A stretch of 45,519 nucleotides of DNA, taken from IMG/VR virus record IMGVR_UViG_3300021952_000008, positions 1 to 45,519 of that record. One strand, 5' to 3'. This document shows, piece by piece, positions 1 through 45,519 of this stretch. How positions within the stretch are numbered: position 1 is the stretch's first letter; each line of letters opens with the position of its first letter. The notes below the pieces were generated by a model. It saw only the letters and a program-made list of their open reading frames with translations, searched no databases and had not been told where the DNA came from. Source of the DNA: a virus. Position numbers and translations under genes: made by a program.

Positions 1-508
1 CTTTAGCTAGTTCCTGCTGATAAATGTAATCATCAGCTTCAGACTGCTTAGCCTTGAGCGCATCAATCTCTCGCTGAAGCGCCTTAGGGATGTGCTCGCC
101 CTCGAACATGTCCTCAAAGTCTTCACCAGACTCTTCTTCCATCATGTCCTGAGCAACCTGCTGTGCCTCATGAGCAAGCAAGCCCTGATCCTTTAGGTAA
201 GTCTGTAGTGACTCATATACCTCAGCTGGGTTTGACTCAATAGCACGAGCAAGGTTCAAGCCACCCTTGATTAGGTCAGCCGAAACTCCCTCATCAACAA
301 GGTCCTTGAACGGAGTGTACTTCTCTAGCTGCTGCTGGAAATACTTGTCCTGCTCCTGTAGGTATGGGGTTACCTTTGAGTGCCAGGCTTCTGGCAGCTC
401 AGCGAGCAACTTATCATACGCGGGATGTACTTTAGCTTCTTCTTGCGAATCTACTGAAGAATCAATCTCAGTAGTCTGTTCAGGTGATACCTGCGTCTCG
501 TCAGACAT
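1..508 (-). CDS. Scaffolding protein, N-terminal part (runs off the window)
   Basis: The start codon is at 508 and the gene is cut by the window edge after about 169 residues. It matches residues 1-169 of the complete copy at 41899-42741. It is acidic and helix-rich, begins MSDETQVSPE and has a Glu/Asp-rich stretch near residues 123-138. It lies directly after the portal in the transcription direction, the usual place for a scaffold gene in P22-like head modules. The function is inferred from composition and position, not from a catalytic motif. Confidence 0.8.
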   Translation of the reverse strand, partial: MSDETQVSPEQTTEIDSSVDSQEEAKVHPAYDKLLAELPEAWHSKVTPYLQEQDKYFQQQLEKYTPFKDLVDEGVSADLIKGGLNLARAIESNPAEVYESLQTYLKDQGLLAHEAQQVAQDMMEEESGEDFEDMFEGEHIPKALQREIDALKAKQSEADDYIYQQELAK

Positions 509-516
509 ATTTTTCC

Positions 517-2670
517 TTACTGTAGTTGCTGAGCAGTCTGCCCAGTTTGATCTGGCATTCCAGCAGCTTGCGGTGAAGCCTGTGGATTACCCTGTGCAGC
601 AGCCTGCTGAGCCATTTGTTCGGCTTGCTGCTGCTGCAAAGCTGCTTGGTGCATTGCAATGTGCTTCTGGAATTCAGCCTTGATGCTGTCATCCAAGGTC
701 TCAAATGACTGAGACTTGCGGAAACGGTTATGAACCTCAATGTGTACTGCGTGGTTATCGTAGTCGTGGACCTGAATAACCGCAGGAACCTGAAGCGGAA
801 TAGGCTGACCGTTTGCATCAACCTGTCCAGGAATAACCTTATCTGGCTGACCCTGTGCTGCACCCTGTTCCCACTGCATCTGGAACTGCTGAATCATCTC
901 AGGGGTGAGCTTCTTCATCATTAGGTTCTCGCGTGATGCGTGGTTCTCATCAAGCTTGATTAGATTGTAGAAATTCTTGAGCATACCCATGTCAAGGATC
1001 TTCAAGCCATCCTGTGGAGAAATGAAGCCCATCTTCATCCACTCTGTGATCAGTGACTGACGTGCTGACTTTGAAGTAGGGAGCGCTGAGCCTGACTCAA
1101 TGCGAATGTCGTTACCTGATGCAATATCTGCACCTGAAAGCATTGACGCATCGAATGAGCCATCAAGACCAGTGGTCTTTACTAGGCGCTCAGAGGTTAC
1201 ATACTGAATGAATAGACCTAGAGACTGCTTAGCAGTCTTCTCAATCGCAGCTTCGATGCTTGAGAATACGGTTGCGAGGTAAGAGTCATCGCGTTCCTGC
1301 AAGTAGTTGATTGCAGTTGCAGCAGTTACGCCACCTGAGTTGCCGCGAGAAACCTGGTGCTGACCTGAGATGTCCTCAAAGTCTGCCTGAAGGTGCTCTA
1401 GTTCCTGCAGAACATAGCCTGGAAGTGGCTGAATTGGAACTGGAGTAGGGCGTGAGAAGCCTGGGCGCACAGGAATCCAGATACCAGCCTTAGCTGAGAC
1501 CTTCTTTGGATCAACTGAGCCCTCGTCATACATCATCTGAGGCTTAGCCATAAGGTTCTTAGCCTGAATGATCTGTGAGCGAGTGCGGTTTAGTTCGCGC
1601 TGAAGTGGAATCAAGTTCTTGATTACAGAGCGGCGATAGAATTTTCCAGTCGGAATGCTGTAAGTGTGAGCAAAAGGGTACTGCTTGTGAGAGTAAGGAA
1701 TACCGTTCTCAGCAAACTGCACGATCTCGTTGTCAACGATGGTTACAAGACCACCCTTTGGTAGGAATGGGCAGCCGTTTGGCTTAGCCCACATTTCGAT
1801 AACTAGAACTGCGTCAGGCTTTGAGGTTAGCGAGCCACGGTTATCCATTAGAGCTGCGTCAAGGATCTCAGTTGCTGAAACCTTAGCTGGAACGAAGTCT
1901 GGAGGTAGAACACCAGCGAAGTTAGTCTTTACCCACTGCTCGCTCTTGGTGTACACATTGAAAATGTACGGCTGGTTCTCTAGGTCCTCTTCAGTCGTGT
2001 CAGGCACGAACAAGTGGAATGGAGAGATAACTTCGTGCTCTACGTCACCAGTAGAAACAACCTGCTGGATTACTCGCTTCTGCCCAGTGTATGGGTCAAC
2101 GACTGGGGTTGGCTCGATCTGCTTAGCAGATGCGTCCCAATAGGTCTTGATAAATGCGTTACCCGTAACTGCTCGCCAGAATTCCGACTTCTGTAGGATC
2201 TCTGTCTGGAAGTTAGCCTTGTTGTACATTGCCTGCCAGACCTGCTCGGCAGCCTGTGCTGCCATAAGGTCGTCATCATCGTTTGATGCAGGAATAACGG
2301 TTGCACTTGGGTGACCTGAGGTTGTTTTAGCAATCTCGGTACGGATGATTGGCTCAATGCGGTTGATGGTGATACGAGGGGTGCCTGCTGGGTTCGGCGG
2401 AGCCTGGAGGATCTGACCATTGCCCTTCTCAACCCACTCGTGGTACTGCTTACCGTTATAGAACGCAAGCTGGAGATACCAGTCTTGCTCTTCAAGCTTA
2501 CGAGCCTGCTTTGCCTTTTCATATTCAGACTTTACCCATGCGACCAGCTTCTTAGCTGAGTCCTTCTTCTTGAACTGGTTGAGGATTGAATCTCCAGCCA
2601 TTTCACCTTCGAGCTGGGTGCCCTGAATGTACTGACCATCTTTGCCAGCAAAGTATTGCTCGTTAGCCAT
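517..2670 (-). CDS. Portal protein (P22-like), copy A
   Basis: This 717-residue protein would form the dodecameric DNA gate at the capsid vertex and dock the terminase. Visible features are an N-terminal helical region with WYLQLAFYNGKQY (about 64-76), NRIEPIIRTEIAK (103-115), an acidic DDDD patch (131-134) and a Gln/Ala-rich C-terminal tail of about 50 residues. The length fits P22-type portals (about 700-725 residues). It sits between the terminase-side genes and the scaffold, the canonical order. A second full copy at 42750-44903 differs by about twelve residues, several of them in the Gln-rich tail and around residue 245. Confidence 0.9.
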   Translation of the reverse strand: MANEQYFAGKDGQYIQGTQLEGEMAGDSILNQFKKKDSAKKLVAWVKSEYEKAKQARKLEEQDWYLQLAFYNGKQYHEWVEKGNGQILQAPPNPAGTPRITINRIEPIIRTEIAKTTSGHPSATVIPASNDDDDLMAAQAAEQVWQAMYNKANFQTEILQKSEFWRAVTGNAFIKTYWDASAKQIEPTPVVDPYTGQKRVIQQVVSTGDVEHEVISPFHLFVPDTTEEDLENQPYIFNVYTKSEQWVKTNFAGVLPPDFVPAKVSATEILDAALMDNRGSLTSKPDAVLVIEMWAKPNGCPFLPKGGLVTIVDNEIVQFAENGIPYSHKQYPFAHTYSIPTGKFYRRSVIKNLIPLQRELNRTRSQIIQAKNLMAKPQMMYDEGSVDPKKVSAKAGIWIPVRPGFSRPTPVPIQPLPGYVLQELEHLQADFEDISGQHQVSRGNSGGVTAATAINYLQERDDSYLATVFSSIEAAIEKTAKQSLGLFIQYVTSERLVKTTGLDGSFDASMLSGADIASGNDIRIESGSALPTSKSARQSLITEWMKMGFISPQDGLKILDMGMLKNFYNLIKLDENHASRENLMMKKLTPEMIQQFQMQWEQGAAQGQPDKVIPGQVDANGQPIPLQVPAVIQVHDYDNHAVHIEVHNRFRKSQSFETLDDSIKAEFQKHIAMHQAALQQQQAEQMAQQAAAQGNPQASPQAAGMPDQTGQTAQQLQ

Positions 2671-2674
2671 AAAC

Positions 2675-3007
2675 CTATTCCATATCGCTTAGGCGTGCGT
2701 CAAATGCAGCGTCCATCAATTTAGCCTCAGCCTCTAGTCTAGCAAGTTCAAGCTCATCCCCTGTTTGAATAAGCCCAGTAAAGGGCTCTTCAACGAAGTT
2801 TGAGACTGCGCTAACTTGCTGAAATGCTAGAGGATCCTTGCTTGCTAGCAGATTTGATAGGTGGATTAGCAGCTCGCTTTGATCGCTGTGCATCGTCAGC
2901 AGGTTGTGCGACTGGTAGTTCAGACTTTTCAGCACTCTCTGCAAGATCAATACTGTCGCTGTAAGAAACAGCAAAGACAAAATCAGTAACGCTACTACGA
3001 ATTCCAT
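2675..3007 (-). CDS. Small membrane protein overlapping the zinc-binding gene, copy A
   Basis: This 110-residue protein has one strong hydrophobic segment at residues 2-22, followed by a charged, helix-prone cytoplasmic or virion-facing part with a Leu/Glu/Ala-rich C-terminus. I do not recognise the family. It starts 197 bases inside the upstream 155-residue gene in another frame and ends 4 bases before the portal start. Comparison with the copy at 44908-45240 shows seven substitutions in the overlap, five of them silent in this frame. That argues it is a real, constrained gene. By overlap geometry it recalls spanin pairs, but there is no lipobox and it sits in the head module, so that role is not supported. 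Confidence 0.7.
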   Translation of the reverse strand: MEFVVALLILSLLFLTATVLILQRVLKSLNYQSHNLLTMHSDQSELLIHLSNLLASKDPLAFQQVSAVSNFVEEPFTGLIQTGDELELARLEAEAKLMDAAFDARLSDME

Positions 3008-3278
3008 TGATAAGTTCCTCTACATGTTCTGGGATGCGAGCTAGTTCACGCTCGTGGGCTTCAATGTCAGCCTCAAGGTTATAGATCTGCTCCTCTAGTG
3101 GAGCAAGTTCTGCGTAGCCAGCAAAGACTGCTAGTTCACCTACACACTTCTTGCAGAGCAGGTTATTTCCGCCATCAAAACGAGTGCCTTGAATGTCATA
3201 TAGGTGCTTGTTATCGCCACAAGAAATGCAAGTCCCAGGGAAAGGACCGCCGTTTTCAAAGTAAAGAAAGTGTCTCAT
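2811..3278 (-). CDS. Zinc-ribbon plus coiled-coil protein, copy A
   Basis: This 155-residue protein has an N-terminal four-Cys zinc-binding unit, C17-x2-C20 and C42-x2-C45, followed by a predicted coiled coil (about 52-90) and a Ser/Ala/Lys-rich tail. It lies between terL and portal, so a role in packaging or head assembly is possible (inference). Its last 65 codons overlap the 110-residue membrane-protein gene. Between the two repeat copies, that tail carries five amino-acid changes. The zinc-binding cysteines are unchanged. The family is unknown to me. Confidence 0.75.
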   Translation of the reverse strand: MRHFLYFENGGPFPGTCISCGDNKHLYDIQGTRFDGGNNLLCKKCVGELAVFAGYAELAPLEEQIYNLEADIEAHERELARIPEHVEELINGIRSSVTDFVFAVSYSDSIDLAESAEKSELPVAQPADDAQRSKRAANPPIKSASKQGSSSISAS

Positions 3279-3279
3279 T

Positions 3280-4815
3280 TTATCCTTCTAGTTCTAGTGT
3301 CGAAGAGTTTCCTCGCCACTGGTTTCCCCAGCCATCTCCTTCATCATAGTCAGAAGCTGGACTTGTTGCATTAAATTCAGTACGGAAAATGTCATGGAAT
3401 TGTTCGCGCTTGCCTTCACTAAACTGCGCTTCAGGAGCTAAGTCTGCCATAAAGGTCATCGCATACTTGAGTGCATCGTAGCAGTGGTTATCCTTATCGC
3501 GGATATCCTCTAGCTTATTCTTCTGCTCAGCAATCTTTGGAGAAGCGTGCTTCTTCCATTTCAGCTTAGGAAGCTCAGCAATCAAGTGCTGGCAGTCATC
3601 GGTGAACATTAGCCAAGGCTTGCCAGTCTTAGGATTCACCTTCATGTACTGCTGAATGCGTTCAAGCCCTACACGGCGATCATTTGGAATCTGATCAACT
3701 GCAATGTAGATGCCGTGCTTGGCGTACTCCTGCAGGATCGAGGTTCCAGTATGTTCCTTGGTCTGCTTGATCGCAGGGTCACCAGTAGTTAGATAGACTT
3801 CTGCGCCCGACTCACGGACAATCTGCTTCGTTTCTTTGTTGACGACTTCAGCATGCTGGGCAACATTCCATTTGTCTTGGTAGTGCTCTTTGAAGACTGT
3901 AATAGTGCCATATTCGTCAACTGCCATCCACAACCAGACGGTGGGGTTGGTGTATCCGCTATCCATTGTTCGAATAATTCGATGCTTGCTAGTGGGTTTG
4001 AACTGTCCTTTAGGAATACAGTGTGTGAGAGGACTGAATTCTGGAAAGACTGCACCGCCAAGATGGACGTATTGTCCGTTCTTTCGGATGAGGCGCTCTT
4101 CAGGCGAGAGGCTTTCCATATAGCGTGCGATAGCTTCTTTAGAGAGGGTTGGGTTATCCTCCATGCTTGCTTCCACAATGCCAATGTCTTTTGTCCCCTC
4201 CTTAGCTGGGATGAATACGTCATCAAAAATCCACTCCATGCCTTGCACGGGAGTCTGGCTCATCCACCAGTCGCCATCAGTATCCACTAGACGAGCGAGG
4301 CATTCTTGCCAAACTGTCTTAGGGCACTCTTCATCAAAGTGAACAAAGTGGCGGGATGAACCTGCGAACTTGTCGAGGTCCTGGTCTTGCGACATGAACT
4401 CAACAAAGCTGCCATTGTTCAAAGTGAGCACATGGCGCTCGCGGGAATAAGAATCTTCCCAGCTGCCATTGATCAAATACTTCTTAGGAAGCCACTGCTT
4501 CCACAAGGGCAGGATAATCTTATCCACACCATTGAGGAAGTCAACTGCGACTACTCGACCGCGTACTGGACCTTCTGGAGTCTTGCGCCAAGGGTGTGTA
4601 TGCGTGACATAGTAGATGCCCTCAAGGGTTGAACCTACAGATTTACCTGAACGGTTACCGCCGATGTAAAGGCGAGCTTTGTTTTGCATTTCGTGGAAGA
4701 GCTGCTGCTTCTCACTTGGCTTGTAGTTGTACAAATTTGGTGCATGAACAGATTCCTGCAAACCTTCACCTAGGCGAAGAAGAACATCGCTTAGATCAAA
4801 GCTATCTTTCGCCAC
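3280..4815 (-). CDS. terL: Terminase large subunit
   Basis: This 511-residue DNA-packaging motor has an ATPase and a nuclease domain. Walker A is GGNRSGKS at residues 52-59. Walker B ends in acidic DEE at 161-163 (HFVHFDEE). The coupling motif is probably MSQTP near 185-189. The RNase-H-like nuclease carries D285 (MDSG), D347 (TGDPA) and D448 (CYDAL). It starts with GTG at 4815, overlapping the stop of the nuclease gene by 14 bases, which indicates translational coupling. The stop lies one base before the 155-residue gene. The last seven bases recur at 45513-45519, at the right window edge. Confidence 0.95.
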   Translation of the reverse strand: MAKDSFDLSDVLLRLGEGLQESVHAPNLYNYKPSEKQQLFHEMQNKARLYIGGNRSGKSVGSTLEGIYYVTHTHPWRKTPEGPVRGRVVAVDFLNGVDKIILPLWKQWLPKKYLINGSWEDSYSRERHVLTLNNGSFVEFMSQDQDLDKFAGSSRHFVHFDEECPKTVWQECLARLVDTDGDWWMSQTPVQGMEWIFDDVFIPAKEGTKDIGIVEASMEDNPTLSKEAIARYMESLSPEERLIRKNGQYVHLGGAVFPEFSPLTHCIPKGQFKPTSKHRIIRTMDSGYTNPTVWLWMAVDEYGTITVFKEHYQDKWNVAQHAEVVNKETKQIVRESGAEVYLTTGDPAIKQTKEHTGTSILQEYAKHGIYIAVDQIPNDRRVGLERIQQYMKVNPKTGKPWLMFTDDCQHLIAELPKLKWKKHASPKIAEQKNKLEDIRDKDNHCYDALKYAMTFMADLAPEAQFSEGKREQFHDIFRTEFNATSPASDYDEGDGWGNQWRGNSSTLELEG

Positions 4816-5242
4816 GAATTAGTCCAACCAATTCCTGAAGGCGAATACGGACGAGAGTAGCGTCAGTACTAGGGAGGTGATTCCTAAGTTCAAATAGATC
4901 TCCGAGCTTGGCATATGCCCACCATTCGCCTGCACGAGGAGCACCAACACCAGCACGCTGAGTAACGAGGAAACCAAACTTACCCTTTGCGTTAGTTTTC
5001 TCAAGTTCTGCTTCTTGGAACCATTTTTCGATTTGCCCATAAGAAGCCTCCTTGGCAGCCTTGCCACCCTTGATCTCAAATACGATTAGACCACGAAGTG
5101 GTTCGCGTAGCCAAACATCGCCTTCGTCATTAGTTCCCTTTAGAACATTGCGATGTGCTTCTAGTTCGCTGTAGCCCTGTGCAAGTAGATGCTTACGTAC
5201 AGCGGTCTCGGCAGCCGTGCCGATCTGTTTTGCCTTACTCAT
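4802..5242 (-). CDS. PD-(D/E)XK nuclease, Hjc/VRR-like
   Basis: This 146-residue protein has the nuclease pattern E12 (GTAAE), D42 (EGDVW), E56-x-K58 (FEIKGG) and Q70 (YGQIEKW), as in Holliday-junction resolvase-like and related RecB-fold enzymes. It is the first gene of the minus-strand late operon and overlaps terL. Junction cleavage before or during packaging is a plausible role, because resolvases next to terminases trim branched concatemers in other phages. The specificity cannot be read from sequence. The start ATG at 5242 is preceded by a good AAAGGAG ribosome site. Confidence 0.8.
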   Translation of the reverse strand: MSKAKQIGTAAETAVRKHLLAQGYSELEAHRNVLKGTNDEGDVWLREPLRGLIVFEIKGGKAAKEASYGQIEKWFQEAELEKTNAKGKFGFLVTQRAGVGAPRAGEWWAYAKLGDLFELRNHLPSTDATLVRIRLQELVGLIRGER

Positions 5243-5277
5243 AGTCGTCTCCTTTAAGTATGCGATAGAATTCTAAC
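5243..5277. promoter_or_regulatory. Divergent promoter region with palindromic -10 (TAGAATTCTA)
   Basis: Only 35 bases separate the two divergent operons. The palindrome TAGAATTCTA at 5266-5275 gives a TAGAAT -10-like hexamer on both strands. On the plus strand the expected start point falls at or beside the ATG at 5278, which has no Shine-Dalgarno sequence. Leaderless translation, common in Actinobacteria, is therefore likely. On the minus strand it would leave a short leader carrying AAAGGAG. The -35 elements are weak. The assignment is by eye. Confidence 0.45.
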
Positions 5278-5534
5278 ATGGCTAATGTTGCGTCTCCAGA
5301 GGAAGTGAACCTATTTCACCTCAATTCTGACAAGGACTCAGCCAAGACAGCTTTGCACCACACGCTAGGTATTGGTCCAAATCAGGCTTCTCCTGGCAAT
5401 CACAACCACGATGGAAAGAACTCGCCTAAGATCGCGTTCTCGGATATCGTAGGTGGAATCTGGAATCTTGATGGAGGAAAGCCAGATTCAATTTACACAC
5501 CAATCCCACACTTTGATGGCGGAGGAATTATCTA

Positions 5535-5535
<1 letters not shown>
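5278..5535 (+). CDS. Small tail-fibre-associated protein
   Basis: This 85-residue protein has an [20 protein letters not shown] stretch (about 27-46), a His/Gly-rich motif often seen in phage tail and fibre proteins. It ends with [10 protein letters not shown] and a Gly-rich terminus resembling the ends of the 649-residue fibre and of the 58-residue protein at 26518. It is the first gene of the plus-strand fibre operon. Its TAG overlaps the GTG of the next gene. A connector or capping role at the fibre is inferred from context only. Confidence 0.7.
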
Positions 5536-7483
<1,948 letters not shown>

Positions 7484-7484
<1 letters not shown>

Positions 7485-8062
7485 TGGCTGTTCAAATTCA
7501 ATTCAGGCGCGATACTGCCGCGAACTGGACCAGCGCTAACCCTACCCTAGCCATTGGTGAACTTGGTCTAGAAACTGACTCAAAGCTTTTCAAGATTGGT
7601 GATGGCTCTACCGCCTGGACTTCCCTTGCTTACGGTGGTCTTTCGGTATCATCACTTACTGGCGTATTGCTACAGGGATCAACTCGTGAGAAGGTTACCA
7701 CTGTAGGTACTGGCTTTGCTGGTTATACCTATGATGTTACTACTAGCGGTGAAGTACAGTACATCACTGCAAACTCAACTGCTTCAGGAACTGTAAACTT
7801 CCGATCAACTTCTACTGTTGCACTAAACACCCTTATGGCTGTTGGTGAATCAATCACTGCAACCTTGCTAGTGACTAATGGATCTACTGCTTACTATCCA
7901 ACTGCTTGGCAGATTGATGGATCAGCAGTTACCCCTAAGTGGCTTGGTGGCACTGCGCCTACCGCTGGTAATGCATCGGCTATCGATATCTATACGGTCA
8001 CAATTATTAAGACTGCTTCGGCTACCTTTACAGTATTGGCTTCGCAGACTAAGGCAGCATAA
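7484..8062 (+). CDS. Second fibre/tip protein with Mtd-N-like domain
   Basis: This 192-residue protein starts at the ATG within TAATG, overlapping the fibre stop. Its first 48 residues repeat the Mtd-N-like pattern of the preceding gene (IQFRRDTAANWTSANPTLAI, then GDGSTAWTSL). The rest is a Thr/Ser-rich beta-strand domain with NGSTAYYPTAWQIDGSAVTP and GGTAPTAGNASAIDIYT, a module I recall from fibres of aquatic phages. It probably attaches to the same baseplate or fibre site as the 649-residue protein, giving two interchangeable heads. There are no catalytic motifs. Confidence 0.75.
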
Positions 8063-8643
8063 TGCCTCTATTGCAAACCATTGGAAACGCCGCTTCAAGA
8101 GCTTGGCAGCGCCTGGGTCCACTTGGTCCAGTTATAGGTTCCGATTTTCAACTAATCAGCACGCAAGTACTTAGTGCAAATGCTACTTCAGTAACATTTA
8201 GTTCCATTCCACAAACTTTTAAGCATCTTCAAATTCGCTTAACTGGTAGAACAGATTCAGCTGGATCTGCTTCGGATCTATGTGTCACCTTTAATGGAAC
8301 TTCTGGTTCCTACGCCTATCACCAACTATATAGCACTGGGTCATCAGTTGGATCTCTCGGATATTCTTCTAGCAACTCAGGAAATAAGATTAGTTCTGTT
8401 TTTGCTATTGCTGGTGGCGGTGCTACGACTGGCGCTTTTGGTACTGGTGTAATTGATGTTTTAGATTATACGCAAACCACAAAAAATAAAACTGTAAAAA
8501 GTTTTGGTGGTGTTACCAATAACCTGGTGATAGGCTCGGGACTTTGGCTAAACACATCAGCTGTAACATCAATTGTTTTTAGCTTGCAAAGTGCTAGCAA
8601 TATTGTTTCAGGTTCTAGATTTTCTTTATATGGATGGAATTAA
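8062..8643 (+). CDS. Fibre-tip paralogue 1
   Basis: This 193-residue beta-rich protein shares two landmarks with the next two genes: an N-terminal VTFSSIPQTFKHLQIRL block (about residues 46-62) and a C-terminal SAVTSIVFSL...GSRFSLYG ending. Unlike its neighbours it has an extra N-terminal segment of about 30 residues with IGNAASRAWQRLGPLGP. It is coupled to the previous gene through TAATG. The low Cys content, Ser/Thr/Gly richness and position suggest a host-recognition tip protein (inference). Confidence 0.65.
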   Translation: MPLLQTIGNAASRAWQRLGPLGPVIGSDFQLISTQVLSANATSVTFSSIPQTFKHLQIRLTGRTDSAGSASDLCVTFNGTSGSYAYHQLYSTGSSVGSLGYSSSNSGNKISSVFAIAGGGATTGAFGTGVIDVLDYTQTTKNKTVKSFGGVTNNLVIGSGLWLNTSAVTSIVFSLQSASNIVSGSRFSLYGWN

Positions 8644-9141
8644 ATGGCTTCATCAGCTATAGTGCCACTTGCTAATATCACGCTTAGTTCAACACAGGCT
8701 ACCGTGACATTTTCTAACATACCTAATACTTACAGAGATCTTCGTTTAATTATTAGTGCTGCAACTTCAGCAAATTCAAATAATATTTTTCGCTTAAATG
8801 GTGATAGCGGAAATAATTATGTTGGTATTTACGCAACTGGAAATGGTACAAGCCCTAGTACAGGTACCGAGGGTGGAACATTTATGAATTTAGATTCATC
8901 TGCTTTTACTACTACAGTAGTTGGTGAGACTAATCATCTATGGGAAATAAATGATTATTCAGCAACTGATAAGCATAAAACTATTCTTGGTAGAACAAAT
9001 AGAGCAGCTGGTGCAGTTGATATGCATGTAGGGCGCTGGGTATCCACATCTGCTGTAACTTCAATTACATTATTGCCATATACTGGTGGCTATACTTGGT
9101 CCGCTGGATCTACGTTTGCCCTTTACGGAATTGTGAGCTAA
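8644..9141 (+). CDS. Fibre-tip paralogue 2
   Basis: This 165-residue protein starts immediately after the previous stop (TAAATG). It shares VTFSNIPNTYRDLRLIIS near residues 22-40, a FRLNGDSG core and the ending SAVTSI...GSTFALYG with paralogues 1 and 3. Codon use is more A/T-rich than in the collagen fibre, as is common for exchanged receptor-binding modules. Role inferred as a receptor-binding or fibre-tip subunit. No enzyme motif is seen. Confidence 0.65.
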   Translation: MASSAIVPLANITLSSTQATVTFSNIPNTYRDLRLIISAATSANSNNIFRLNGDSGNNYVGIYATGNGTSPSTGTEGGTFMNLDSSAFTTTVVGETNHLWEINDYSATDKHKTILGRTNRAAGAVDMHVGRWVSTSAVTSITLLPYTGGYTWSAGSTFALYGIVS

Positions 9142-9677
9142 TGGCTATTACACTTATTAGCAGTCAGACACTTGGATCTAGCGCTACGAGCATTAGTTTT
9201 ACCTCAATTCCTCAGACATATACTGATCTATTTCTGATGATGAGCCTTCGTGGTGATTTGAATAACCCGCAGATTGGTCATTTCCTGCGCTTCAATGGCG
9301 ATAGTACGAGCACCTACTCGGATAGACAACTTTCAGGAAATGGATCGACTACTTCCTCTGGAAGCAATGGCGCTGGTGGTACTGCAATCTATACTGGTCA
9401 GGCACCTGCCCTGACACAGACTGCTAATACTTTTGGAAATACCTCTATTTATATTCCAAACTATACTTCAAGTGCAGTAAAAGCTGTCAGCGTTGATAAT
9501 GTAAGAGAAAATGATTCAGCAGCCTCTATTGCTTTTATTATTGCTGGAAAATGGACTGGAACTTCTGCAATTACATCATTGAGCATTGTCTGTGAAGCTA
9601 ATAACTGGATTGCTGGCTCGAGTATCTCACTTTATGGAGTTACAAAAGGCTCATCAGGAACAACTACCGTAGCCTAA
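9141..9677 (+). CDS. Fibre-tip paralogue 3
   Basis: This is a 178-residue protein when started at the ATG in TAATG at 9141. A longer frame from 9096 would run into the previous gene and is not needed. It carries ISFTSIPQTYTDLFLMMSLR, FLRFNGDS and the ending SAITSLSIV...GSSISLYG, aligning with paralogues 1 and 2. It completes a three-gene tandem family, and the region between the landmarks is highly divergent. It is probably a fibre-tip or receptor-binding protein. Confidence 0.65.
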   Translation: MAITLISSQTLGSSATSISFTSIPQTYTDLFLMMSLRGDLNNPQIGHFLRFNGDSTSTYSDRQLSGNGSTTSSGSNGAGGTAIYTGQAPALTQTANTFGNTSIYIPNYTSSAVKAVSVDNVRENDSAASIAFIIAGKWTGTSAITSLSIVCEANNWIAGSSISLYGVTKGSSGTTTVA

Positions 9678-9696
9678 TCTCGAAAGAAAGAAAAAA

Positions 9697-9930
9697 ATGT
9701 CTGAAATTCCTACCCGTCTTGAAGTTAACTGCGAAACTGGCGAAACGGTTGAGATCCCCCTAACCGCTGAAGAAATCGCTCAGCGCGAGCTTGACGCTGC
9801 TGCTGCTGCTGAAGCTCGTGCAGCGCAGGAAGCTGAAGCTGCTGCTAAGGCTGCTGCTAAGGCTGAGGCTATTGCAGCGCTTGTAGCACTTGGTCTAACT
9901 GAAGATCAGGTTGCAGCACTAACCGTTTAA
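9697..9930 (+). CDS. Ala-rich small coiled-coil protein
   Basis: This 77-residue protein has an N-terminal stretch with GETVEIPLTAEEIAQRE, a long Ala/Glu/Lys helix (about 27-60) and an ALGLTEDQVAAL C-terminus. Such short proteins are frequent next to fibre genes in phages, where assembly or chaperone roles are assumed. I cannot assign a function. The A-rich leader GAAAGAAAGAAAA precedes the ATG. A 13-bp sequence just after the stop is repeated at the next gene's start. Confidence 0.65.
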   Translation: MSEIPTRLEVNCETGETVEIPLTAEEIAQRELDAAAAAEARAAQEAEAAAKAAAKAEAIAALVALGLTEDQVAALTV

Positions 9931-9931
9931 C

Positions 9932-9990
9932 AGCAAAGCATGCTAGGCTATTCCCTGAAGGCAAAACCCGAAGGGATAGCAAAGCATGCT
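9932..9990 (+). repeat. 13-bp direct repeat flanking a weak hairpin at a gene start
   Basis: AGCAAAGCATGCT occurs at 9932-9944 and 9978-9990. The second copy contains the ATG (9986) of the HTH gene. Between them, TTCCCT and AGGGATA can pair weakly. The first copy opens a 26-codon frame that stops inside the HTH gene. The arrangement could be a duplicated translation-start region or an mRNA control element. No clear Shine-Dalgarno sequence precedes 9986. Confidence 0.5.
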
Positions 9991-10207
9991 CGAAGCACTT
10001 CAGTTACCATCCGAAGATAAACTCTGCACAATGATGCAGCAAGCCATCGATACTTTTGACGAAAAAGATCTGAAGATCTTTGAAGAGTCACTCGCAAACC
10101 CAGCGTGGTCAAGCCGCCAACTAGCGGCAAACTTGACTAAGCTGGGTTTTCCTGTAACCGATGGCAAGGTTTGGAAGCATCGCAGTGGAGCTTGTCGCTG
10201 TGCTTAG
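9986..10207 (+). CDS. HTH protein, N-terminal partner of the phosphoesterase
   Basis: This 73-residue protein has a helix-turn-helix pattern in its C-terminal half (WSSRQLAANLTKLGFPVTDG, about 43-62) and ends KHRSGACRC, a form I recall as a small DNA-binding domain in actinophage genes. It overlaps the phosphoesterase frame by 47 bases in a different frame. In related phages such domains may be fused to the enzyme, so this could be a split gene or a frameshift fusion. DNA binding is inferred from the HTH. Confidence 0.65.
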   Translation: MLEALQLPSEDKLCTMMQQAIDTFDEKDLKIFEESLANPAWSSRQLAANLTKLGFPVTDGKVWKHRSGACRCA

Positions 10208-11177
10208 TTCTTTGAACGAGCGCCCACAGCCTAAGTGGGAACCAGTTACCGTTGCTAAGCCAGTAAACATTACTGCGCCTAAGCCGTACAAAGATCCTAA
10301 AACTAAGCACAAGGTTGCTGTCTGCCTACCTGACCCGCAGATCGGTTACCGTTTTATTGATGACAAGTGGTCAGCATTTCATGATGAAGGAGCAATGGAT
10401 GTTGCACTCCAAATCGTTTCTTATCTTGCAGATACTGATCGTGTTGACGCTGTTGTTAATCTCGGTGATTATCTAGATCTACCTACCTTTGGACGCTTTG
10501 AGCAGGAGGCTGCCTTTGCTGGCACTACTCAGAAGGCGTTTGACCGTGGGCACTTATTCCTGCAAGAGCAGCGAGCTGCAGCTGGTGAAAAGGCTCACAT
10601 CGTTCTCATTGAAGGTAACCATGATCGCCGTCTGGAGAAGTTCATCCAGACTAATGCTGCAGCAGCTTGGGGCTTGAAGCGTGCAAACGCTAACGAGTTG
10701 CCAGTGATGAGCATTCCCTATCTATTGAGACTAGATGAGATTGGTGTCGAGTACATTGATGCTTACCCAGCGGGAGCTTATTGGCTTACTCCCAACCTAC
10801 GCGCAGTACACGGAAACAAAGCGAGATCTAATGGGTCTACTGCTGCAGCCTATACCAACGCAGACCCACACATATCAACCATCTTTGGTCATGCACATCG
10901 CCTCGAGCTACAGAGCAAAACTGTATTCAATCGAGACGGAGCCATACGATCTATTGCCGTATCACCAGGCTGCCTATGCCGCGTTGACGGGGCTGTACCA
11001 TCCGTCAATGGGTCAACTAAGATTGACGGCAGTTCAGCTAGATACCACGAGAACTGGCAACAAGGTGTCTGCGTAGTAACGCTTGACGTTAATGATCAGC
11101 CATACTATGAACTTGTGCAGATTGACTCAGGTGTTGCTTGGTTCCGTGGCAAGAAGTTCACTGCTAAACTGAAGTAA
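10161..11177 (+). CDS. Calcineurin-like metallophosphoesterase
   Basis: This protein of up to 338 residues has the metallophosphoesterase motifs D58-P-Q60 (Gln where many have His), GD at 102-103 (NLGDYLD), GNHDRR at 152-157, VHG at 216-218 and GHAHR at 243-247. It should bind two metal ions and hydrolyse a phosphodiester or phosphomonoester. The nucleic acid or nucleotide substrate is unknown. The ATG at 10161 lies inside the HTH gene. GTG codons at 10185 or 10200 are alternative starts that shorten the overlap. The stop overlaps the HAD gene ATG (TAATG), so the two phosphatases are co-translated. Confidence 0.85.
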   Translation: MARFGSIAVELVAVLSSLNERPQPKWEPVTVAKPVNITAPKPYKDPKTKHKVAVCLPDPQIGYRFIDDKWSAFHDEGAMDVALQIVSYLADTDRVDAVVNLGDYLDLPTFGRFEQEAAFAGTTQKAFDRGHLFLQEQRAAAGEKAHIVLIEGNHDRRLEKFIQTNAAAAWGLKRANANELPVMSIPYLLRLDEIGVEYIDAYPAGAYWLTPNLRAVHGNKARSNGSTAAAYTNADPHISTIFGHAHRLELQSKTVFNRDGAIRSIAVSPGCLCRVDGAVPSVNGSTKIDGSSARYHENWQQGVCVVTLDVNDQPYYELVQIDSGVAWFRGKKFTAKLK

Positions 11178-11554
11178 TGTATGGTTTTGACATTGATGAT
11201 ACTCTTGCTCATGCTGACTTCAAGCATTCACGCTCTCAGCTAGAAGCAATCCTTGGAGCAAAGGTGCTCTATACGCCATCAATGCCATTTGTTGCTATCA
11301 CTGCACGCGGCGGAGATCCTAAGGTTGAGAAGGCTACTCGCATCTGGCTAAAGCAGCACGAGCCTAACTGCACTGGTGTAGAGTTTGTCTCTGGAAATAT
11401 GAAGGCAAAGATCGCTGGTAAAGCCCGCGCTATCCAGCAGCATGGTGTAACTGACTATGTTGACAACAATACTGAGTTGCTTGCTGGGCTGAAGCAGATC
11501 CTGCCTAAGGTAAAGTTCTATCGCTTTGACGGCACTAAGCCTGTAGCCTTTTAG
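11177..11554 (+). CDS. HAD-family phosphatase
   Basis: This 125-residue HAD-superfamily protein has motif I D5-I-D7-D-T9 (FDIDDTL), motif II ITAR (41-44) and motif IV DYVDNN (93-98), with Lys residues between for motif III. Its small size without a cap domain suggests action on a large substrate such as a polynucleotide 3' phosphate, or a nucleotide. It is coupled to the metallophosphoesterase. Its last 20 bases overlap the end of the convergent HNH gene, and no terminator separates them. Confidence 0.8.
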   Translation: MYGFDIDDTLAHADFKHSRSQLEAILGAKVLYTPSMPFVAITARGGDPKVEKATRIWLKQHEPNCTGVEFVSGNMKAKIAGKARAIQQHGVTDYVDNNTELLAGLKQILPKVKFYRFDGTKPVAF

Positions 11555-12155
11555 TCTCAGCTTCAATAATCTCAGCAGTAGTTGCACGAGTCTTTGCATC
11601 GTGAGCGCAGCATTCACCGCTTAGTGGCAGGAATGGCTTAGTGTGCTCAGGGCGCTCGCCGTAGTGCGGGTCATTCAATGCGTGCCAAGTGTTGTGGCAG
11701 TGATCGCAGATGCGGTGAAGGTTGCCTGGAGCATTGTTCATTGTGTTTTTGTCAGGTCCGTGATGACGGTCAGAAGCTGGTCGTCCAACGCAACCAACGA
11801 TCGGCGTAACTCCGCCACCTGCAAATTTGAGACCAGCCCACTCGCATACCATGCCTGGAGTGATTGGATACATCTCCTTAGCTCGTTTACGTCCTGTAGA
11901 AACAGGGTCGCTGTACTCGCTGAGAGATTTATTTCCTTGGTATCCATCATTGATGTATCCATTGTCAATCTCCTTTTCTATGCCAGTGAACTCGGTTGCA
12001 TCGGTAACATCAATGCGAACATTACCGCCAGCATCGAAGGTTACATCGCCACCACAGCAGCATTCTTCATCCGTTATTTCCAGCCAGACCGACTCGCACT
12101 CGTTGTGAAAGCCAGCCCGACAGCCGAAACAAGGATTAGCGTTTGTACCAGTCAT
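11535..12155 (-). CDS. HNH-type zinc-binding putative endonuclease
   Basis: This 206-residue protein has an N-terminal Cys-rich part (CFGC, later ECCCGG) and an HNH-like core near residues 125-160: DRHHGPDKNT, NNAPGNLHRICDHCH and NTWHAL. I chose ATG 12155, preceded by GAGGAAG at good spacing, over an upstream TTG at 12170. It overlaps the primase stop by 20 bases and is the last gene of the early minus operon. It may be a homing-type or packaging-related nuclease. Its position far from terL makes packaging less likely. Confidence 0.7.
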   Translation of the reverse strand: MTGTNANPCFGCRAGFHNECESVWLEITDEECCCGGDVTFDAGGNVRIDVTDATEFTGIEKEIDNGYINDGYQGNKSLSEYSDPVSTGRKRAKEMYPITPGMVCEWAGLKFAGGGVTPIVGCVGRPASDRHHGPDKNTMNNAPGNLHRICDHCHNTWHALNDPHYGERPEHTKPFLPLSGECCAHDAKTRATTAEIIEAETKRLQA

Positions 12156-14640
12156 CTTTTTCTTCCTCAATGATGCCGAGCATGTCAGCGATCGATGATG
12201 AGTTATTGCTTGAGTTGATCTGCATCAGCTCCATACCAAGGAATACCTTGTAGCCAGCAGTGGTTGACTCTGAGACGCCCAAGCGACCCTTGATCTCACG
12301 GCTTAGCGCATTCTGAGCAATAGGCTTTTCACCATTCTCCATACACCAGTCACGATAAGCGTTGTAAACAACATTGCGACCAGCAGTAGCTCCATCGGCA
12401 ACAATAGTCTTCTCTTCCAAGAACTTAGCAATGTGATCTTCCTCATGACGGTATGACTGGGTTGAAAGCTTGACAGACTCAGGCTCGTTGAATCCTACAG
12501 TGCTGACTCGGACGGCGCCCTCGATCATCCATTGAAGAATACCTGGGCCTTCTTGCTCAATAAGTTCTTGAGCCAAGCCTTCCTTACGCTTCTCAGGTGC
12601 GATTGTTTTACGGAAGTCAATCTTGCGAAGCCTTCTCCAGAAACCATCTCCACCACTCTTAACTTCTGGGAGGTGGTTGACCGCCATGAATAGCGTGTGC
12701 GTTGGCTTGAAGTCGAAGAAGTTCTGTCCCATGAAGCGTGCTGATAGGACATCGCCACCCGTAAGCATCTTGACTCGTGACTCGTTAAACTTGCCGTCTG
12801 GACGGGTTTCCTGAGCCACGGCGAATCGTACACCTCGTAGCCGAGCAATGTCGGTCGGGTGAGCATTCCCTGTGGTATCAAGTAGAAAGTTTTCAGGCAT
12901 GGTGGCTGCGTAGTCATTCAGGATGCCTTCCATAATGCTTACAAGGGTTGACTTACCGTTGGCTCCAGAACCTACAAAGACGGGAAGAACGTGATAACGG
13001 GAATCTCCAAACAGAGCAGCGCCGAATAGTTCTTGGACGTATGCAATACGATCGTCATCTTCGATAGTGTCGCGTAGAAACTGCGTCCATTTAGGAGTAG
13101 GAATAGTTGCAGGAGTGACAGAGGTTTGGCGTGTATTGAAGTCACTACCTTTAACCGCTGGGCGAATCTCACCTGTTTGGAGGTTGACGATACCGCCAGG
13201 AGTGCAGAGATTATTTGCTTCTGCATCCAAGTCAACTGATTGAATGAGGATCTCTGGGCTTGTAGCAGAAATGGCAATAGCATTTTGCAACCTATCCTTG
13301 TTCTGTGAAACCTGTACCCACTTGATGCCTTCCTTGCCAAGAGATAATCCCTTAGCTGGGTTGACAGCATCGGCAGCCATTTGAATGATTGACTTGTCAG
13401 CATCTAGGACATAGCGTGAGCCATCCCAGAAGAACCAGCCAAGACCTGTTACATAGCGGAACTGACCTTGCATGTAGTAGTTCAATCGCCATGAGTTAGA
13501 GGTATCGTTCAAGCCATAAGTCTGAAATGACTCTAGGTAAACCTGAGTAATGTTCTCGTGATCAGCATCCTCGATCGGCTCCATAGTCATGGCAGCCTCA
13601 GGGTTATCGCTAGCAAGTGAGTCATGCTTATGGTTCTTTAGCTCTTCCTTGAGCTTCTGAGTGGTCATAGCCTCAACGCGAGCAACAGCCCAAAGGTTTG
13701 CTGACTCTAGCTCACCCTTGTTCATCTCGCGTGATGGAGCAGCCTTTAGGAAGGTGCGGAAGCGCTCGTCTAGGACTTCGACAAGAAGGTGAGCGGAACT
13801 TTCTGAGAGGCAACCATTACGGTGAGCGGCATTGATCTTAATAAGCTGCTGTAGTAGCCAACCGTGGCGCGACTTGGGGACTCCGTTGGAAGGCCGTACA
13901 GAGCTGAATAGATTGCTAACCCAGTGGCAGTCGTGATCGGCGTACGACCATTCTTTTGATCCTGAGACAAGGGCATACTCCTCTGGCATTGTGTAAAGGC
14001 TGGTAAAGCCGTGAGTGTCAAGAACATCATTGAGCTCTTCTAGGCTTAGTGGTCGCCAAGCCTCTGGGAAAGTAACCGATACTGGAATCGGAGATAGTGA
14101 ATCTTTGAAATTTGTAGAGCCAGGGGCCCGAAAGATTCGTGGTAGGTCAAATACGGAGTCGAGCGACCCGCCTTGCGATGCAGCCACCCAGCGAACGAAC
14201 GCACCCCAGCGTGCAAGGACTCCTGCAGCTTGTTCTTGTGTATATTCCTCTTCTGGATCAATAGCCCAGTAGGGCTGGAGACCGTGACCAGAATAGACCA
14301 CCGCAGTAGGCGATACGCCAATAAGGTCTGAAAGTAAGTCCACCAGACTAGACGCGTTCTCTTCACTTTGAATACCTGTCTCTTTGTAATCAATGTCAAT
14401 CCAAACGGCTGACAAACGCTCAACATCTTCTGCGCGTGCACGAAGGGTTGAAGTAGAAGGGTTGATCTCATACCAAACATTGGCGTTCATCTCGGTCAGC
14501 GCCTCGACAACGGTGTCAGCGTGCTGAACCTTAGTCTGCTTTACCTTGAAGCCCTGAGTAGCGCTCTGGTAGCAGATAGTGACTGGAGAGGTTGCTTCGC
14601 GTCCTAGACGCTCAAGAAGTTCTTGGAATGGCTTGGTCAT
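12136..14640 (-). CDS. D5-type primase-helicase
   Basis: This 834-residue replication protein has two parts. The N-terminal part is primase-like, with VWIDIDY (79-85) and SGHGLQPYW (117-125), as in archaeo-eukaryotic-type primases of mobile elements. The C-terminal part is a superfamily-3 helicase with Walker A GSGANGKST near 555 and the sensor-like FMAVNHLPEV near 647. It resembles poxvirus D5/P4-type proteins that unwind and prime at an origin. No DNA polymerase is present, so host polymerase is presumably recruited. A hairpin terminator lies just upstream, between it and the OB-fold gene. Confidence 0.9.
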   Translation of the reverse strand: MTKPFQELLERLGREATSPVTICYQSATQGFKVKQTKVQHADTVVEALTEMNANVWYEINPSTSTLRARAEDVERLSAVWIDIDYKETGIQSEENASSLVDLLSDLIGVSPTAVVYSGHGLQPYWAIDPEEEYTQEQAAGVLARWGAFVRWVAASQGGSLDSVFDLPRIFRAPGSTNFKDSLSPIPVSVTFPEAWRPLSLEELNDVLDTHGFTSLYTMPEEYALVSGSKEWSYADHDCHWVSNLFSSVRPSNGVPKSRHGWLLQQLIKINAAHRNGCLSESSAHLLVEVLDERFRTFLKAAPSREMNKGELESANLWAVARVEAMTTQKLKEELKNHKHDSLASDNPEAAMTMEPIEDADHENITQVYLESFQTYGLNDTSNSWRLNYYMQGQFRYVTGLGWFFWDGSRYVLDADKSIIQMAADAVNPAKGLSLGKEGIKWVQVSQNKDRLQNAIAISATSPEILIQSVDLDAEANNLCTPGGIVNLQTGEIRPAVKGSDFNTRQTSVTPATIPTPKWTQFLRDTIEDDDRIAYVQELFGAALFGDSRYHVLPVFVGSGANGKSTLVSIMEGILNDYAATMPENFLLDTTGNAHPTDIARLRGVRFAVAQETRPDGKFNESRVKMLTGGDVLSARFMGQNFFDFKPTHTLFMAVNHLPEVKSGGDGFWRRLRKIDFRKTIAPEKRKEGLAQELIEQEGPGILQWMIEGAVRVSTVGFNEPESVKLSTQSYRHEEDHIAKFLEEKTIVADGATAGRNVVYNAYRDWCMENGEKPIAQNALSREIKGRLGVSESTTAGYKVFLGMELMQINSSNNSSSIADMLGIIEEEKDDWYKR

Positions 14641-14660
14641 TGCCTATTGTCCTTTCGGGG

Positions 14661-14702
14661 GATAAAAGGAGAGTGCAGCCCGCTATATGACTGCACTCTC
14701 CT
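14661..14702 (-). terminator. Perfect 12-bp hairpin with U-rich tail, between SSB-like gene and primase
   Basis: AGGAGAGTGCAG at 14667-14678 pairs perfectly with CTGCACTCTCCT at 14691-14702 over a 12-base loop. On the minus strand the stem is followed by TTTATC. It lies just 14 bases after the OB-fold gene stop and 26 bases before the primase start. It may be a partial terminator or attenuator that sets the ratio of single-strand-binding protein to primase. Confidence 0.7.
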
Positions 14703-14715
14703 GGTCTCTAAATGA

Positions 14716-15345
14716 TTAGAAGGTTTCGATAACTGCGGTCACAGCGTACTTGTTAACGCCCATGGTCTCAGCAATCTCTGCATCGTCAAAGCCAGCTTCG
14801 CTGAGCTTCTGAACCTTTGCAACCTGCTCTGGAGTAAGTTTATCACCTTCAGCAGCAACTGGCTTAGCGCCCTGAGATCCGAGGATCTTGTCTGCGTCAG
14901 GGTTGGTCTTACCCTCAGCTAGAGTGATGCCGTAAAGCTTGGTAGCGTTGTAGCGCTTGTTAGCGTTAGGCTTCTCACCAGTAAAGGTGATGGTGATGAT
15001 CTGACCCTTAGCAACCTGCTTGCCACCGAACTCCTTGACAGCCTGCTTCATAGCGGTCAACTTCTGACCAACTAGATAAAGCTTGCGAGAACCGTCATCG
15101 CCATCAATGGTGTCATCGATGTAGTCGGTAGCAAGGGTTAGTACAACCTGTAGCTGAGGGTTGCCATCGTCCCAGAACTTTGGCTCGTTGGTCTCAAAGT
15201 CACGAACCTGAGCGGTCTCAATGTCGGTGATGGTGCCAGTGAATGAGTCACCGATCTTTGAGTCCTTGAATGAAATCGATGGAACTGACTTCGTTGCGAA
15301 TAGTGAGTTTGGATCTGGAAGGTTTACTTCTTGAATGTTTACCAT
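14716..15345 (-). CDS. OB-fold single-strand DNA-binding-like protein with C-terminal HTH
   Basis: This 209-residue protein has residues 24-145 that read as an OB-like beta barrel (ISFKDSKIGDSFTGTITDIE; IITITFTGEKPN), resembling phage SSB-type proteins. A linker follows, then a helix-turn-helix (about 171-206: TPEQVAKVQKLSEAGFDDAE, MGVNKYAVTAVI). Typical bacterial SSBs end in an acidic tip that recruits partners, and this one does not. It sits between primase and Cas4-like nuclease, consistent with replication or recombination. The SSB call rests on fold-like pattern and context. Confidence 0.6.
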   Translation of the reverse strand: MVNIQEVNLPDPNSLFATKSVPSISFKDSKIGDSFTGTITDIETAQVRDFETNEPKFWDDGNPQLQVVLTLATDYIDDTIDGDDGSRKLYLVGQKLTAMKQAVKEFGGKQVAKGQIITITFTGEKPNANKRYNATKLYGITLAEGKTNPDADKILGSQGAKPVAAEGDKLTPEQVAKVQKLSEAGFDDAEIAETMGVNKYAVTAVIETF

Positions 15346-15368
15346 TTTGATTTGCTTTCTTTGTTTTA

Positions 15369-16136
15369 TTAGTTGAGATCGAAGTATTTACTTAGATCAT
15401 TGTTTTCGTTCTGCTCATACTTTTTACAGTCGAAGCAGAACGAAGCCTTTGGTTGCTTGTCAATGACTGCATCCCAACCGACAATCTCGGCTGCATCAAT
15501 CATCACCTCTAGAGCTGCAAGAGCATCTAAAGCAAGCTGTTCGTCATAGCGTAGCATGACAACTTGTGCCTCTGCAAGGTCTTTGTCTCGCGGTAGGAAT
15601 GAAAGACTAACATGAGTAACTTCATAGCCCTTCTTTTTCCATCCGAGACCGTACAGCATAGCTTGAACGCGATACTGATCCTTGATCTTGCCGTTAGCAG
15701 CATCCTTGATCGCACGCTCGCCAACAACTTTCCAATCATTGACAATAATGTTCGAGCCCTGAACTGAGACGGCTGCCATATCGCATGAACCGCCAAGCTC
15801 CAAGCCCTTGTAAGAGAAAACATGTAGGCGGTTCTCAAGCATATAGTCGCTCGCCCACTCACGCCCAGCAAAGCCATCCTCCAATGCCTGGTGGACTGCT
15901 GTGCCCATAAAAGGGAACCAGCCACCTGAGATGTCTTTAGGCTTCTCAGCAAGCTTACGAGCCACGCACTTACGGCAGTCCGAGCCGACCTCAGAGATAC
16001 CAATGATCTTCTGGTGAGAACGCTCGGTGATGTAAAGCTCTTGGATACGGCGCATCCAGCGAGTAGCTGTATCGTGCGCCTCTTGGTCTAGCTGGGTGTA
16101 GTCGCTAGGGTCTACACCTAAAATCTTTACTGGCAT
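15369..16136 (-). CDS. Cas4/RecB-like PD-(D/E)XK exonuclease
   Basis: This 255-residue protein has H82 (GTAVH), D119 (GGSCDMAAV), D134-W-K136 (VNDWKVV), Q154/Q158-x3-Y162 (QYRVQAMLY) and two Cys pairs, C54-x2-C57 and C234-x2-C237. This is the RecB-family nuclease layout, with four cysteines likely to hold an iron-sulfur cluster or zinc as in Cas4 and AddB-type enzymes. There is no CRISPR locus, so it is best read as a phage recombination exonuclease acting with the SSB-like protein. The catalytic E-x-K is D-W-K here, an accepted variant. Confidence 0.8.
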   Translation of the reverse strand: MPVKILGVDPSDYTQLDQEAHDTATRWMRRIQELYITERSHQKIIGISEVGSDCRKCVARKLAEKPKDISGGWFPFMGTAVHQALEDGFAGREWASDYMLENRLHVFSYKGLELGGSCDMAAVSVQGSNIIVNDWKVVGERAIKDAANGKIKDQYRVQAMLYGLGWKKKGYEVTHVSLSFLPRDKDLAEAQVVMLRYDEQLALDALAALEVMIDAAEIVGWDAVIDKQPKASFCFDCKKYEQNENNDLSKYFDLN

Positions 16137-16149
16137 TTTGTCTCTTTCA

Positions 16150-16485
16150 TTAGAAGTTCACCTTAGCATTTGGGTCAGACATTTTCTTTCTTAGTGCGCG
16201 GAGCTGACGGCGTTCAACACTTGAAGTGCCACCCCAGATCCCCATGTCTTCCTTGTGCTTGAGCGCATAGGTTAGGCACTCATTGATCACGAAGCAGTTG
16301 GTCTTGCACTCTTGCTTGGTGGCGTTGATCGCTCGCATCGAGGCAGAGGAGGTCTCTAAAGTATCGCTACTCTGCTCAGGGAACCAGCGGTCAGGGTCAT
16401 CCATACAAGGAGTCTTGCCAAAGGCTTCTTCTTTGATAAGGTCAGCGAGTTTGATCGCATCCCACATCTTTTCATTTTTGCTCAT
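16150..16485 (-). CDS. WhiB-family iron-sulfur transcription factor
   Basis: This 111-residue protein has four cysteines (C27, C60, C64, C70), the turn motif GIWGG (82-86) and a basic C-terminal RRQLRALRKK. WhiB proteins bind a [4Fe-4S] cluster and usually contact the main sigma factor. They are confined to Actinobacteria and their phages, which identifies the host phylum. The middle pair is C-x3-C instead of the usual C-x2-C, and I confirmed this in the codons. It is coupled to the upstream gene by ATGA. It may reprogramme or silence host transcription. Confidence 0.88.
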   Translation of the reverse strand: MSKNEKMWDAIKLADLIKEEAFGKTPCMDDPDRWFPEQSSDTLETSSASMRAINATKQECKTNCFVINECLTYALKHKEDMGIWGGTSSVERRQLRALRKKMSDPNAKVNF

Positions 16486-16796
16486 AACCTAAGTTCTCTC
16501 TTTACGAACTGCCAGAAATCTTCATAGTCAAAGCTATCTCCTTCTTCAAAGAGTGCCTCTTTATTTTTCTGATACATGCTCGAGTAATGGGTAACGCAAT
16601 AGCCTCTGCCTCGGTGAGGTTTGCCGCAGCCTGGGACTGAGCAGATCTTGCCAGTAGGGTTCGGGTTATTGCGGTGGTGCCAAGTGTAATGAGAGTTGCA
16701 ATAGCCGCGCTTGCGAGCAGGACGATCACATGCATACATCTCAAAGCCACAGACTAAGCCAGCCTGTGACTCATGCTTACGACTCACTCTTGCCAC
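16482..16796 (-). CDS. Tandem zinc-knuckle protein (two C-C-C-H units)
   Basis: This 104-residue protein has two repeats of a zinc site: C16-x6-C23-x9-C33-x2-H36 and C52-x4-C57-x9-C67-x2-H70, each with RGYC..HY. Such modules occur in small actinophage proteins and near HNH nucleases, but no HNH core is present. Nucleic-acid binding is likely, with target unknown. It overlaps WhiB by ATGA and starts 20 bases inside the XRE gene end, so these three small regulators form a coupled set. Confidence 0.75.
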   Translation of the reverse strand: MARVSRKHESQAGLVCGFEMYACDRPARKRGYCNSHYTWHHRNNPNPTGKICSVPGCGKPHRGRGYCVTHYSSMYQKNKEALFEEGDSFDYEDFWQFVKRELRL

Positions 16797-17016
16797 CTAA
16801 GTTCTTATAGATCTCATACCAAAGGTCAGCCACCTTCATATCCAATGCCTTAGCAATGTCAGCAAGCATAAGGATAGAAGGTGCAGCTTCGTTGCGTTCA
16901 ATCTCGCACAGATACCCAGCAGACATAGGCACACGAGCTGCCACATCCTTAGCGAACACACCCTTGCTCATGCGGATTGATCGGATAGTGTAGCCGATGG
17001 TTGCTTCGAGACTCAT
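16777..17016 (-). CDS. XRE/Cro-type HTH regulator
   Basis: This 79-residue protein is essentially a single Cro/C1-type helix-turn-helix (about 8-62: IRSIRMSKGVFAKDVAARV, MSAGYLCEIERNEAAPS, MLADIAKALDM). It lacks a dimerisation or protease domain, so it is Cro-like in size. It starts directly after the upstream stop, with its ribosome site encoded in the upstream gene's LIKGEK tail. It probably controls the early operon. The operator is unknown, and the inverted repeat at 22311-22331 is one candidate. Confidence 0.85.
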   Translation of the reverse strand: MSLEATIGYTIRSIRMSKGVFAKDVAARVPMSAGYLCEIERNEAAPSILMLADIAKALDMKVADLWYEIYKNLGGKSES

Positions 17017-17037
17017 TTACTTCTCTCCTTTGATAAG
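17014..17037 (-). repeat. Start-associated junction repeat J1 (coupled ribosome site)
   Basis: First of four near-identical junctions on the minus strand: TCAAAGGAGAGAAGTAAATG. It contains the end of the upstream gene (codons for I-K-G-E-K and the stop), the Shine-Dalgarno AAAGGAG and the next start codon. Core identity across the four copies is 22 of 24 positions or better. Confidence 0.9.
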
Positions 17038-17403
17038 AGTGATTAATTCACTTAGGTAGAGTTCATCCAGCATCTCATCTTCATTTTGCCCAGTCAGATA
17101 GTCGTGGTGTAAATAACCTTCTACTACCTTGATGATGCGCTCACGCTCTTGCTTTGCTCCTAGGGTGATTAGACGCTCAAGTTGCTTAGGAGTTGCAGTA
17201 AAGTAACCTCGTGCTGGCCACCACCTAGGCTCTATTTCCTCCTGCTTCATAGCCTCCCTAATTTGTTCAGATGGGGGATAGGCTACGAATAGAGAGCAAT
17301 CTGGGCATTGGTATCCTGCGTCCCCCATTTTGGGAATAGTTTGTCCTTTACGCATCATCCAGATAAGTGTTGTTTTGCAGCGTGGGCAAACAGGTTCACT
17401 CAT
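17017..17403 (-). CDS. Zinc-ribbon protein with LIKGEK tail
   Basis: This 128-residue protein has a zinc ribbon at the N-terminus, C6-x2-C9 (CPRC) and C33-x2-C36 (CPDC), then a helical region with many charged residues, ending SELITLIKGEK. I do not recognise the C-terminal part. It is the third of three small genes downstream of the SNF2 helicase that share the same C-terminal tail. A small nucleic-acid-binding accessory protein is possible. Confidence 0.75.
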   Translation of the reverse strand: MSEPVCPRCKTTLIWMMRKGQTIPKMGDAGYQCPDCSLFVAYPPSEQIREAMKQEEIEPRWWPARGYFTATPKQLERLITLGAKQERERIIKVVEGYLHHDYLTGQNEDEMLDELYLSELITLIKGEK

Positions 17404-17424
17404 CTACTTCTCTCCTTTGATAAG
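17401..17424 (-). repeat. Start-associated junction repeat J2
   Basis: Minus-strand copy with TAG instead of TAA as stop (AGAAGTAGATG). It encodes the LIKGEK tail of the 79-residue gene and the ribosome site and start of the 128-residue gene. Confidence 0.9.
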
Positions 17425-17643
17425 GTCGAGTTGGTCTACATCTATTAGTCCGCCACCAACAGTTTCGCTTTCATCTACTGCCTCAAATGGGATTTCGCTT
17501 GCCAACTTGTAGTTTTGCCCACAAGCGAAGCATTTGATGTAACTAAAGGTAAAGCCGTCTATGTGTGAAAACTGTCCACAAGGGCAGTTGAAGTCAAGGC
17601 AGACATCCGTGCCTTTCCATTGCACATTGATTTGATAGGTCAT
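17404..17643 (-). CDS. Cys-rich small protein with LIKGEK tail
   Basis: This 79-residue protein has Cys residues C15, C20-P-C22 and C38-x2-C41 (CFACG), suggesting a zinc ribbon in its first half. It ends DVDQLDLIKGEK. No family is recognised. It is coupled at both ends through the shared junction repeat. The genes on either side differ completely apart from the tail, as if cassettes were joined at the junctions. Confidence 0.7.
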   Translation of the reverse strand: MTYQINVQWKGTDVCLDFNCPCGQFSHIDGFTFSYIKCFACGQNYKLASEIPFEAVDESETVGGGLIDVDQLDLIKGEK

Positions 17644-17664
17644 TTACTTCTTTCCTTTGATAAG
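17641..17664 (-). repeat. Start-associated junction repeat J3
   Basis: Minus-strand copy with one change (CAAAGGAAAGAAG), which turns the tail into LIKGKK. It serves as the end of the 75-residue gene and the start signal of the 79-residue gene. Confidence 0.9.
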
Positions 17665-17871
17665 AGCGATTACCTGTTCGGCTACGAAAGTGGTGCATCC
17701 ATAATGGTCGCAATCATCATCGCATACTGTAAATGGCTCAATCAGATTGATGATACGACTTTCGACACAAGCAGTTATTTCCGATACATACATCTCCGCT
17801 TCTTCATCGCTACCGCCGCCATCTTCCAATGCGCGGGCTAAATTAAACTGAATTGTTTTCAGGCTACTCAT
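17644..17871 (-). CDS. Small acidic Cys-containing protein with LIKGKK tail
   Basis: This 75-residue acidic protein has a CDDDCDHYGC cluster near residues 50-59 and ends AEQVIALIKGKK. It has no recognised family. The Cys/His group could bind zinc. It follows the SNF2-type helicase without a gap and depends on the helicase tail for its ribosome site, so its expression is tied to the helicase. Confidence 0.65.
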   Translation of the reverse strand: MSSLKTIQFNLARALEDGGGSDEEAEMYVSEITACVESRIINLIEPFTVCDDDCDHYGCTTFVAEQVIALIKGKK

Positions 17872-17892
17872 TTACTTCTCTCCTTTGATAAG
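17869..17892 (-). repeat. Start-associated junction repeat J4
   Basis: Minus-strand copy at the helicase end (TCAAAGGAGAGAAGTAAATG). It encodes the helicase's IALIKGEK terminus and starts the 75-residue gene. The identical tail on an unrelated 505-residue enzyme is strong evidence that the DNA signal, not protein function, is conserved. Confidence 0.9.
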
Positions 17893-19389
17893 GGCGATAA
17901 CGTCTCGCCCAAACTCAATACCTCGTGAGCCATCCATAATCTGGCGAGTCATCTTGTAACGCTTACTTACCTTTTCCATGATTGCTTGGTCAATAGTGTC
18001 AACGGCGATCACATTCCAGATAGTCACATGGTGCATGTTAGATGCGCGGTGAACGCGGTCCTCGATCTGCTCAATGCGGTCTGGATCGTAAGGTGAGTCA
18101 AGCATTATGAGATCATCGGCAGCATCGAGATTGATACCCACACCCATAGACCCACTGAGCAGAACAACACGAAGAGAGCCACCCTGGAACTCCCGCTGGA
18201 TAGCAGAGCGTTGAGTGTCACTACTGCTACCATCAAGGACAGCACAATCAATGCCACGCTCATCTAGTTCAGCCTTGAGCCAGTGGAGAACTTTCGAGAA
18301 GCTGGAGACAATGACAACCTTCGCAGCATTATCTGCAAATGAATCTTGCTCAATAAATCCACGCTCATTAAACCACTCCAATAACCATTCGAGTTTCGCA
18401 GACTCACCACCGACCACTGGTAAAACCTTACCTTCAGCATCCTGACTCCAACTACATGTGGATAGCTGGCGAGCGCGAAGCGCAAAGACCATCGCCTCCC
18501 CACTGTCACGTTCTTCAATACGAGCATCGTAAATCTTCCTTTCTGACTCGATCTGCTGACCAAGATAAGCAGCACGCTGCTCCTTACCAAGCTCAACCTC
18601 AACATCAACATAACGCTTAGGAGGTAGCTGGGGTAGCACTTCTTGCTTAGTTCGGCGGATCATCCAAGAACGATCACGCTCAAGCCACATACCTTGGTTC
18701 TTCAGGGTAGTGGCGACCTTTATTGTGCGAGTCTTAGAGACGCGTTGTTCGTTCATCCAAAAGTTCTCTTCAAGCCAAGCCCACTTAGTAGCAATGCGCT
18801 CAGGGTGCAAGAACATCCAAGTTCCGTAACGGTTCTCCAGCTTGCCACGATCAGGCGTGCCAGAGATAGCCACACGGATGCAGTCAGAGTTCATCTTGAC
18901 CTTGTTCAAGCCCTTCCAGAAGTTGGTCAACTTGCGAGGATCTTTGATAGGTAGAACCATATGGCTCTCGTCAATGACCACGGCATCATACTCAGGAGTA
19001 ACTAGCTGAGCCACACGAACGCCTTTAGCAGTCAAGTCAAGCGCGTTGTGGTTAGCAAGAACAATGACTGGACCATCTGGGTAAACCTTGTCGAACTGCT
19101 TAGCCTTCTGGCTCGCTGTGCCCTTGCTCACATCAATCAGAGATAGGTCAGGATAGCGAGGCTTCAAGAAGCGCTCAACCGTGTCACGCCAAGTAGTCTG
19201 AGCGTTGATGATAGGGGTAACAATCAAGATAATAGACGGTCGATCGAATAGCCCAGCAAGTTCTAGTGCGCCAAGCACCTCGAGAGTCTTTCCCAAGCCA
19301 GGCTGATCGGCTAGAAGGATGCGCTTAGACTCAGCAATACGAGTGGCAGCTTCTTTCTGATAGTCGTAGAGAACTTCATCGAAAATCAC
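17872..19389 (-). CDS. SNF2-type superfamily-2 helicase/ATPase
   Basis: This 505-residue protein is started at GTG 19389, which overlaps the upstream TGA (GTGA). A longer frame to 19461 would intrude into that gene. Motifs seen are Walker A DQPGLGKT (28-35), DESH box near 138, SGTP near 176 and motifs V-VI GVGINLDAAD and QIEDRVHR near 430-448. The domain order matches phage SNF2-like DNA translocases, which remodel protein-DNA complexes or assist replication and recombination. It ends in the shared LIKGEK tail. Confidence 0.9.
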   Translation of the reverse strand: MIFDEVLYDYQKEAATRIAESKRILLADQPGLGKTLEVLGALELAGLFDRPSIILIVTPIINAQTTWRDTVERFLKPRYPDLSLIDVSKGTASQKAKQFDKVYPDGPVIVLANHNALDLTAKGVRVAQLVTPEYDAVVIDESHMVLPIKDPRKLTNFWKGLNKVKMNSDCIRVAISGTPDRGKLENRYGTWMFLHPERIATKWAWLEENFWMNEQRVSKTRTIKVATTLKNQGMWLERDRSWMIRRTKQEVLPQLPPKRYVDVEVELGKEQRAAYLGQQIESERKIYDARIEERDSGEAMVFALRARQLSTCSWSQDAEGKVLPVVGGESAKLEWLLEWFNERGFIEQDSFADNAAKVVIVSSFSKVLHWLKAELDERGIDCAVLDGSSSDTQRSAIQREFQGGSLRVVLLSGSMGVGINLDAADDLIMLDSPYDPDRIEQIEDRVHRASNMHHVTIWNVIAVDTIDQAIMEKVSKRYKMTRQIMDGSRGIEFGRDVIALIKGEK

Positions 19390-19607
19390 TTGCCAACCGC
19401 GCTCTCGTAGTCGTTGTCGCAATGACAGGCGTATGCGTTTGGTGCGCCACAAGACCAGCAAGGCTTCTCAGCTTCACATTCAAGGTCACCCTCAACACAG
19501 CCATTCAGCTCACAAGTGCCAAGGTATTCGCCACAATCATCACAAGGATCTATCTCGTGGTCATTGATGAAGGTCTGCTTACCGTTGATTTCAGTCCAGA
19601 TAAACAT
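19386..19607 (-). CDS. Cys-rich zinc-binding miniprotein
   Basis: This 73-residue protein has about ten cysteines in pairs (CDDCGEYLGTC, then CWSCGAPNAYACHC), which would hold two zinc ions. No family is recognised. It overlaps the helicase start by GTGA and the upstream gene by TAATG. It may be an accessory to the helicase (inference from coupling only). Confidence 0.7.
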   Translation of the reverse strand: MFIWTEINGKQTFINDHEIDPCDDCGEYLGTCELNGCVEGDLECEAEKPCWSCGAPNAYACHCDNDYESAVGK

Positions 19608-19987
19608 TAGTGAACCGTCAACTTCGACTTAGACTCACGCTTGTAGAGTTCTGGGTAGTCAAGGACTGGGAGCATCTCACGAACAACATCAGTAAGCACA
19701 CGAGTTTCACGCCAACGAGAGATGCTGGCAACCTTAGCGCCGTGAATGGTTAGGGAGTCCTTCTTGCCAATCGCATCCTTGATGATGTTCTCAATCTCAA
19801 CCTTCTCAGCTGTGAGCAACTTGATCTGGTCAACGAGCGCTACACGGCGAGCAAGAAGCTCGTTAGCGAGGATTGGGTCAGTAGCCTCAACGAGGTTAGT
19901 ATCCTCTTTAGTGGCTTTAGGGGTGGTGACTAGAGCTTCCTTAGCCTCAGCAATGAGGTCGCGCTCGGTGGTTTCTTTGGTAGACAT
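19607..19987 (-). CDS. Coiled-coil protein, recombination-associated type
   Basis: This 126-residue protein has a helical middle (about 45-75: RRVALVDQIKLLTAEKVEIE) and an IHGAKVASISRWRETRVL then SKSKLTVH C-terminus. The pattern recalls small phage proteins encoded beside recombination exonucleases, with a basic beta-strand end after a coiled coil. I hold this assignment loosely. It overlaps the next gene by one base (TAATG). Confidence 0.55.
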   Translation of the reverse strand: MSTKETTERDLIAEAKEALVTTPKATKEDTNLVEATDPILANELLARRVALVDQIKLLTAEKVEIENIIKDAIGKKDSLTIHGAKVASISRWRETRVLTDVVREMLPVLDYPELYKRESKSKLTVH

Positions 19988-20004
19988 TTGCTTTCCTTTA
20001 CTTT

Positions 20005-20280
20005 TTATAGGGTTCTCAGAAGATCTAGGATTTCTGACTGTGTAAGCAGTCTAATCACAACACCATCATTTTTGCTAATCACAAGATGATAGTTTTTTCC
20101 GAGTCGTGCGGTTGCTTGGATAGATACGATCGTGTTGCCCTTGTAAAAGGTATTTACGAGAGCAGCGTTAGCTGTTGGTTTCCATCCGAGAACACGGATT
20201 GAGTCCAGAAAGCTACTAGACAAACGCACATTCTGTGGTGTATCCTTTGAATACGGCAATCGTGGTTGTTTGTCGGTCAT
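20005..20280 (-). CDS. Hypothetical protein
   Basis: This 91-residue protein starts at ATG 20280, preceded by CCGAAAGGAAG. A longer frame to 20355 would cross a terminator hairpin. The sequence has a beta-rich middle (GNTIVSIQATARLGKNYHLV) and a Leu-rich end (SEILDLLRTL). No family is recognised. The leader shares CACTAACCGAAAGGA with the gene starting at 21441. Confidence 0.6.
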   Translation of the reverse strand: MTDKQPRLPYSKDTPQNVRLSSSFLDSIRVLGWKPTANAALVNTFYKGNTIVSIQATARLGKNYHLVISKNDGVVIRLLTQSEILDLLRTL

Positions 20281-20315
20281 TACTAACTTCCTTTCGGTTA
20301 GTGTTTGTTTGGGAG

Positions 20316-20358
20316 AAGATGCCCCGCCTTGAGAGCTTGGCTTTCGGCGGGGCATCTT
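20316..20358 (-). terminator. 13-bp GC-rich hairpin after the 92-residue gene
   Basis: AAGATGCCCCGCC at 20316-20328 pairs perfectly with GGCGGGGCATCTT at 20346-20358 over a 17-base loop. It begins two bases after the stop of the 20361-20639 gene (minus direction). The U-tract is short (CTTCTC), so it may be a leaky terminator or an RNA-stabilising structure within the early operon. Confidence 0.65.
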
Positions 20359-20360
20359 TG

Positions 20361-20639
20361 TTACTCAAAGATTTCTTCTACGCCGTCTTCGCCAATGATA
20401 AAGGTGCGAACATCGGGGAACTGGGCATCAAATGCCTTGCACCATTCCTGAGCCTTAGCCTGCTTCTTGGCTTGCTTGTTGCGCTTACGAGTAATGTATT
20501 TAGCTAGTGCTAGCTTGAGGCTGTCACACTCCTCGTCAAGGCGATCCCAGTCCTTATCCTGCCAGTTGGTAGTGTCGAACTTCTTTACCTCATTGACGCC
20601 CCAAGAGCCGTCAGCTGATACCCATAGATCTTTACTCAT
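20361..20639 (-). CDS. Hypothetical protein with basic helix
   Basis: This 92-residue protein has a Trp-rich start (LWVSADGSWGV), an acidic middle, a strongly basic helix (ITRKRNKQAKKQAKAQEW, about 49-66) and an acidic end. No family is recognised. It overlaps the upstream gene by 8 bases (ATGAGTAA) and is followed by the terminator-like hairpin. Charge segregation suggests nucleic-acid or protein interaction. Confidence 0.65.
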   Translation of the reverse strand: MSKDLWVSADGSWGVNEVKKFDTTNWQDKDWDRLDEECDSLKLALAKYITRKRNKQAKKQAKAQEWCKAFDAQFPDVRTFIIGEDGVEEIFE

Positions 20640-20886
20640 TTTCGTTCGCTTTCTTGTTTAGTTGGTAAATAATAAATGTGCCTAGTAGTGCTTGGTATTC
20701 ACGATCACCTTCGGCATACCAAGCGTCATCATCAGCGGTGAAGATGCGGTAATCAGACTCAGCGATCTCAACAGAGATAAAGTGCTGGGTGTCCAACTCG
20801 TTGAACTCATCACGCCCATAGGCGGAGAGCCAACAGGTATCGCCATCAGTCCAGAGGTTCATCTCTAGGTCGGTATAGTTCAGCAT
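20632..20886 (-). CDS. Hypothetical acidic protein
   Basis: This 84-residue protein is rich in Asp, Glu and aromatic residues (DGDTCWLSAYGRDEFNELD). It starts at ATG 20886 with GAGGTGA upstream, 41 bases inside the end of the preceding gene in another frame. No family is recognised. The strongly acidic surface is like that of small phage anti-host or DNA-mimic proteins, but that is speculation. Confidence 0.6.
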   Translation of the reverse strand: MLNYTDLEMNLWTDGDTCWLSAYGRDEFNELDTQHFISVEIAESDYRIFTADDDAWYAEGDREYQALLGTFIIYQLNKKANENE

Positions 20887-21235
20887 TAGATGTCACCTCA
20901 TCAACGCGGGTAGTGTGGTCTTGCCAGTCCATCTCACCGTCACCGATACGCCATTTGCCCGTATCTGCGTCTACAAACATAGTGTCGTTATCATCAGTAA
21001 GGCCGTGAGCCTCGCCAGTCCAGATGCCGAAGCCTAACTTGCCGTCATAGCCAAGATCAGTAAAGACTGCGTGAACAATCTGGGCTGATAGGTAAGAGGC
21101 ATCACCGATACGGTCTGACTCCTCTAGGGCTTGCTGAACAACAGGGTAGATCTCATCACCAGACCAGTGTGAATAGATGTTGATCGGTGACTCGTGTTCC
21201 TGTGAACTGATAGATACGGTTACGCGATTACCCAT
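20846..21235 (-). CDS. Hypothetical acidic protein
   Basis: This 129-residue protein has an N-terminal beta-like segment (GNRVTVSISSQEHESPIN) and a Gly/Asp/Trp-rich acidic rest (FGIWTGEAHGLTDDND). No family is recognised. It begins at the ATG within TAATG, coupled to the 68-residue gene, and its end overlaps the next gene by 41 bases. Confidence 0.6.
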   Translation of the reverse strand: MGNRVTVSISSQEHESPINIYSHWSGDEIYPVVQQALEESDRIGDASYLSAQIVHAVFTDLGYDGKLGFGIWTGEAHGLTDDNDTMFVDADTGKWRIGDGEMDWQDHTTRVDEVTSNAELYRPRDEPLD

Positions 21236-21441
21236 TAGTTCTCAACCTCTTCCAAGGTAGCTAGGTCAATGTCTAGCTCGAAGTTCTTATCCTTGTTGCC
21301 GAACTTAGGTAGGTCTTCCTCCATGTCAAGGTCTGAGTTCCAAACCTGATCGAGGAGCTCTCGTGCTTCTTCGATAGAGTCGGCTTCAAACCAAGCCTTG
21401 TATGTGTAGGTTTCTGAATACCAGAATGAATAGCGTGCCAT
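21235..21441 (-). CDS. Hypothetical small acidic protein
   Basis: This 68-residue protein begins with aromatic beta strands (ARYSFWYSETYTYKAWFEAD) followed by an acidic helix (SIEEARELLDQVW). The pattern is common in small phage proteins of unknown role. The leader ACTAACCGAAAAGGAGT is shared in part with the genes starting at 20280 and 22741. Confidence 0.65.
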   Translation of the reverse strand: MARYSFWYSETYTYKAWFEADSIEEARELLDQVWNSDLDMEEDLPKFGNKDKNFELDIDLATLEEVEN

Positions 21442-21475
21442 TTGTATTACTCCTTTTCGGTTAGTGGTTGTTGGG

Positions 21476-21694
21476 TTAGTTAGTTAGTTCAGCTTGCCAG
21501 AGTTCATAGTTCTTAGCAAGCCCATTCTTTTGACACCATGTCTTTAGGTAGGCATGGATTTCCTCATTAGTGATCTCGTTGCGTGGTCGCTTCTCACGGT
21601 TAGCCATAGTAGTGATCATGGAAGAGATGCGAACACGAACAGTTGGACCATTCTTGGGCATGCTTAGGTAGCCAACCTTAGTTAGGTCAATCAC
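21476..21694 (-). CDS. Hypothetical small basic protein
   Basis: This 72-residue basic protein has an NREKRPRNEITNEEIHAYLK segment (about 32-51). No family is recognised. The start ATG overlaps the stop of the upstream HTH gene by four bases (ATGA), so it is co-expressed with that regulator at the head of the early operon. Confidence 0.65.
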   Translation of the reverse strand: MIDLTKVGYLSMPKNGPTVRVRISSMITTMANREKRPRNEITNEEIHAYLKTWCQKNGLAKNYELWQAELTN

Positions 21695-22287
21695 TTGAAC
21701 TTCACCTCACGAGCTGGAGGAGTGTCGCCAACTGACATCGCTAGCAAGTCATCAAGCGATACGTCCATGCCCTTATCACGAACGGTAAATAGTCTCGCTG
21801 AGTGAACGGCTACATCCCAGAAGTGTGGGTTAGTGTGCTTGAGCATAGATGAGACGGCTACATTAGGCAGACCAAGCGCGTTCTGAACTTCGGTATAAGT
21901 CTCCTTCCATTCCTTGTTGATACCAATACCGCGAACATCAACAAGTTGGTTTAGCCAGTCATTCACGGTTTCAGTCGAGATCTTGCTTAGTATGGCGTTG
22001 TTTAGGTTCTGCTCAACAGATAGAGCCTCACCGATAGCAACAGGGAAGCGCTTATCAAGCTCAGATGGGAAGTAAACGCCCTGCTGCTGACCATTCTCAT
22101 CAAGCCAAGCCTGAACGACAACTTTGCGGTAGTAAGGGGTTGCGCCAATGGCGACATAACCGATTGGTGCGAGTGATCGGCGGGCTGGCACGCGCCAGTT
22201 TCGAAGCTGGTTCATAGTGAAACCTGTAATCTCACAGGTCTCTTTTGCGGTCAGGAGTTCACCGAACTTATCGTGCTGGATGGACAT
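21691..22287 (-). CDS. MerR/excisionase-like HTH protein, first gene of the early operon
   Basis: This 198-residue protein has an N-terminal winged-helix-like motif (LLTAKETCEITGFTMNQLRN, about 11-30, then WRVPARRS), typical of MerR/Xis-type DNA-binding modules. A C-terminal helical domain of about 110 residues follows that I do not recognise. It is the first gene after a good minus-strand promoter and lies beside the twin DnaA boxes, so it could be a replication initiator or early repressor. No integrase is present, which argues against a plain excisionase. Confidence 0.7.
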   Translation of the reverse strand: MSIQHDKFGELLTAKETCEITGFTMNQLRNWRVPARRSLAPIGYVAIGATPYYRKVVVQAWLDENGQQQGVYFPSELDKRFPVAIGEALSVEQNLNNAILSKISTETVNDWLNQLVDVRGIGINKEWKETYTEVQNALGLPNVAVSSMLKHTNPHFWDVAVHSARLFTVRDKGMDVSLDDLLAMSVGDTPPAREVKFK

Positions 22288-22310
22288 TTGAGCCTTTCTG
22301 TCGTAGGTAA

Positions 22311-22331
22311 GAAGATAGCCTTGCTATCTTC
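22311..22331. promoter_or_regulatory. Perfect 9-bp inverted repeat at the early promoter start
   Basis: GAAGATAGC (22311-22319) and GCTATCTTC (22323-22331) are separated by three bases. The element lies directly downstream of the -10 box of the minus-strand promoter and 24 bases before the ATG at 22287. It may be an operator for one of the HTH proteins or a leader hairpin. Confidence 0.6.
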
Positions 22332-22567
22332 GGTATTTCTTACATTACACGGTTTTTTGGTTTCGTCAAGGGTATTTGAGAAAAAAGTTAAAAAAAGATC
22401 CTTGATTTATAGGGGTTTTTATTTAGTTTTTATGAAATCTAAATCGCTTAACTTAAGGGAGACCTTCTTCATTATTATTTTACTAAATAGTAAGATAAGA
22501 ATGAACGCTGATTTTCTATGGAACGCGACTGCGGATTTGAAAAAAGTTATCCACAGAGTTATCCACA
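22332..22567. other. Candidate replication origin: AT-rich stretch with two DnaA boxes
   Basis: Two exact TTATCCACA boxes lie in direct orientation at 22547-22555 and 22559-22567, 12 bases apart. Beside them, 22370-22530 is markedly AT-rich, with A and T runs and the dyad TTACTA-AA-TAGTAA. That layout matches a DnaA-opened origin, and the phage lacks its own polymerase. The second box overlaps the stop codon of the 60-residue gene. I see no gene in 22288-22558. Confidence 0.6.
22342..22369 (-). promoter_or_regulatory. Early promoter, TTGACG-16-TAATGT
   Basis: On the minus strand TTGACG (22369-22364) is followed after 16 bases by TAATGT (22347-22342), close to the housekeeping sigma consensus. 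It lies 55 bases upstream of the HTH gene start and can drive the long early operon towards lower coordinates. Confidence 0.7.
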
Positions 22568-22741
22568 GGTGTGAGCGCGATACTGCCAATACAACATCAT
22601 GGTGTTACACGCGTAGCAATGGATGTATGCGTCATTAGCCTCGTCTGCGTAATGAGATAGGTTCTCATCAGATCCACAATCAGGGCAAAAGGATAGGTTG
22701 GTTGTGTGTTCTGCGTTCCATCCGCAAAGCTGGCATCTCAT
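22559..22741 (-). CDS. Zinc-ribbon miniprotein
   Basis: This 60-residue protein has C3-x2-C6, C19-x2-C22 (CPDC) and a third pair C42-x2-C45 (CYAC) plus a late Cys, so it could hold one or two zinc ions. The ribosome site AAAAGGAG is encoded in the VEKEY end of the upstream gene. Its stop lies inside a DnaA box. No family is recognised. Confidence 0.7.
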   Translation of the reverse strand: MRCQLCGWNAEHTTNLSFCPDCGSDENLSHYADEANDAYIHCYACNTMMLYWQYRAHTCG

Positions 22742-22743
22742 TT

Positions 22744-22887
22744 CTAATACTCCTTTTCGACTGGTTCTAGCGGTTCAATAATCCACGGCGAATGTAGTTT
22801 CGTGCGGAGGTCAAAGGTTAGACGGCGATAACAAAACTCGCCAGATAAAATCGCGTTCAAGTCTTGTTGGCAATAGGCGCAAATCAT
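22744..22887 (-). CDS. Very small Cys-pair protein (47 residues)
   Basis: Start ATG 22887 overlaps the stop of the preceding 35-residue frame by ATGA. The protein begins MICAYCQQDL and has one C-x2-C pair and a later Cys. A longer frame in this phase (to 23118) would lie largely across two upstream coupled genes, so I prefer the short form. The VEKEY tail encodes the next ribosome site. Function unknown. Confidence 0.5.
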   Translation of the reverse strand: MICAYCQQDLNAILSGEFCYRRLTFDLRTKLHSPWIIEPLEPVEKEY

Positions 22888-22991
22888 CTGCCTAGTTCCC
22901 TTCTGATAATCACGCAAAGTGTCCACGAATAAGACAGTTGGCAGGTAACATACTTTTCGCGGTGCTTGGCAATCTTCTCGTTGTCGGTCAT
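22884..22991 (-). CDS. Very small protein (35 residues)
   Basis: Frame from ATG 22991 to TGA, linked by ATGA overlaps to the genes on both sides. It begins MTDNEKIAKHREKY and contains two cysteines. There is no independent ribosome site, so it would be read by coupling. It could instead be a remnant. The perfect four-base overlaps at both ends are the support. Confidence 0.45.
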   Translation of the reverse strand: MTDNEKIAKHREKYVTCQLSYSWTLCVIIRRELGR

Positions 22992-23182
22992 TCTGTAGCC
23001 TCCAATGCGTCAAGTTCTGGGCAGTCGTAACCTGTTTGGCAGATAACGCAACTCTCGGAATGTTCGGCGGATGTTTCTTTGTAGTAGTAATGCCCACAGG
23101 TAAGCACATAATCTTCAATCTGCTTCACGAAACTACCTAGCTTGGCAACTTTTCGGCAAGTCTGGCAATAAACATCAATCAC
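22988..23182 (-). CDS. Zinc-binding miniprotein (64 residues)
   Basis: Starts at GTG 23182, eight bases after GAGGAG. A longer frame to 23233 would overlap the neighbouring 35-residue gene. It contains C6-x2-C9, a GHYYYK turn with Cys/His, and C45-x2-C48 followed by a further Cys. It probably binds one zinc. The ribosome site lies in the LEEI tail of the upstream gene. No family is recognised. Confidence 0.6.
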   Translation of the reverse strand: MIDVYCQTCRKVAKLGSFVKQIEDYVLTCGHYYYKETSAEHSESCVICQTGYDCPELDALEATE

Positions 23183-23184
23183 GA

Positions 23185-23292
23185 TCAAATCTCCTCTAGT
23201 TGTTGGGTTAGAAAATAGCCACATTCGGGGCATTCGTGGCGGTGAATGTTTGCGAGAAATACCTCGCTACAAAATGGGCAGAAATAAGGCAT
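23185..23292 (-). CDS. Mini zinc ribbon (35 residues)
   Basis: From ATG 23292, inside TAATG with the upstream stop, to TGA. The protein begins MPYFCPFCSEVF and continues HRHECPECGYF, so it is a bare two-knuckle zinc ribbon (C5-x2-C8, C21-x2-C24). Its last codons (LEEI) double as the GAGGAG ribosome site of the next gene. The four correctly spaced cysteines make it unlikely to be chance. Confidence 0.65.
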   Translation of the reverse strand: MPYFCPFCSEVFLANIHRHECPECGYFLTQQLEEI

Positions 23293-23546
23293 TAGATGTC
23301 TGCCTCGCAATCGTGGACCAAATCGCAAGCGCATTCCCAATACGCGCACTTATACCCGCACTTATAGCAAGAGGCAAAGGCTGTTCCGTGAGCGATAGAG
23401 ATCCCGCTAGGTAGTTCAGTTTCGCAAATGTGAGCGTCTTCTTCACAGTCTGAGCAAATGTCCTTAGCGTTGAAACTTGCTAGGTAGCCCATTACATCAC
23501 GGTCACACCAAGCACACGGGGCTAGTTTGGTTTCTAGATTAGACAT
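23292..23546 (-). CDS. Cys-rich zinc-binding protein
   Basis: This 84-residue protein has at least ten cysteines: C11-x2-C14 (CAWCD), C31-x2-C34 (CSDC), C60-x2-C63 and C67...C72-x-C74 (CYKCGYKCAYWECAC). It should bind two or more zinc ions. It overlaps the upstream gene by 8 bases. No family is recognised. It belongs to the run of Cys-pair miniproteins between the two origin-like regions. Confidence 0.7.
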   Translation of the reverse strand: MSNLETKLAPCAWCDRDVMGYLASFNAKDICSDCEEDAHICETELPSGISIAHGTAFASCYKCGYKCAYWECACDLVHDCEADI

Positions 23547-23916
23547 TCGCGGTTACCTCGCTTAGTGAGTAAGCACGGATACCTGATACGGCTACTTCAT
23601 TAGCCACATACTGGCGTAAGGCTTTTAGGGCTTCGTCGCGGGTTTCGTGGCTGTGGAACTCTCCTAGTGTGCTAACGCCGTGTTGCGGTGACCATTCACG
23701 AACAGAGTATTTAGGCTGTTCGGCAAACAAGCCTGACCATTCACGGGTGATAAATAGAAAGTTCTCAGAGGCAATAGGGGTTAGCGTCTGCCACAAGATC
23801 CGCGAACCAAAAAATCTCATTGTTCGTTTGTTGAACCAATAGCCATTATTTGCGCTGGCTAGTATGCCGTGCCAGTGTCGCGGGGCAGAGGCTGGGGCTG
23901 TAATGTTTTCGTTCAT
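23539..23916 (-). CDS. Conserved phage-type hypothetical protein (TMRFFGSR motif)
   Basis: This 125-residue protein has NGYWFNKRTMRFFGSRILW (about 24-42) followed by FLFITREWS and a C-terminal helix (ETRDEALKALRQYVA). I recall similar TMRFF-S-R proteins of unknown function in many phages, expressed early beside small genes. It is the first gene after the promoter at 23968-23997 and has a good AGGAG site. The function is unknown. Confidence 0.65.
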   Translation of the reverse strand: MNENITAPASAPRHWHGILASANNGYWFNKRTMRFFGSRILWQTLTPIASENFLFITREWSGLFAEQPKYSVREWSPQHGVSTLGEFHSHETRDEALKALRQYVANEVAVSGIRAYSLSEVTANV

Positions 23917-23967
23917 TTGCTTACTCCTATTAGTTGGTTTGGTTGGGTGTTTCTTGGTGCTGTTACT

Positions 23968-23997
23968 AACTTACTAACTTATTAGGTTGTTTGTCAA
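23968..23997 (-). promoter_or_regulatory. Promoter, TTGACA-18-TAAGTT
   Basis: On the minus strand a perfect TTGACA (23997-23992) precedes TAAGTT (23973-23968) at 18-base spacing, about 50 bases upstream of the ATG at 23916. It is well placed for the miniprotein operon 23916 to 22559. The iterons lie directly upstream of its -35 box. Confidence 0.6.
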
Positions 23998-24034
23998 GTT
24001 TATTCGCAAAGTTTTTTCTGGCGTGTTGCCCTGT

Positions 24035-24096
24035 GATCTCTTGTGGATCTCTCGGCAGATCTCTTGTGGATCTCTCGGCAGATCTCTTGTGGATCT
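24035..24096. repeat. Iteron-like array, 2.7 copies of a 23-bp unit
   Basis: Units at 24035-24057, 24058-24080 and 24081-24096 (partial) are identical where they overlap and abut directly. Each contains TGTGGATCT (24042, 24065, 24088), which matches the DnaA-box complement TGTGGATAA at seven of nine positions, and a GATCTC dyad-like segment. Abutting repeats of about two helical turns are typical of initiator or repressor binding sites. Confidence 0.85.
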
Positions 24097-24301
24097 TGTT
24101 TCTAGGTTGTAGGGCTAGCCAATCACGCCCACACATTCCCAAAAATCCACTTTTCAACGCTTACCCCACTTGTCTAGCAAGCAAGGCAAACTTAGCAAGC
24201 CCCACTTGACAAACTGGCTAGGCTGTCTGGGCTGGCGTGGCAAGCAAGGCAACGCAACACACATTCCAGCCGTCCCCTAGGTTCTAGAGTGCCGAGAACG
24301 C

Positions 24302-24343
24302 CAAAAAGCCCTGCCAGCCTCGGGGGATGAGGCTAGCAGGGCT
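24302..24343 (-). terminator. Rho-independent terminator after the 65-residue gene
   Basis: AGCCCTGCCAGCCTC (24307-24321) pairs with GAGGCTAGCAGGGCT (24329-24343) with one mismatch and a 7-base loop. On the minus strand the stem runs into TTTTTGG. It lies 22 bases after the stop at 24366 and isolates the iteron region from upstream transcription. Confidence 0.8.
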
Positions 24344-24365
24344 AGTCGGCTTATTGGAGTAAGTC

Positions 24366-24563
24366 TTAGCTAGAGACACGCTCTAGGATGTGGTCACATT
24401 CTTCTTCGTGCTCTACACATCCGCATTCGTGGACATCTAGAGGGAAGCAAGAAGGGCAAGCCTCTCCGCTGAACCAAGCGTCATACTTGGCTTCTGCTTC
24501 TGCGTCAGTATTTGCCTTGATTGTCATCGTAGCTACGATTTCGTGAGCGATGTAAGTTGCCAT
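24366..24563 (-). CDS. Small protein with Cys-rich C-terminal half
   Basis: This 65-residue protein has an N-terminal beta/helix segment (IVATMTIKANTDAEAEAKYD) resembling small phage proteins of the DUF type, then a metal-site-like C36-x2-C39 (CPSC), HECGCVEHEEECDH region. The ribosome site AAAAGGA precedes the ATG. It is followed by a strong terminator. Function unknown. Confidence 0.65.
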   Translation of the reverse strand: MATYIAHEIVATMTIKANTDAEAEAKYDAWFSGEACPSCFPLDVHECGCVEHEEECDHILERVSS

Positions 24564-24624
24564 TTTGGAATCCTTTTCTAAGTTTGAGGGGTGAGCAGTT
24601 TTAGGCCATGCTCAGGGCTGGGGG

Positions 24625-25086
24625 TTAGATTAGGTTGATTTCAACCTCGTCGAAGGTAACGCAGTCCATCTCTACCTCGGTTGAGAACAGTTCTGGGTCG
24701 CCAACAGTTACCCAGGTTGCATAGTCGCTAACATCTGCGCCTCGTGGCATTGTGATGCTTGCGTAGTATGAGACAAGGATACGAACCTCTACCTCTTCAG
24801 TGAGTTCTAGGTTCAGGCCGAGCATACTGCCTAGTTCTTGCCAGAATGGCTTGGCTAGTTCATCCTCGTCCCATTCCTTGTTATCAATGAAACCCTGGAT
24901 GTAATCAGCTACTTCCTGGAGTGCAACCTTTGATGACATTAGGCTTTTGAAGGTTGCATCCTTGAGTTCCTGAAGTCGAGCAACCTCAGCCTGTGAACTC
25001 TCGAGCATTACCCTTAGGTTTCCAACGCAGTCGAGGCTTCCGCAGTAGCACTTGCCTTCTTCGTTGATGTGTTCGCTGTTTGACAT
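24625..25086 (-). CDS. Hypothetical protein with N-terminal Cys cluster and coiled coil
   Basis: This 153-residue protein starts at ATG 25086, preceded by TTGGAGAT. The longer frame to 25206 lacks a ribosome site. The N-terminus has KCYCGSLDC, then a coiled coil (about 28-60), and the acidic C-terminal half has beta-strand character (VEVRILVSYYASITM). It is the first minus-strand gene opposite the XRE regulator. No family is recognised. Confidence 0.6.
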   Translation of the reverse strand: MSNSEHINEEGKCYCGSLDCVGNLRVMLESSQAEVARLQELKDATFKSLMSSKVALQEVADYIQGFIDNKEWDEDELAKPFWQELGSMLGLNLELTEEVEVRILVSYYASITMPRGADVSDYATWVTVGDPELFSTEVEMDCVTFDEVEINLI

Positions 25087-25178
25087 TTTTATCTCCAATA
25101 AAATCCCTACCTGGGTGGACATGCCTCGCTGTTGAGGCTTGCAAGACCAAGTTTGCCAGCAACCGATGTTGTGAGCGA

Positions 25179-25292
25179 ATTCCAGCCGTCCCCTTATAGT
25201 TAGCATCCCTCCTCCAAAAATTCACTTTGCAACACATGTCTACTAGAATAGTTATTAAGACATCAAGACCAGCCACCCTATTAAGGAGAGAC
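25179..25292 (+). promoter_or_regulatory. Promoter and leader of the double-HTH regulator
   Basis: TAGAAT at 25244-25249 forms a -10-like box, with a weak TTCACT 17 bases upstream. TTGCAA at 25227 offers an alternative -35 for a different -10. AAGGAGAG precedes the ATG at 25293. The motif ATTCCAGCCGTCCCCT (25179) and the CCAAAAATTCACTTTGCAAC element (25214) recur in the iteron region, suggesting operators. Confidence 0.45.
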
Positions 25293-25793
25293 ATGGCTCG
25301 CATCGCAGATCATCCGCTAAGACTTCACAGGCTCCACCTCAAGCTCAGCCAGCAGGAGTTAGCTAATCGGGCTAATGTCCAGCGCTCAGCCATCTCAGCT
25401 ATTGAGGACGGCAGGACTCAGCAGCCAACTGATAGACTAATTTCGACCATCGCAGCTATTCTGGATGTTCCCAAGGAGACCCTTATCGAGGAGATCCAAT
25501 CATGGTTGAACAAGCCCCTGAAGCCGAGTTTGTCAAAAGCAGCTCAGAATTTAATGGTCATTCCTCCTTACGTCCTGGGGCAGTATTACAGTACGTTTTC
25601 CTCATGGCGTGCGGAGATTGCTCCAACCCATACTGCGTTCGCGTCAATGTTGAGGTTGAACCCCGCGATCATCCGCGATTACGAGAATGGAAAATTACAG
25701 AGAATGCCAGATGGTCTATCAGGGAAGCTATTAGAAGCTTTTGGCATTGATGGCGAGTACCTTGTCGCCTTGGAAGGACTAAAGCGTGGATGA
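25293..25793 (+). CDS. Double HTH (XRE-type) regulator
   Basis: This 166-residue protein starts at ATG 25293 with AAGGAGAG upstream. The N-terminal XRE domain spans about 6-62 (LRLHRLHLKLSQQELANRA, QRSAISAIEDGRTQQP). The C-terminal half (about 95-160: WRAEIAPTHTAFASMLRL, PAIIRDYENGKLQRMP) reads as a second, degenerate XRE domain. It heads the plus-strand lysis/terminase block and is divergent from the early genes, so a switch role is plausible. No peptidase domain for RecA cleavage is seen. Confidence 0.75.
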   Translation: MARIADHPLRLHRLHLKLSQQELANRANVQRSAISAIEDGRTQQPTDRLISTIAAILDVPKETLIEEIQSWLNKPLKPSLSKAAQNLMVIPPYVLGQYYSTFSSWRAEIAPTHTAFASMLRLNPAIIRDYENGKLQRMPDGLSGKLLEAFGIDGEYLVALEGLKRG

Positions 25794-26505
25794 ATCTAAA
25801 TTTGACTCCAAGCTCCAATCCCCAAGAAAGACTAAAGAACAGAAACTTTTTGAGACTGTCCTTGCGGCTGCAATCTCGGCAGATCGTCAGGGTTTATTCC
25901 TTGAAACTCAGGTCATCTTGGACCAAGCCCCTGAGCTTACAAAAGAGGAAGTGGAGCTTGTCTGGGGATCCTCGAAGTTTCAGCGTTCTCTCGCTGATCG
26001 TGGGATCAAGACTACCCAGAATCCTAATCTCACGCTCCGACAGGAACAATTCCTTCAAGCGTATCTAAACCCTATGAACATGCTGACACCTCAGGTGTTG
26101 GCTAAGCGCATGAAGATCAGTCTGACCGAGATTGATGGCTGGATGCGTCAGAAGGAGTTTGGCGCAGCTATGGCTGCGAAGTCTGAGGATAACTTGAAGA
26201 AGTTTATTCCTATGGCTGATGCTGCTTTGGGTCAGATGGTTCAGCAGGGTGATATGAAGGCGATTACCTTCTTGAACCAGCTGACTGGGCGCTTTGACCC
26301 GAATGCCAAGGCAAACCTAGATGTGCCTGCTTTGCTTATGCAGGTGCAGGATATTATTCTTCGCCATGTGCTTGATCCGATTGTGAAGCGTAACATTGCA
26401 AGAGAACTCATTGCGCTTGCTCAGGGGCAGAGTCCAATCGGTGTGATCAGCGAGCCTACTCCTCCTGCTCCTGCTACAATAAGTATTGAGACGACAAACT
26501 TTTAA
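25786..26505 (+). CDS. Putative small terminase subunit / HTH protein
   Basis: This 239-residue protein starts with GTG at 25786, overlapping the regulator stop by 8 bases. The middle has an HTH of the small-terminase type (LTLRQEQFLQAYLNP, TPQVLAKRMKISLTEIDGWM, about 84-123), followed by helical AALGQMVQQGDMKAITFLNQ and a Pro-rich tail. This resembles phBC6A51-like terminase small subunits, which bind the pac/cos site. It lies far from terL, which is unusual but known. The call is based on motif order. Confidence 0.6.
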   Translation: MDESKFDSKLQSPRKTKEQKLFETVLAAAISADRQGLFLETQVILDQAPELTKEEVELVWGSSKFQRSLADRGIKTTQNPNLTLRQEQFLQAYLNPMNMLTPQVLAKRMKISLTEIDGWMRQKEFGAAMAAKSEDNLKKFIPMADAALGQMVQQGDMKAITFLNQLTGRFDPNAKANLDVPALLMQVQDIILRHVLDPIVKRNIARELIALAQGQSPIGVISEPTPPAPATISIETTNF

Positions 26506-26517
26506 TTAAGGATTATT

Positions 26518-26694
26518 ATGGCGTACTCGGATACTACCGACTTGGCTTTGAAGAAGGCTGTTGTTGGAACTAACCAACCATTTGAGACTACTGTAATCAA
26601 CGCAAACTGGGACAAGGTTGATGCAGCTGTTGTCGCCCTGAAGGCTGGCACCACTATCACCCACATTGATGGCGGAAGCGCATCTAACGCATAA
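26518..26694 (+). CDS. Small tail-associated protein (58 residues)
   Basis: ATG 26518 to TAA, followed by the next gene through TAATG. It begins MAYSDTTDLALKKAVVG, contains NANWDKVDAAV, a pattern common in short phage fibre segments, and ends ITHIDGGSASNA, like the IDGG ending of the 649-residue fibre. It probably interacts with the fibre or collar (inference from the shared terminus). Confidence 0.65.
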   Translation: MAYSDTTDLALKKAVVGTNQPFETTVINANWDKVDAAVVALKAGTTITHIDGGSASNA

Positions 26695-26945
26695 TGACTG
26701 AGCACGAGCAGGCGCACGTTAAGGTAACCATTAACGACCTCTATAAGGAGCAGCAAGAGACGAACAAGCTCCTTATCCAACTGGTCGCAAAAGTTGAGGG
26801 TTTGAGTGATTTGCCTGCTCGTGTCTCTACCCTTGAGAATAAGATTGCTGAGATTTCTTGGGTCCCAAGAATCCTCTGGACTGCGCTTTCTGCTGGTATA
26901 ATTGGCTTTGGGACATCACTTTATTCGCTTATCACAAAGGGCTAG
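26694..26945 (+). CDS. XhlA-like membrane-anchored coiled coil, lysis-associated
   Basis: This 83-residue protein has an N-terminal coiled coil (about 12-52) and one C-terminal membrane segment (about 58-80: ILWTALSAGIIGFGTSLYS). The layout matches XhlA-type proteins that sit with holins, and here it directly precedes an M23 peptidase. It starts within TAATG of the previous gene. Confidence 0.65.
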   Translation: MTEHEQAHVKVTINDLYKEQQETNKLLIQLVAKVEGLSDLPARVSTLENKIAEISWVPRILWTALSAGIIGFGTSLYSLITKG

Positions 26946-26948
26946 ATC

Positions 26949-27434
26949 ATGGCTGAGCACGTTTTCCCATTCCCGAAGTCAACTATGCCTAAGGGCGGAG
27001 ACTTCAACAATATTGATGCTCCTCGCACTATCCACCACCGTGGCGCTGATTTTGCTGTTGCTGGTGGATCTCCTATCAAGTCTGCTACTTCAGGCGTAGT
27101 TACTACTTCTAAGTGGAACACTGTTCTGGGCAACGTTGTCGTTGTCAAGGACCCTAAGAATGTTTACTGGGGCTACTGCCACCTACGCGAAGCTGGCGTG
27201 CCTATCGGCACCGAGGTTGTTGCTGGCGTGACTGTTCTAGGTCATGTTGGTAACACTGGTTCTGCATCTCGCGGGGCACACCTTCACCTTACCTGCTCAG
27301 CTGAGCCTGAGGGTTACTCTCACGGCAAGGTTGTAGACCCGATTGCAGGGCTTGAGAAGCGTATTGCAGCCGAGAAGCCAGCAGCAGCTCCTAAGGCTGC
27401 TGAGAAGGCTCCTGTAGCCGCTAAGAAGGCTTAG
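26949..27434 (+). CDS. M23-family peptidoglycan endopeptidase (endolysin candidate)
   Basis: This 161-residue protein has the zinc-peptidase motifs H30-x3-D34 (HRGAD), H78 (YCHL) and H111-x-H113 (GAHLHL), as in LytM/M23 enzymes that cut peptide cross-bridges. The C-terminal 35 residues are Ala/Lys/Pro-rich and may bind the wall. There is no signal peptide, so it needs a holin, consistent with its membrane-protein neighbours. It could alternatively be a virion-associated lysin. Confidence 0.85.
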   Translation: MAEHVFPFPKSTMPKGGDFNNIDAPRTIHHRGADFAVAGGSPIKSATSGVVTTSKWNTVLGNVVVVKDPKNVYWGYCHLREAGVPIGTEVVAGVTVLGHVGNTGSASRGAHLHLTCSAEPEGYSHGKVVDPIAGLEKRIAAEKPAAAPKAAEKAPVAAKKA

Positions 27435-27435
27435 C

Positions 27436-27684
27436 ATGGGCATTCAGAAGAAGATTGCAGGTCGCACTATTGCGACTGTTATTCTAAAGATTTCTACTAC
27501 TGGTGGTGGCTCAGCCCTGCTTGGTGCAGAGCTTTGGCTGTCTCTTGCTCTTGCAGCTTGGGTTGGCATCCTTGAGGTTGCTGAGGAACTATCTAAGGCA
27601 TACCTTGAAGATGGTAAGATTACAGAAGCAGAGCTGAATGAGTCAGCTTCGCGCATTATCGCCAAGAACACTAAGGAAAAGTAA
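27436..27684 (+). CDS. Candidate holin
   Basis: This 82-residue protein has a hydrophobic stretch at about 25-48 (ALLGAELWLSLALAAWVGIL), a Gly-rich turn before it and a charged C-terminal helix (ELSKAYLEDGKITEAELNES). It lies between the M23 peptidase and the LysM protein. A single clear membrane helix plus an amphipathic N-terminus fits class II/III holins. No sequence family is certain. Confidence 0.5.
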   Translation: MGIQKKIAGRTIATVILKISTTGGGSALLGAELWLSLALAAWVGILEVAEELSKAYLEDGKITEAELNESASRIIAKNTKEK

Positions 27685-28262
27685 TGGCAAGATATACAGT
27701 GCAGCACGGGGATTCGCTTTGGTCGATCGCTGCAGCAAACAAGCCAACTAGCATGACTACTGGTGAATACTGGACCAAGCTCAAGGCTGCTAACCAGGGC
27801 ATCAAGCTTTTCCGTGGCACTAAGGTGAACCTTCCTGCTGTCGCTGATGCTGCTAACGCTCCTGGATCAAATAAGAGCCCAGTTGTCACTAAGGGCGATT
27901 CACGCAATGCTCCTGGCTCGAACACTTACACTCGTCCAGTTGTGAAATCAGATGCTCGTAACGCTCCTGGTTCCAACAAGAGTGCTCCTGTTCTAAAGAC
28001 TGATGCTCGTAATGCTCCTGGTTCAAACTTGAGTCCAGCACCAAAGCCTGACTCTCGTAACGCCCCAGGTTCTAACGTTTATACTCGTCCAGTTGTAAAG
28101 TCAGATGCTCGTAATGCTCCTGGCTCAAACGCAGACAACACTCCTAACCCAGCTCGCTCACCTCAGCGTGCTGCTGCAGAGATGATGAAGCGATCACCAC
28201 AGCGTGCTAATGCAGCTCTTGCTGCTGCTTTGGCTGCTAAGTCAATGGGAAAGAAGAAGTAA
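27684..28262 (+). CDS. LysM protein with NAPGSN repeats
   Basis: This 192-residue protein has an N-terminal LysM domain (1-52: YTVQHGDSLWSIAAAN), which binds peptidoglycan glycan chains. Six NAPGSN units at residues 58, 75, 93, 110, 126 and 144 follow, with Pro/Val/Lys/Asp spacers (VVKSDAR). The C-terminus is basic (SPQRAAAEMMKRSPQRANAA, ending KSMGKKK). It starts in TAATG after the holin candidate. Cell-wall anchoring during lysis or virion attachment is likely. Confidence 0.8.
   Translation: MARYTVQHGDSLWSIAAANKPTSMTTGEYWTKLKAANQGIKLFRGTKVNLPAVADAANAPGSNKSPVVTKGDSRNAPGSNTYTRPVVKSDARNAPGSNKSAPVLKTDARNAPGSNLSPAPKPDSRNAPGSNVYTRPVVKSDARNAPGSNADNTPNPARSPQRAAAEMMKRSPQRANAALAAALAAKSMGKKK
27855..28130 (+). 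repeat. Six tandem NAPGSN-coding repeats
   Basis: Units start at 27855, 27906, 27960, 28011, 28059 and 28113 (spacing 48-54 bases). The sequence of the second unit and its spacer is nearly repeated at the fifth (VYTRPVVKSDAR type), pointing to duplication within the gene. Confidence 0.85.
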
Positions 28263-28432
28263 TGAAGCCGAGTCCATCTCCTATCGATCCAAAGCGTGCT
28301 CCACAGCGTGCTGCTGCTGAGCTTGCTAAGAAGAAGGCTGCGTTCAATAAGCCTGCTAAGGGCAGCGTAAACTTCGACAAGTATAAGACTGGCAATATCA
28401 ACGGCTTCTATATGCCTGGTCCTAAGGGCTAA
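28262..28432 (+). CDS. Small basic protein sharing the LysM-protein tail motif
   Basis: This 56-residue protein starts at the ATG in TAATG. It begins MKPSPSPIDPKRAPQRAAAE, which repeats the SPQRAAAE motif found at the end of the upstream LysM protein, and ends NGFYMPGPKG. Lys/Ala/Pro-rich. No family is recognised. The shared motif suggests duplication of a short segment or a common binding site. Confidence 0.6.
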   Translation: MKPSPSPIDPKRAPQRAAAELAKKKAAFNKPAKGSVNFDKYKTGNINGFYMPGPKG

Positions 28433-28434
28433 AA

Positions 28435-28575
28435 TTGCCATACAAGTTCACTGATAAGCTTGCCTATCACATGAAGAATGGCAAGCGCGATTACCTTCCA
28501 AAGAAGCAGGCTATCGCAATTCAGTTGAGTAAACTACGCGCTGAGGGTAAGATCCCAGCCAGAAAAGGTGCATAA
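28435..28575 (+). CDS. Small basic protein (DUF6496-like)
   Basis: This 46-residue protein starts with TTG at 28435, two bases after the previous stop, and ends in TAATG with the next gene. It has HMKNGKRDYLPKKQAIAIQL, matching the Lys-rich KKQAIAI pattern I recall for DUF6496-type phage proteins. The role is unknown. Confidence 0.55.
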   Translation: MPYKFTDKLAYHMKNGKRDYLPKKQAIAIQLSKLRAEGKIPARKGA

Positions 28576-28841
28576 TGGCTCTATCAATTGAGATCAAAGA
28601 AGAATCAGAAGACTGCTGCGACTGCTCTTGCGACTCTTGTGGTTCAGGTTCAGGTATGTCTATGCCTGCTGCTCCTATGGAGAAGCCTAAGACTAAAGAA
28701 GATCTGCTAGCTGAGTTGAAGAAGCTTCTAGGTCAGCAGGGCACTCAGGGTGGCACTACTCAGGCTGAGCGCCAGACTCTTATTGATGATGTTATTGATC
28801 AGCTAGATGATCTAGCAGATCGGGCTGAAGGCGGAGAGTAA
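28575..28841 (+). CDS. Small protein with N-terminal Cys cluster
   Basis: This 88-residue protein has CCDCSCDSCG at residues 14-23, a Gly/Met/Pro-rich linker and an acidic helical C-terminus (EDLLAELKKLLGQQ; LIDDVIDQLDDLADRAE). It is the last gene of the plus-strand block before a bidirectional terminator. It may bind metal. No family is recognised. Confidence 0.65.
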   Translation: MALSIEIKEESEDCCDCSCDSCGSGSGMSMPAAPMEKPKTKEDLLAELKKLLGQQGTQGGTTQAERQTLIDDVIDQLDDLADRAEGGE

Positions 28842-28854
28842 TCTCCTAAAAGGA

Positions 28855-28880
28855 AAACCCCCTCTATTCAGAGGGGGTTT
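28855..28880. terminator. Bidirectional terminator between convergent blocks
   Basis: AAACCCCCTCT (28855-28865) pairs perfectly with AGAGGGGGTTT (28870-28880) over a 4-base loop. T/U-rich sequence follows on both strands. It lies 14 bases after the plus-strand stop at 28841 and overlaps the stop of the minus-strand gene at 28864. Confidence 0.9.
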
Positions 28881-29091
28881 CTTCATTCTCGGCAACCATG
28901 TCTCGTAGTAGCAGATTTACTGTTGGGCATGGATACTCTACTACGCGTCCTGCGATGACTGAGCAGTGTACGCATTTCTCGCCATCAATGCCGTTTACAC
29001 GGCACTCAGCAGCGCTGTGGAGGGCATAGACGGCATTTAGCGTGGTGAACATGATTCTGGCAGTCTCTTCAACTGCATTCGTCTCTGACAT
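28864..29091 (-). CDS. Small protein at the end of the late operon
   Basis: This 75-residue protein starts at ATG 29091, which overlaps the stop of the giant gene (TAATG). A longer frame to 29118 is not needed. It has a helical start (SETNAVEETARIMFTTLNAV) and Cys/His residues in ECRVNGIDGEKCVHC. No family is recognised. Its stop codon lies in the terminator stem. Confidence 0.6.
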   Translation of the reverse strand: MSETNAVEETARIMFTTLNAVYALHSAAECRVNGIDGEKCVHCSVIAGRVVEYPCPTVNLLLRDMVAENEETPSE

Positions 29092-32000
29092 TATTTTTGC
29101 CCCGTATTCTTTAGCCACTCGTTGAAGCGAGCGGAGTTTTCTAGTTTTGTTGTCTTTTGCATGTTAGGCGATGCAGGCTCCATAAGACCCATACCTGACA
29201 ATTTCTTGATCAGTGAAAGGGTTGACTTATTTGCATCAGTACCAGTAAGAAGGTTACCAAAGGCACCAGCAGCTTGTCCAGGACCACCAAGTTCTGGTGC
29301 AACAAATTCGTTGAACCAGTCCATTGGAGTAGAGATATTCAAGCCTTGACCAGTTACTGGGTTGCGCTGGAAGATTGCCTTATAGATAGGTGATGCAGCA
29401 AGCATCATGTTCTTTGCAGGAACTGCTGCTAGCTGAGGGAAGATACCAACTGGGCGACCATTGCTAACACCAATAATGTTTTCTGCAAATGGCTTACTTA
29501 GGTCAACCTGCATTCCCCAGAAGTTGATTGCCTGAGCATAGATCAACTGAGGGTCAGCAACAATAGGTTCAGGCGTAGGTAATGCGCTTCCAGTAAATAG
29601 AACCTGTCCAACCTTAGAAGTTAGGAAGCTTGGAGCCAAATTATTGCTCGGATAAGCAGTTCCAGTATTCTGTGGGTTGTAACCGTTTAGGGTATTTAGG
29701 TTGTAGAGAAGATCCTGAGCAATGTTGATGCTTCGGTTGTTCTCTAGGAATAGGTGCATGGTTGCAACCTGAGCCATACGCATCCAGGTGTAGTAAGAGG
29801 TTGCTAGACGACCATACTTACGCTCAAATGGACTAAGGCTCTTTGCGGTTGGCTGCCAAACTGCAAGTTCCTTGACCGCAGCATCAATACCTTCTTGCAG
29901 GTTCTTCCAAGAGCGAGACTGCAAAATGTGCATAGCATGCGTGATACGCAAGGCATTACCATGTGCAGCAGCAATATCTCCAGGAGCACGAGTGATGTTA
30001 CGCTCAATTTGACGAGCTCTAGCTAGAGCAGCACGACCCTTGATCTTGCCAGCAACATCTGCCTCACCAAGTGATCTAGTGTCAGTGAATAGATTATCTT
30101 CAAGACCAGTGATATCTTGCGTGTAGATAGATTCTTCGAAAAGACCTGAATCCTCGAATACCTTCATGATATCTTCGTCTGTGTAGCTTACGCGCTTACC
30201 CTTTTCGATAACGCTGACAAACTGTCCAAAGTCAAGGCCCTTAGTAGGCTGCTCTAGAGTACGACCTTCAAAGCCAGATGCACGAAGAAGTTGCTCCATC
30301 TTTTTTGAAGTAATTTCTGCATCCTTGATGATGCCCTGCTTAGTATGCCAGTCAGTAGCTACCTTTTCAGCAAAGTGCTTACGAGCAAGGCGCATACCAA
30401 TACCATAGTGAGCTGGGTTAGTTACACCACGCATCATCATCATGGTTGATGTTCCAGTAAAGTTGTTAATGTGGTGAGCTGGGTTAACAATGGTTTGCAA
30501 AGCCTTGACCATACCAGTTAGCTGCATTACAGTGCGAATAACCACATTTGAAGGTGCAGTGAATTGGTAATCCCAGTCACGCATAGCCTGACCGAACTGC
30601 TCAGCAAGATGAGGTGGGAATAGCATATCTTCTGGGACGCTATCAAGCATTAGGTTAGATCCGCCGTCACCAGCAATCATCTTTACATAGCCCTTATTGA
30701 TTGCCTCAGCAGGAGATATTCCCTCAGCAAGGTGGCTAAAGCGTGCAGCAAATCCACGACCTAGACCAGTCTGGAACTTTGCAGCAGCAGCAGCCTGCAT
30801 AATGTTAGAGATCGCTAGCAGTGGGTCAAGTTTTGCAGCAGCAAAGTCAGCCTTACGCTCTTCCCATTTTAGGATTTCACCAGTATCTTCTAGGATGCTA
30901 GCTGGACGAGTACCAAATGGAAGTTCACTAAGCAAGCGCCACATGTCTTCGGCTGCATAGTTTTCAATTCCTGCTGGAATACCAGAGCGTACACTCATGT
31001 TTACAGTCTGTAGAGCCTTCTTGAATGCAGCACCAGAGATTCCAGCATCAATGAATCCATTGCCATTGCCGCCCTTAGTACCAAATAGCAAGTCAGTTGC
31101 AGGCTTTAGTTCCTGAGCAAACTGAAGGATTGCTGGATCAGTGTTTTTGATTATCTCATCGGTGATGTCAACATGGTCACGAATAAGCGTGATTGCCTCA
31201 TCAAACTGTTCCTGAGAAAGCCCTGAGTGACGGATACGCAAATCATCCATGTAGCGAGCAAACTGTGATGCTGCACGGAAGGTTTGGGTTTCAAGTTGGA
31301 TCTGCAAAGGTTTGATTTCTTCGCGTCCCTTGAAGCCATAGAGATCAGATAGGGTAATCTTCTTGAAGCGACCACTACCCCACTTTTCAGTAGTTGTGCG
31401 TAACTGCATTACAGCTGGTTCAACAGCTGGATTCATGTGCTCAACAACAAATTGAGTTTCAGCCTGAATACCTCGGTCATGCAATGCTTCAAGCATCAAT
31501 GCAGGCACATCTTGCTCTGGAATACCAGTATTATCAAAGTGACCAGCATCAATTTCATCGCTTAGCTGAGCTGCGATGTCCTCACGGCGACCACGGATGA
31601 TCTCATCCTGAGCCTTCTCAATTTGCAAGTTTTCCTTCTTCAGGAAGGCAGCTTGCTGCTTCTTTGAGAGCAAAGTGTGCTTTGGAACTAGAACTTTCTG
31701 CTCAGTTGCAGCGAGCGCCTTGTCACCAGCAGAGAAGTTGTTAAGCATAGTGCGGAAGTTAGCCCACTCCTGCTTATCAAGAATGTCAACATCTGCGATC
31801 TTGCCACGCAAGGTTAGGATTTGCGACCATGAGCGGAATGCTGCAGAGGCTAGAGGACCGCTACCAGCGTTGAAGAAGTCACCAGCAGTTGCCAGCTTGT
31901 TCAAGTGTGAGCGCATTAGCTTTACAGTCTCAGCAACGCTTAGATCGCCATTTAGAGCGTTTAGGCGGATGGCATCCCAGAGAGTAGCAAAAATGTCCTG

Positions 32001-35000
32001 AGCAACGCTGTGTGACTTGTTGATAACTCGGTTAGCTAGACCAATACTCTTAGTTAGGTGAGCATTCTTCATAGCCTCAATAGTTACTGGATCTGCAAGC
32101 TGTGCTGCTAGGCGCTCAGCAAGCTTTGGCATCTTTGCAAGGAATGCTTCAGTTGGGGCTACTGATGGGGTAGCAACGCCATCCTGGACCAGCTTAGCTA
32201 GCTTCTCCATATCGATTGCGGCACCAGCGGCATCTTGCTCTAGAACATAGCGAGCACCTTCACCGAGGTTCTGGTGGAGGAATGAGTCGCGCTTATAGTT
32301 CTTACCGCCTGAGAAGAATGCGTCCTTGATAACCTGGCGACCGCCCTCAACAGCATCAAATGCCTTAAAGATATCTCCACTGTGTAAGTAAACAAGATGC
32401 TTAGGTTCGCCAGTTTTTTTAGTTAACGCAGTAACAATCTTGTTTCGCTGGATGCGAATACCTAGCAAACCAAGTGCTGCAGATATCTTTTCAAACTCAT
32501 TGATGGTTTCTTCAAATAGATAATCCTCAATTGAGCCAAGAGCCTTCTTAGCTTTACCAAAACGGTCACGCGCAATACCAGTGATTGTAGATGCGACATA
32601 AGCATCGAAGACCTGGTTTACCTGCTCAGGAAGTGCTGCACGACCCACCCAAGCCTTTTTGCTGACTCGGTTAGTGATGTCACCATAAAGTGATACGGTT
32701 TCGTAGCTGCCCTGTGCAGCCTTGATCTCATCTAGGTTTGCGCCAAGTTTCTGGAACGCAGTGTTCATCGCCTCAGTAGCGATGTCACCAGCAGAGTCAA
32801 CATTGTTCTTTAGGATAGTTGCAAATGCTTCTGGGCTTTCAGCCATTTCTGCAAGGCGGATGAATTCAGGGGTAAGTACAGAGTCACCATTTGCGGTTAG
32901 TGCTGGTCCGTGGAATGCATCAGCAGAATCAGAGAATACGCTTGATAGAACATCGTCATAGCCGATACCTTCAACCTTGAGCATGTTGCTGAAGTCTGCG
33001 GTGAATAGGATTTTTTTCTGTACGTCATTGATGGTCTGTACGCCAAAGCCAGAGACAATGCTCTTCAGGAATTCAGTATCCTGCTTCTCAACTGCGTCCT
33101 CAACCTGCTTAATAATCTTCTTAGCTGGGTCAAGAGCGCCAATAACCTTTGCAAGATCAGGAGCTGAGATAGAGTCGCCACTAGCAAGACCAGCAATGAC
33201 ATCCTCAAATGAGGTGTACTTGACGGTCTTTGATGCTGCCTCTAAATTCTTTTCTAGAGCAAGGTACTTATCCATTGCCTCTTGAGTAGGCTTTGCATCT
33301 AGGATGCCAGTTGCCTTGATCTTCTCAGCAATGTCAGCGCCAAACATAGTCTTGATCTGCTCGAACTTTGCAGTAGAAACAGATGCTTTGCCAGCACTTG
33401 CAATCTCAGTAGCAATGCCCTCAAGCGCCTTTAGAAGGTTATTCATAGTGCCCTGAGGGTAAAGCTTTACATTCCAGCTCTTACCGCTTAGAAGTGAACC
33501 AATGGTAGTCTTTTCGCCAGCCTCAGTCATCACTGGAGTTGCGTCAATGATACGAAGCAAGGCACCCTTAGCTTCGTTGTTGCCGTACATGAGTGACTCG
33601 CGCAGAGCAACTGGGTTGTATCCATCTAGGCGAGATGCTAGGCGGATACTCTCAACAGCTTTCTTGGCGGTATCAGTCGCAAATACGCGAAGCTTTATGG
33701 CTAGGTTCTTTGACTTGATAATGTCGCGCAAAGCAGTACGGTCTACAGCCTTGATACCTACCTGAGTTCCAGAGATCTCAGAACTTGCCTTCTGTACATC
33801 CTTGAGTACCTTCTGAGCAGCCTTACCCTCAGCTGAAGTTGGCTTAATCTTTGCAATGTCTGCAACGCTCACGGTAGGCTTGGTAGCCTCTGCAATAGGC
33901 GCAGCTCCAGTTGTAATGCGGGCAGGCGTAATCTGACCAGTGTTGATCTTGTCGGCTGCTGCAGTAGCCTCAGCCTTAGTCTTGTGCACAGTAATTGAAT
34001 CGCCCTGGCGAACAACCCACTTGTTGTTGTCCTTGAGAACCTTAGCTTCCTCTACTAGACCAGCAGTAGTGTTCTTTACATATGCAGTTGCATCCCCTAC
34101 AGAGGCAAATTTGCGTAGATTGCTACCATCAAATACATAAGAATTACCATCAGTTGCTTCATGTACTACATTCTTTCGTAGTTCAACCTGACTGCCATTT
34201 TCTGCAGCTAGCTTGATCGCTTCCTTAGTGGTCATTACAGGAGCCTGTGCGGCTTCTACAGGCTTTGGAAGCTCAGGTATAGGCATAATCTCGCCCTGAG
34301 GAATTGTGCCCTTCTTGATGCCGTCTACGACCGCCTGAGCTTCCTTACGGGTTGTTACCTTAGCAATTTCTTCACCATTGCCACCCATTACCTTGAATCC
34401 ACCAGTTTTGAAGTCTGGGTGAATCATTGCAGTTGGGGTCTTTACGAATACGCCAGAGACTTCATTCTTGACAAACTTCTCAAGGAATTTAGTTGCCTTT
34501 TGTGCAGTAGCAACCTGCTTATATGCTTTTCCAGCAGCGTCAAGGGCAGATAGAAGAACTGGGTTAGTTAGACCAGTTGAATCTTTATAGGCTGCAATAT
34601 CTTCTGGGGTTAGTTTTACAGTTTTGATCTGGCTGTCAGCAATTTTCTGTTCTGCAGCAGTTTGAACCTCAGCGGCTTTACCAGCACGACCCTTAAGGTT
34701 TGTTGGAATAGTTGTGCCTTTAGGCAAGCGAACAGATGGAGTCTGCTCAGCAGCCTTAACTGCAGTTTCTAGTGATGCACCAGAACTAATTTCTGCACCC
34801 TTGAGTGCGCCCTTAAGTACATCAACGCTAATGTTTCCAGCTTTTGCAGCACTAAGTTCTTTAAGAAAAGTGCTTGCAGCGGTCATTGCTGGCTTTGCAG
34901 CCTTTACCCATTTAACTGGGTTTACAGCAATAAGAGGATCATGGGTAAGGTCATACGCAAGACCTTGACCAAGTTCCTCAATGGGAGCAATGTCTGGATT

Positions 35001-35645
35001 CTTAAGCTTGGCAATGTCAGCGCCATACATTGTTTTTTCGTTTGGACGAAGGAATGCGGTTGCGTTTTTTGCCGCAGCTCCAACACGGCGCTGCTCAATC
35101 TTCGAGACTTCGGTTGGGTCAGTAACCGTTGGTTTAAGATTCCAAACAACCTGACCATTGACGACTTTAGAAGTTACCTTTTTACCATTGATCTTTTCGC
35201 CATTGATAGCAGCAGTAACAATGTCATTGTGGGTAATAAGACCCTTTTGGAAATCAAGTTCACGCTGATAATCAGAACCAGCAATAGCAGCATTACCAGA
35301 CTGCAATGCGTTTAGAACAAACGATCCAGCAGAGACAATTGGAGCCATGACAGTGCCAGTAACTTTACCTACTGGGCTATTTGCAATGTCGTTTGCAGTC
35401 TTCTGAACTTTTGGAAATACTTCATTAGCATTTTTTAGGATGCCAGTAGGGGTCTGCTGCTTCATGAATGAGTTGATATCAAACCCAGTTTTAGGGGCAA
35501 CTGGAGTAGATGCAGCAGGCGTAACTGGCTTAGTTACCTTAGGCTTGCTAGGACCAAATAGATTGGTGCTAGGAGTTACCTTAGTAGTTTTTGAGCCCTT
35601 AGAAGAACCTGAGGTGCCGTCAAAAAGATTGTCTGAGCCAGCCAA
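29091..35645 (-). CDS. Giant virion protein, putative internal/ejection protein (2,184 residues)
   Basis: It starts with TTG at 35645, the only option after an in-frame TAA, with AGGATGG six bases upstream. The N-terminus is Ser/Thr/Pro/Lys-rich and disordered (about 1-55), followed by long Ala/Lys-rich helical stretches, and the last 400 residues are mixed (HHINNFTGTSTMMMMRGVTN near 1790-1850). It sits at the end of the tail/internal protein run, where short-tailed phages encode large ejection proteins. I see no lysozyme, protease or polymerase motif, and no tape-measure-like transmembrane segments. Confidence 0.75.
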   Translation of the reverse strand: MAGSDNLFDGTSGSSKGSKTTKVTPSTNLFGPSKPKVTKPVTPAASTPVAPKTGFDINSFMKQQTPTGILKNANEVFPKVQKTANDIANSPVGKVTGTVMAPIVSAGSFVLNALQSGNAAIAGSDYQRELDFQKGLITHNDIVTAAINGEKINGKKVTSKVVNGQVVWNLKPTVTDPTEVSKIEQRRVGAAAKNATAFLRPNEKTMYGADIAKLKNPDIAPIEELGQGLAYDLTHDPLIAVNPVKWVKAAKPAMTAASTFLKELSAAKAGNISVDVLKGALKGAEISSGASLETAVKAAEQTPSVRLPKGTTIPTNLKGRAGKAAEVQTAAEQKIADSQIKTVKLTPEDIAAYKDSTGLTNPVLLSALDAAGKAYKQVATAQKATKFLEKFVKNEVSGVFVKTPTAMIHPDFKTGGFKVMGGNGEEIAKVTTRKEAQAVVDGIKKGTIPQGEIMPIPELPKPVEAAQAPVMTTKEAIKLAAENGSQVELRKNVVHEATDGNSYVFDGSNLRKFASVGDATAYVKNTTAGLVEEAKVLKDNNKWVVRQGDSITVHKTKAEATAAADKINTGQITPARITTGAAPIAEATKPTVSVADIAKIKPTSAEGKAAQKVLKDVQKASSEISGTQVGIKAVDRTALRDIIKSKNLAIKLRVFATDTAKKAVESIRLASRLDGYNPVALRESLMYGNNEAKGALLRIIDATPVMTEAGEKTTIGSLLSGKSWNVKLYPQGTMNNLLKALEGIATEIASAGKASVSTAKFEQIKTMFGADIAEKIKATGILDAKPTQEAMDKYLALEKNLEAASKTVKYTSFEDVIAGLASGDSISAPDLAKVIGALDPAKKIIKQVEDAVEKQDTEFLKSIVSGFGVQTINDVQKKILFTADFSNMLKVEGIGYDDVLSSVFSDSADAFHGPALTANGDSVLTPEFIRLAEMAESPEAFATILKNNVDSAGDIATEAMNTAFQKLGANLDEIKAAQGSYETVSLYGDITNRVSKKAWVGRAALPEQVNQVFDAYVASTITGIARDRFGKAKKALGSIEDYLFEETINEFEKISAALGLLGIRIQRNKIVTALTKKTGEPKHLVYLHSGDIFKAFDAVEGGRQVIKDAFFSGGKNYKRDSFLHQNLGEGARYVLEQDAAGAAIDMEKLAKLVQDGVATPSVAPTEAFLAKMPKLAERLAAQLADPVTIEAMKNAHLTKSIGLANRVINKSHSVAQDIFATLWDAIRLNALNGDLSVAETVKLMRSHLNKLATAGDFFNAGSGPLASAAFRSWSQILTLRGKIADVDILDKQEWANFRTMLNNFSAGDKALAATEQKVLVPKHTLLSKKQQAAFLKKENLQIEKAQDEIIRGRREDIAAQLSDEIDAGHFDNTGIPEQDVPALMLEALHDRGIQAETQFVVEHMNPAVEPAVMQLRTTTEKWGSGRFKKITLSDLYGFKGREEIKPLQIQLETQTFRAASQFARYMDDLRIRHSGLSQEQFDEAITLIRDHVDITDEIIKNTDPAILQFAQELKPATDLLFGTKGGNGNGFIDAGISGAAFKKALQTVNMSVRSGIPAGIENYAAEDMWRLLSELPFGTRPASILEDTGEILKWEERKADFAAAKLDPLLAISNIMQAAAAAKFQTGLGRGFAARFSHLAEGISPAEAINKGYVKMIAGDGGSNLMLDSVPEDMLFPPHLAEQFGQAMRDWDYQFTAPSNVVIRTVMQLTGMVKALQTIVNPAHHINNFTGTSTMMMMRGVTNPAHYGIGMRLARKHFAEKVATDWHTKQGIIKDAEITSKKMEQLLRASGFEGRTLEQPTKGLDFGQFVSVIEKGKRVSYTDEDIMKVFEDSGLFEESIYTQDITGLEDNLFTDTRSLGEADVAGKIKGRAALARARQIERNITRAPGDIAAAHGNALRITHAMHILQSRSWKNLQEGIDAAVKELAVWQPTAKSLSPFERKYGRLATSYYTWMRMAQVATMHLFLENNRSINIAQDLLYNLNTLNGYNPQNTGTAYPSNNLAPSFLTSKVGQVLFTGSALPTPEPIVADPQLIYAQAINFWGMQVDLSKPFAENIIGVSNGRPVGIFPQLAAVPAKNMMLAASPIYKAIFQRNPVTGQGLNISTPMDWFNEFVAPELGGPGQAAGAFGNLLTGTDANKSTLSLIKKLSGMGLMEPASPNMQKTTKLENSARFNEWLKNTGQK

Positions 35646-35693
35646 TTAAACCATCCTAAATCGTTAGATTTAGTTTACTTGACTAAAGTGAAT

Positions 35694-36815
35694 TTACCAA
35701 CGAGGGGTACTTGAGGTAGAGGTAGCCTTAGGGTAGGTAATGCTGTTGAAGTAATTTTTAGCAGTTGCCTTTAGGTCAACCTGAGCTGCCTGAGGAAGAC
35801 CAGATACTCGAGGACCAAACTTTTTAATCCAAGCGTTATACGCAGCAGTTGCGTCCTTCGGACGACCAGCCTGAATGTTGTCAAGCTGAGTCTGAAATTC
35901 AGCTGCAGTTCCAGTTCCATAAGTATCTCCAACTCGCTGTAGGGTGCCAGTTAGATCCTTAGTGTAAGTAGTCTTTTTCGCAGTACCGCCAGATGACTTC
36001 TTAGCAGCAGCGGTGATCTGAGCAGCACCAATACGAGCACTAGCAGCAGTCTTAGCAACTGCAAGTTTGTTAGCAAGGTCAGCAGCCTGCTGAGCAGCCT
36101 GGAAGTCATTGCTTGCAATAGCCTGATCGCGTGCCATCTTAGCCTGAGCAATCTGGGAATCAATACCCGCAGTCTGACCACCAATAGCAGCCAAGGCATC
36201 CTGTAGATTCTGGCTAAGCTGAGTGTTTGCAGCAACCTCCTGCTGACCATAGCCAGCGCCACGGTTAGTTACATCGGTGATTGCGTTAGCCTGCTGAGCG
36301 CCCATCAGGCCTTCCCAGTTTTGCTGGATAGCATTTGACTGACCAATACCCTGCTCGGTTGCAGTAGCAGTAGGAGAACCCTGTAGAGCTGGACCATTGC
36401 CACGCTCTGCACCAGTTACGGCAGCCTGAGCAGTTCCAGCAGCCTGAGCCGCACGCTGTTCAGCAGTTCGAGCTGCTAGATCCTGCTGCTGCTTAAGAAC
36501 TGATGACTCAAACTGTTTGTTGATAGTAGCTTTGTCTTTGTCTGAGATGCCAGTTAGGGCACCAAAGATGTTCTTTAGGTTTGCAGCGTTCTGAGCGTAG
36601 CGATCCTGAGTGGTCTGCTGCTGCTTTGCGTAGAAGTCAAGGATTGGCTGGTAGCTAGACTGAATCTGAGCATTGCTCTTGTCAAGGAATGACTGGTTAG
36701 CCTTTGCAGCCTGAGAATCTAGGTATGCCTGATACGACTGCGGAGAACGCTTAGGGTCTGGAATTGCAGTAATGCCTGCAGTTGCTGGAGTAACTGGAGT
36801 AGTCGGAGTCGCCAT
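35694..36815 (-). CDS. Putative internal virion protein (Gln/Ala-rich, 373 residues)
   Basis: This is a helical, Ala/Gln-rich protein: SYQPILDFYAKQQQTTQDRY near 54-73 and QAAQAAGTAQAAVTG near 123-139. The C-terminus contains an AAYNAWIKKFGP element. The composition is like the P22 gp7/gp16/gp20 and T7-type ejection proteins, which are stored inside the capsid and injected. It overlaps the preceding gene by one base. No enzymatic motif is seen. Confidence 0.6.
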   Translation of the reverse strand: MATPTTPVTPATAGITAIPDPKRSPQSYQAYLDSQAAKANQSFLDKSNAQIQSSYQPILDFYAKQQQTTQDRYAQNAANLKNIFGALTGISDKDKATINKQFESSVLKQQQDLAARTAEQRAAQAAGTAQAAVTGAERGNGPALQGSPTATATEQGIGQSNAIQQNWEGLMGAQQANAITDVTNRGAGYGQQEVAANTQLSQNLQDALAAIGGQTAGIDSQIAQAKMARDQAIASNDFQAAQQAADLANKLAVAKTAASARIGAAQITAAAKKSSGGTAKKTTYTKDLTGTLQRVGDTYGTGTAAEFQTQLDNIQAGRPKDATAAYNAWIKKFGPRVSGLPQAAQVDLKATAKNYFNSITYPKATSTSSTPRW

Positions 36816-37495
36816 TACTGGATTCCCATCTTTGCTAGTTGTGCAGTTAGCGCATTCTGGGCAGCCTGCGTCTTATAGTTCTGACCGATTAGAGTGCCAG
36901 TCCAGTCATAGCCAGCCTGGTTCTGGTTGCCATAGTTCTCTAGGTAGTTCTGGTTTAGCGAAGCAATCTGATCCTTGATGTCAGTCTGCGCGGTAATCTG
37001 CTTAGCATTAGCCTGCATCTCAGCAAGAGTTAGCGCGCCAGCAGCACCGCCAGCCATGCCACGAGCTGCATAGTTGCCAGCAGTTCTACGCCGTGCTTCA
37101 GTTGCATTTAGATCAAGATTACGGCGCTCATTGCTGAGCTGCATTTCCTGAGTGTTCTTATTTGCCATTGCAGCAGCACGAGCAGCATTGAACTGTGACT
37201 GACCTGAAGCCATCGCTGCTTGATAAACTGGATCACTCTCGAGTGAATAGGCGTTGCCTACTACAGCAGGTGGCTGAGAAGTTGCATCTGCAGCAGCTGG
37301 AGTTTCAGCTGGCTTGAGTGCTTCGTTCTTTGCTACAGCGGTGTAGTCAATAGCAAGAGGCTGGCGACCAATTTTGATAGGCTGCTGAGATGCAGCAGCA
37401 ATACCAGCAGCAGTATTTGTGTTTACATGAGGAGCATACTCATTAGCAAGTGCAGCTTTGCGGGCTAGATAGTCTAGCGAGTCAGCAGTTGGCAT
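36815..37495 (-). CDS. Putative internal virion protein (Ala/Asn/Gln-rich, 226 residues)
   Basis: This 226-residue, mainly helical protein is rich in Ala, Asn and Gln, with a central AARAAAMANKNTQEMQLSNE stretch and a C-terminal IGQNYKTQAAQNALTAQLAK. Stop and start overlap neighbours by one base at both ends. Together with the 373- and 2,184-residue proteins it would form a set of ejection proteins, as in other short-tailed phages. Assigned by composition and position. Confidence 0.55.
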   Translation of the reverse strand: MPTADSLDYLARKAALANEYAPHVNTNTAAGIAAASQQPIKIGRQPLAIDYTAVAKNEALKPAETPAAADATSQPPAVVGNAYSLESDPVYQAAMASGQSQFNAARAAAMANKNTQEMQLSNERRNLDLNATEARRRTAGNYAARGMAGGAAGALTLAEMQANAKQITAQTDIKDQIASLNQNYLENYGNQNQAGYDWTGTLIGQNYKTQAAQNALTAQLAKMGIQ

Positions 37496-37719
37496 TACAT
37501 GAACCTCCCAGCATTTGCATTTCCAAATGCTCCAGCCTGCTTAGCTTTCAAAGCAGCGAGCGCTGCGTTGCGCTTTACAGCAAGTTTGCGGTCACGGTTA
37601 GCGTAACCAGTTTTGTCAACAGCACCGCGAGTTGGTGAAGATGCAACGCTGTTGTAAATCTTTGCACCCGCAGCGTAAGGGGTGAACTCAAAAGTGCCTA
37701 GCGACCCGCGCTCTGCCAT
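37495..37719 (-). CDS. Small basic virion-associated protein
   Basis: This 74-residue basic protein (GYANRDRKLAVKRNAALAAL) has a Gly/Ala-rich end (AGAFGNANAGRFM). It is coupled by one-base overlaps to the nozzle gene before it and the internal-protein gene after it. No family is recognised. DNA or nozzle binding is possible. Confidence 0.55.
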   Translation of the reverse strand: MAERGSLGTFEFTPYAAGAKIYNSVASSPTRGAVDKTGYANRDRKLAVKRNAALAALKAKQAGAFGNANAGRFM

Positions 37720-39374
37720 TAGTTAGCTCCCTTAGAAATCTTTGCCTTCGCACCAATCATTGGAGTAATGCTGAAGACCTGTACAGGTGATGTAAACGCC
37801 GTACCGTCACAGTTCAAGTATAGTTCAAAGTACATGCGTCTAAAGCGAAGGGCATGGTTGAGCTTGGTTTCCATTCGGAGAACCTGCCCAGTAGGGAAGC
37901 TATCAACAATAGTCGCAACTGCGCTAGTTGGCTGAGTGATGTTATCCCAGGTTCCAAAGTTGATATCGCCAGAACCATCGAATGATAGGTCATCCCAGCT
38001 CTTGAAGCCAGTTTCACCATCAAAGTCTTTAGAGATCTGGTCCCAGTTTGCTGATGGCGCAGTCGCAGGAAGCGCAACAGGATAGGCAATCGCCTTGATT
38101 GGCAATGCTGAAGCAAGGTCAACAGTCCAGAAGTAGAGGCGCTTCCATTCCACAGGTGACTGGAAGTCGTAGATCTTTGTGCGTAGTGAGCACTGGAATG
38201 ACTCTGAACCAATAGCCGAGTTTGGCTTATCTTCAATACGATAAAGCGAGAATGCTGAAGCGCCTACATCTGCAGGATTACTGGCTCCAGTAATACCAAA
38301 GTAAAGCGATTCTTCTAATTCTTCTGCGCGCCTCGGTACGGTAACGAAATACGCGACTCTGTTTGTGCTTTCCCACTCGCTCCACGTCTCAGTGTCTAGG
38401 TTGTAGGCGTACATTCCGCCATTATGCCAGACTAGCGCACGGCGACCAATAATGGAAACTGCGTGCTCAAAACGGCGAGCAAAATCATAGCCCTCGAACT
38501 TTACCTTCTGGGCATTGAGTGGGTAGTAAAGCCAGTTCTGGTACTTGTAGAGAATGCCGCCAGATAGGACAAAGTGAGCGTTCTCAAACTTTACAACTGA
38601 TCGCTTTGACTCTGCACCAATATCCTGCTGCATAGCCTGCATGGTACCTTCTTCAGGCACATCACCATAGCTATAACGGTAGGTAGAGCGGTTACGGAAG
38701 ATAACGATGTCGTTGTAGCCCTGTGCGATTGCGGTGATCCATTGACCGTCACCGCCACCGATTTCAACATACATAAGGTTATTATCAACATTGGTCCATA
38801 CCCAGACAGAAGTTGATTCGCCTGATGGTCCAGCAGTTGAAACATTGCCCCAGTAAATAATGTTTGCGGTGCTAGTTCCCTTGACTCCAAAACCAAAGAA
38901 GCGGTTCTGGAATAGTTCTATACCAGATAGGTGAGGCATAGAAGTGGTTGCGTGGAAGGTGCCAGCTTCCCAGTATCCGCCAGATTGGGTTTCACAGCAG
39001 AGCACGATCTTGTTCAGGTACTGCGTGCAGTCCGAAGCTTTGAAGGTTGCAATCTGAGTCCAAGCATGAGTGATCACATTGAAGATCCAGGTCTTGCTGT
39101 TAGTTGATGCAACTAGGTAGCGATCTCCGCCAGCCTCAACATAAGTTCCTAGGATATCAAACGGCTCGCCAGCAACTGGAGTTACAACATTTGCCCCAGA
39201 GTGCTTCTGGATGTAGATAGGCGGGCGTGACATAAGAGCACCGTTAGGTGAGAACTCAAAGTTGATAATCGAAGCAAGTTCATTATCAGCAATGGCTGAC
39301 TGGTCCCAGTAGTTGTTTAGACCACCAGTAAACTGCTGCAGAGTAGCTGAGCGTTGACGGATGACTGTTGACAT
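37719..39374 (-). CDS. Tail nozzle / tubular B-like protein
   Basis: This 551-residue protein is rich in beta strands and aromatic residues. It begins QQFTGGLNNYWDQSAIADNE, with repeated blade-like segments containing W-x-N and YxYxLDTETWSEW. It directly follows the adaptor gene. Order and size match the nozzle of short-tailed phages (T7 gp12 type, P22 gp10 type), which closes the tail tube. The call is from context and fold-like pattern rather than a specific motif. Confidence 0.7.
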   Translation of the reverse strand: MSTVIRQRSATLQQFTGGLNNYWDQSAIADNELASIINFEFSPNGALMSRPPIYIQKHSGANVVTPVAGEPFDILGTYVEAGGDRYLVASTNSKTWIFNVITHAWTQIATFKASDCTQYLNKIVLCCETQSGGYWEAGTFHATTSMPHLSGIELFQNRFFGFGVKGTSTANIIYWGNVSTAGPSGESTSVWVWTNVDNNLMYVEIGGGDGQWITAIAQGYNDIVIFRNRSTYRYSYGDVPEEGTMQAMQQDIGAESKRSVVKFENAHFVLSGGILYKYQNWLYYPLNAQKVKFEGYDFARRFEHAVSIIGRRALVWHNGGMYAYNLDTETWSEWESTNRVAYFVTVPRRAEELEESLYFGITGASNPADVGASAFSLYRIEDKPNSAIGSESFQCSLRTKIYDFQSPVEWKRLYFWTVDLASALPIKAIAYPVALPATAPSANWDQISKDFDGETGFKSWDDLSFDGSGDINFGTWDNITQPTSAVATIVDSFPTGQVLRMETKLNHALRFRRMYFELYLNCDGTAFTSPVQVFSITPMIGAKAKISKGAN

Positions 39375-40037
39375 TTATAGCCAATCTGCTGGGTCTGCAA
39401 GAACCTGATCGTAGAGTGAAGACTCGATTACGCCATCCTTGTTGCTCAGGCGGTTTAGACCATCGCGGAACTGGCGATCCTTGTATGCAGCAGCGTCATA
39501 GTTCTCGTCCATTTCCAAAGCCTGTGAGATGACGTAGTTGACTAGCTGGTTGAAATAGCGGTCAGGAATGTTGATGGTATCAGTCAGCGCAGTGATTGAA
39601 GTTGGGTTTTTGATGTACTCAAGCTTCAAGCCGTTAGTAATGGTCTTGTTAGGAACTGGGTAGAAGGTTACTACGCCAGCACGCTCGTACCAGATCTCTG
39701 GGCGGTCAGCACGCTGAAGCTTAGTTGGGTCAGACTTCATGATGAACTCACGCGCTTCCTGCGGAGTTACATTCTCAATTGGGTAGCCGTCAACATAGAT
39801 TGCTTCGATTAGAAGAACCTTGTCGCTTGGGAAGGTGTAGTCGCTCTGACCTGACACAATGTCAGTAAGCTTCATGTCACGAAGAATTGGGTTTGAGTTT
39901 ACAATCTCTCGCTGACCATCGTTGATCCAGTGAAGGATTGATGCGTCTTCAAGCTGAGCTCCAGAAGCATCACCAAACTGCGAGCGAACTCGTGAGCCGA
40001 TGTCGTTTCCTGTGTAGGAGAATTCTTCTGCTGGCAT
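39375..40037 (-). CDS. Head-to-tail adaptor (tubular A-like)
   Basis: This 220-residue protein has an N-terminal helical part with LEDASILHWINDGQREI (about 29-45), typical of portal-adaptor proteins. A middle PEIWYERAGVVTFYPVP (about 133-149) is a form I recall in gp6-like/DUF6682 adaptors. It lies between the capsid block and the nozzle, as expected for the ring joined to the portal. Stop and next start are adjacent. Confidence 0.8.
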   Translation of the reverse strand: MPAEEFSYTGNDIGSRVRSQFGDASGAQLEDASILHWINDGQREIVNSNPILRDMKLTDIVSGQSDYTFPSDKVLLIEAIYVDGYPIENVTPQEAREFIMKSDPTKLQRADRPEIWYERAGVVTFYPVPNKTITNGLKLEYIKNPTSITALTDTINIPDRYFNQLVNYVISQALEMDENYDAAAYKDRQFRDGLNRLSNKDGVIESSLYDQVLADPADWL

Positions 40038-40039
40038 GC

Positions 40040-40456
40040 TTACCTTCTAAGAGTTTGACCGTCATGACGGTAGGTGTTCTTGTTGGACTTCATGATGGAC
40101 TTCATGACATCCTTTTTCTCGGCACGCCACTCTTCCTCGCGCTTTGCCTCAAGCGCAGCATTTGCCATCTCTAACAAGTGTAACTTATTCACCTTGGAAT
40201 TAGGGTCGTGCATGTTGTTTTCTAGTAGACGAGCAACTAGGCGGTGATCAACCTCCGACTCTGCAACATTGGTAATTAGGTAGGCAGGGAGCATGTGAGG
40301 CTCATCAATCAAAGCAAAGTGGCGCTCTGGGTCAAACTGTGGGTGATCGTGAGGCATACGAATAAGTCGCACAGTTGGGAAAATATCTTTAATTACTGCG
40401 GCTACTCTGCGATGTTCATCTGAGTGCAGTCCGTCTATCTGCGAGAAATCAATCAT
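40040..40456 (-). CDS. Hypothetical head-region protein
   Basis: This 138-residue protein has a mixed N-terminal half (IDGLHSDEHRRVAAVIKDIF; RMPHDHPQFDPERHFALID) and a basic helical C-terminus (EAKREEEWRAEKKDVMKSIM). It lies between the capsid terminator and the adaptor gene, two bases before the latter. It may be a head-completion or stabilising factor. No family is recognised. Confidence 0.6.
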   Translation of the reverse strand: MIDFSQIDGLHSDEHRRVAAVIKDIFPTVRLIRMPHDHPQFDPERHFALIDEPHMLPAYLITNVAESEVDHRLVARLLENNMHDPNSKVNKLHLLEMANAALEAKREEEWRAEKKDVMKSIMKSNKNTYRHDGQTLRR

Positions 40457-40470
40457 GTATCTATTGTAAT

Positions 40471-40516
40471 AAAAAACCCCGCTACTCGGCGAGACGGACC
40501 AAGTAGCGGGGAGTTT
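40471..40516 (-). terminator. Terminator downstream of the capsid gene
   Basis: CCCCGCTACT (40477-40486) pairs perfectly with AGTAGCGGGG (40502-40511). On the minus strand the stem ends in TTTTTT (40476-40471), a textbook rho-independent terminator. It lies 17 bases after the capsid stop and should limit expression of the adaptor and later genes. Confidence 0.92.
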
Positions 40517-40527
40517 TTATTTACGGC

Positions 40528-41745
40528 TTATAGCTCAGCGATGTTCGAGAGCTTAGCGTGTGCGTTGCGGCGGTAGGTACCAAGTTCGCTGTACTGGAAG
40601 ATGGTTGCCTTGTATGCATCTGCATCAGCAACGCGGTTCCACATCGAACCATCGCGGTCCATCCATGCCCAGTCGCGCTTACGGTTGATAACCAACTCGC
40701 TCGATGATAGAGCGTATAGGGTACCGACTGGAGCTGCGTAGTCAGAGACGAACTTGATTGGCTTACCTAGAGCCTCGAAGGTGAATGAGCGCTGACCACC
40801 AGTTAGACCTGCGCCGTTAGTGAACTGACGCATACCCTGAAGCAAGTTCCAGTAAGCGTTGTAAACACCAGGTGAGGCTAGGAATACGTCAACGTCGCCA
40901 CCCTGCTTGTCAACCTTCTGAACGAGGTTGATTAGGTTTAGCTCGGTTAGGGTACCTGGGGTACCTACTGAGCCAAGGGTTGAAACAGTTGAGTTCCATA
41001 CTGGAACAGTTGCACCGTCAATGCCGTGGAGCGAGTTGCCAGAAGCAACGATTGCGCCAAGACCAGTTAGTTCCTTGTTGAAGTTGTTAGCGCCGTTTGA
41101 TCCACGAACGATAACGTCACCAGCAACAGCGGTAACTGAACCTGAGAAGGTAACTGCACCAGTTGCTTCGTTAACTGCAGTAACAGTTAGACCAGCGTTC
41201 TTTACAGTTGGGGTGCCGTCAACTAGGTCAGTGCCTAGAAGTACGTCTACAGTCATATCTGGCTCAATCCAGTGAGCGTCAACGAAGACAATAGTGGTGC
41301 CAGTTGCGGTGGTCTTAACGGTACCGAGGATACCAGTTCCGTCACCGTAGATCTGGCGGTTTAGGTCGCGGGCAAGGTCCTTCTTTAGACCCTTGATTTC
41401 GTTGTCAACTACGTTGATGAATGCGTTGTAGTTGTCAGCAGCCTGCTCGAATAGCTGACCGTCAACCTCGATAGAGCCGTATAGGTTCTTGAGGTATAGG
41501 TGAGCCTGCTTGTACTTCTGAGCACCAGCAGTTGGAAGAGCTTCGCGTACGCCACGAGCACCGATACCGTTGTTACGACCGATGTGGGTGTCGAAGATTA
41601 CTTCTTTACCGTTCTGGGTGATGTTCTGTGATGATGATTCGATGAACTCCAAAGCTGGGTTCTTGTCGCGTAGCTGCTCGTGAAGGTCGCCGTAGACTAG
41701 CTTCAGAGCGTCAGATGCGAAGGTTAGGATTCCCTGACCTGCCAT
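40528..41745 (-). CDS. Major capsid protein (HK97-type)
   Basis: This 405-residue protein has an N-terminal helix (LTFASDALKLVYGDLHEQL), an E-loop-like region (DTHIGRNNGIGARGVREALP), a P-domain spine helix with NVVDNEIKGLKKDLARDLNR, an Ig-like insert (about 145-220, VTAVNEATGAVTFSGSV) and an A-domain ending in VSDYAAPVGTLYALSSSELV. That order fits HK97-fold capsid proteins. It follows the scaffold gene and is flanked by terminators, suggesting a separate strong transcript. The ribosome site is AGGAGAG. Confidence 0.88.
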   Translation of the reverse strand: MAGQGILTFASDALKLVYGDLHEQLRDKNPALEFIESSSQNITQNGKEVIFDTHIGRNNGIGARGVREALPTAGAQKYKQAHLYLKNLYGSIEVDGQLFEQAADNYNAFINVVDNEIKGLKKDLARDLNRQIYGDGTGILGTVKTTATGTTIVFVDAHWIEPDMTVDVLLGTDLVDGTPTVKNAGLTVTAVNEATGAVTFSGSVTAVAGDVIVRGSNGANNFNKELTGLGAIVASGNSLHGIDGATVPVWNSTVSTLGSVGTPGTLTELNLINLVQKVDKQGGDVDVFLASPGVYNAYWNLLQGMRQFTNGAGLTGGQRSFTFEALGKPIKFVSDYAAPVGTLYALSSSELVINRKRDWAWMDRDGSMWNRVADADAYKATIFQYSELGTYRRNAHAKLSNIAEL

Positions 41746-41755
41746 GATTCACTCT

Positions 41756-41815
41756 CCTAAGAGTAAGTTTGTAAAACAAAGATTATTTGTGCCCTCTGCC
41801 CTGACCACTCTTAGG
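41756..41815 (-). promoter_or_regulatory. Capsid mRNA leader with inverted repeat reaching the ribosome site
   Basis: CCTAAGAGT (41756-41764) and ACTCTTAGG (41807-41815) on the plus strand are perfect 9-base inverted arms. In the minus-strand mRNA the downstream arm ends within UUAGGAG, the ribosome site of the capsid gene. A TAATCT -10-like hexamer lies between the arms at 41785-41780. The segment 41746-41849 otherwise holds no gene. Confidence 0.4.
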
Positions 41816-41849
41816 TGGCTGTACTTAGACAGTTCCAAGTTTATAGCAT

Positions 41850-41888
41850 AAATAAACCCCTCCGCCTTGTGAGCAAAGGGGTTTATTA
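41850..41888 (-). terminator. Terminator downstream of the scaffold gene
   Basis: AATAAACCCCT (41851-41861) pairs perfectly with AGGGGTTTATT (41877-41887) with a 15-base loop. It lies 11 bases after the scaffold stop at 41899. The stem ends in a U-rich strand on the minus side, giving a moderate terminator between scaffold and capsid genes. Confidence 0.85.
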
Positions 41889-41898
41889 GTTTTTCTAG

Positions 41899-42741
41899 TT
41901 AGCCTTGTTTGGCTCGCTGGGCGAACATCTGGCGAAGCATTTCACGCTTGCCCTTGTCGTCCTTTGGAATGCTTAGATCTGGGGCTACAACACCCGCTCC
42001 ACCAGCATTTCCAACGATTGTAGGTGCTGCTTCAGCCTGACCTGCAGGAGCAAAGCCACCTGGAATCATCTGGCTTAGTTGTCTAGCAGCTTCGGCTACT
42101 GAGATCTCACGACCTGCGTTTAGGGCAGAGTTCATGATGTCATAGATTGCGATCTCGTGAGCCTCATTGATGTTATGCTGAGCCTTTAGCGCAGCCATCT
42201 CGGACTCTAGCTCTACGGTAAAGCGATCAGTTTCTTTAGCTAGTTCCTGCTGATAAATGTAATCATCAGCTTCAGACTGCTTAGCCTTGAGCGCATCAAT
42301 CTCTCGCTGAAGCGCCTTAGGGATGTGCTCGCCCTCGAACATGTCCTCAAAGTCTTCACCGGACTCTTCTTCCATCATGTCCTGAGCAACCTGCTGTGCC
42401 TCGTGAGCGAGCAGACCCTGATCCTTTAGGTAAGTCTGTAGTGACTCGTACACCTCAGCTGGGTTTGACTCAATCGCACGAGCAAGGTTCAAGCCACCCT
42501 TGATTAGGTCAGCCGAAACTCCCTCATCGACAAGATCCTTGAACGGAGTGTACTTCTCTAGCTGCTGCTGGAAATACTTGTCCTGCTCCTGTAGGTACGG
42601 GGTTACCTTCGAGTGCCAAGCCTCTGGCAGCTCAGCGAGCAACTTATCATACGCTGGATGTACTTTAGCTTCTTCTTGCGTATCTACTGAAGAATCAATC
42701 TCAGTAGTCTGTTCAGGTGATACCTGCGTCTCGTCAGACAT
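41899..42741 (-). CDS. Scaffolding protein (complete copy)
   Basis: This 280-residue acidic, helical protein has an N-terminal acidic arm, a very acidic block (about 123-138, MEEESGEDFEDMFEGE), a predicted coiled coil (about 145-190) and a short basic C-terminus (about 259-280, PKDDKGKREMLRQMFAQRAK), as in scaffold proteins whose basic tail binds the capsid protein. It lies between portal and capsid genes. Residues 1-169 are duplicated at the left window edge. Confidence 0.85.
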   Translation of the reverse strand: MSDETQVSPEQTTEIDSSVDTQEEAKVHPAYDKLLAELPEAWHSKVTPYLQEQDKYFQQQLEKYTPFKDLVDEGVSADLIKGGLNLARAIESNPAEVYESLQTYLKDQGLLAHEAQQVAQDMMEEESGEDFEDMFEGEHIPKALQREIDALKAKQSEADDYIYQQELAKETDRFTVELESEMAALKAQHNINEAHEIAIYDIMNSALNAGREISVAEAARQLSQMIPGGFAPAGQAEAAPTIVGNAGGAGVVAPDLSIPKDDKGKREMLRQMFAQRAKQG

Positions 42742-42749
42742 GTTTTTCC

Positions 42750-44903
42750 TTACTGTAGTTGCTGAGCTGTCTGCCCAGTTTGATCTGGCATTCCCTGAGC
42801 CTGCGGTGAGGCTTGTGGGTTACCCTGTGCAGCAACCTGCATAGCCATTTGTTCGGCTTGCTGCTGCTGCAAAGCTGCTTGGTGCATTGCAATATGCTTC
42901 TGGAATTCAGCCTTGATGCTGTCATCCAAGGTCTCAAATGACTGAGACTTGCGGAAACGGTTGTGAACCTCAATGTGTACTGCGTGGTTATCATAGTCAT
43001 GGACCTGAATAACCGCAGGAACCTGAAGTGGAATAGGCTGACCATTTGCATCAACCTGTCCAGGAATAACCTTATCTGGCTGACCCTGCGCTGCGCCCTG
43101 TTCCCACTGCATCTGGAACTGCTGAATCATCTCAGGGGTGAGCTTCTTCATCATTAGGTTCTCGCGTGATGCGTGATTCTCATCAAGCTTGATTAGGTTG
43201 TAGAAGTTCTTGAGCATACCCATGTCAAGGATCTTCAAGCCATCCTGTGGAGAAATGAAGCCCATCTTCATCCACTCTGTGATCAGCGACTGACGTGCTG
43301 ACTTTGAAGTAGGAAGCGCTGAGCCTGACTCGATGCGAATGTCATTGCCTGATGCAATATCTGCACCTGAAAGCATTGACGCATCAAATGAGCCGTCAAG
43401 ACCAGTGGTTTTTACTAGACGCTCAGAGGTTACATACTGGATGAATAGACCTAGAGACTGCTTAGCAGTCTTCTCGATTGCTGCCTCAATGCTTGAGAAT
43501 ACGGTTGCGAGGTAAGAGTCATCACGTTCCTGCAAGTAGTTAATTGCAGTTGCAGCAGTTACGCCACCATTGCCACCGCGAGAAACCTGGTGCTGACCTG
43601 AGATATCTTCGAAGTCTGCCTGAAGGTGCTCTAGCTCCTGCAGGACATAGCCTGGAAGTGGCTGGATTGGGACTGGCGTGGGGCGTGAGAAACCTGGGCG
43701 TACAGGGATCCAGATACCAGCCTTAGCTGAGACCTTCTTCGGGTCAACTGAGCCCTCGTCGTACATCATCTGAGGCTTAGCCATAAGGTTCTTAGCCTGA
43801 ATGATTTGTGAGCGGGTGCGGTTGAGCTCGCGCTGCAATGGAATCAAGTTCTTGATTACAGAACGGCGATAGAATTTTCCAGTTGGGATGCTGTAAGTGT
43901 GAGCAAAAGGGTACTGCTTGTGAGAGTAAGGAATGCCATTCTCAGCAAACTGCACGATCTCGTTGTCAACGATAGTTACGAGACCACCCTTTGGTAGGAA
44001 TGGGCAGCCGTTTGGCTTAGCCCACATCTCGATAACGAGAACCGCGTCAGGCTTTGAAGTTAGTGAGCCACGGTTGTCCATTAGGGCTGCATCAAGGATC
44101 TCAGTTGCTGAAACCTTAGCTGGAACGAAGTCTGCTGGTAGAACGCCAGAGAAGTTAGTCCTTACCCACTGCTCGCTCTTGGTGTACACATTGAAAATGT
44201 ACGGCTGGTTCTCTAGATCTTCTTCGGTCGTGTCGGGCACGAACAAGTGGAACGGAGAAATAACTTCGTGCTCTACGTCACCAGTAGAGACAACCTGCTG
44301 GATTACACGCTTCTGCCCAGTGTATGGGTCCATGACTGGGGTTGGCTCGATCTGCTTAGCAGATGAGTCCCAATAGGTCTTGATAAATGCGTTACCCGTA
44401 ACTGCACGCCAGAATTCCGACTTCTGTAGGATCTCTGTCTGGAAGTTAGCCTTGTTGTACATTGCCTGCCAGACCTGCTCGGCGGCCTGTGCTGCCATAA
44501 GGTCATCGTCATCGTTTGATGCAGGAATAACGGTTGCACTTGGGTGACCTGAGGTTGTCTTAGCAATCTCGGTACGGATGATTGGCTCGATACGGTTGAT
44601 GGTGATACGAGGCGTACCTGATGGGTTTGGCGGAGCCTGGAGGATCTGACCATTGCCCTTCTCAACCCACTCATGGTACTGCTTGCCGTTGTAGAAAGCA
44701 AGCTGGAGGTACCAGTCTTGCTCTTCAAGCTTGCGAGCCTGCTTTGCCTTCTCATACTCAGATTTCACCCATGCGACTAGCTTCTTAGAAGAGTCCTTCT
44801 TCTTGAACTGGTTGAGGATTGAATCTCCAGCCATTTCACCTTCGAGCTGGGTGCCCTGAATGTACTGACCATCTTTGCCAGCAAAGTATTGCTCGTTAGC
44901 CAT
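42750..44903 (-). CDS. Portal protein, copy B
   Basis: This 717-residue protein is collinear with copy A (517-2670). Differences seen by eye include A39S, A95S, V-to-M near 193 in TPVMDPY, KTNFAG to RTNFSG, PPDF to PADF, SRGNSGG to SRGGNGG and changes in the Gln-rich tail. All core motifs are intact, so both copies appear functional. The predominance of silent changes indicates purifying selection since the lineages split. Confidence 0.9.
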   Translation of the reverse strand: MANEQYFAGKDGQYIQGTQLEGEMAGDSILNQFKKKDSSKKLVAWVKSEYEKAKQARKLEEQDWYLQLAFYNGKQYHEWVEKGNGQILQAPPNPSGTPRITINRIEPIIRTEIAKTTSGHPSATVIPASNDDDDLMAAQAAEQVWQAMYNKANFQTEILQKSEFWRAVTGNAFIKTYWDSSAKQIEPTPVMDPYTGQKRVIQQVVSTGDVEHEVISPFHLFVPDTTEEDLENQPYIFNVYTKSEQWVRTNFSGVLPADFVPAKVSATEILDAALMDNRGSLTSKPDAVLVIEMWAKPNGCPFLPKGGLVTIVDNEIVQFAENGIPYSHKQYPFAHTYSIPTGKFYRRSVIKNLIPLQRELNRTRSQIIQAKNLMAKPQMMYDEGSVDPKKVSAKAGIWIPVRPGFSRPTPVPIQPLPGYVLQELEHLQADFEDISGQHQVSRGGNGGVTAATAINYLQERDDSYLATVFSSIEAAIEKTAKQSLGLFIQYVTSERLVKTTGLDGSFDASMLSGADIASGNDIRIESGSALPTSKSARQSLITEWMKMGFISPQDGLKILDMGMLKNFYNLIKLDENHASRENLMMKKLTPEMIQQFQMQWEQGAAQGQPDKVIPGQVDANGQPIPLQVPAVIQVHDYDNHAVHIEVHNRFRKSQSFETLDDSIKAEFQKHIAMHQAALQQQQAEQMAMQVAAQGNPQASPQAQGMPDQTGQTAQQLQ

Positions 44904-44907
44904 AAAC

Positions 44908-45240
44908 CTATTCCATATCGCTTAGGCGTGCTTCAAATGCAGCGTCCATCAATTTAGCCTCAGCCTCTAGTCTAGCAAGTTCAAGCTCATCCCCAGTTTG
45001 AATAAGCCCAGTAAAGGGCTCTTCAACATAACTTGAGACTGCGTTAACTTGCTGAAACGCCAGAGGGTCCTTGCTTGCTAGCAGGTTTGATAGGTGGATT
45101 AGCAGCTCGCTTTGATCGCTGTGCATCGTCAGCAGGTTGTGCGACTGATAGTTCAGACTTTTCAGCACTCTCTGCAAGATCAATACTGTCGCTGTAAGAA
45201 ACAGCGAAGACAAAATCAGTAACGCTACTACGAATTCCAT
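44908..45240 (-). CDS. Small membrane protein overlapping the zinc-binding gene, copy B
   Basis: This 110-residue protein differs from copy A at residues 12 (L to S), 66 (S to N), 70-71 (NF to SY) and 103 (D to E). The hydrophobic segment is otherwise unchanged. It has the same overlap with the zinc-binding gene and the same 4-base spacing to the portal. Conservation in this frame is the main reason to accept the gene. Confidence 0.7.
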   Translation of the reverse strand: MEFVVALLILSSLFLTATVLILQRVLKSLNYQSHNLLTMHSDQSELLIHLSNLLASKDPLAFQQVNAVSSYVEEPFTGLIQTGDELELARLEAEAKLMDAAFEARLSDME

Positions 45241-45511
45241 TAATAAGTTCCTCTACAAGTTCTGGGACGCGAGCTAGTTCTAGCTCATGGGCCTCAATGT
45301 CAGCCTCAAGGTTATAGATCTGCTCCTCTAGTGGAGCAAGTTCTGCATAGCCAGCAAAGACCGCTAGTTCGCCTACGCACTTCTTGCATAGCAAGTTGTT
45401 TCCGCCATCATAGCGAGTGCCCTGAATGTCGTATAGGTTCTTGTTGTCGCCACAAGAAATGCAAGTCCCAGGGAAAGGACCGCCGTTTTCAAAGTAAAGA
45501 AAGTGTCTCAT
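45044..45511 (-). CDS. Zinc-ribbon plus coiled-coil protein, copy B
   Basis: This 155-residue protein keeps all four zinc cysteines (17, 20, 42, 45). It differs from copy A in H25N, F33Y and several residues of the coiled coil (for example AHERELARIP to AHELELARVP). There are five changes in the tail that overlaps the membrane-protein gene. The terL end follows at 45513. Confidence 0.75.
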   Translation of the reverse strand: MRHFLYFENGGPFPGTCISCGDNKNLYDIQGTRYDGGNNLLCKKCVGELAVFAGYAELAPLEEQIYNLEADIEAHELELARVPELVEELINGIRSSVTDFVFAVSYSDSIDLAESAEKSELSVAQPADDAQRSKRAANPPIKPASKQGPSGVSAS

Positions 45512-45519
45512 TTTATCCT

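Follow-up and report, generated by a model that had tools for sequence, protein, structure and literature searches.

Non-identical ends of a 45,519-base phage contig very probably represent one locus of a circular-mapping genome read from two strains

Terminal-redundancy heterozygotes are classically described for T-even phages and T5; those of T5 were reportedly the subject of Fischhoff et al. 1976. JGI-type metagenome assembly has used metaSPAdes with -k 33,55,77,99,127 (PMC7171226), and the lengths of terminal repeats pile up at assembler k-mer sizes according to CheckV (PMC8116208). Inter-strain chimeric contigs of de Bruijn assemblers have also been discussed (PMC11443906) and are named in the CheckV discussion as artefacts that are not yet detected (PMC8116208). 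The DNA that we analyzed (the window) is an entire IMG/VR viral record of 45,519 bases. It encodes proteins of a tailed phage, namely a P22-like portal, terminase large subunit, major head protein, RusA-like resolvase, primase/polymerase, SNF2-type helicase, and collagen-like tail fibre. Its left end (copy A) recurs in altered form at its right end (copy B), and the features of both copies are listed in Table 1.

Table 1. Positions of the features in and around the two copies, with the observations on which each assignment rests.
Feature	Position	Strand	Evidence
Full unit, circular-mapping phage genome (strain A)	1-42233		L006 joins 42233 to 1, 0 differences/8,870 bp; relatives 41.4-46 kb, same circular order
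Shared 127-mer, first occurrence; contig start and putative assembly-graph branching point	1-127		Identical to 42234-42360; exact 127-bp terminal overlaps in four relatives
Shared 127-mer, second occurrence; path leaves strain A for strain B	42234-42360		Copy comparison and L006
Strain-A allele, portal/membrane/CxxC region	128-3286		L006 matches 1-2465 exactly, directly after 35829-42233
Strain-B allele, same region; 3,159-bp sister-strain tail, 5% divergent, not a second gene copy	42361-45519		171 mismatches, dN/dS 0.02-0.18
Portal gene, allele A, 717 aa	517-2670	-	ORF comparison; families matched on the B allele
Portal gene, allele B, 717 aa	42750-44903	-	P22_portal PF16510 and phrog_156 matches
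110-aa ORF, hydrophobic N-terminus	A 2675-3007; B 44908-45240	- (A)	No family match
155-aa ORF, two CxxC motifs	A 2811-3278; B 45044-45511	- (A)	No family match
280-aa gene (between portal and major head protein), allele A, fragment cut off by the contig end	2-508	-	Full-length version at 41899-42741
280-aa gene across the A-to-B switch, strain A/B hybrid	41899-42741	-	phrog_33339; switch 42234-42360 inside the gene
Terminase large subunit, present once, after copy A and not after copy B	3280-4815	-	phrog_5653, Terminase_6N; same neighbour in 11 relatives

Direct comparison of window positions 1-3286 with 42234-45519 aligned 3286 bases at an offset of exactly 42,233 with 0 indels. We found 171 mismatches (5.2%, or 94.8% identity), transitions accounting for 133 of them, and in places a whole codon is swapped between the copies. 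The two portals, each 717 aa long, differ at 12 amino acids as against 101 synonymous codon differences, and their mismatches are distributed 11/6/104 over codon positions 1/2/3 (dN/dS ~0.04). The 110-aa membrane-type ORF and the 155-aa CxxC-type ORF are intact in both A and B, and dN/dS across the A and B alleles is 0.02-0.18. The third-position bias, the excess of synonymous changes, the intact ORFs, and the dN/dS values demonstrate that copies A and B are two real, selected sequences and not read errors; neither allele is disrupted, and purifying selection acts on both. A sequence-only reading of this DNA had described ends that match at a fixed offset without an indel, differ by a few percent at mostly synonymous sites, and keep their reading frames open, with 717 portal residues in both; the comparison bears this out.

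The two small ORFs had no match in Pfam or PHROG. They overlap out of frame by 197 nt (2675-3278 and 44908-45511), and all 17 sequences examined have such an overlap, of 167-263 nt, at a position between portal and terminase in every case. Elsewhere in the window there are four 33-nt direct repeats (17011-17043, 17398-17430, 17638-17670, and 17866-17898) with a spacing of 228-387 nt, which contain ...CTTATCAAAGGAGAGAAGTAAATGA... on the minus strand and resemble a repeated ribosome-binding site and start codon at successive small genes. The ORF at 29091-35645 has a TTG start and encodes a 2,184-aa protein whose sole family match is one PHROG of unknown function. This giant protein appears to evolve very fast, because its best-segment identity is just 21-36% in relatives with portals that are 67-93% identical. 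The tail fibre gene (5535-7484) encodes an Mtd_N domain and collagen repeats, and its internal repeats (5777-6644) match one another at ~77-100%.

The distribution of identity along the two copies is uneven. Bases 1-127 are perfectly identical to 42234-42360 and base 128 is the first mismatch, a feature absent from the sequence-only reading's description of the ends. With copies that diverge by 5.2%, a run of exactly 127 identical bases before the first mismatch would arise by chance with a probability of ~6e-5; this value assumes evenly spread differences and serves as a guide only. The copies also share an internal identical stretch of 141 bases at 2558-2698, and their final 73 bases are identical.

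An independent contig (IMGVR_UViG_3300021956_000397, here L006), used over its entire 8,870 bp, corresponds to window 35829-42233 followed directly by 1-2465, with 0 differences over 8,870 bp. When L006 was compared with the version of this region that continues into copy B, there were 129 differences; since the left part contains no mismatch, all of them must fall at 42361 or further right. No copy B lies between the left flank and copy A in this contig. Since base 1, in its A version, directly follows base 42233 in L006, the unit genome is 42,233 bp and 42361-45519 is an alternative allele. Strain A thus forms a closed circle with its junction at 42233|1.

When the portal was used as a query, a large group of related contigs was found, in which the complete-looking members are 41-46 kb long. 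Exactly one portal is present in 34 of 34 related records tested, 15 of which are longer than 41 kb. A gene-level comparison of eleven records showed a constant order (head protein, 280-aa gene, portal, 110-aa ORF, 155-aa ORF, terminase, RusA), and the contigs end at differing map points on one common circular gene order. A search of the annotated phage collection gave only a short match to an Arthrobacter-phage portal. One in-frame TAA inside the portal alignment was observed in IMGVR_UViG_3300046787_000428, 3300032305_001058, and 3300010388_000281, reflecting either an early stop or alignment past the C-terminus.

Terminal overlaps are common among these relatives. Four of ten near-complete ones (G012, G014, G015, and G019) have an exact terminal overlap of 127 bp. 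Given this count, the metaSPAdes k list, and the pile-up of repeat lengths in CheckV, 127 bases is what circular closure would be expected to leave behind in this collection. Another relative (G021) has a 147-bp terminal overlap with one mismatch. A further one of the ten near-complete relatives (IMGVR_UViG_3300022746_000035, 42,639 bp, here G018) begins and ends with 734 bases that are 93.3% identical to each other; at one edge of the overlap 126 bases are identical (first mismatch at base 127), and at the other exactly 127. This overlap lies in the major head protein gene, not the portal, showing that the inexact overlap tracks contig ends and not any particular gene.

Copies A and B are each other's nearest relatives (94.8%), and, with L006 set aside, no other relative exceeds 89.6% identity to either. 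Where A and B differ (171 sites), the bases of other relatives agree partly with A and partly with B, as expected for alleles of one population; L001, for example, has 89 A bases, 64 B bases, and 18 others. The relatives' alleles side with A and B in a mixed way, and neither copy is clearly ancestral. Exact-pattern searches for the strain-A or strain-B alleles gave no match in other contigs, and strain B, whose specific sequences were found in no other contig, is known only from the tail of the window. Searches with the terminase and primase for more contigs of the same strain returned, except for L006, only relatives at or below ~92% identity. Two strains ~5% apart in the portal region probably co-occur.

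These results make it almost certain that the non-identical ends are one locus of a ~42.2-kb circular-mapping phage read twice, the second time from a related co-occurring strain, and that they arose in assembly and not by gene duplication. The window would be a short-read metagenome contig of a phage genome that maps as a circle, either because it is circularly permuted or because it is joined in concatemers, and both strains would have been present in the sample. In a de Bruijn graph with k=127, the shared 127-mer at position 1 would be a vertex with an A exit and a B exit. The contig would leave this vertex by A, go once round the circle, and return to the same 127-mer, from which the unused B exit would extend it by 3,159 bp until the contig end. 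Read pairs presumably carried the path through the 141-base shared run. On such a path the repeated ends would be alternative alleles of a single locus and not separate genes carried by one molecule. The observations agree with such a closure: the terminal identity equals one assembler k-mer, 127 being in the JGI k list; the unit closes as a circle in independent data; and the relatives are single-copy with contig ends at arbitrary map positions. Against it, the contig end has 73 identical bases and not 127, leaving the end point unexplained (coverage loss, a dead end, or another branch), the 141-base run would also be a graph branch at which the tail could switch strain, and the exact-pattern searches gave no second contig with the B allele.

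The sequence-only reading had offered either the assembly of two mixed strains or a tandem duplication. The first is favored by the 127-base prefix, L006, the single-copy relatives, and G018. In the second, the portal, membrane, and CxxC genes would be truly duplicated, in tandem or dispersed, within a single genome. This reading draws on the intactness of both copies and on their dN/dS, which is well below 1, but two strains would be just as likely to carry intact alleles. Were the genes duplicated in this way, the left flank would be separated from copy A by copy B, whereas L006 joins flank and copy A directly. No second portal was found in any of the 34 relatives, and the terminase is present once only, adjoining copy A. 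The copies sit at the two ends of the record with no internal copy-copy junction, and no single molecule was seen to carry two copies with a junction between them or between flank and copy. We therefore consider true gene duplication extremely improbable and, from L006 and the single-copy relatives, ruled out. Errors introduced by sequencing or polishing into an exact terminal repeat are the least credible source of the differences, because 104 of the 121 portal mismatches are at third codon positions and the mismatches are mostly transitions, include no indels, and in places replace whole codons; the codon bias rules out this source.

A terminal-redundancy heterozygote would be a headful virion whose redundant ends carry different alleles, derived from a concatemer recombined between two co-infecting strains. 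The P22-like portal and the many points at which the relatives open fit permuted, terminally redundant genomes, and 45.5 kb is, by simple arithmetic, 108% of the 42.2-kb unit, a plausible headful. The phenomenon is also already named in the literature. Yet it predicts neither an identity of exactly one k-mer at the contig start nor the 126/127-base signature of G018, and we consider it very unlikely as the source of these ends. Two alleles 42 kb apart would be beyond phasing by short-read assembly, and the record would then be no evidence for such virions even if they exist. There is thus only a slight chance that a genuine recombinant concatemer, or a terminal-redundancy heterozygote, of two phage strains underlies the record, in which case natural virions would have two portal-region alleles.

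The repeated ends are an ordinary assembly artefact. Their biological weight is small, consisting of two strains ~5% apart in the portal region that appear to co-occur and a record that holds the complete 42,233-bp unit. Contigs of this type are complete genomes overlooked by an exact terminal-repeat test, and they are over-long, with a chimeric tail that would raise gene counts (to 'two portals'). A simple diagnostic is a stretch of exactly k identical bases leading into an inexact terminal overlap, a sign that two records of this phage group show clearly.

Compared with known systems, the window is unlike phages of the T5/T7 type, which have identical direct terminal repeats and fixed ends, since its ends have 5.2% mismatches and its relatives open at differing map positions. 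It resembles the heterozygotes of headful phages in having differing alleles at the two ends of a terminally redundant genome, but those are physical molecules, whereas nothing in the window requires one and the 127-base signature speaks against it. As in the inter-strain chimeric contigs of de Bruijn assemblers (PMC11443906), the path would change strain at a shared k-mer; here, however, the switch coincides with circular closure and both alleles of one locus are in one contig. As in the k-mer-length terminal overlaps of circular de Bruijn contigs (CheckV, PMC8116208), which four relatives display at exactly 127 bp, the contig starts at and returns to the same k-mer. Unlike those, the path in the window runs 3,159 bp past the shared k-mer on another strain, and the resulting overlap is long and inexact and therefore invisible to an exact-repeat test. 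The closest counterpart is G018, a member of the same phage group with an inexact terminal overlap and k-sized identical edges, which differs from the window in that its overlap is 734 bp long at 93.3% identity and lies in the major head protein gene.
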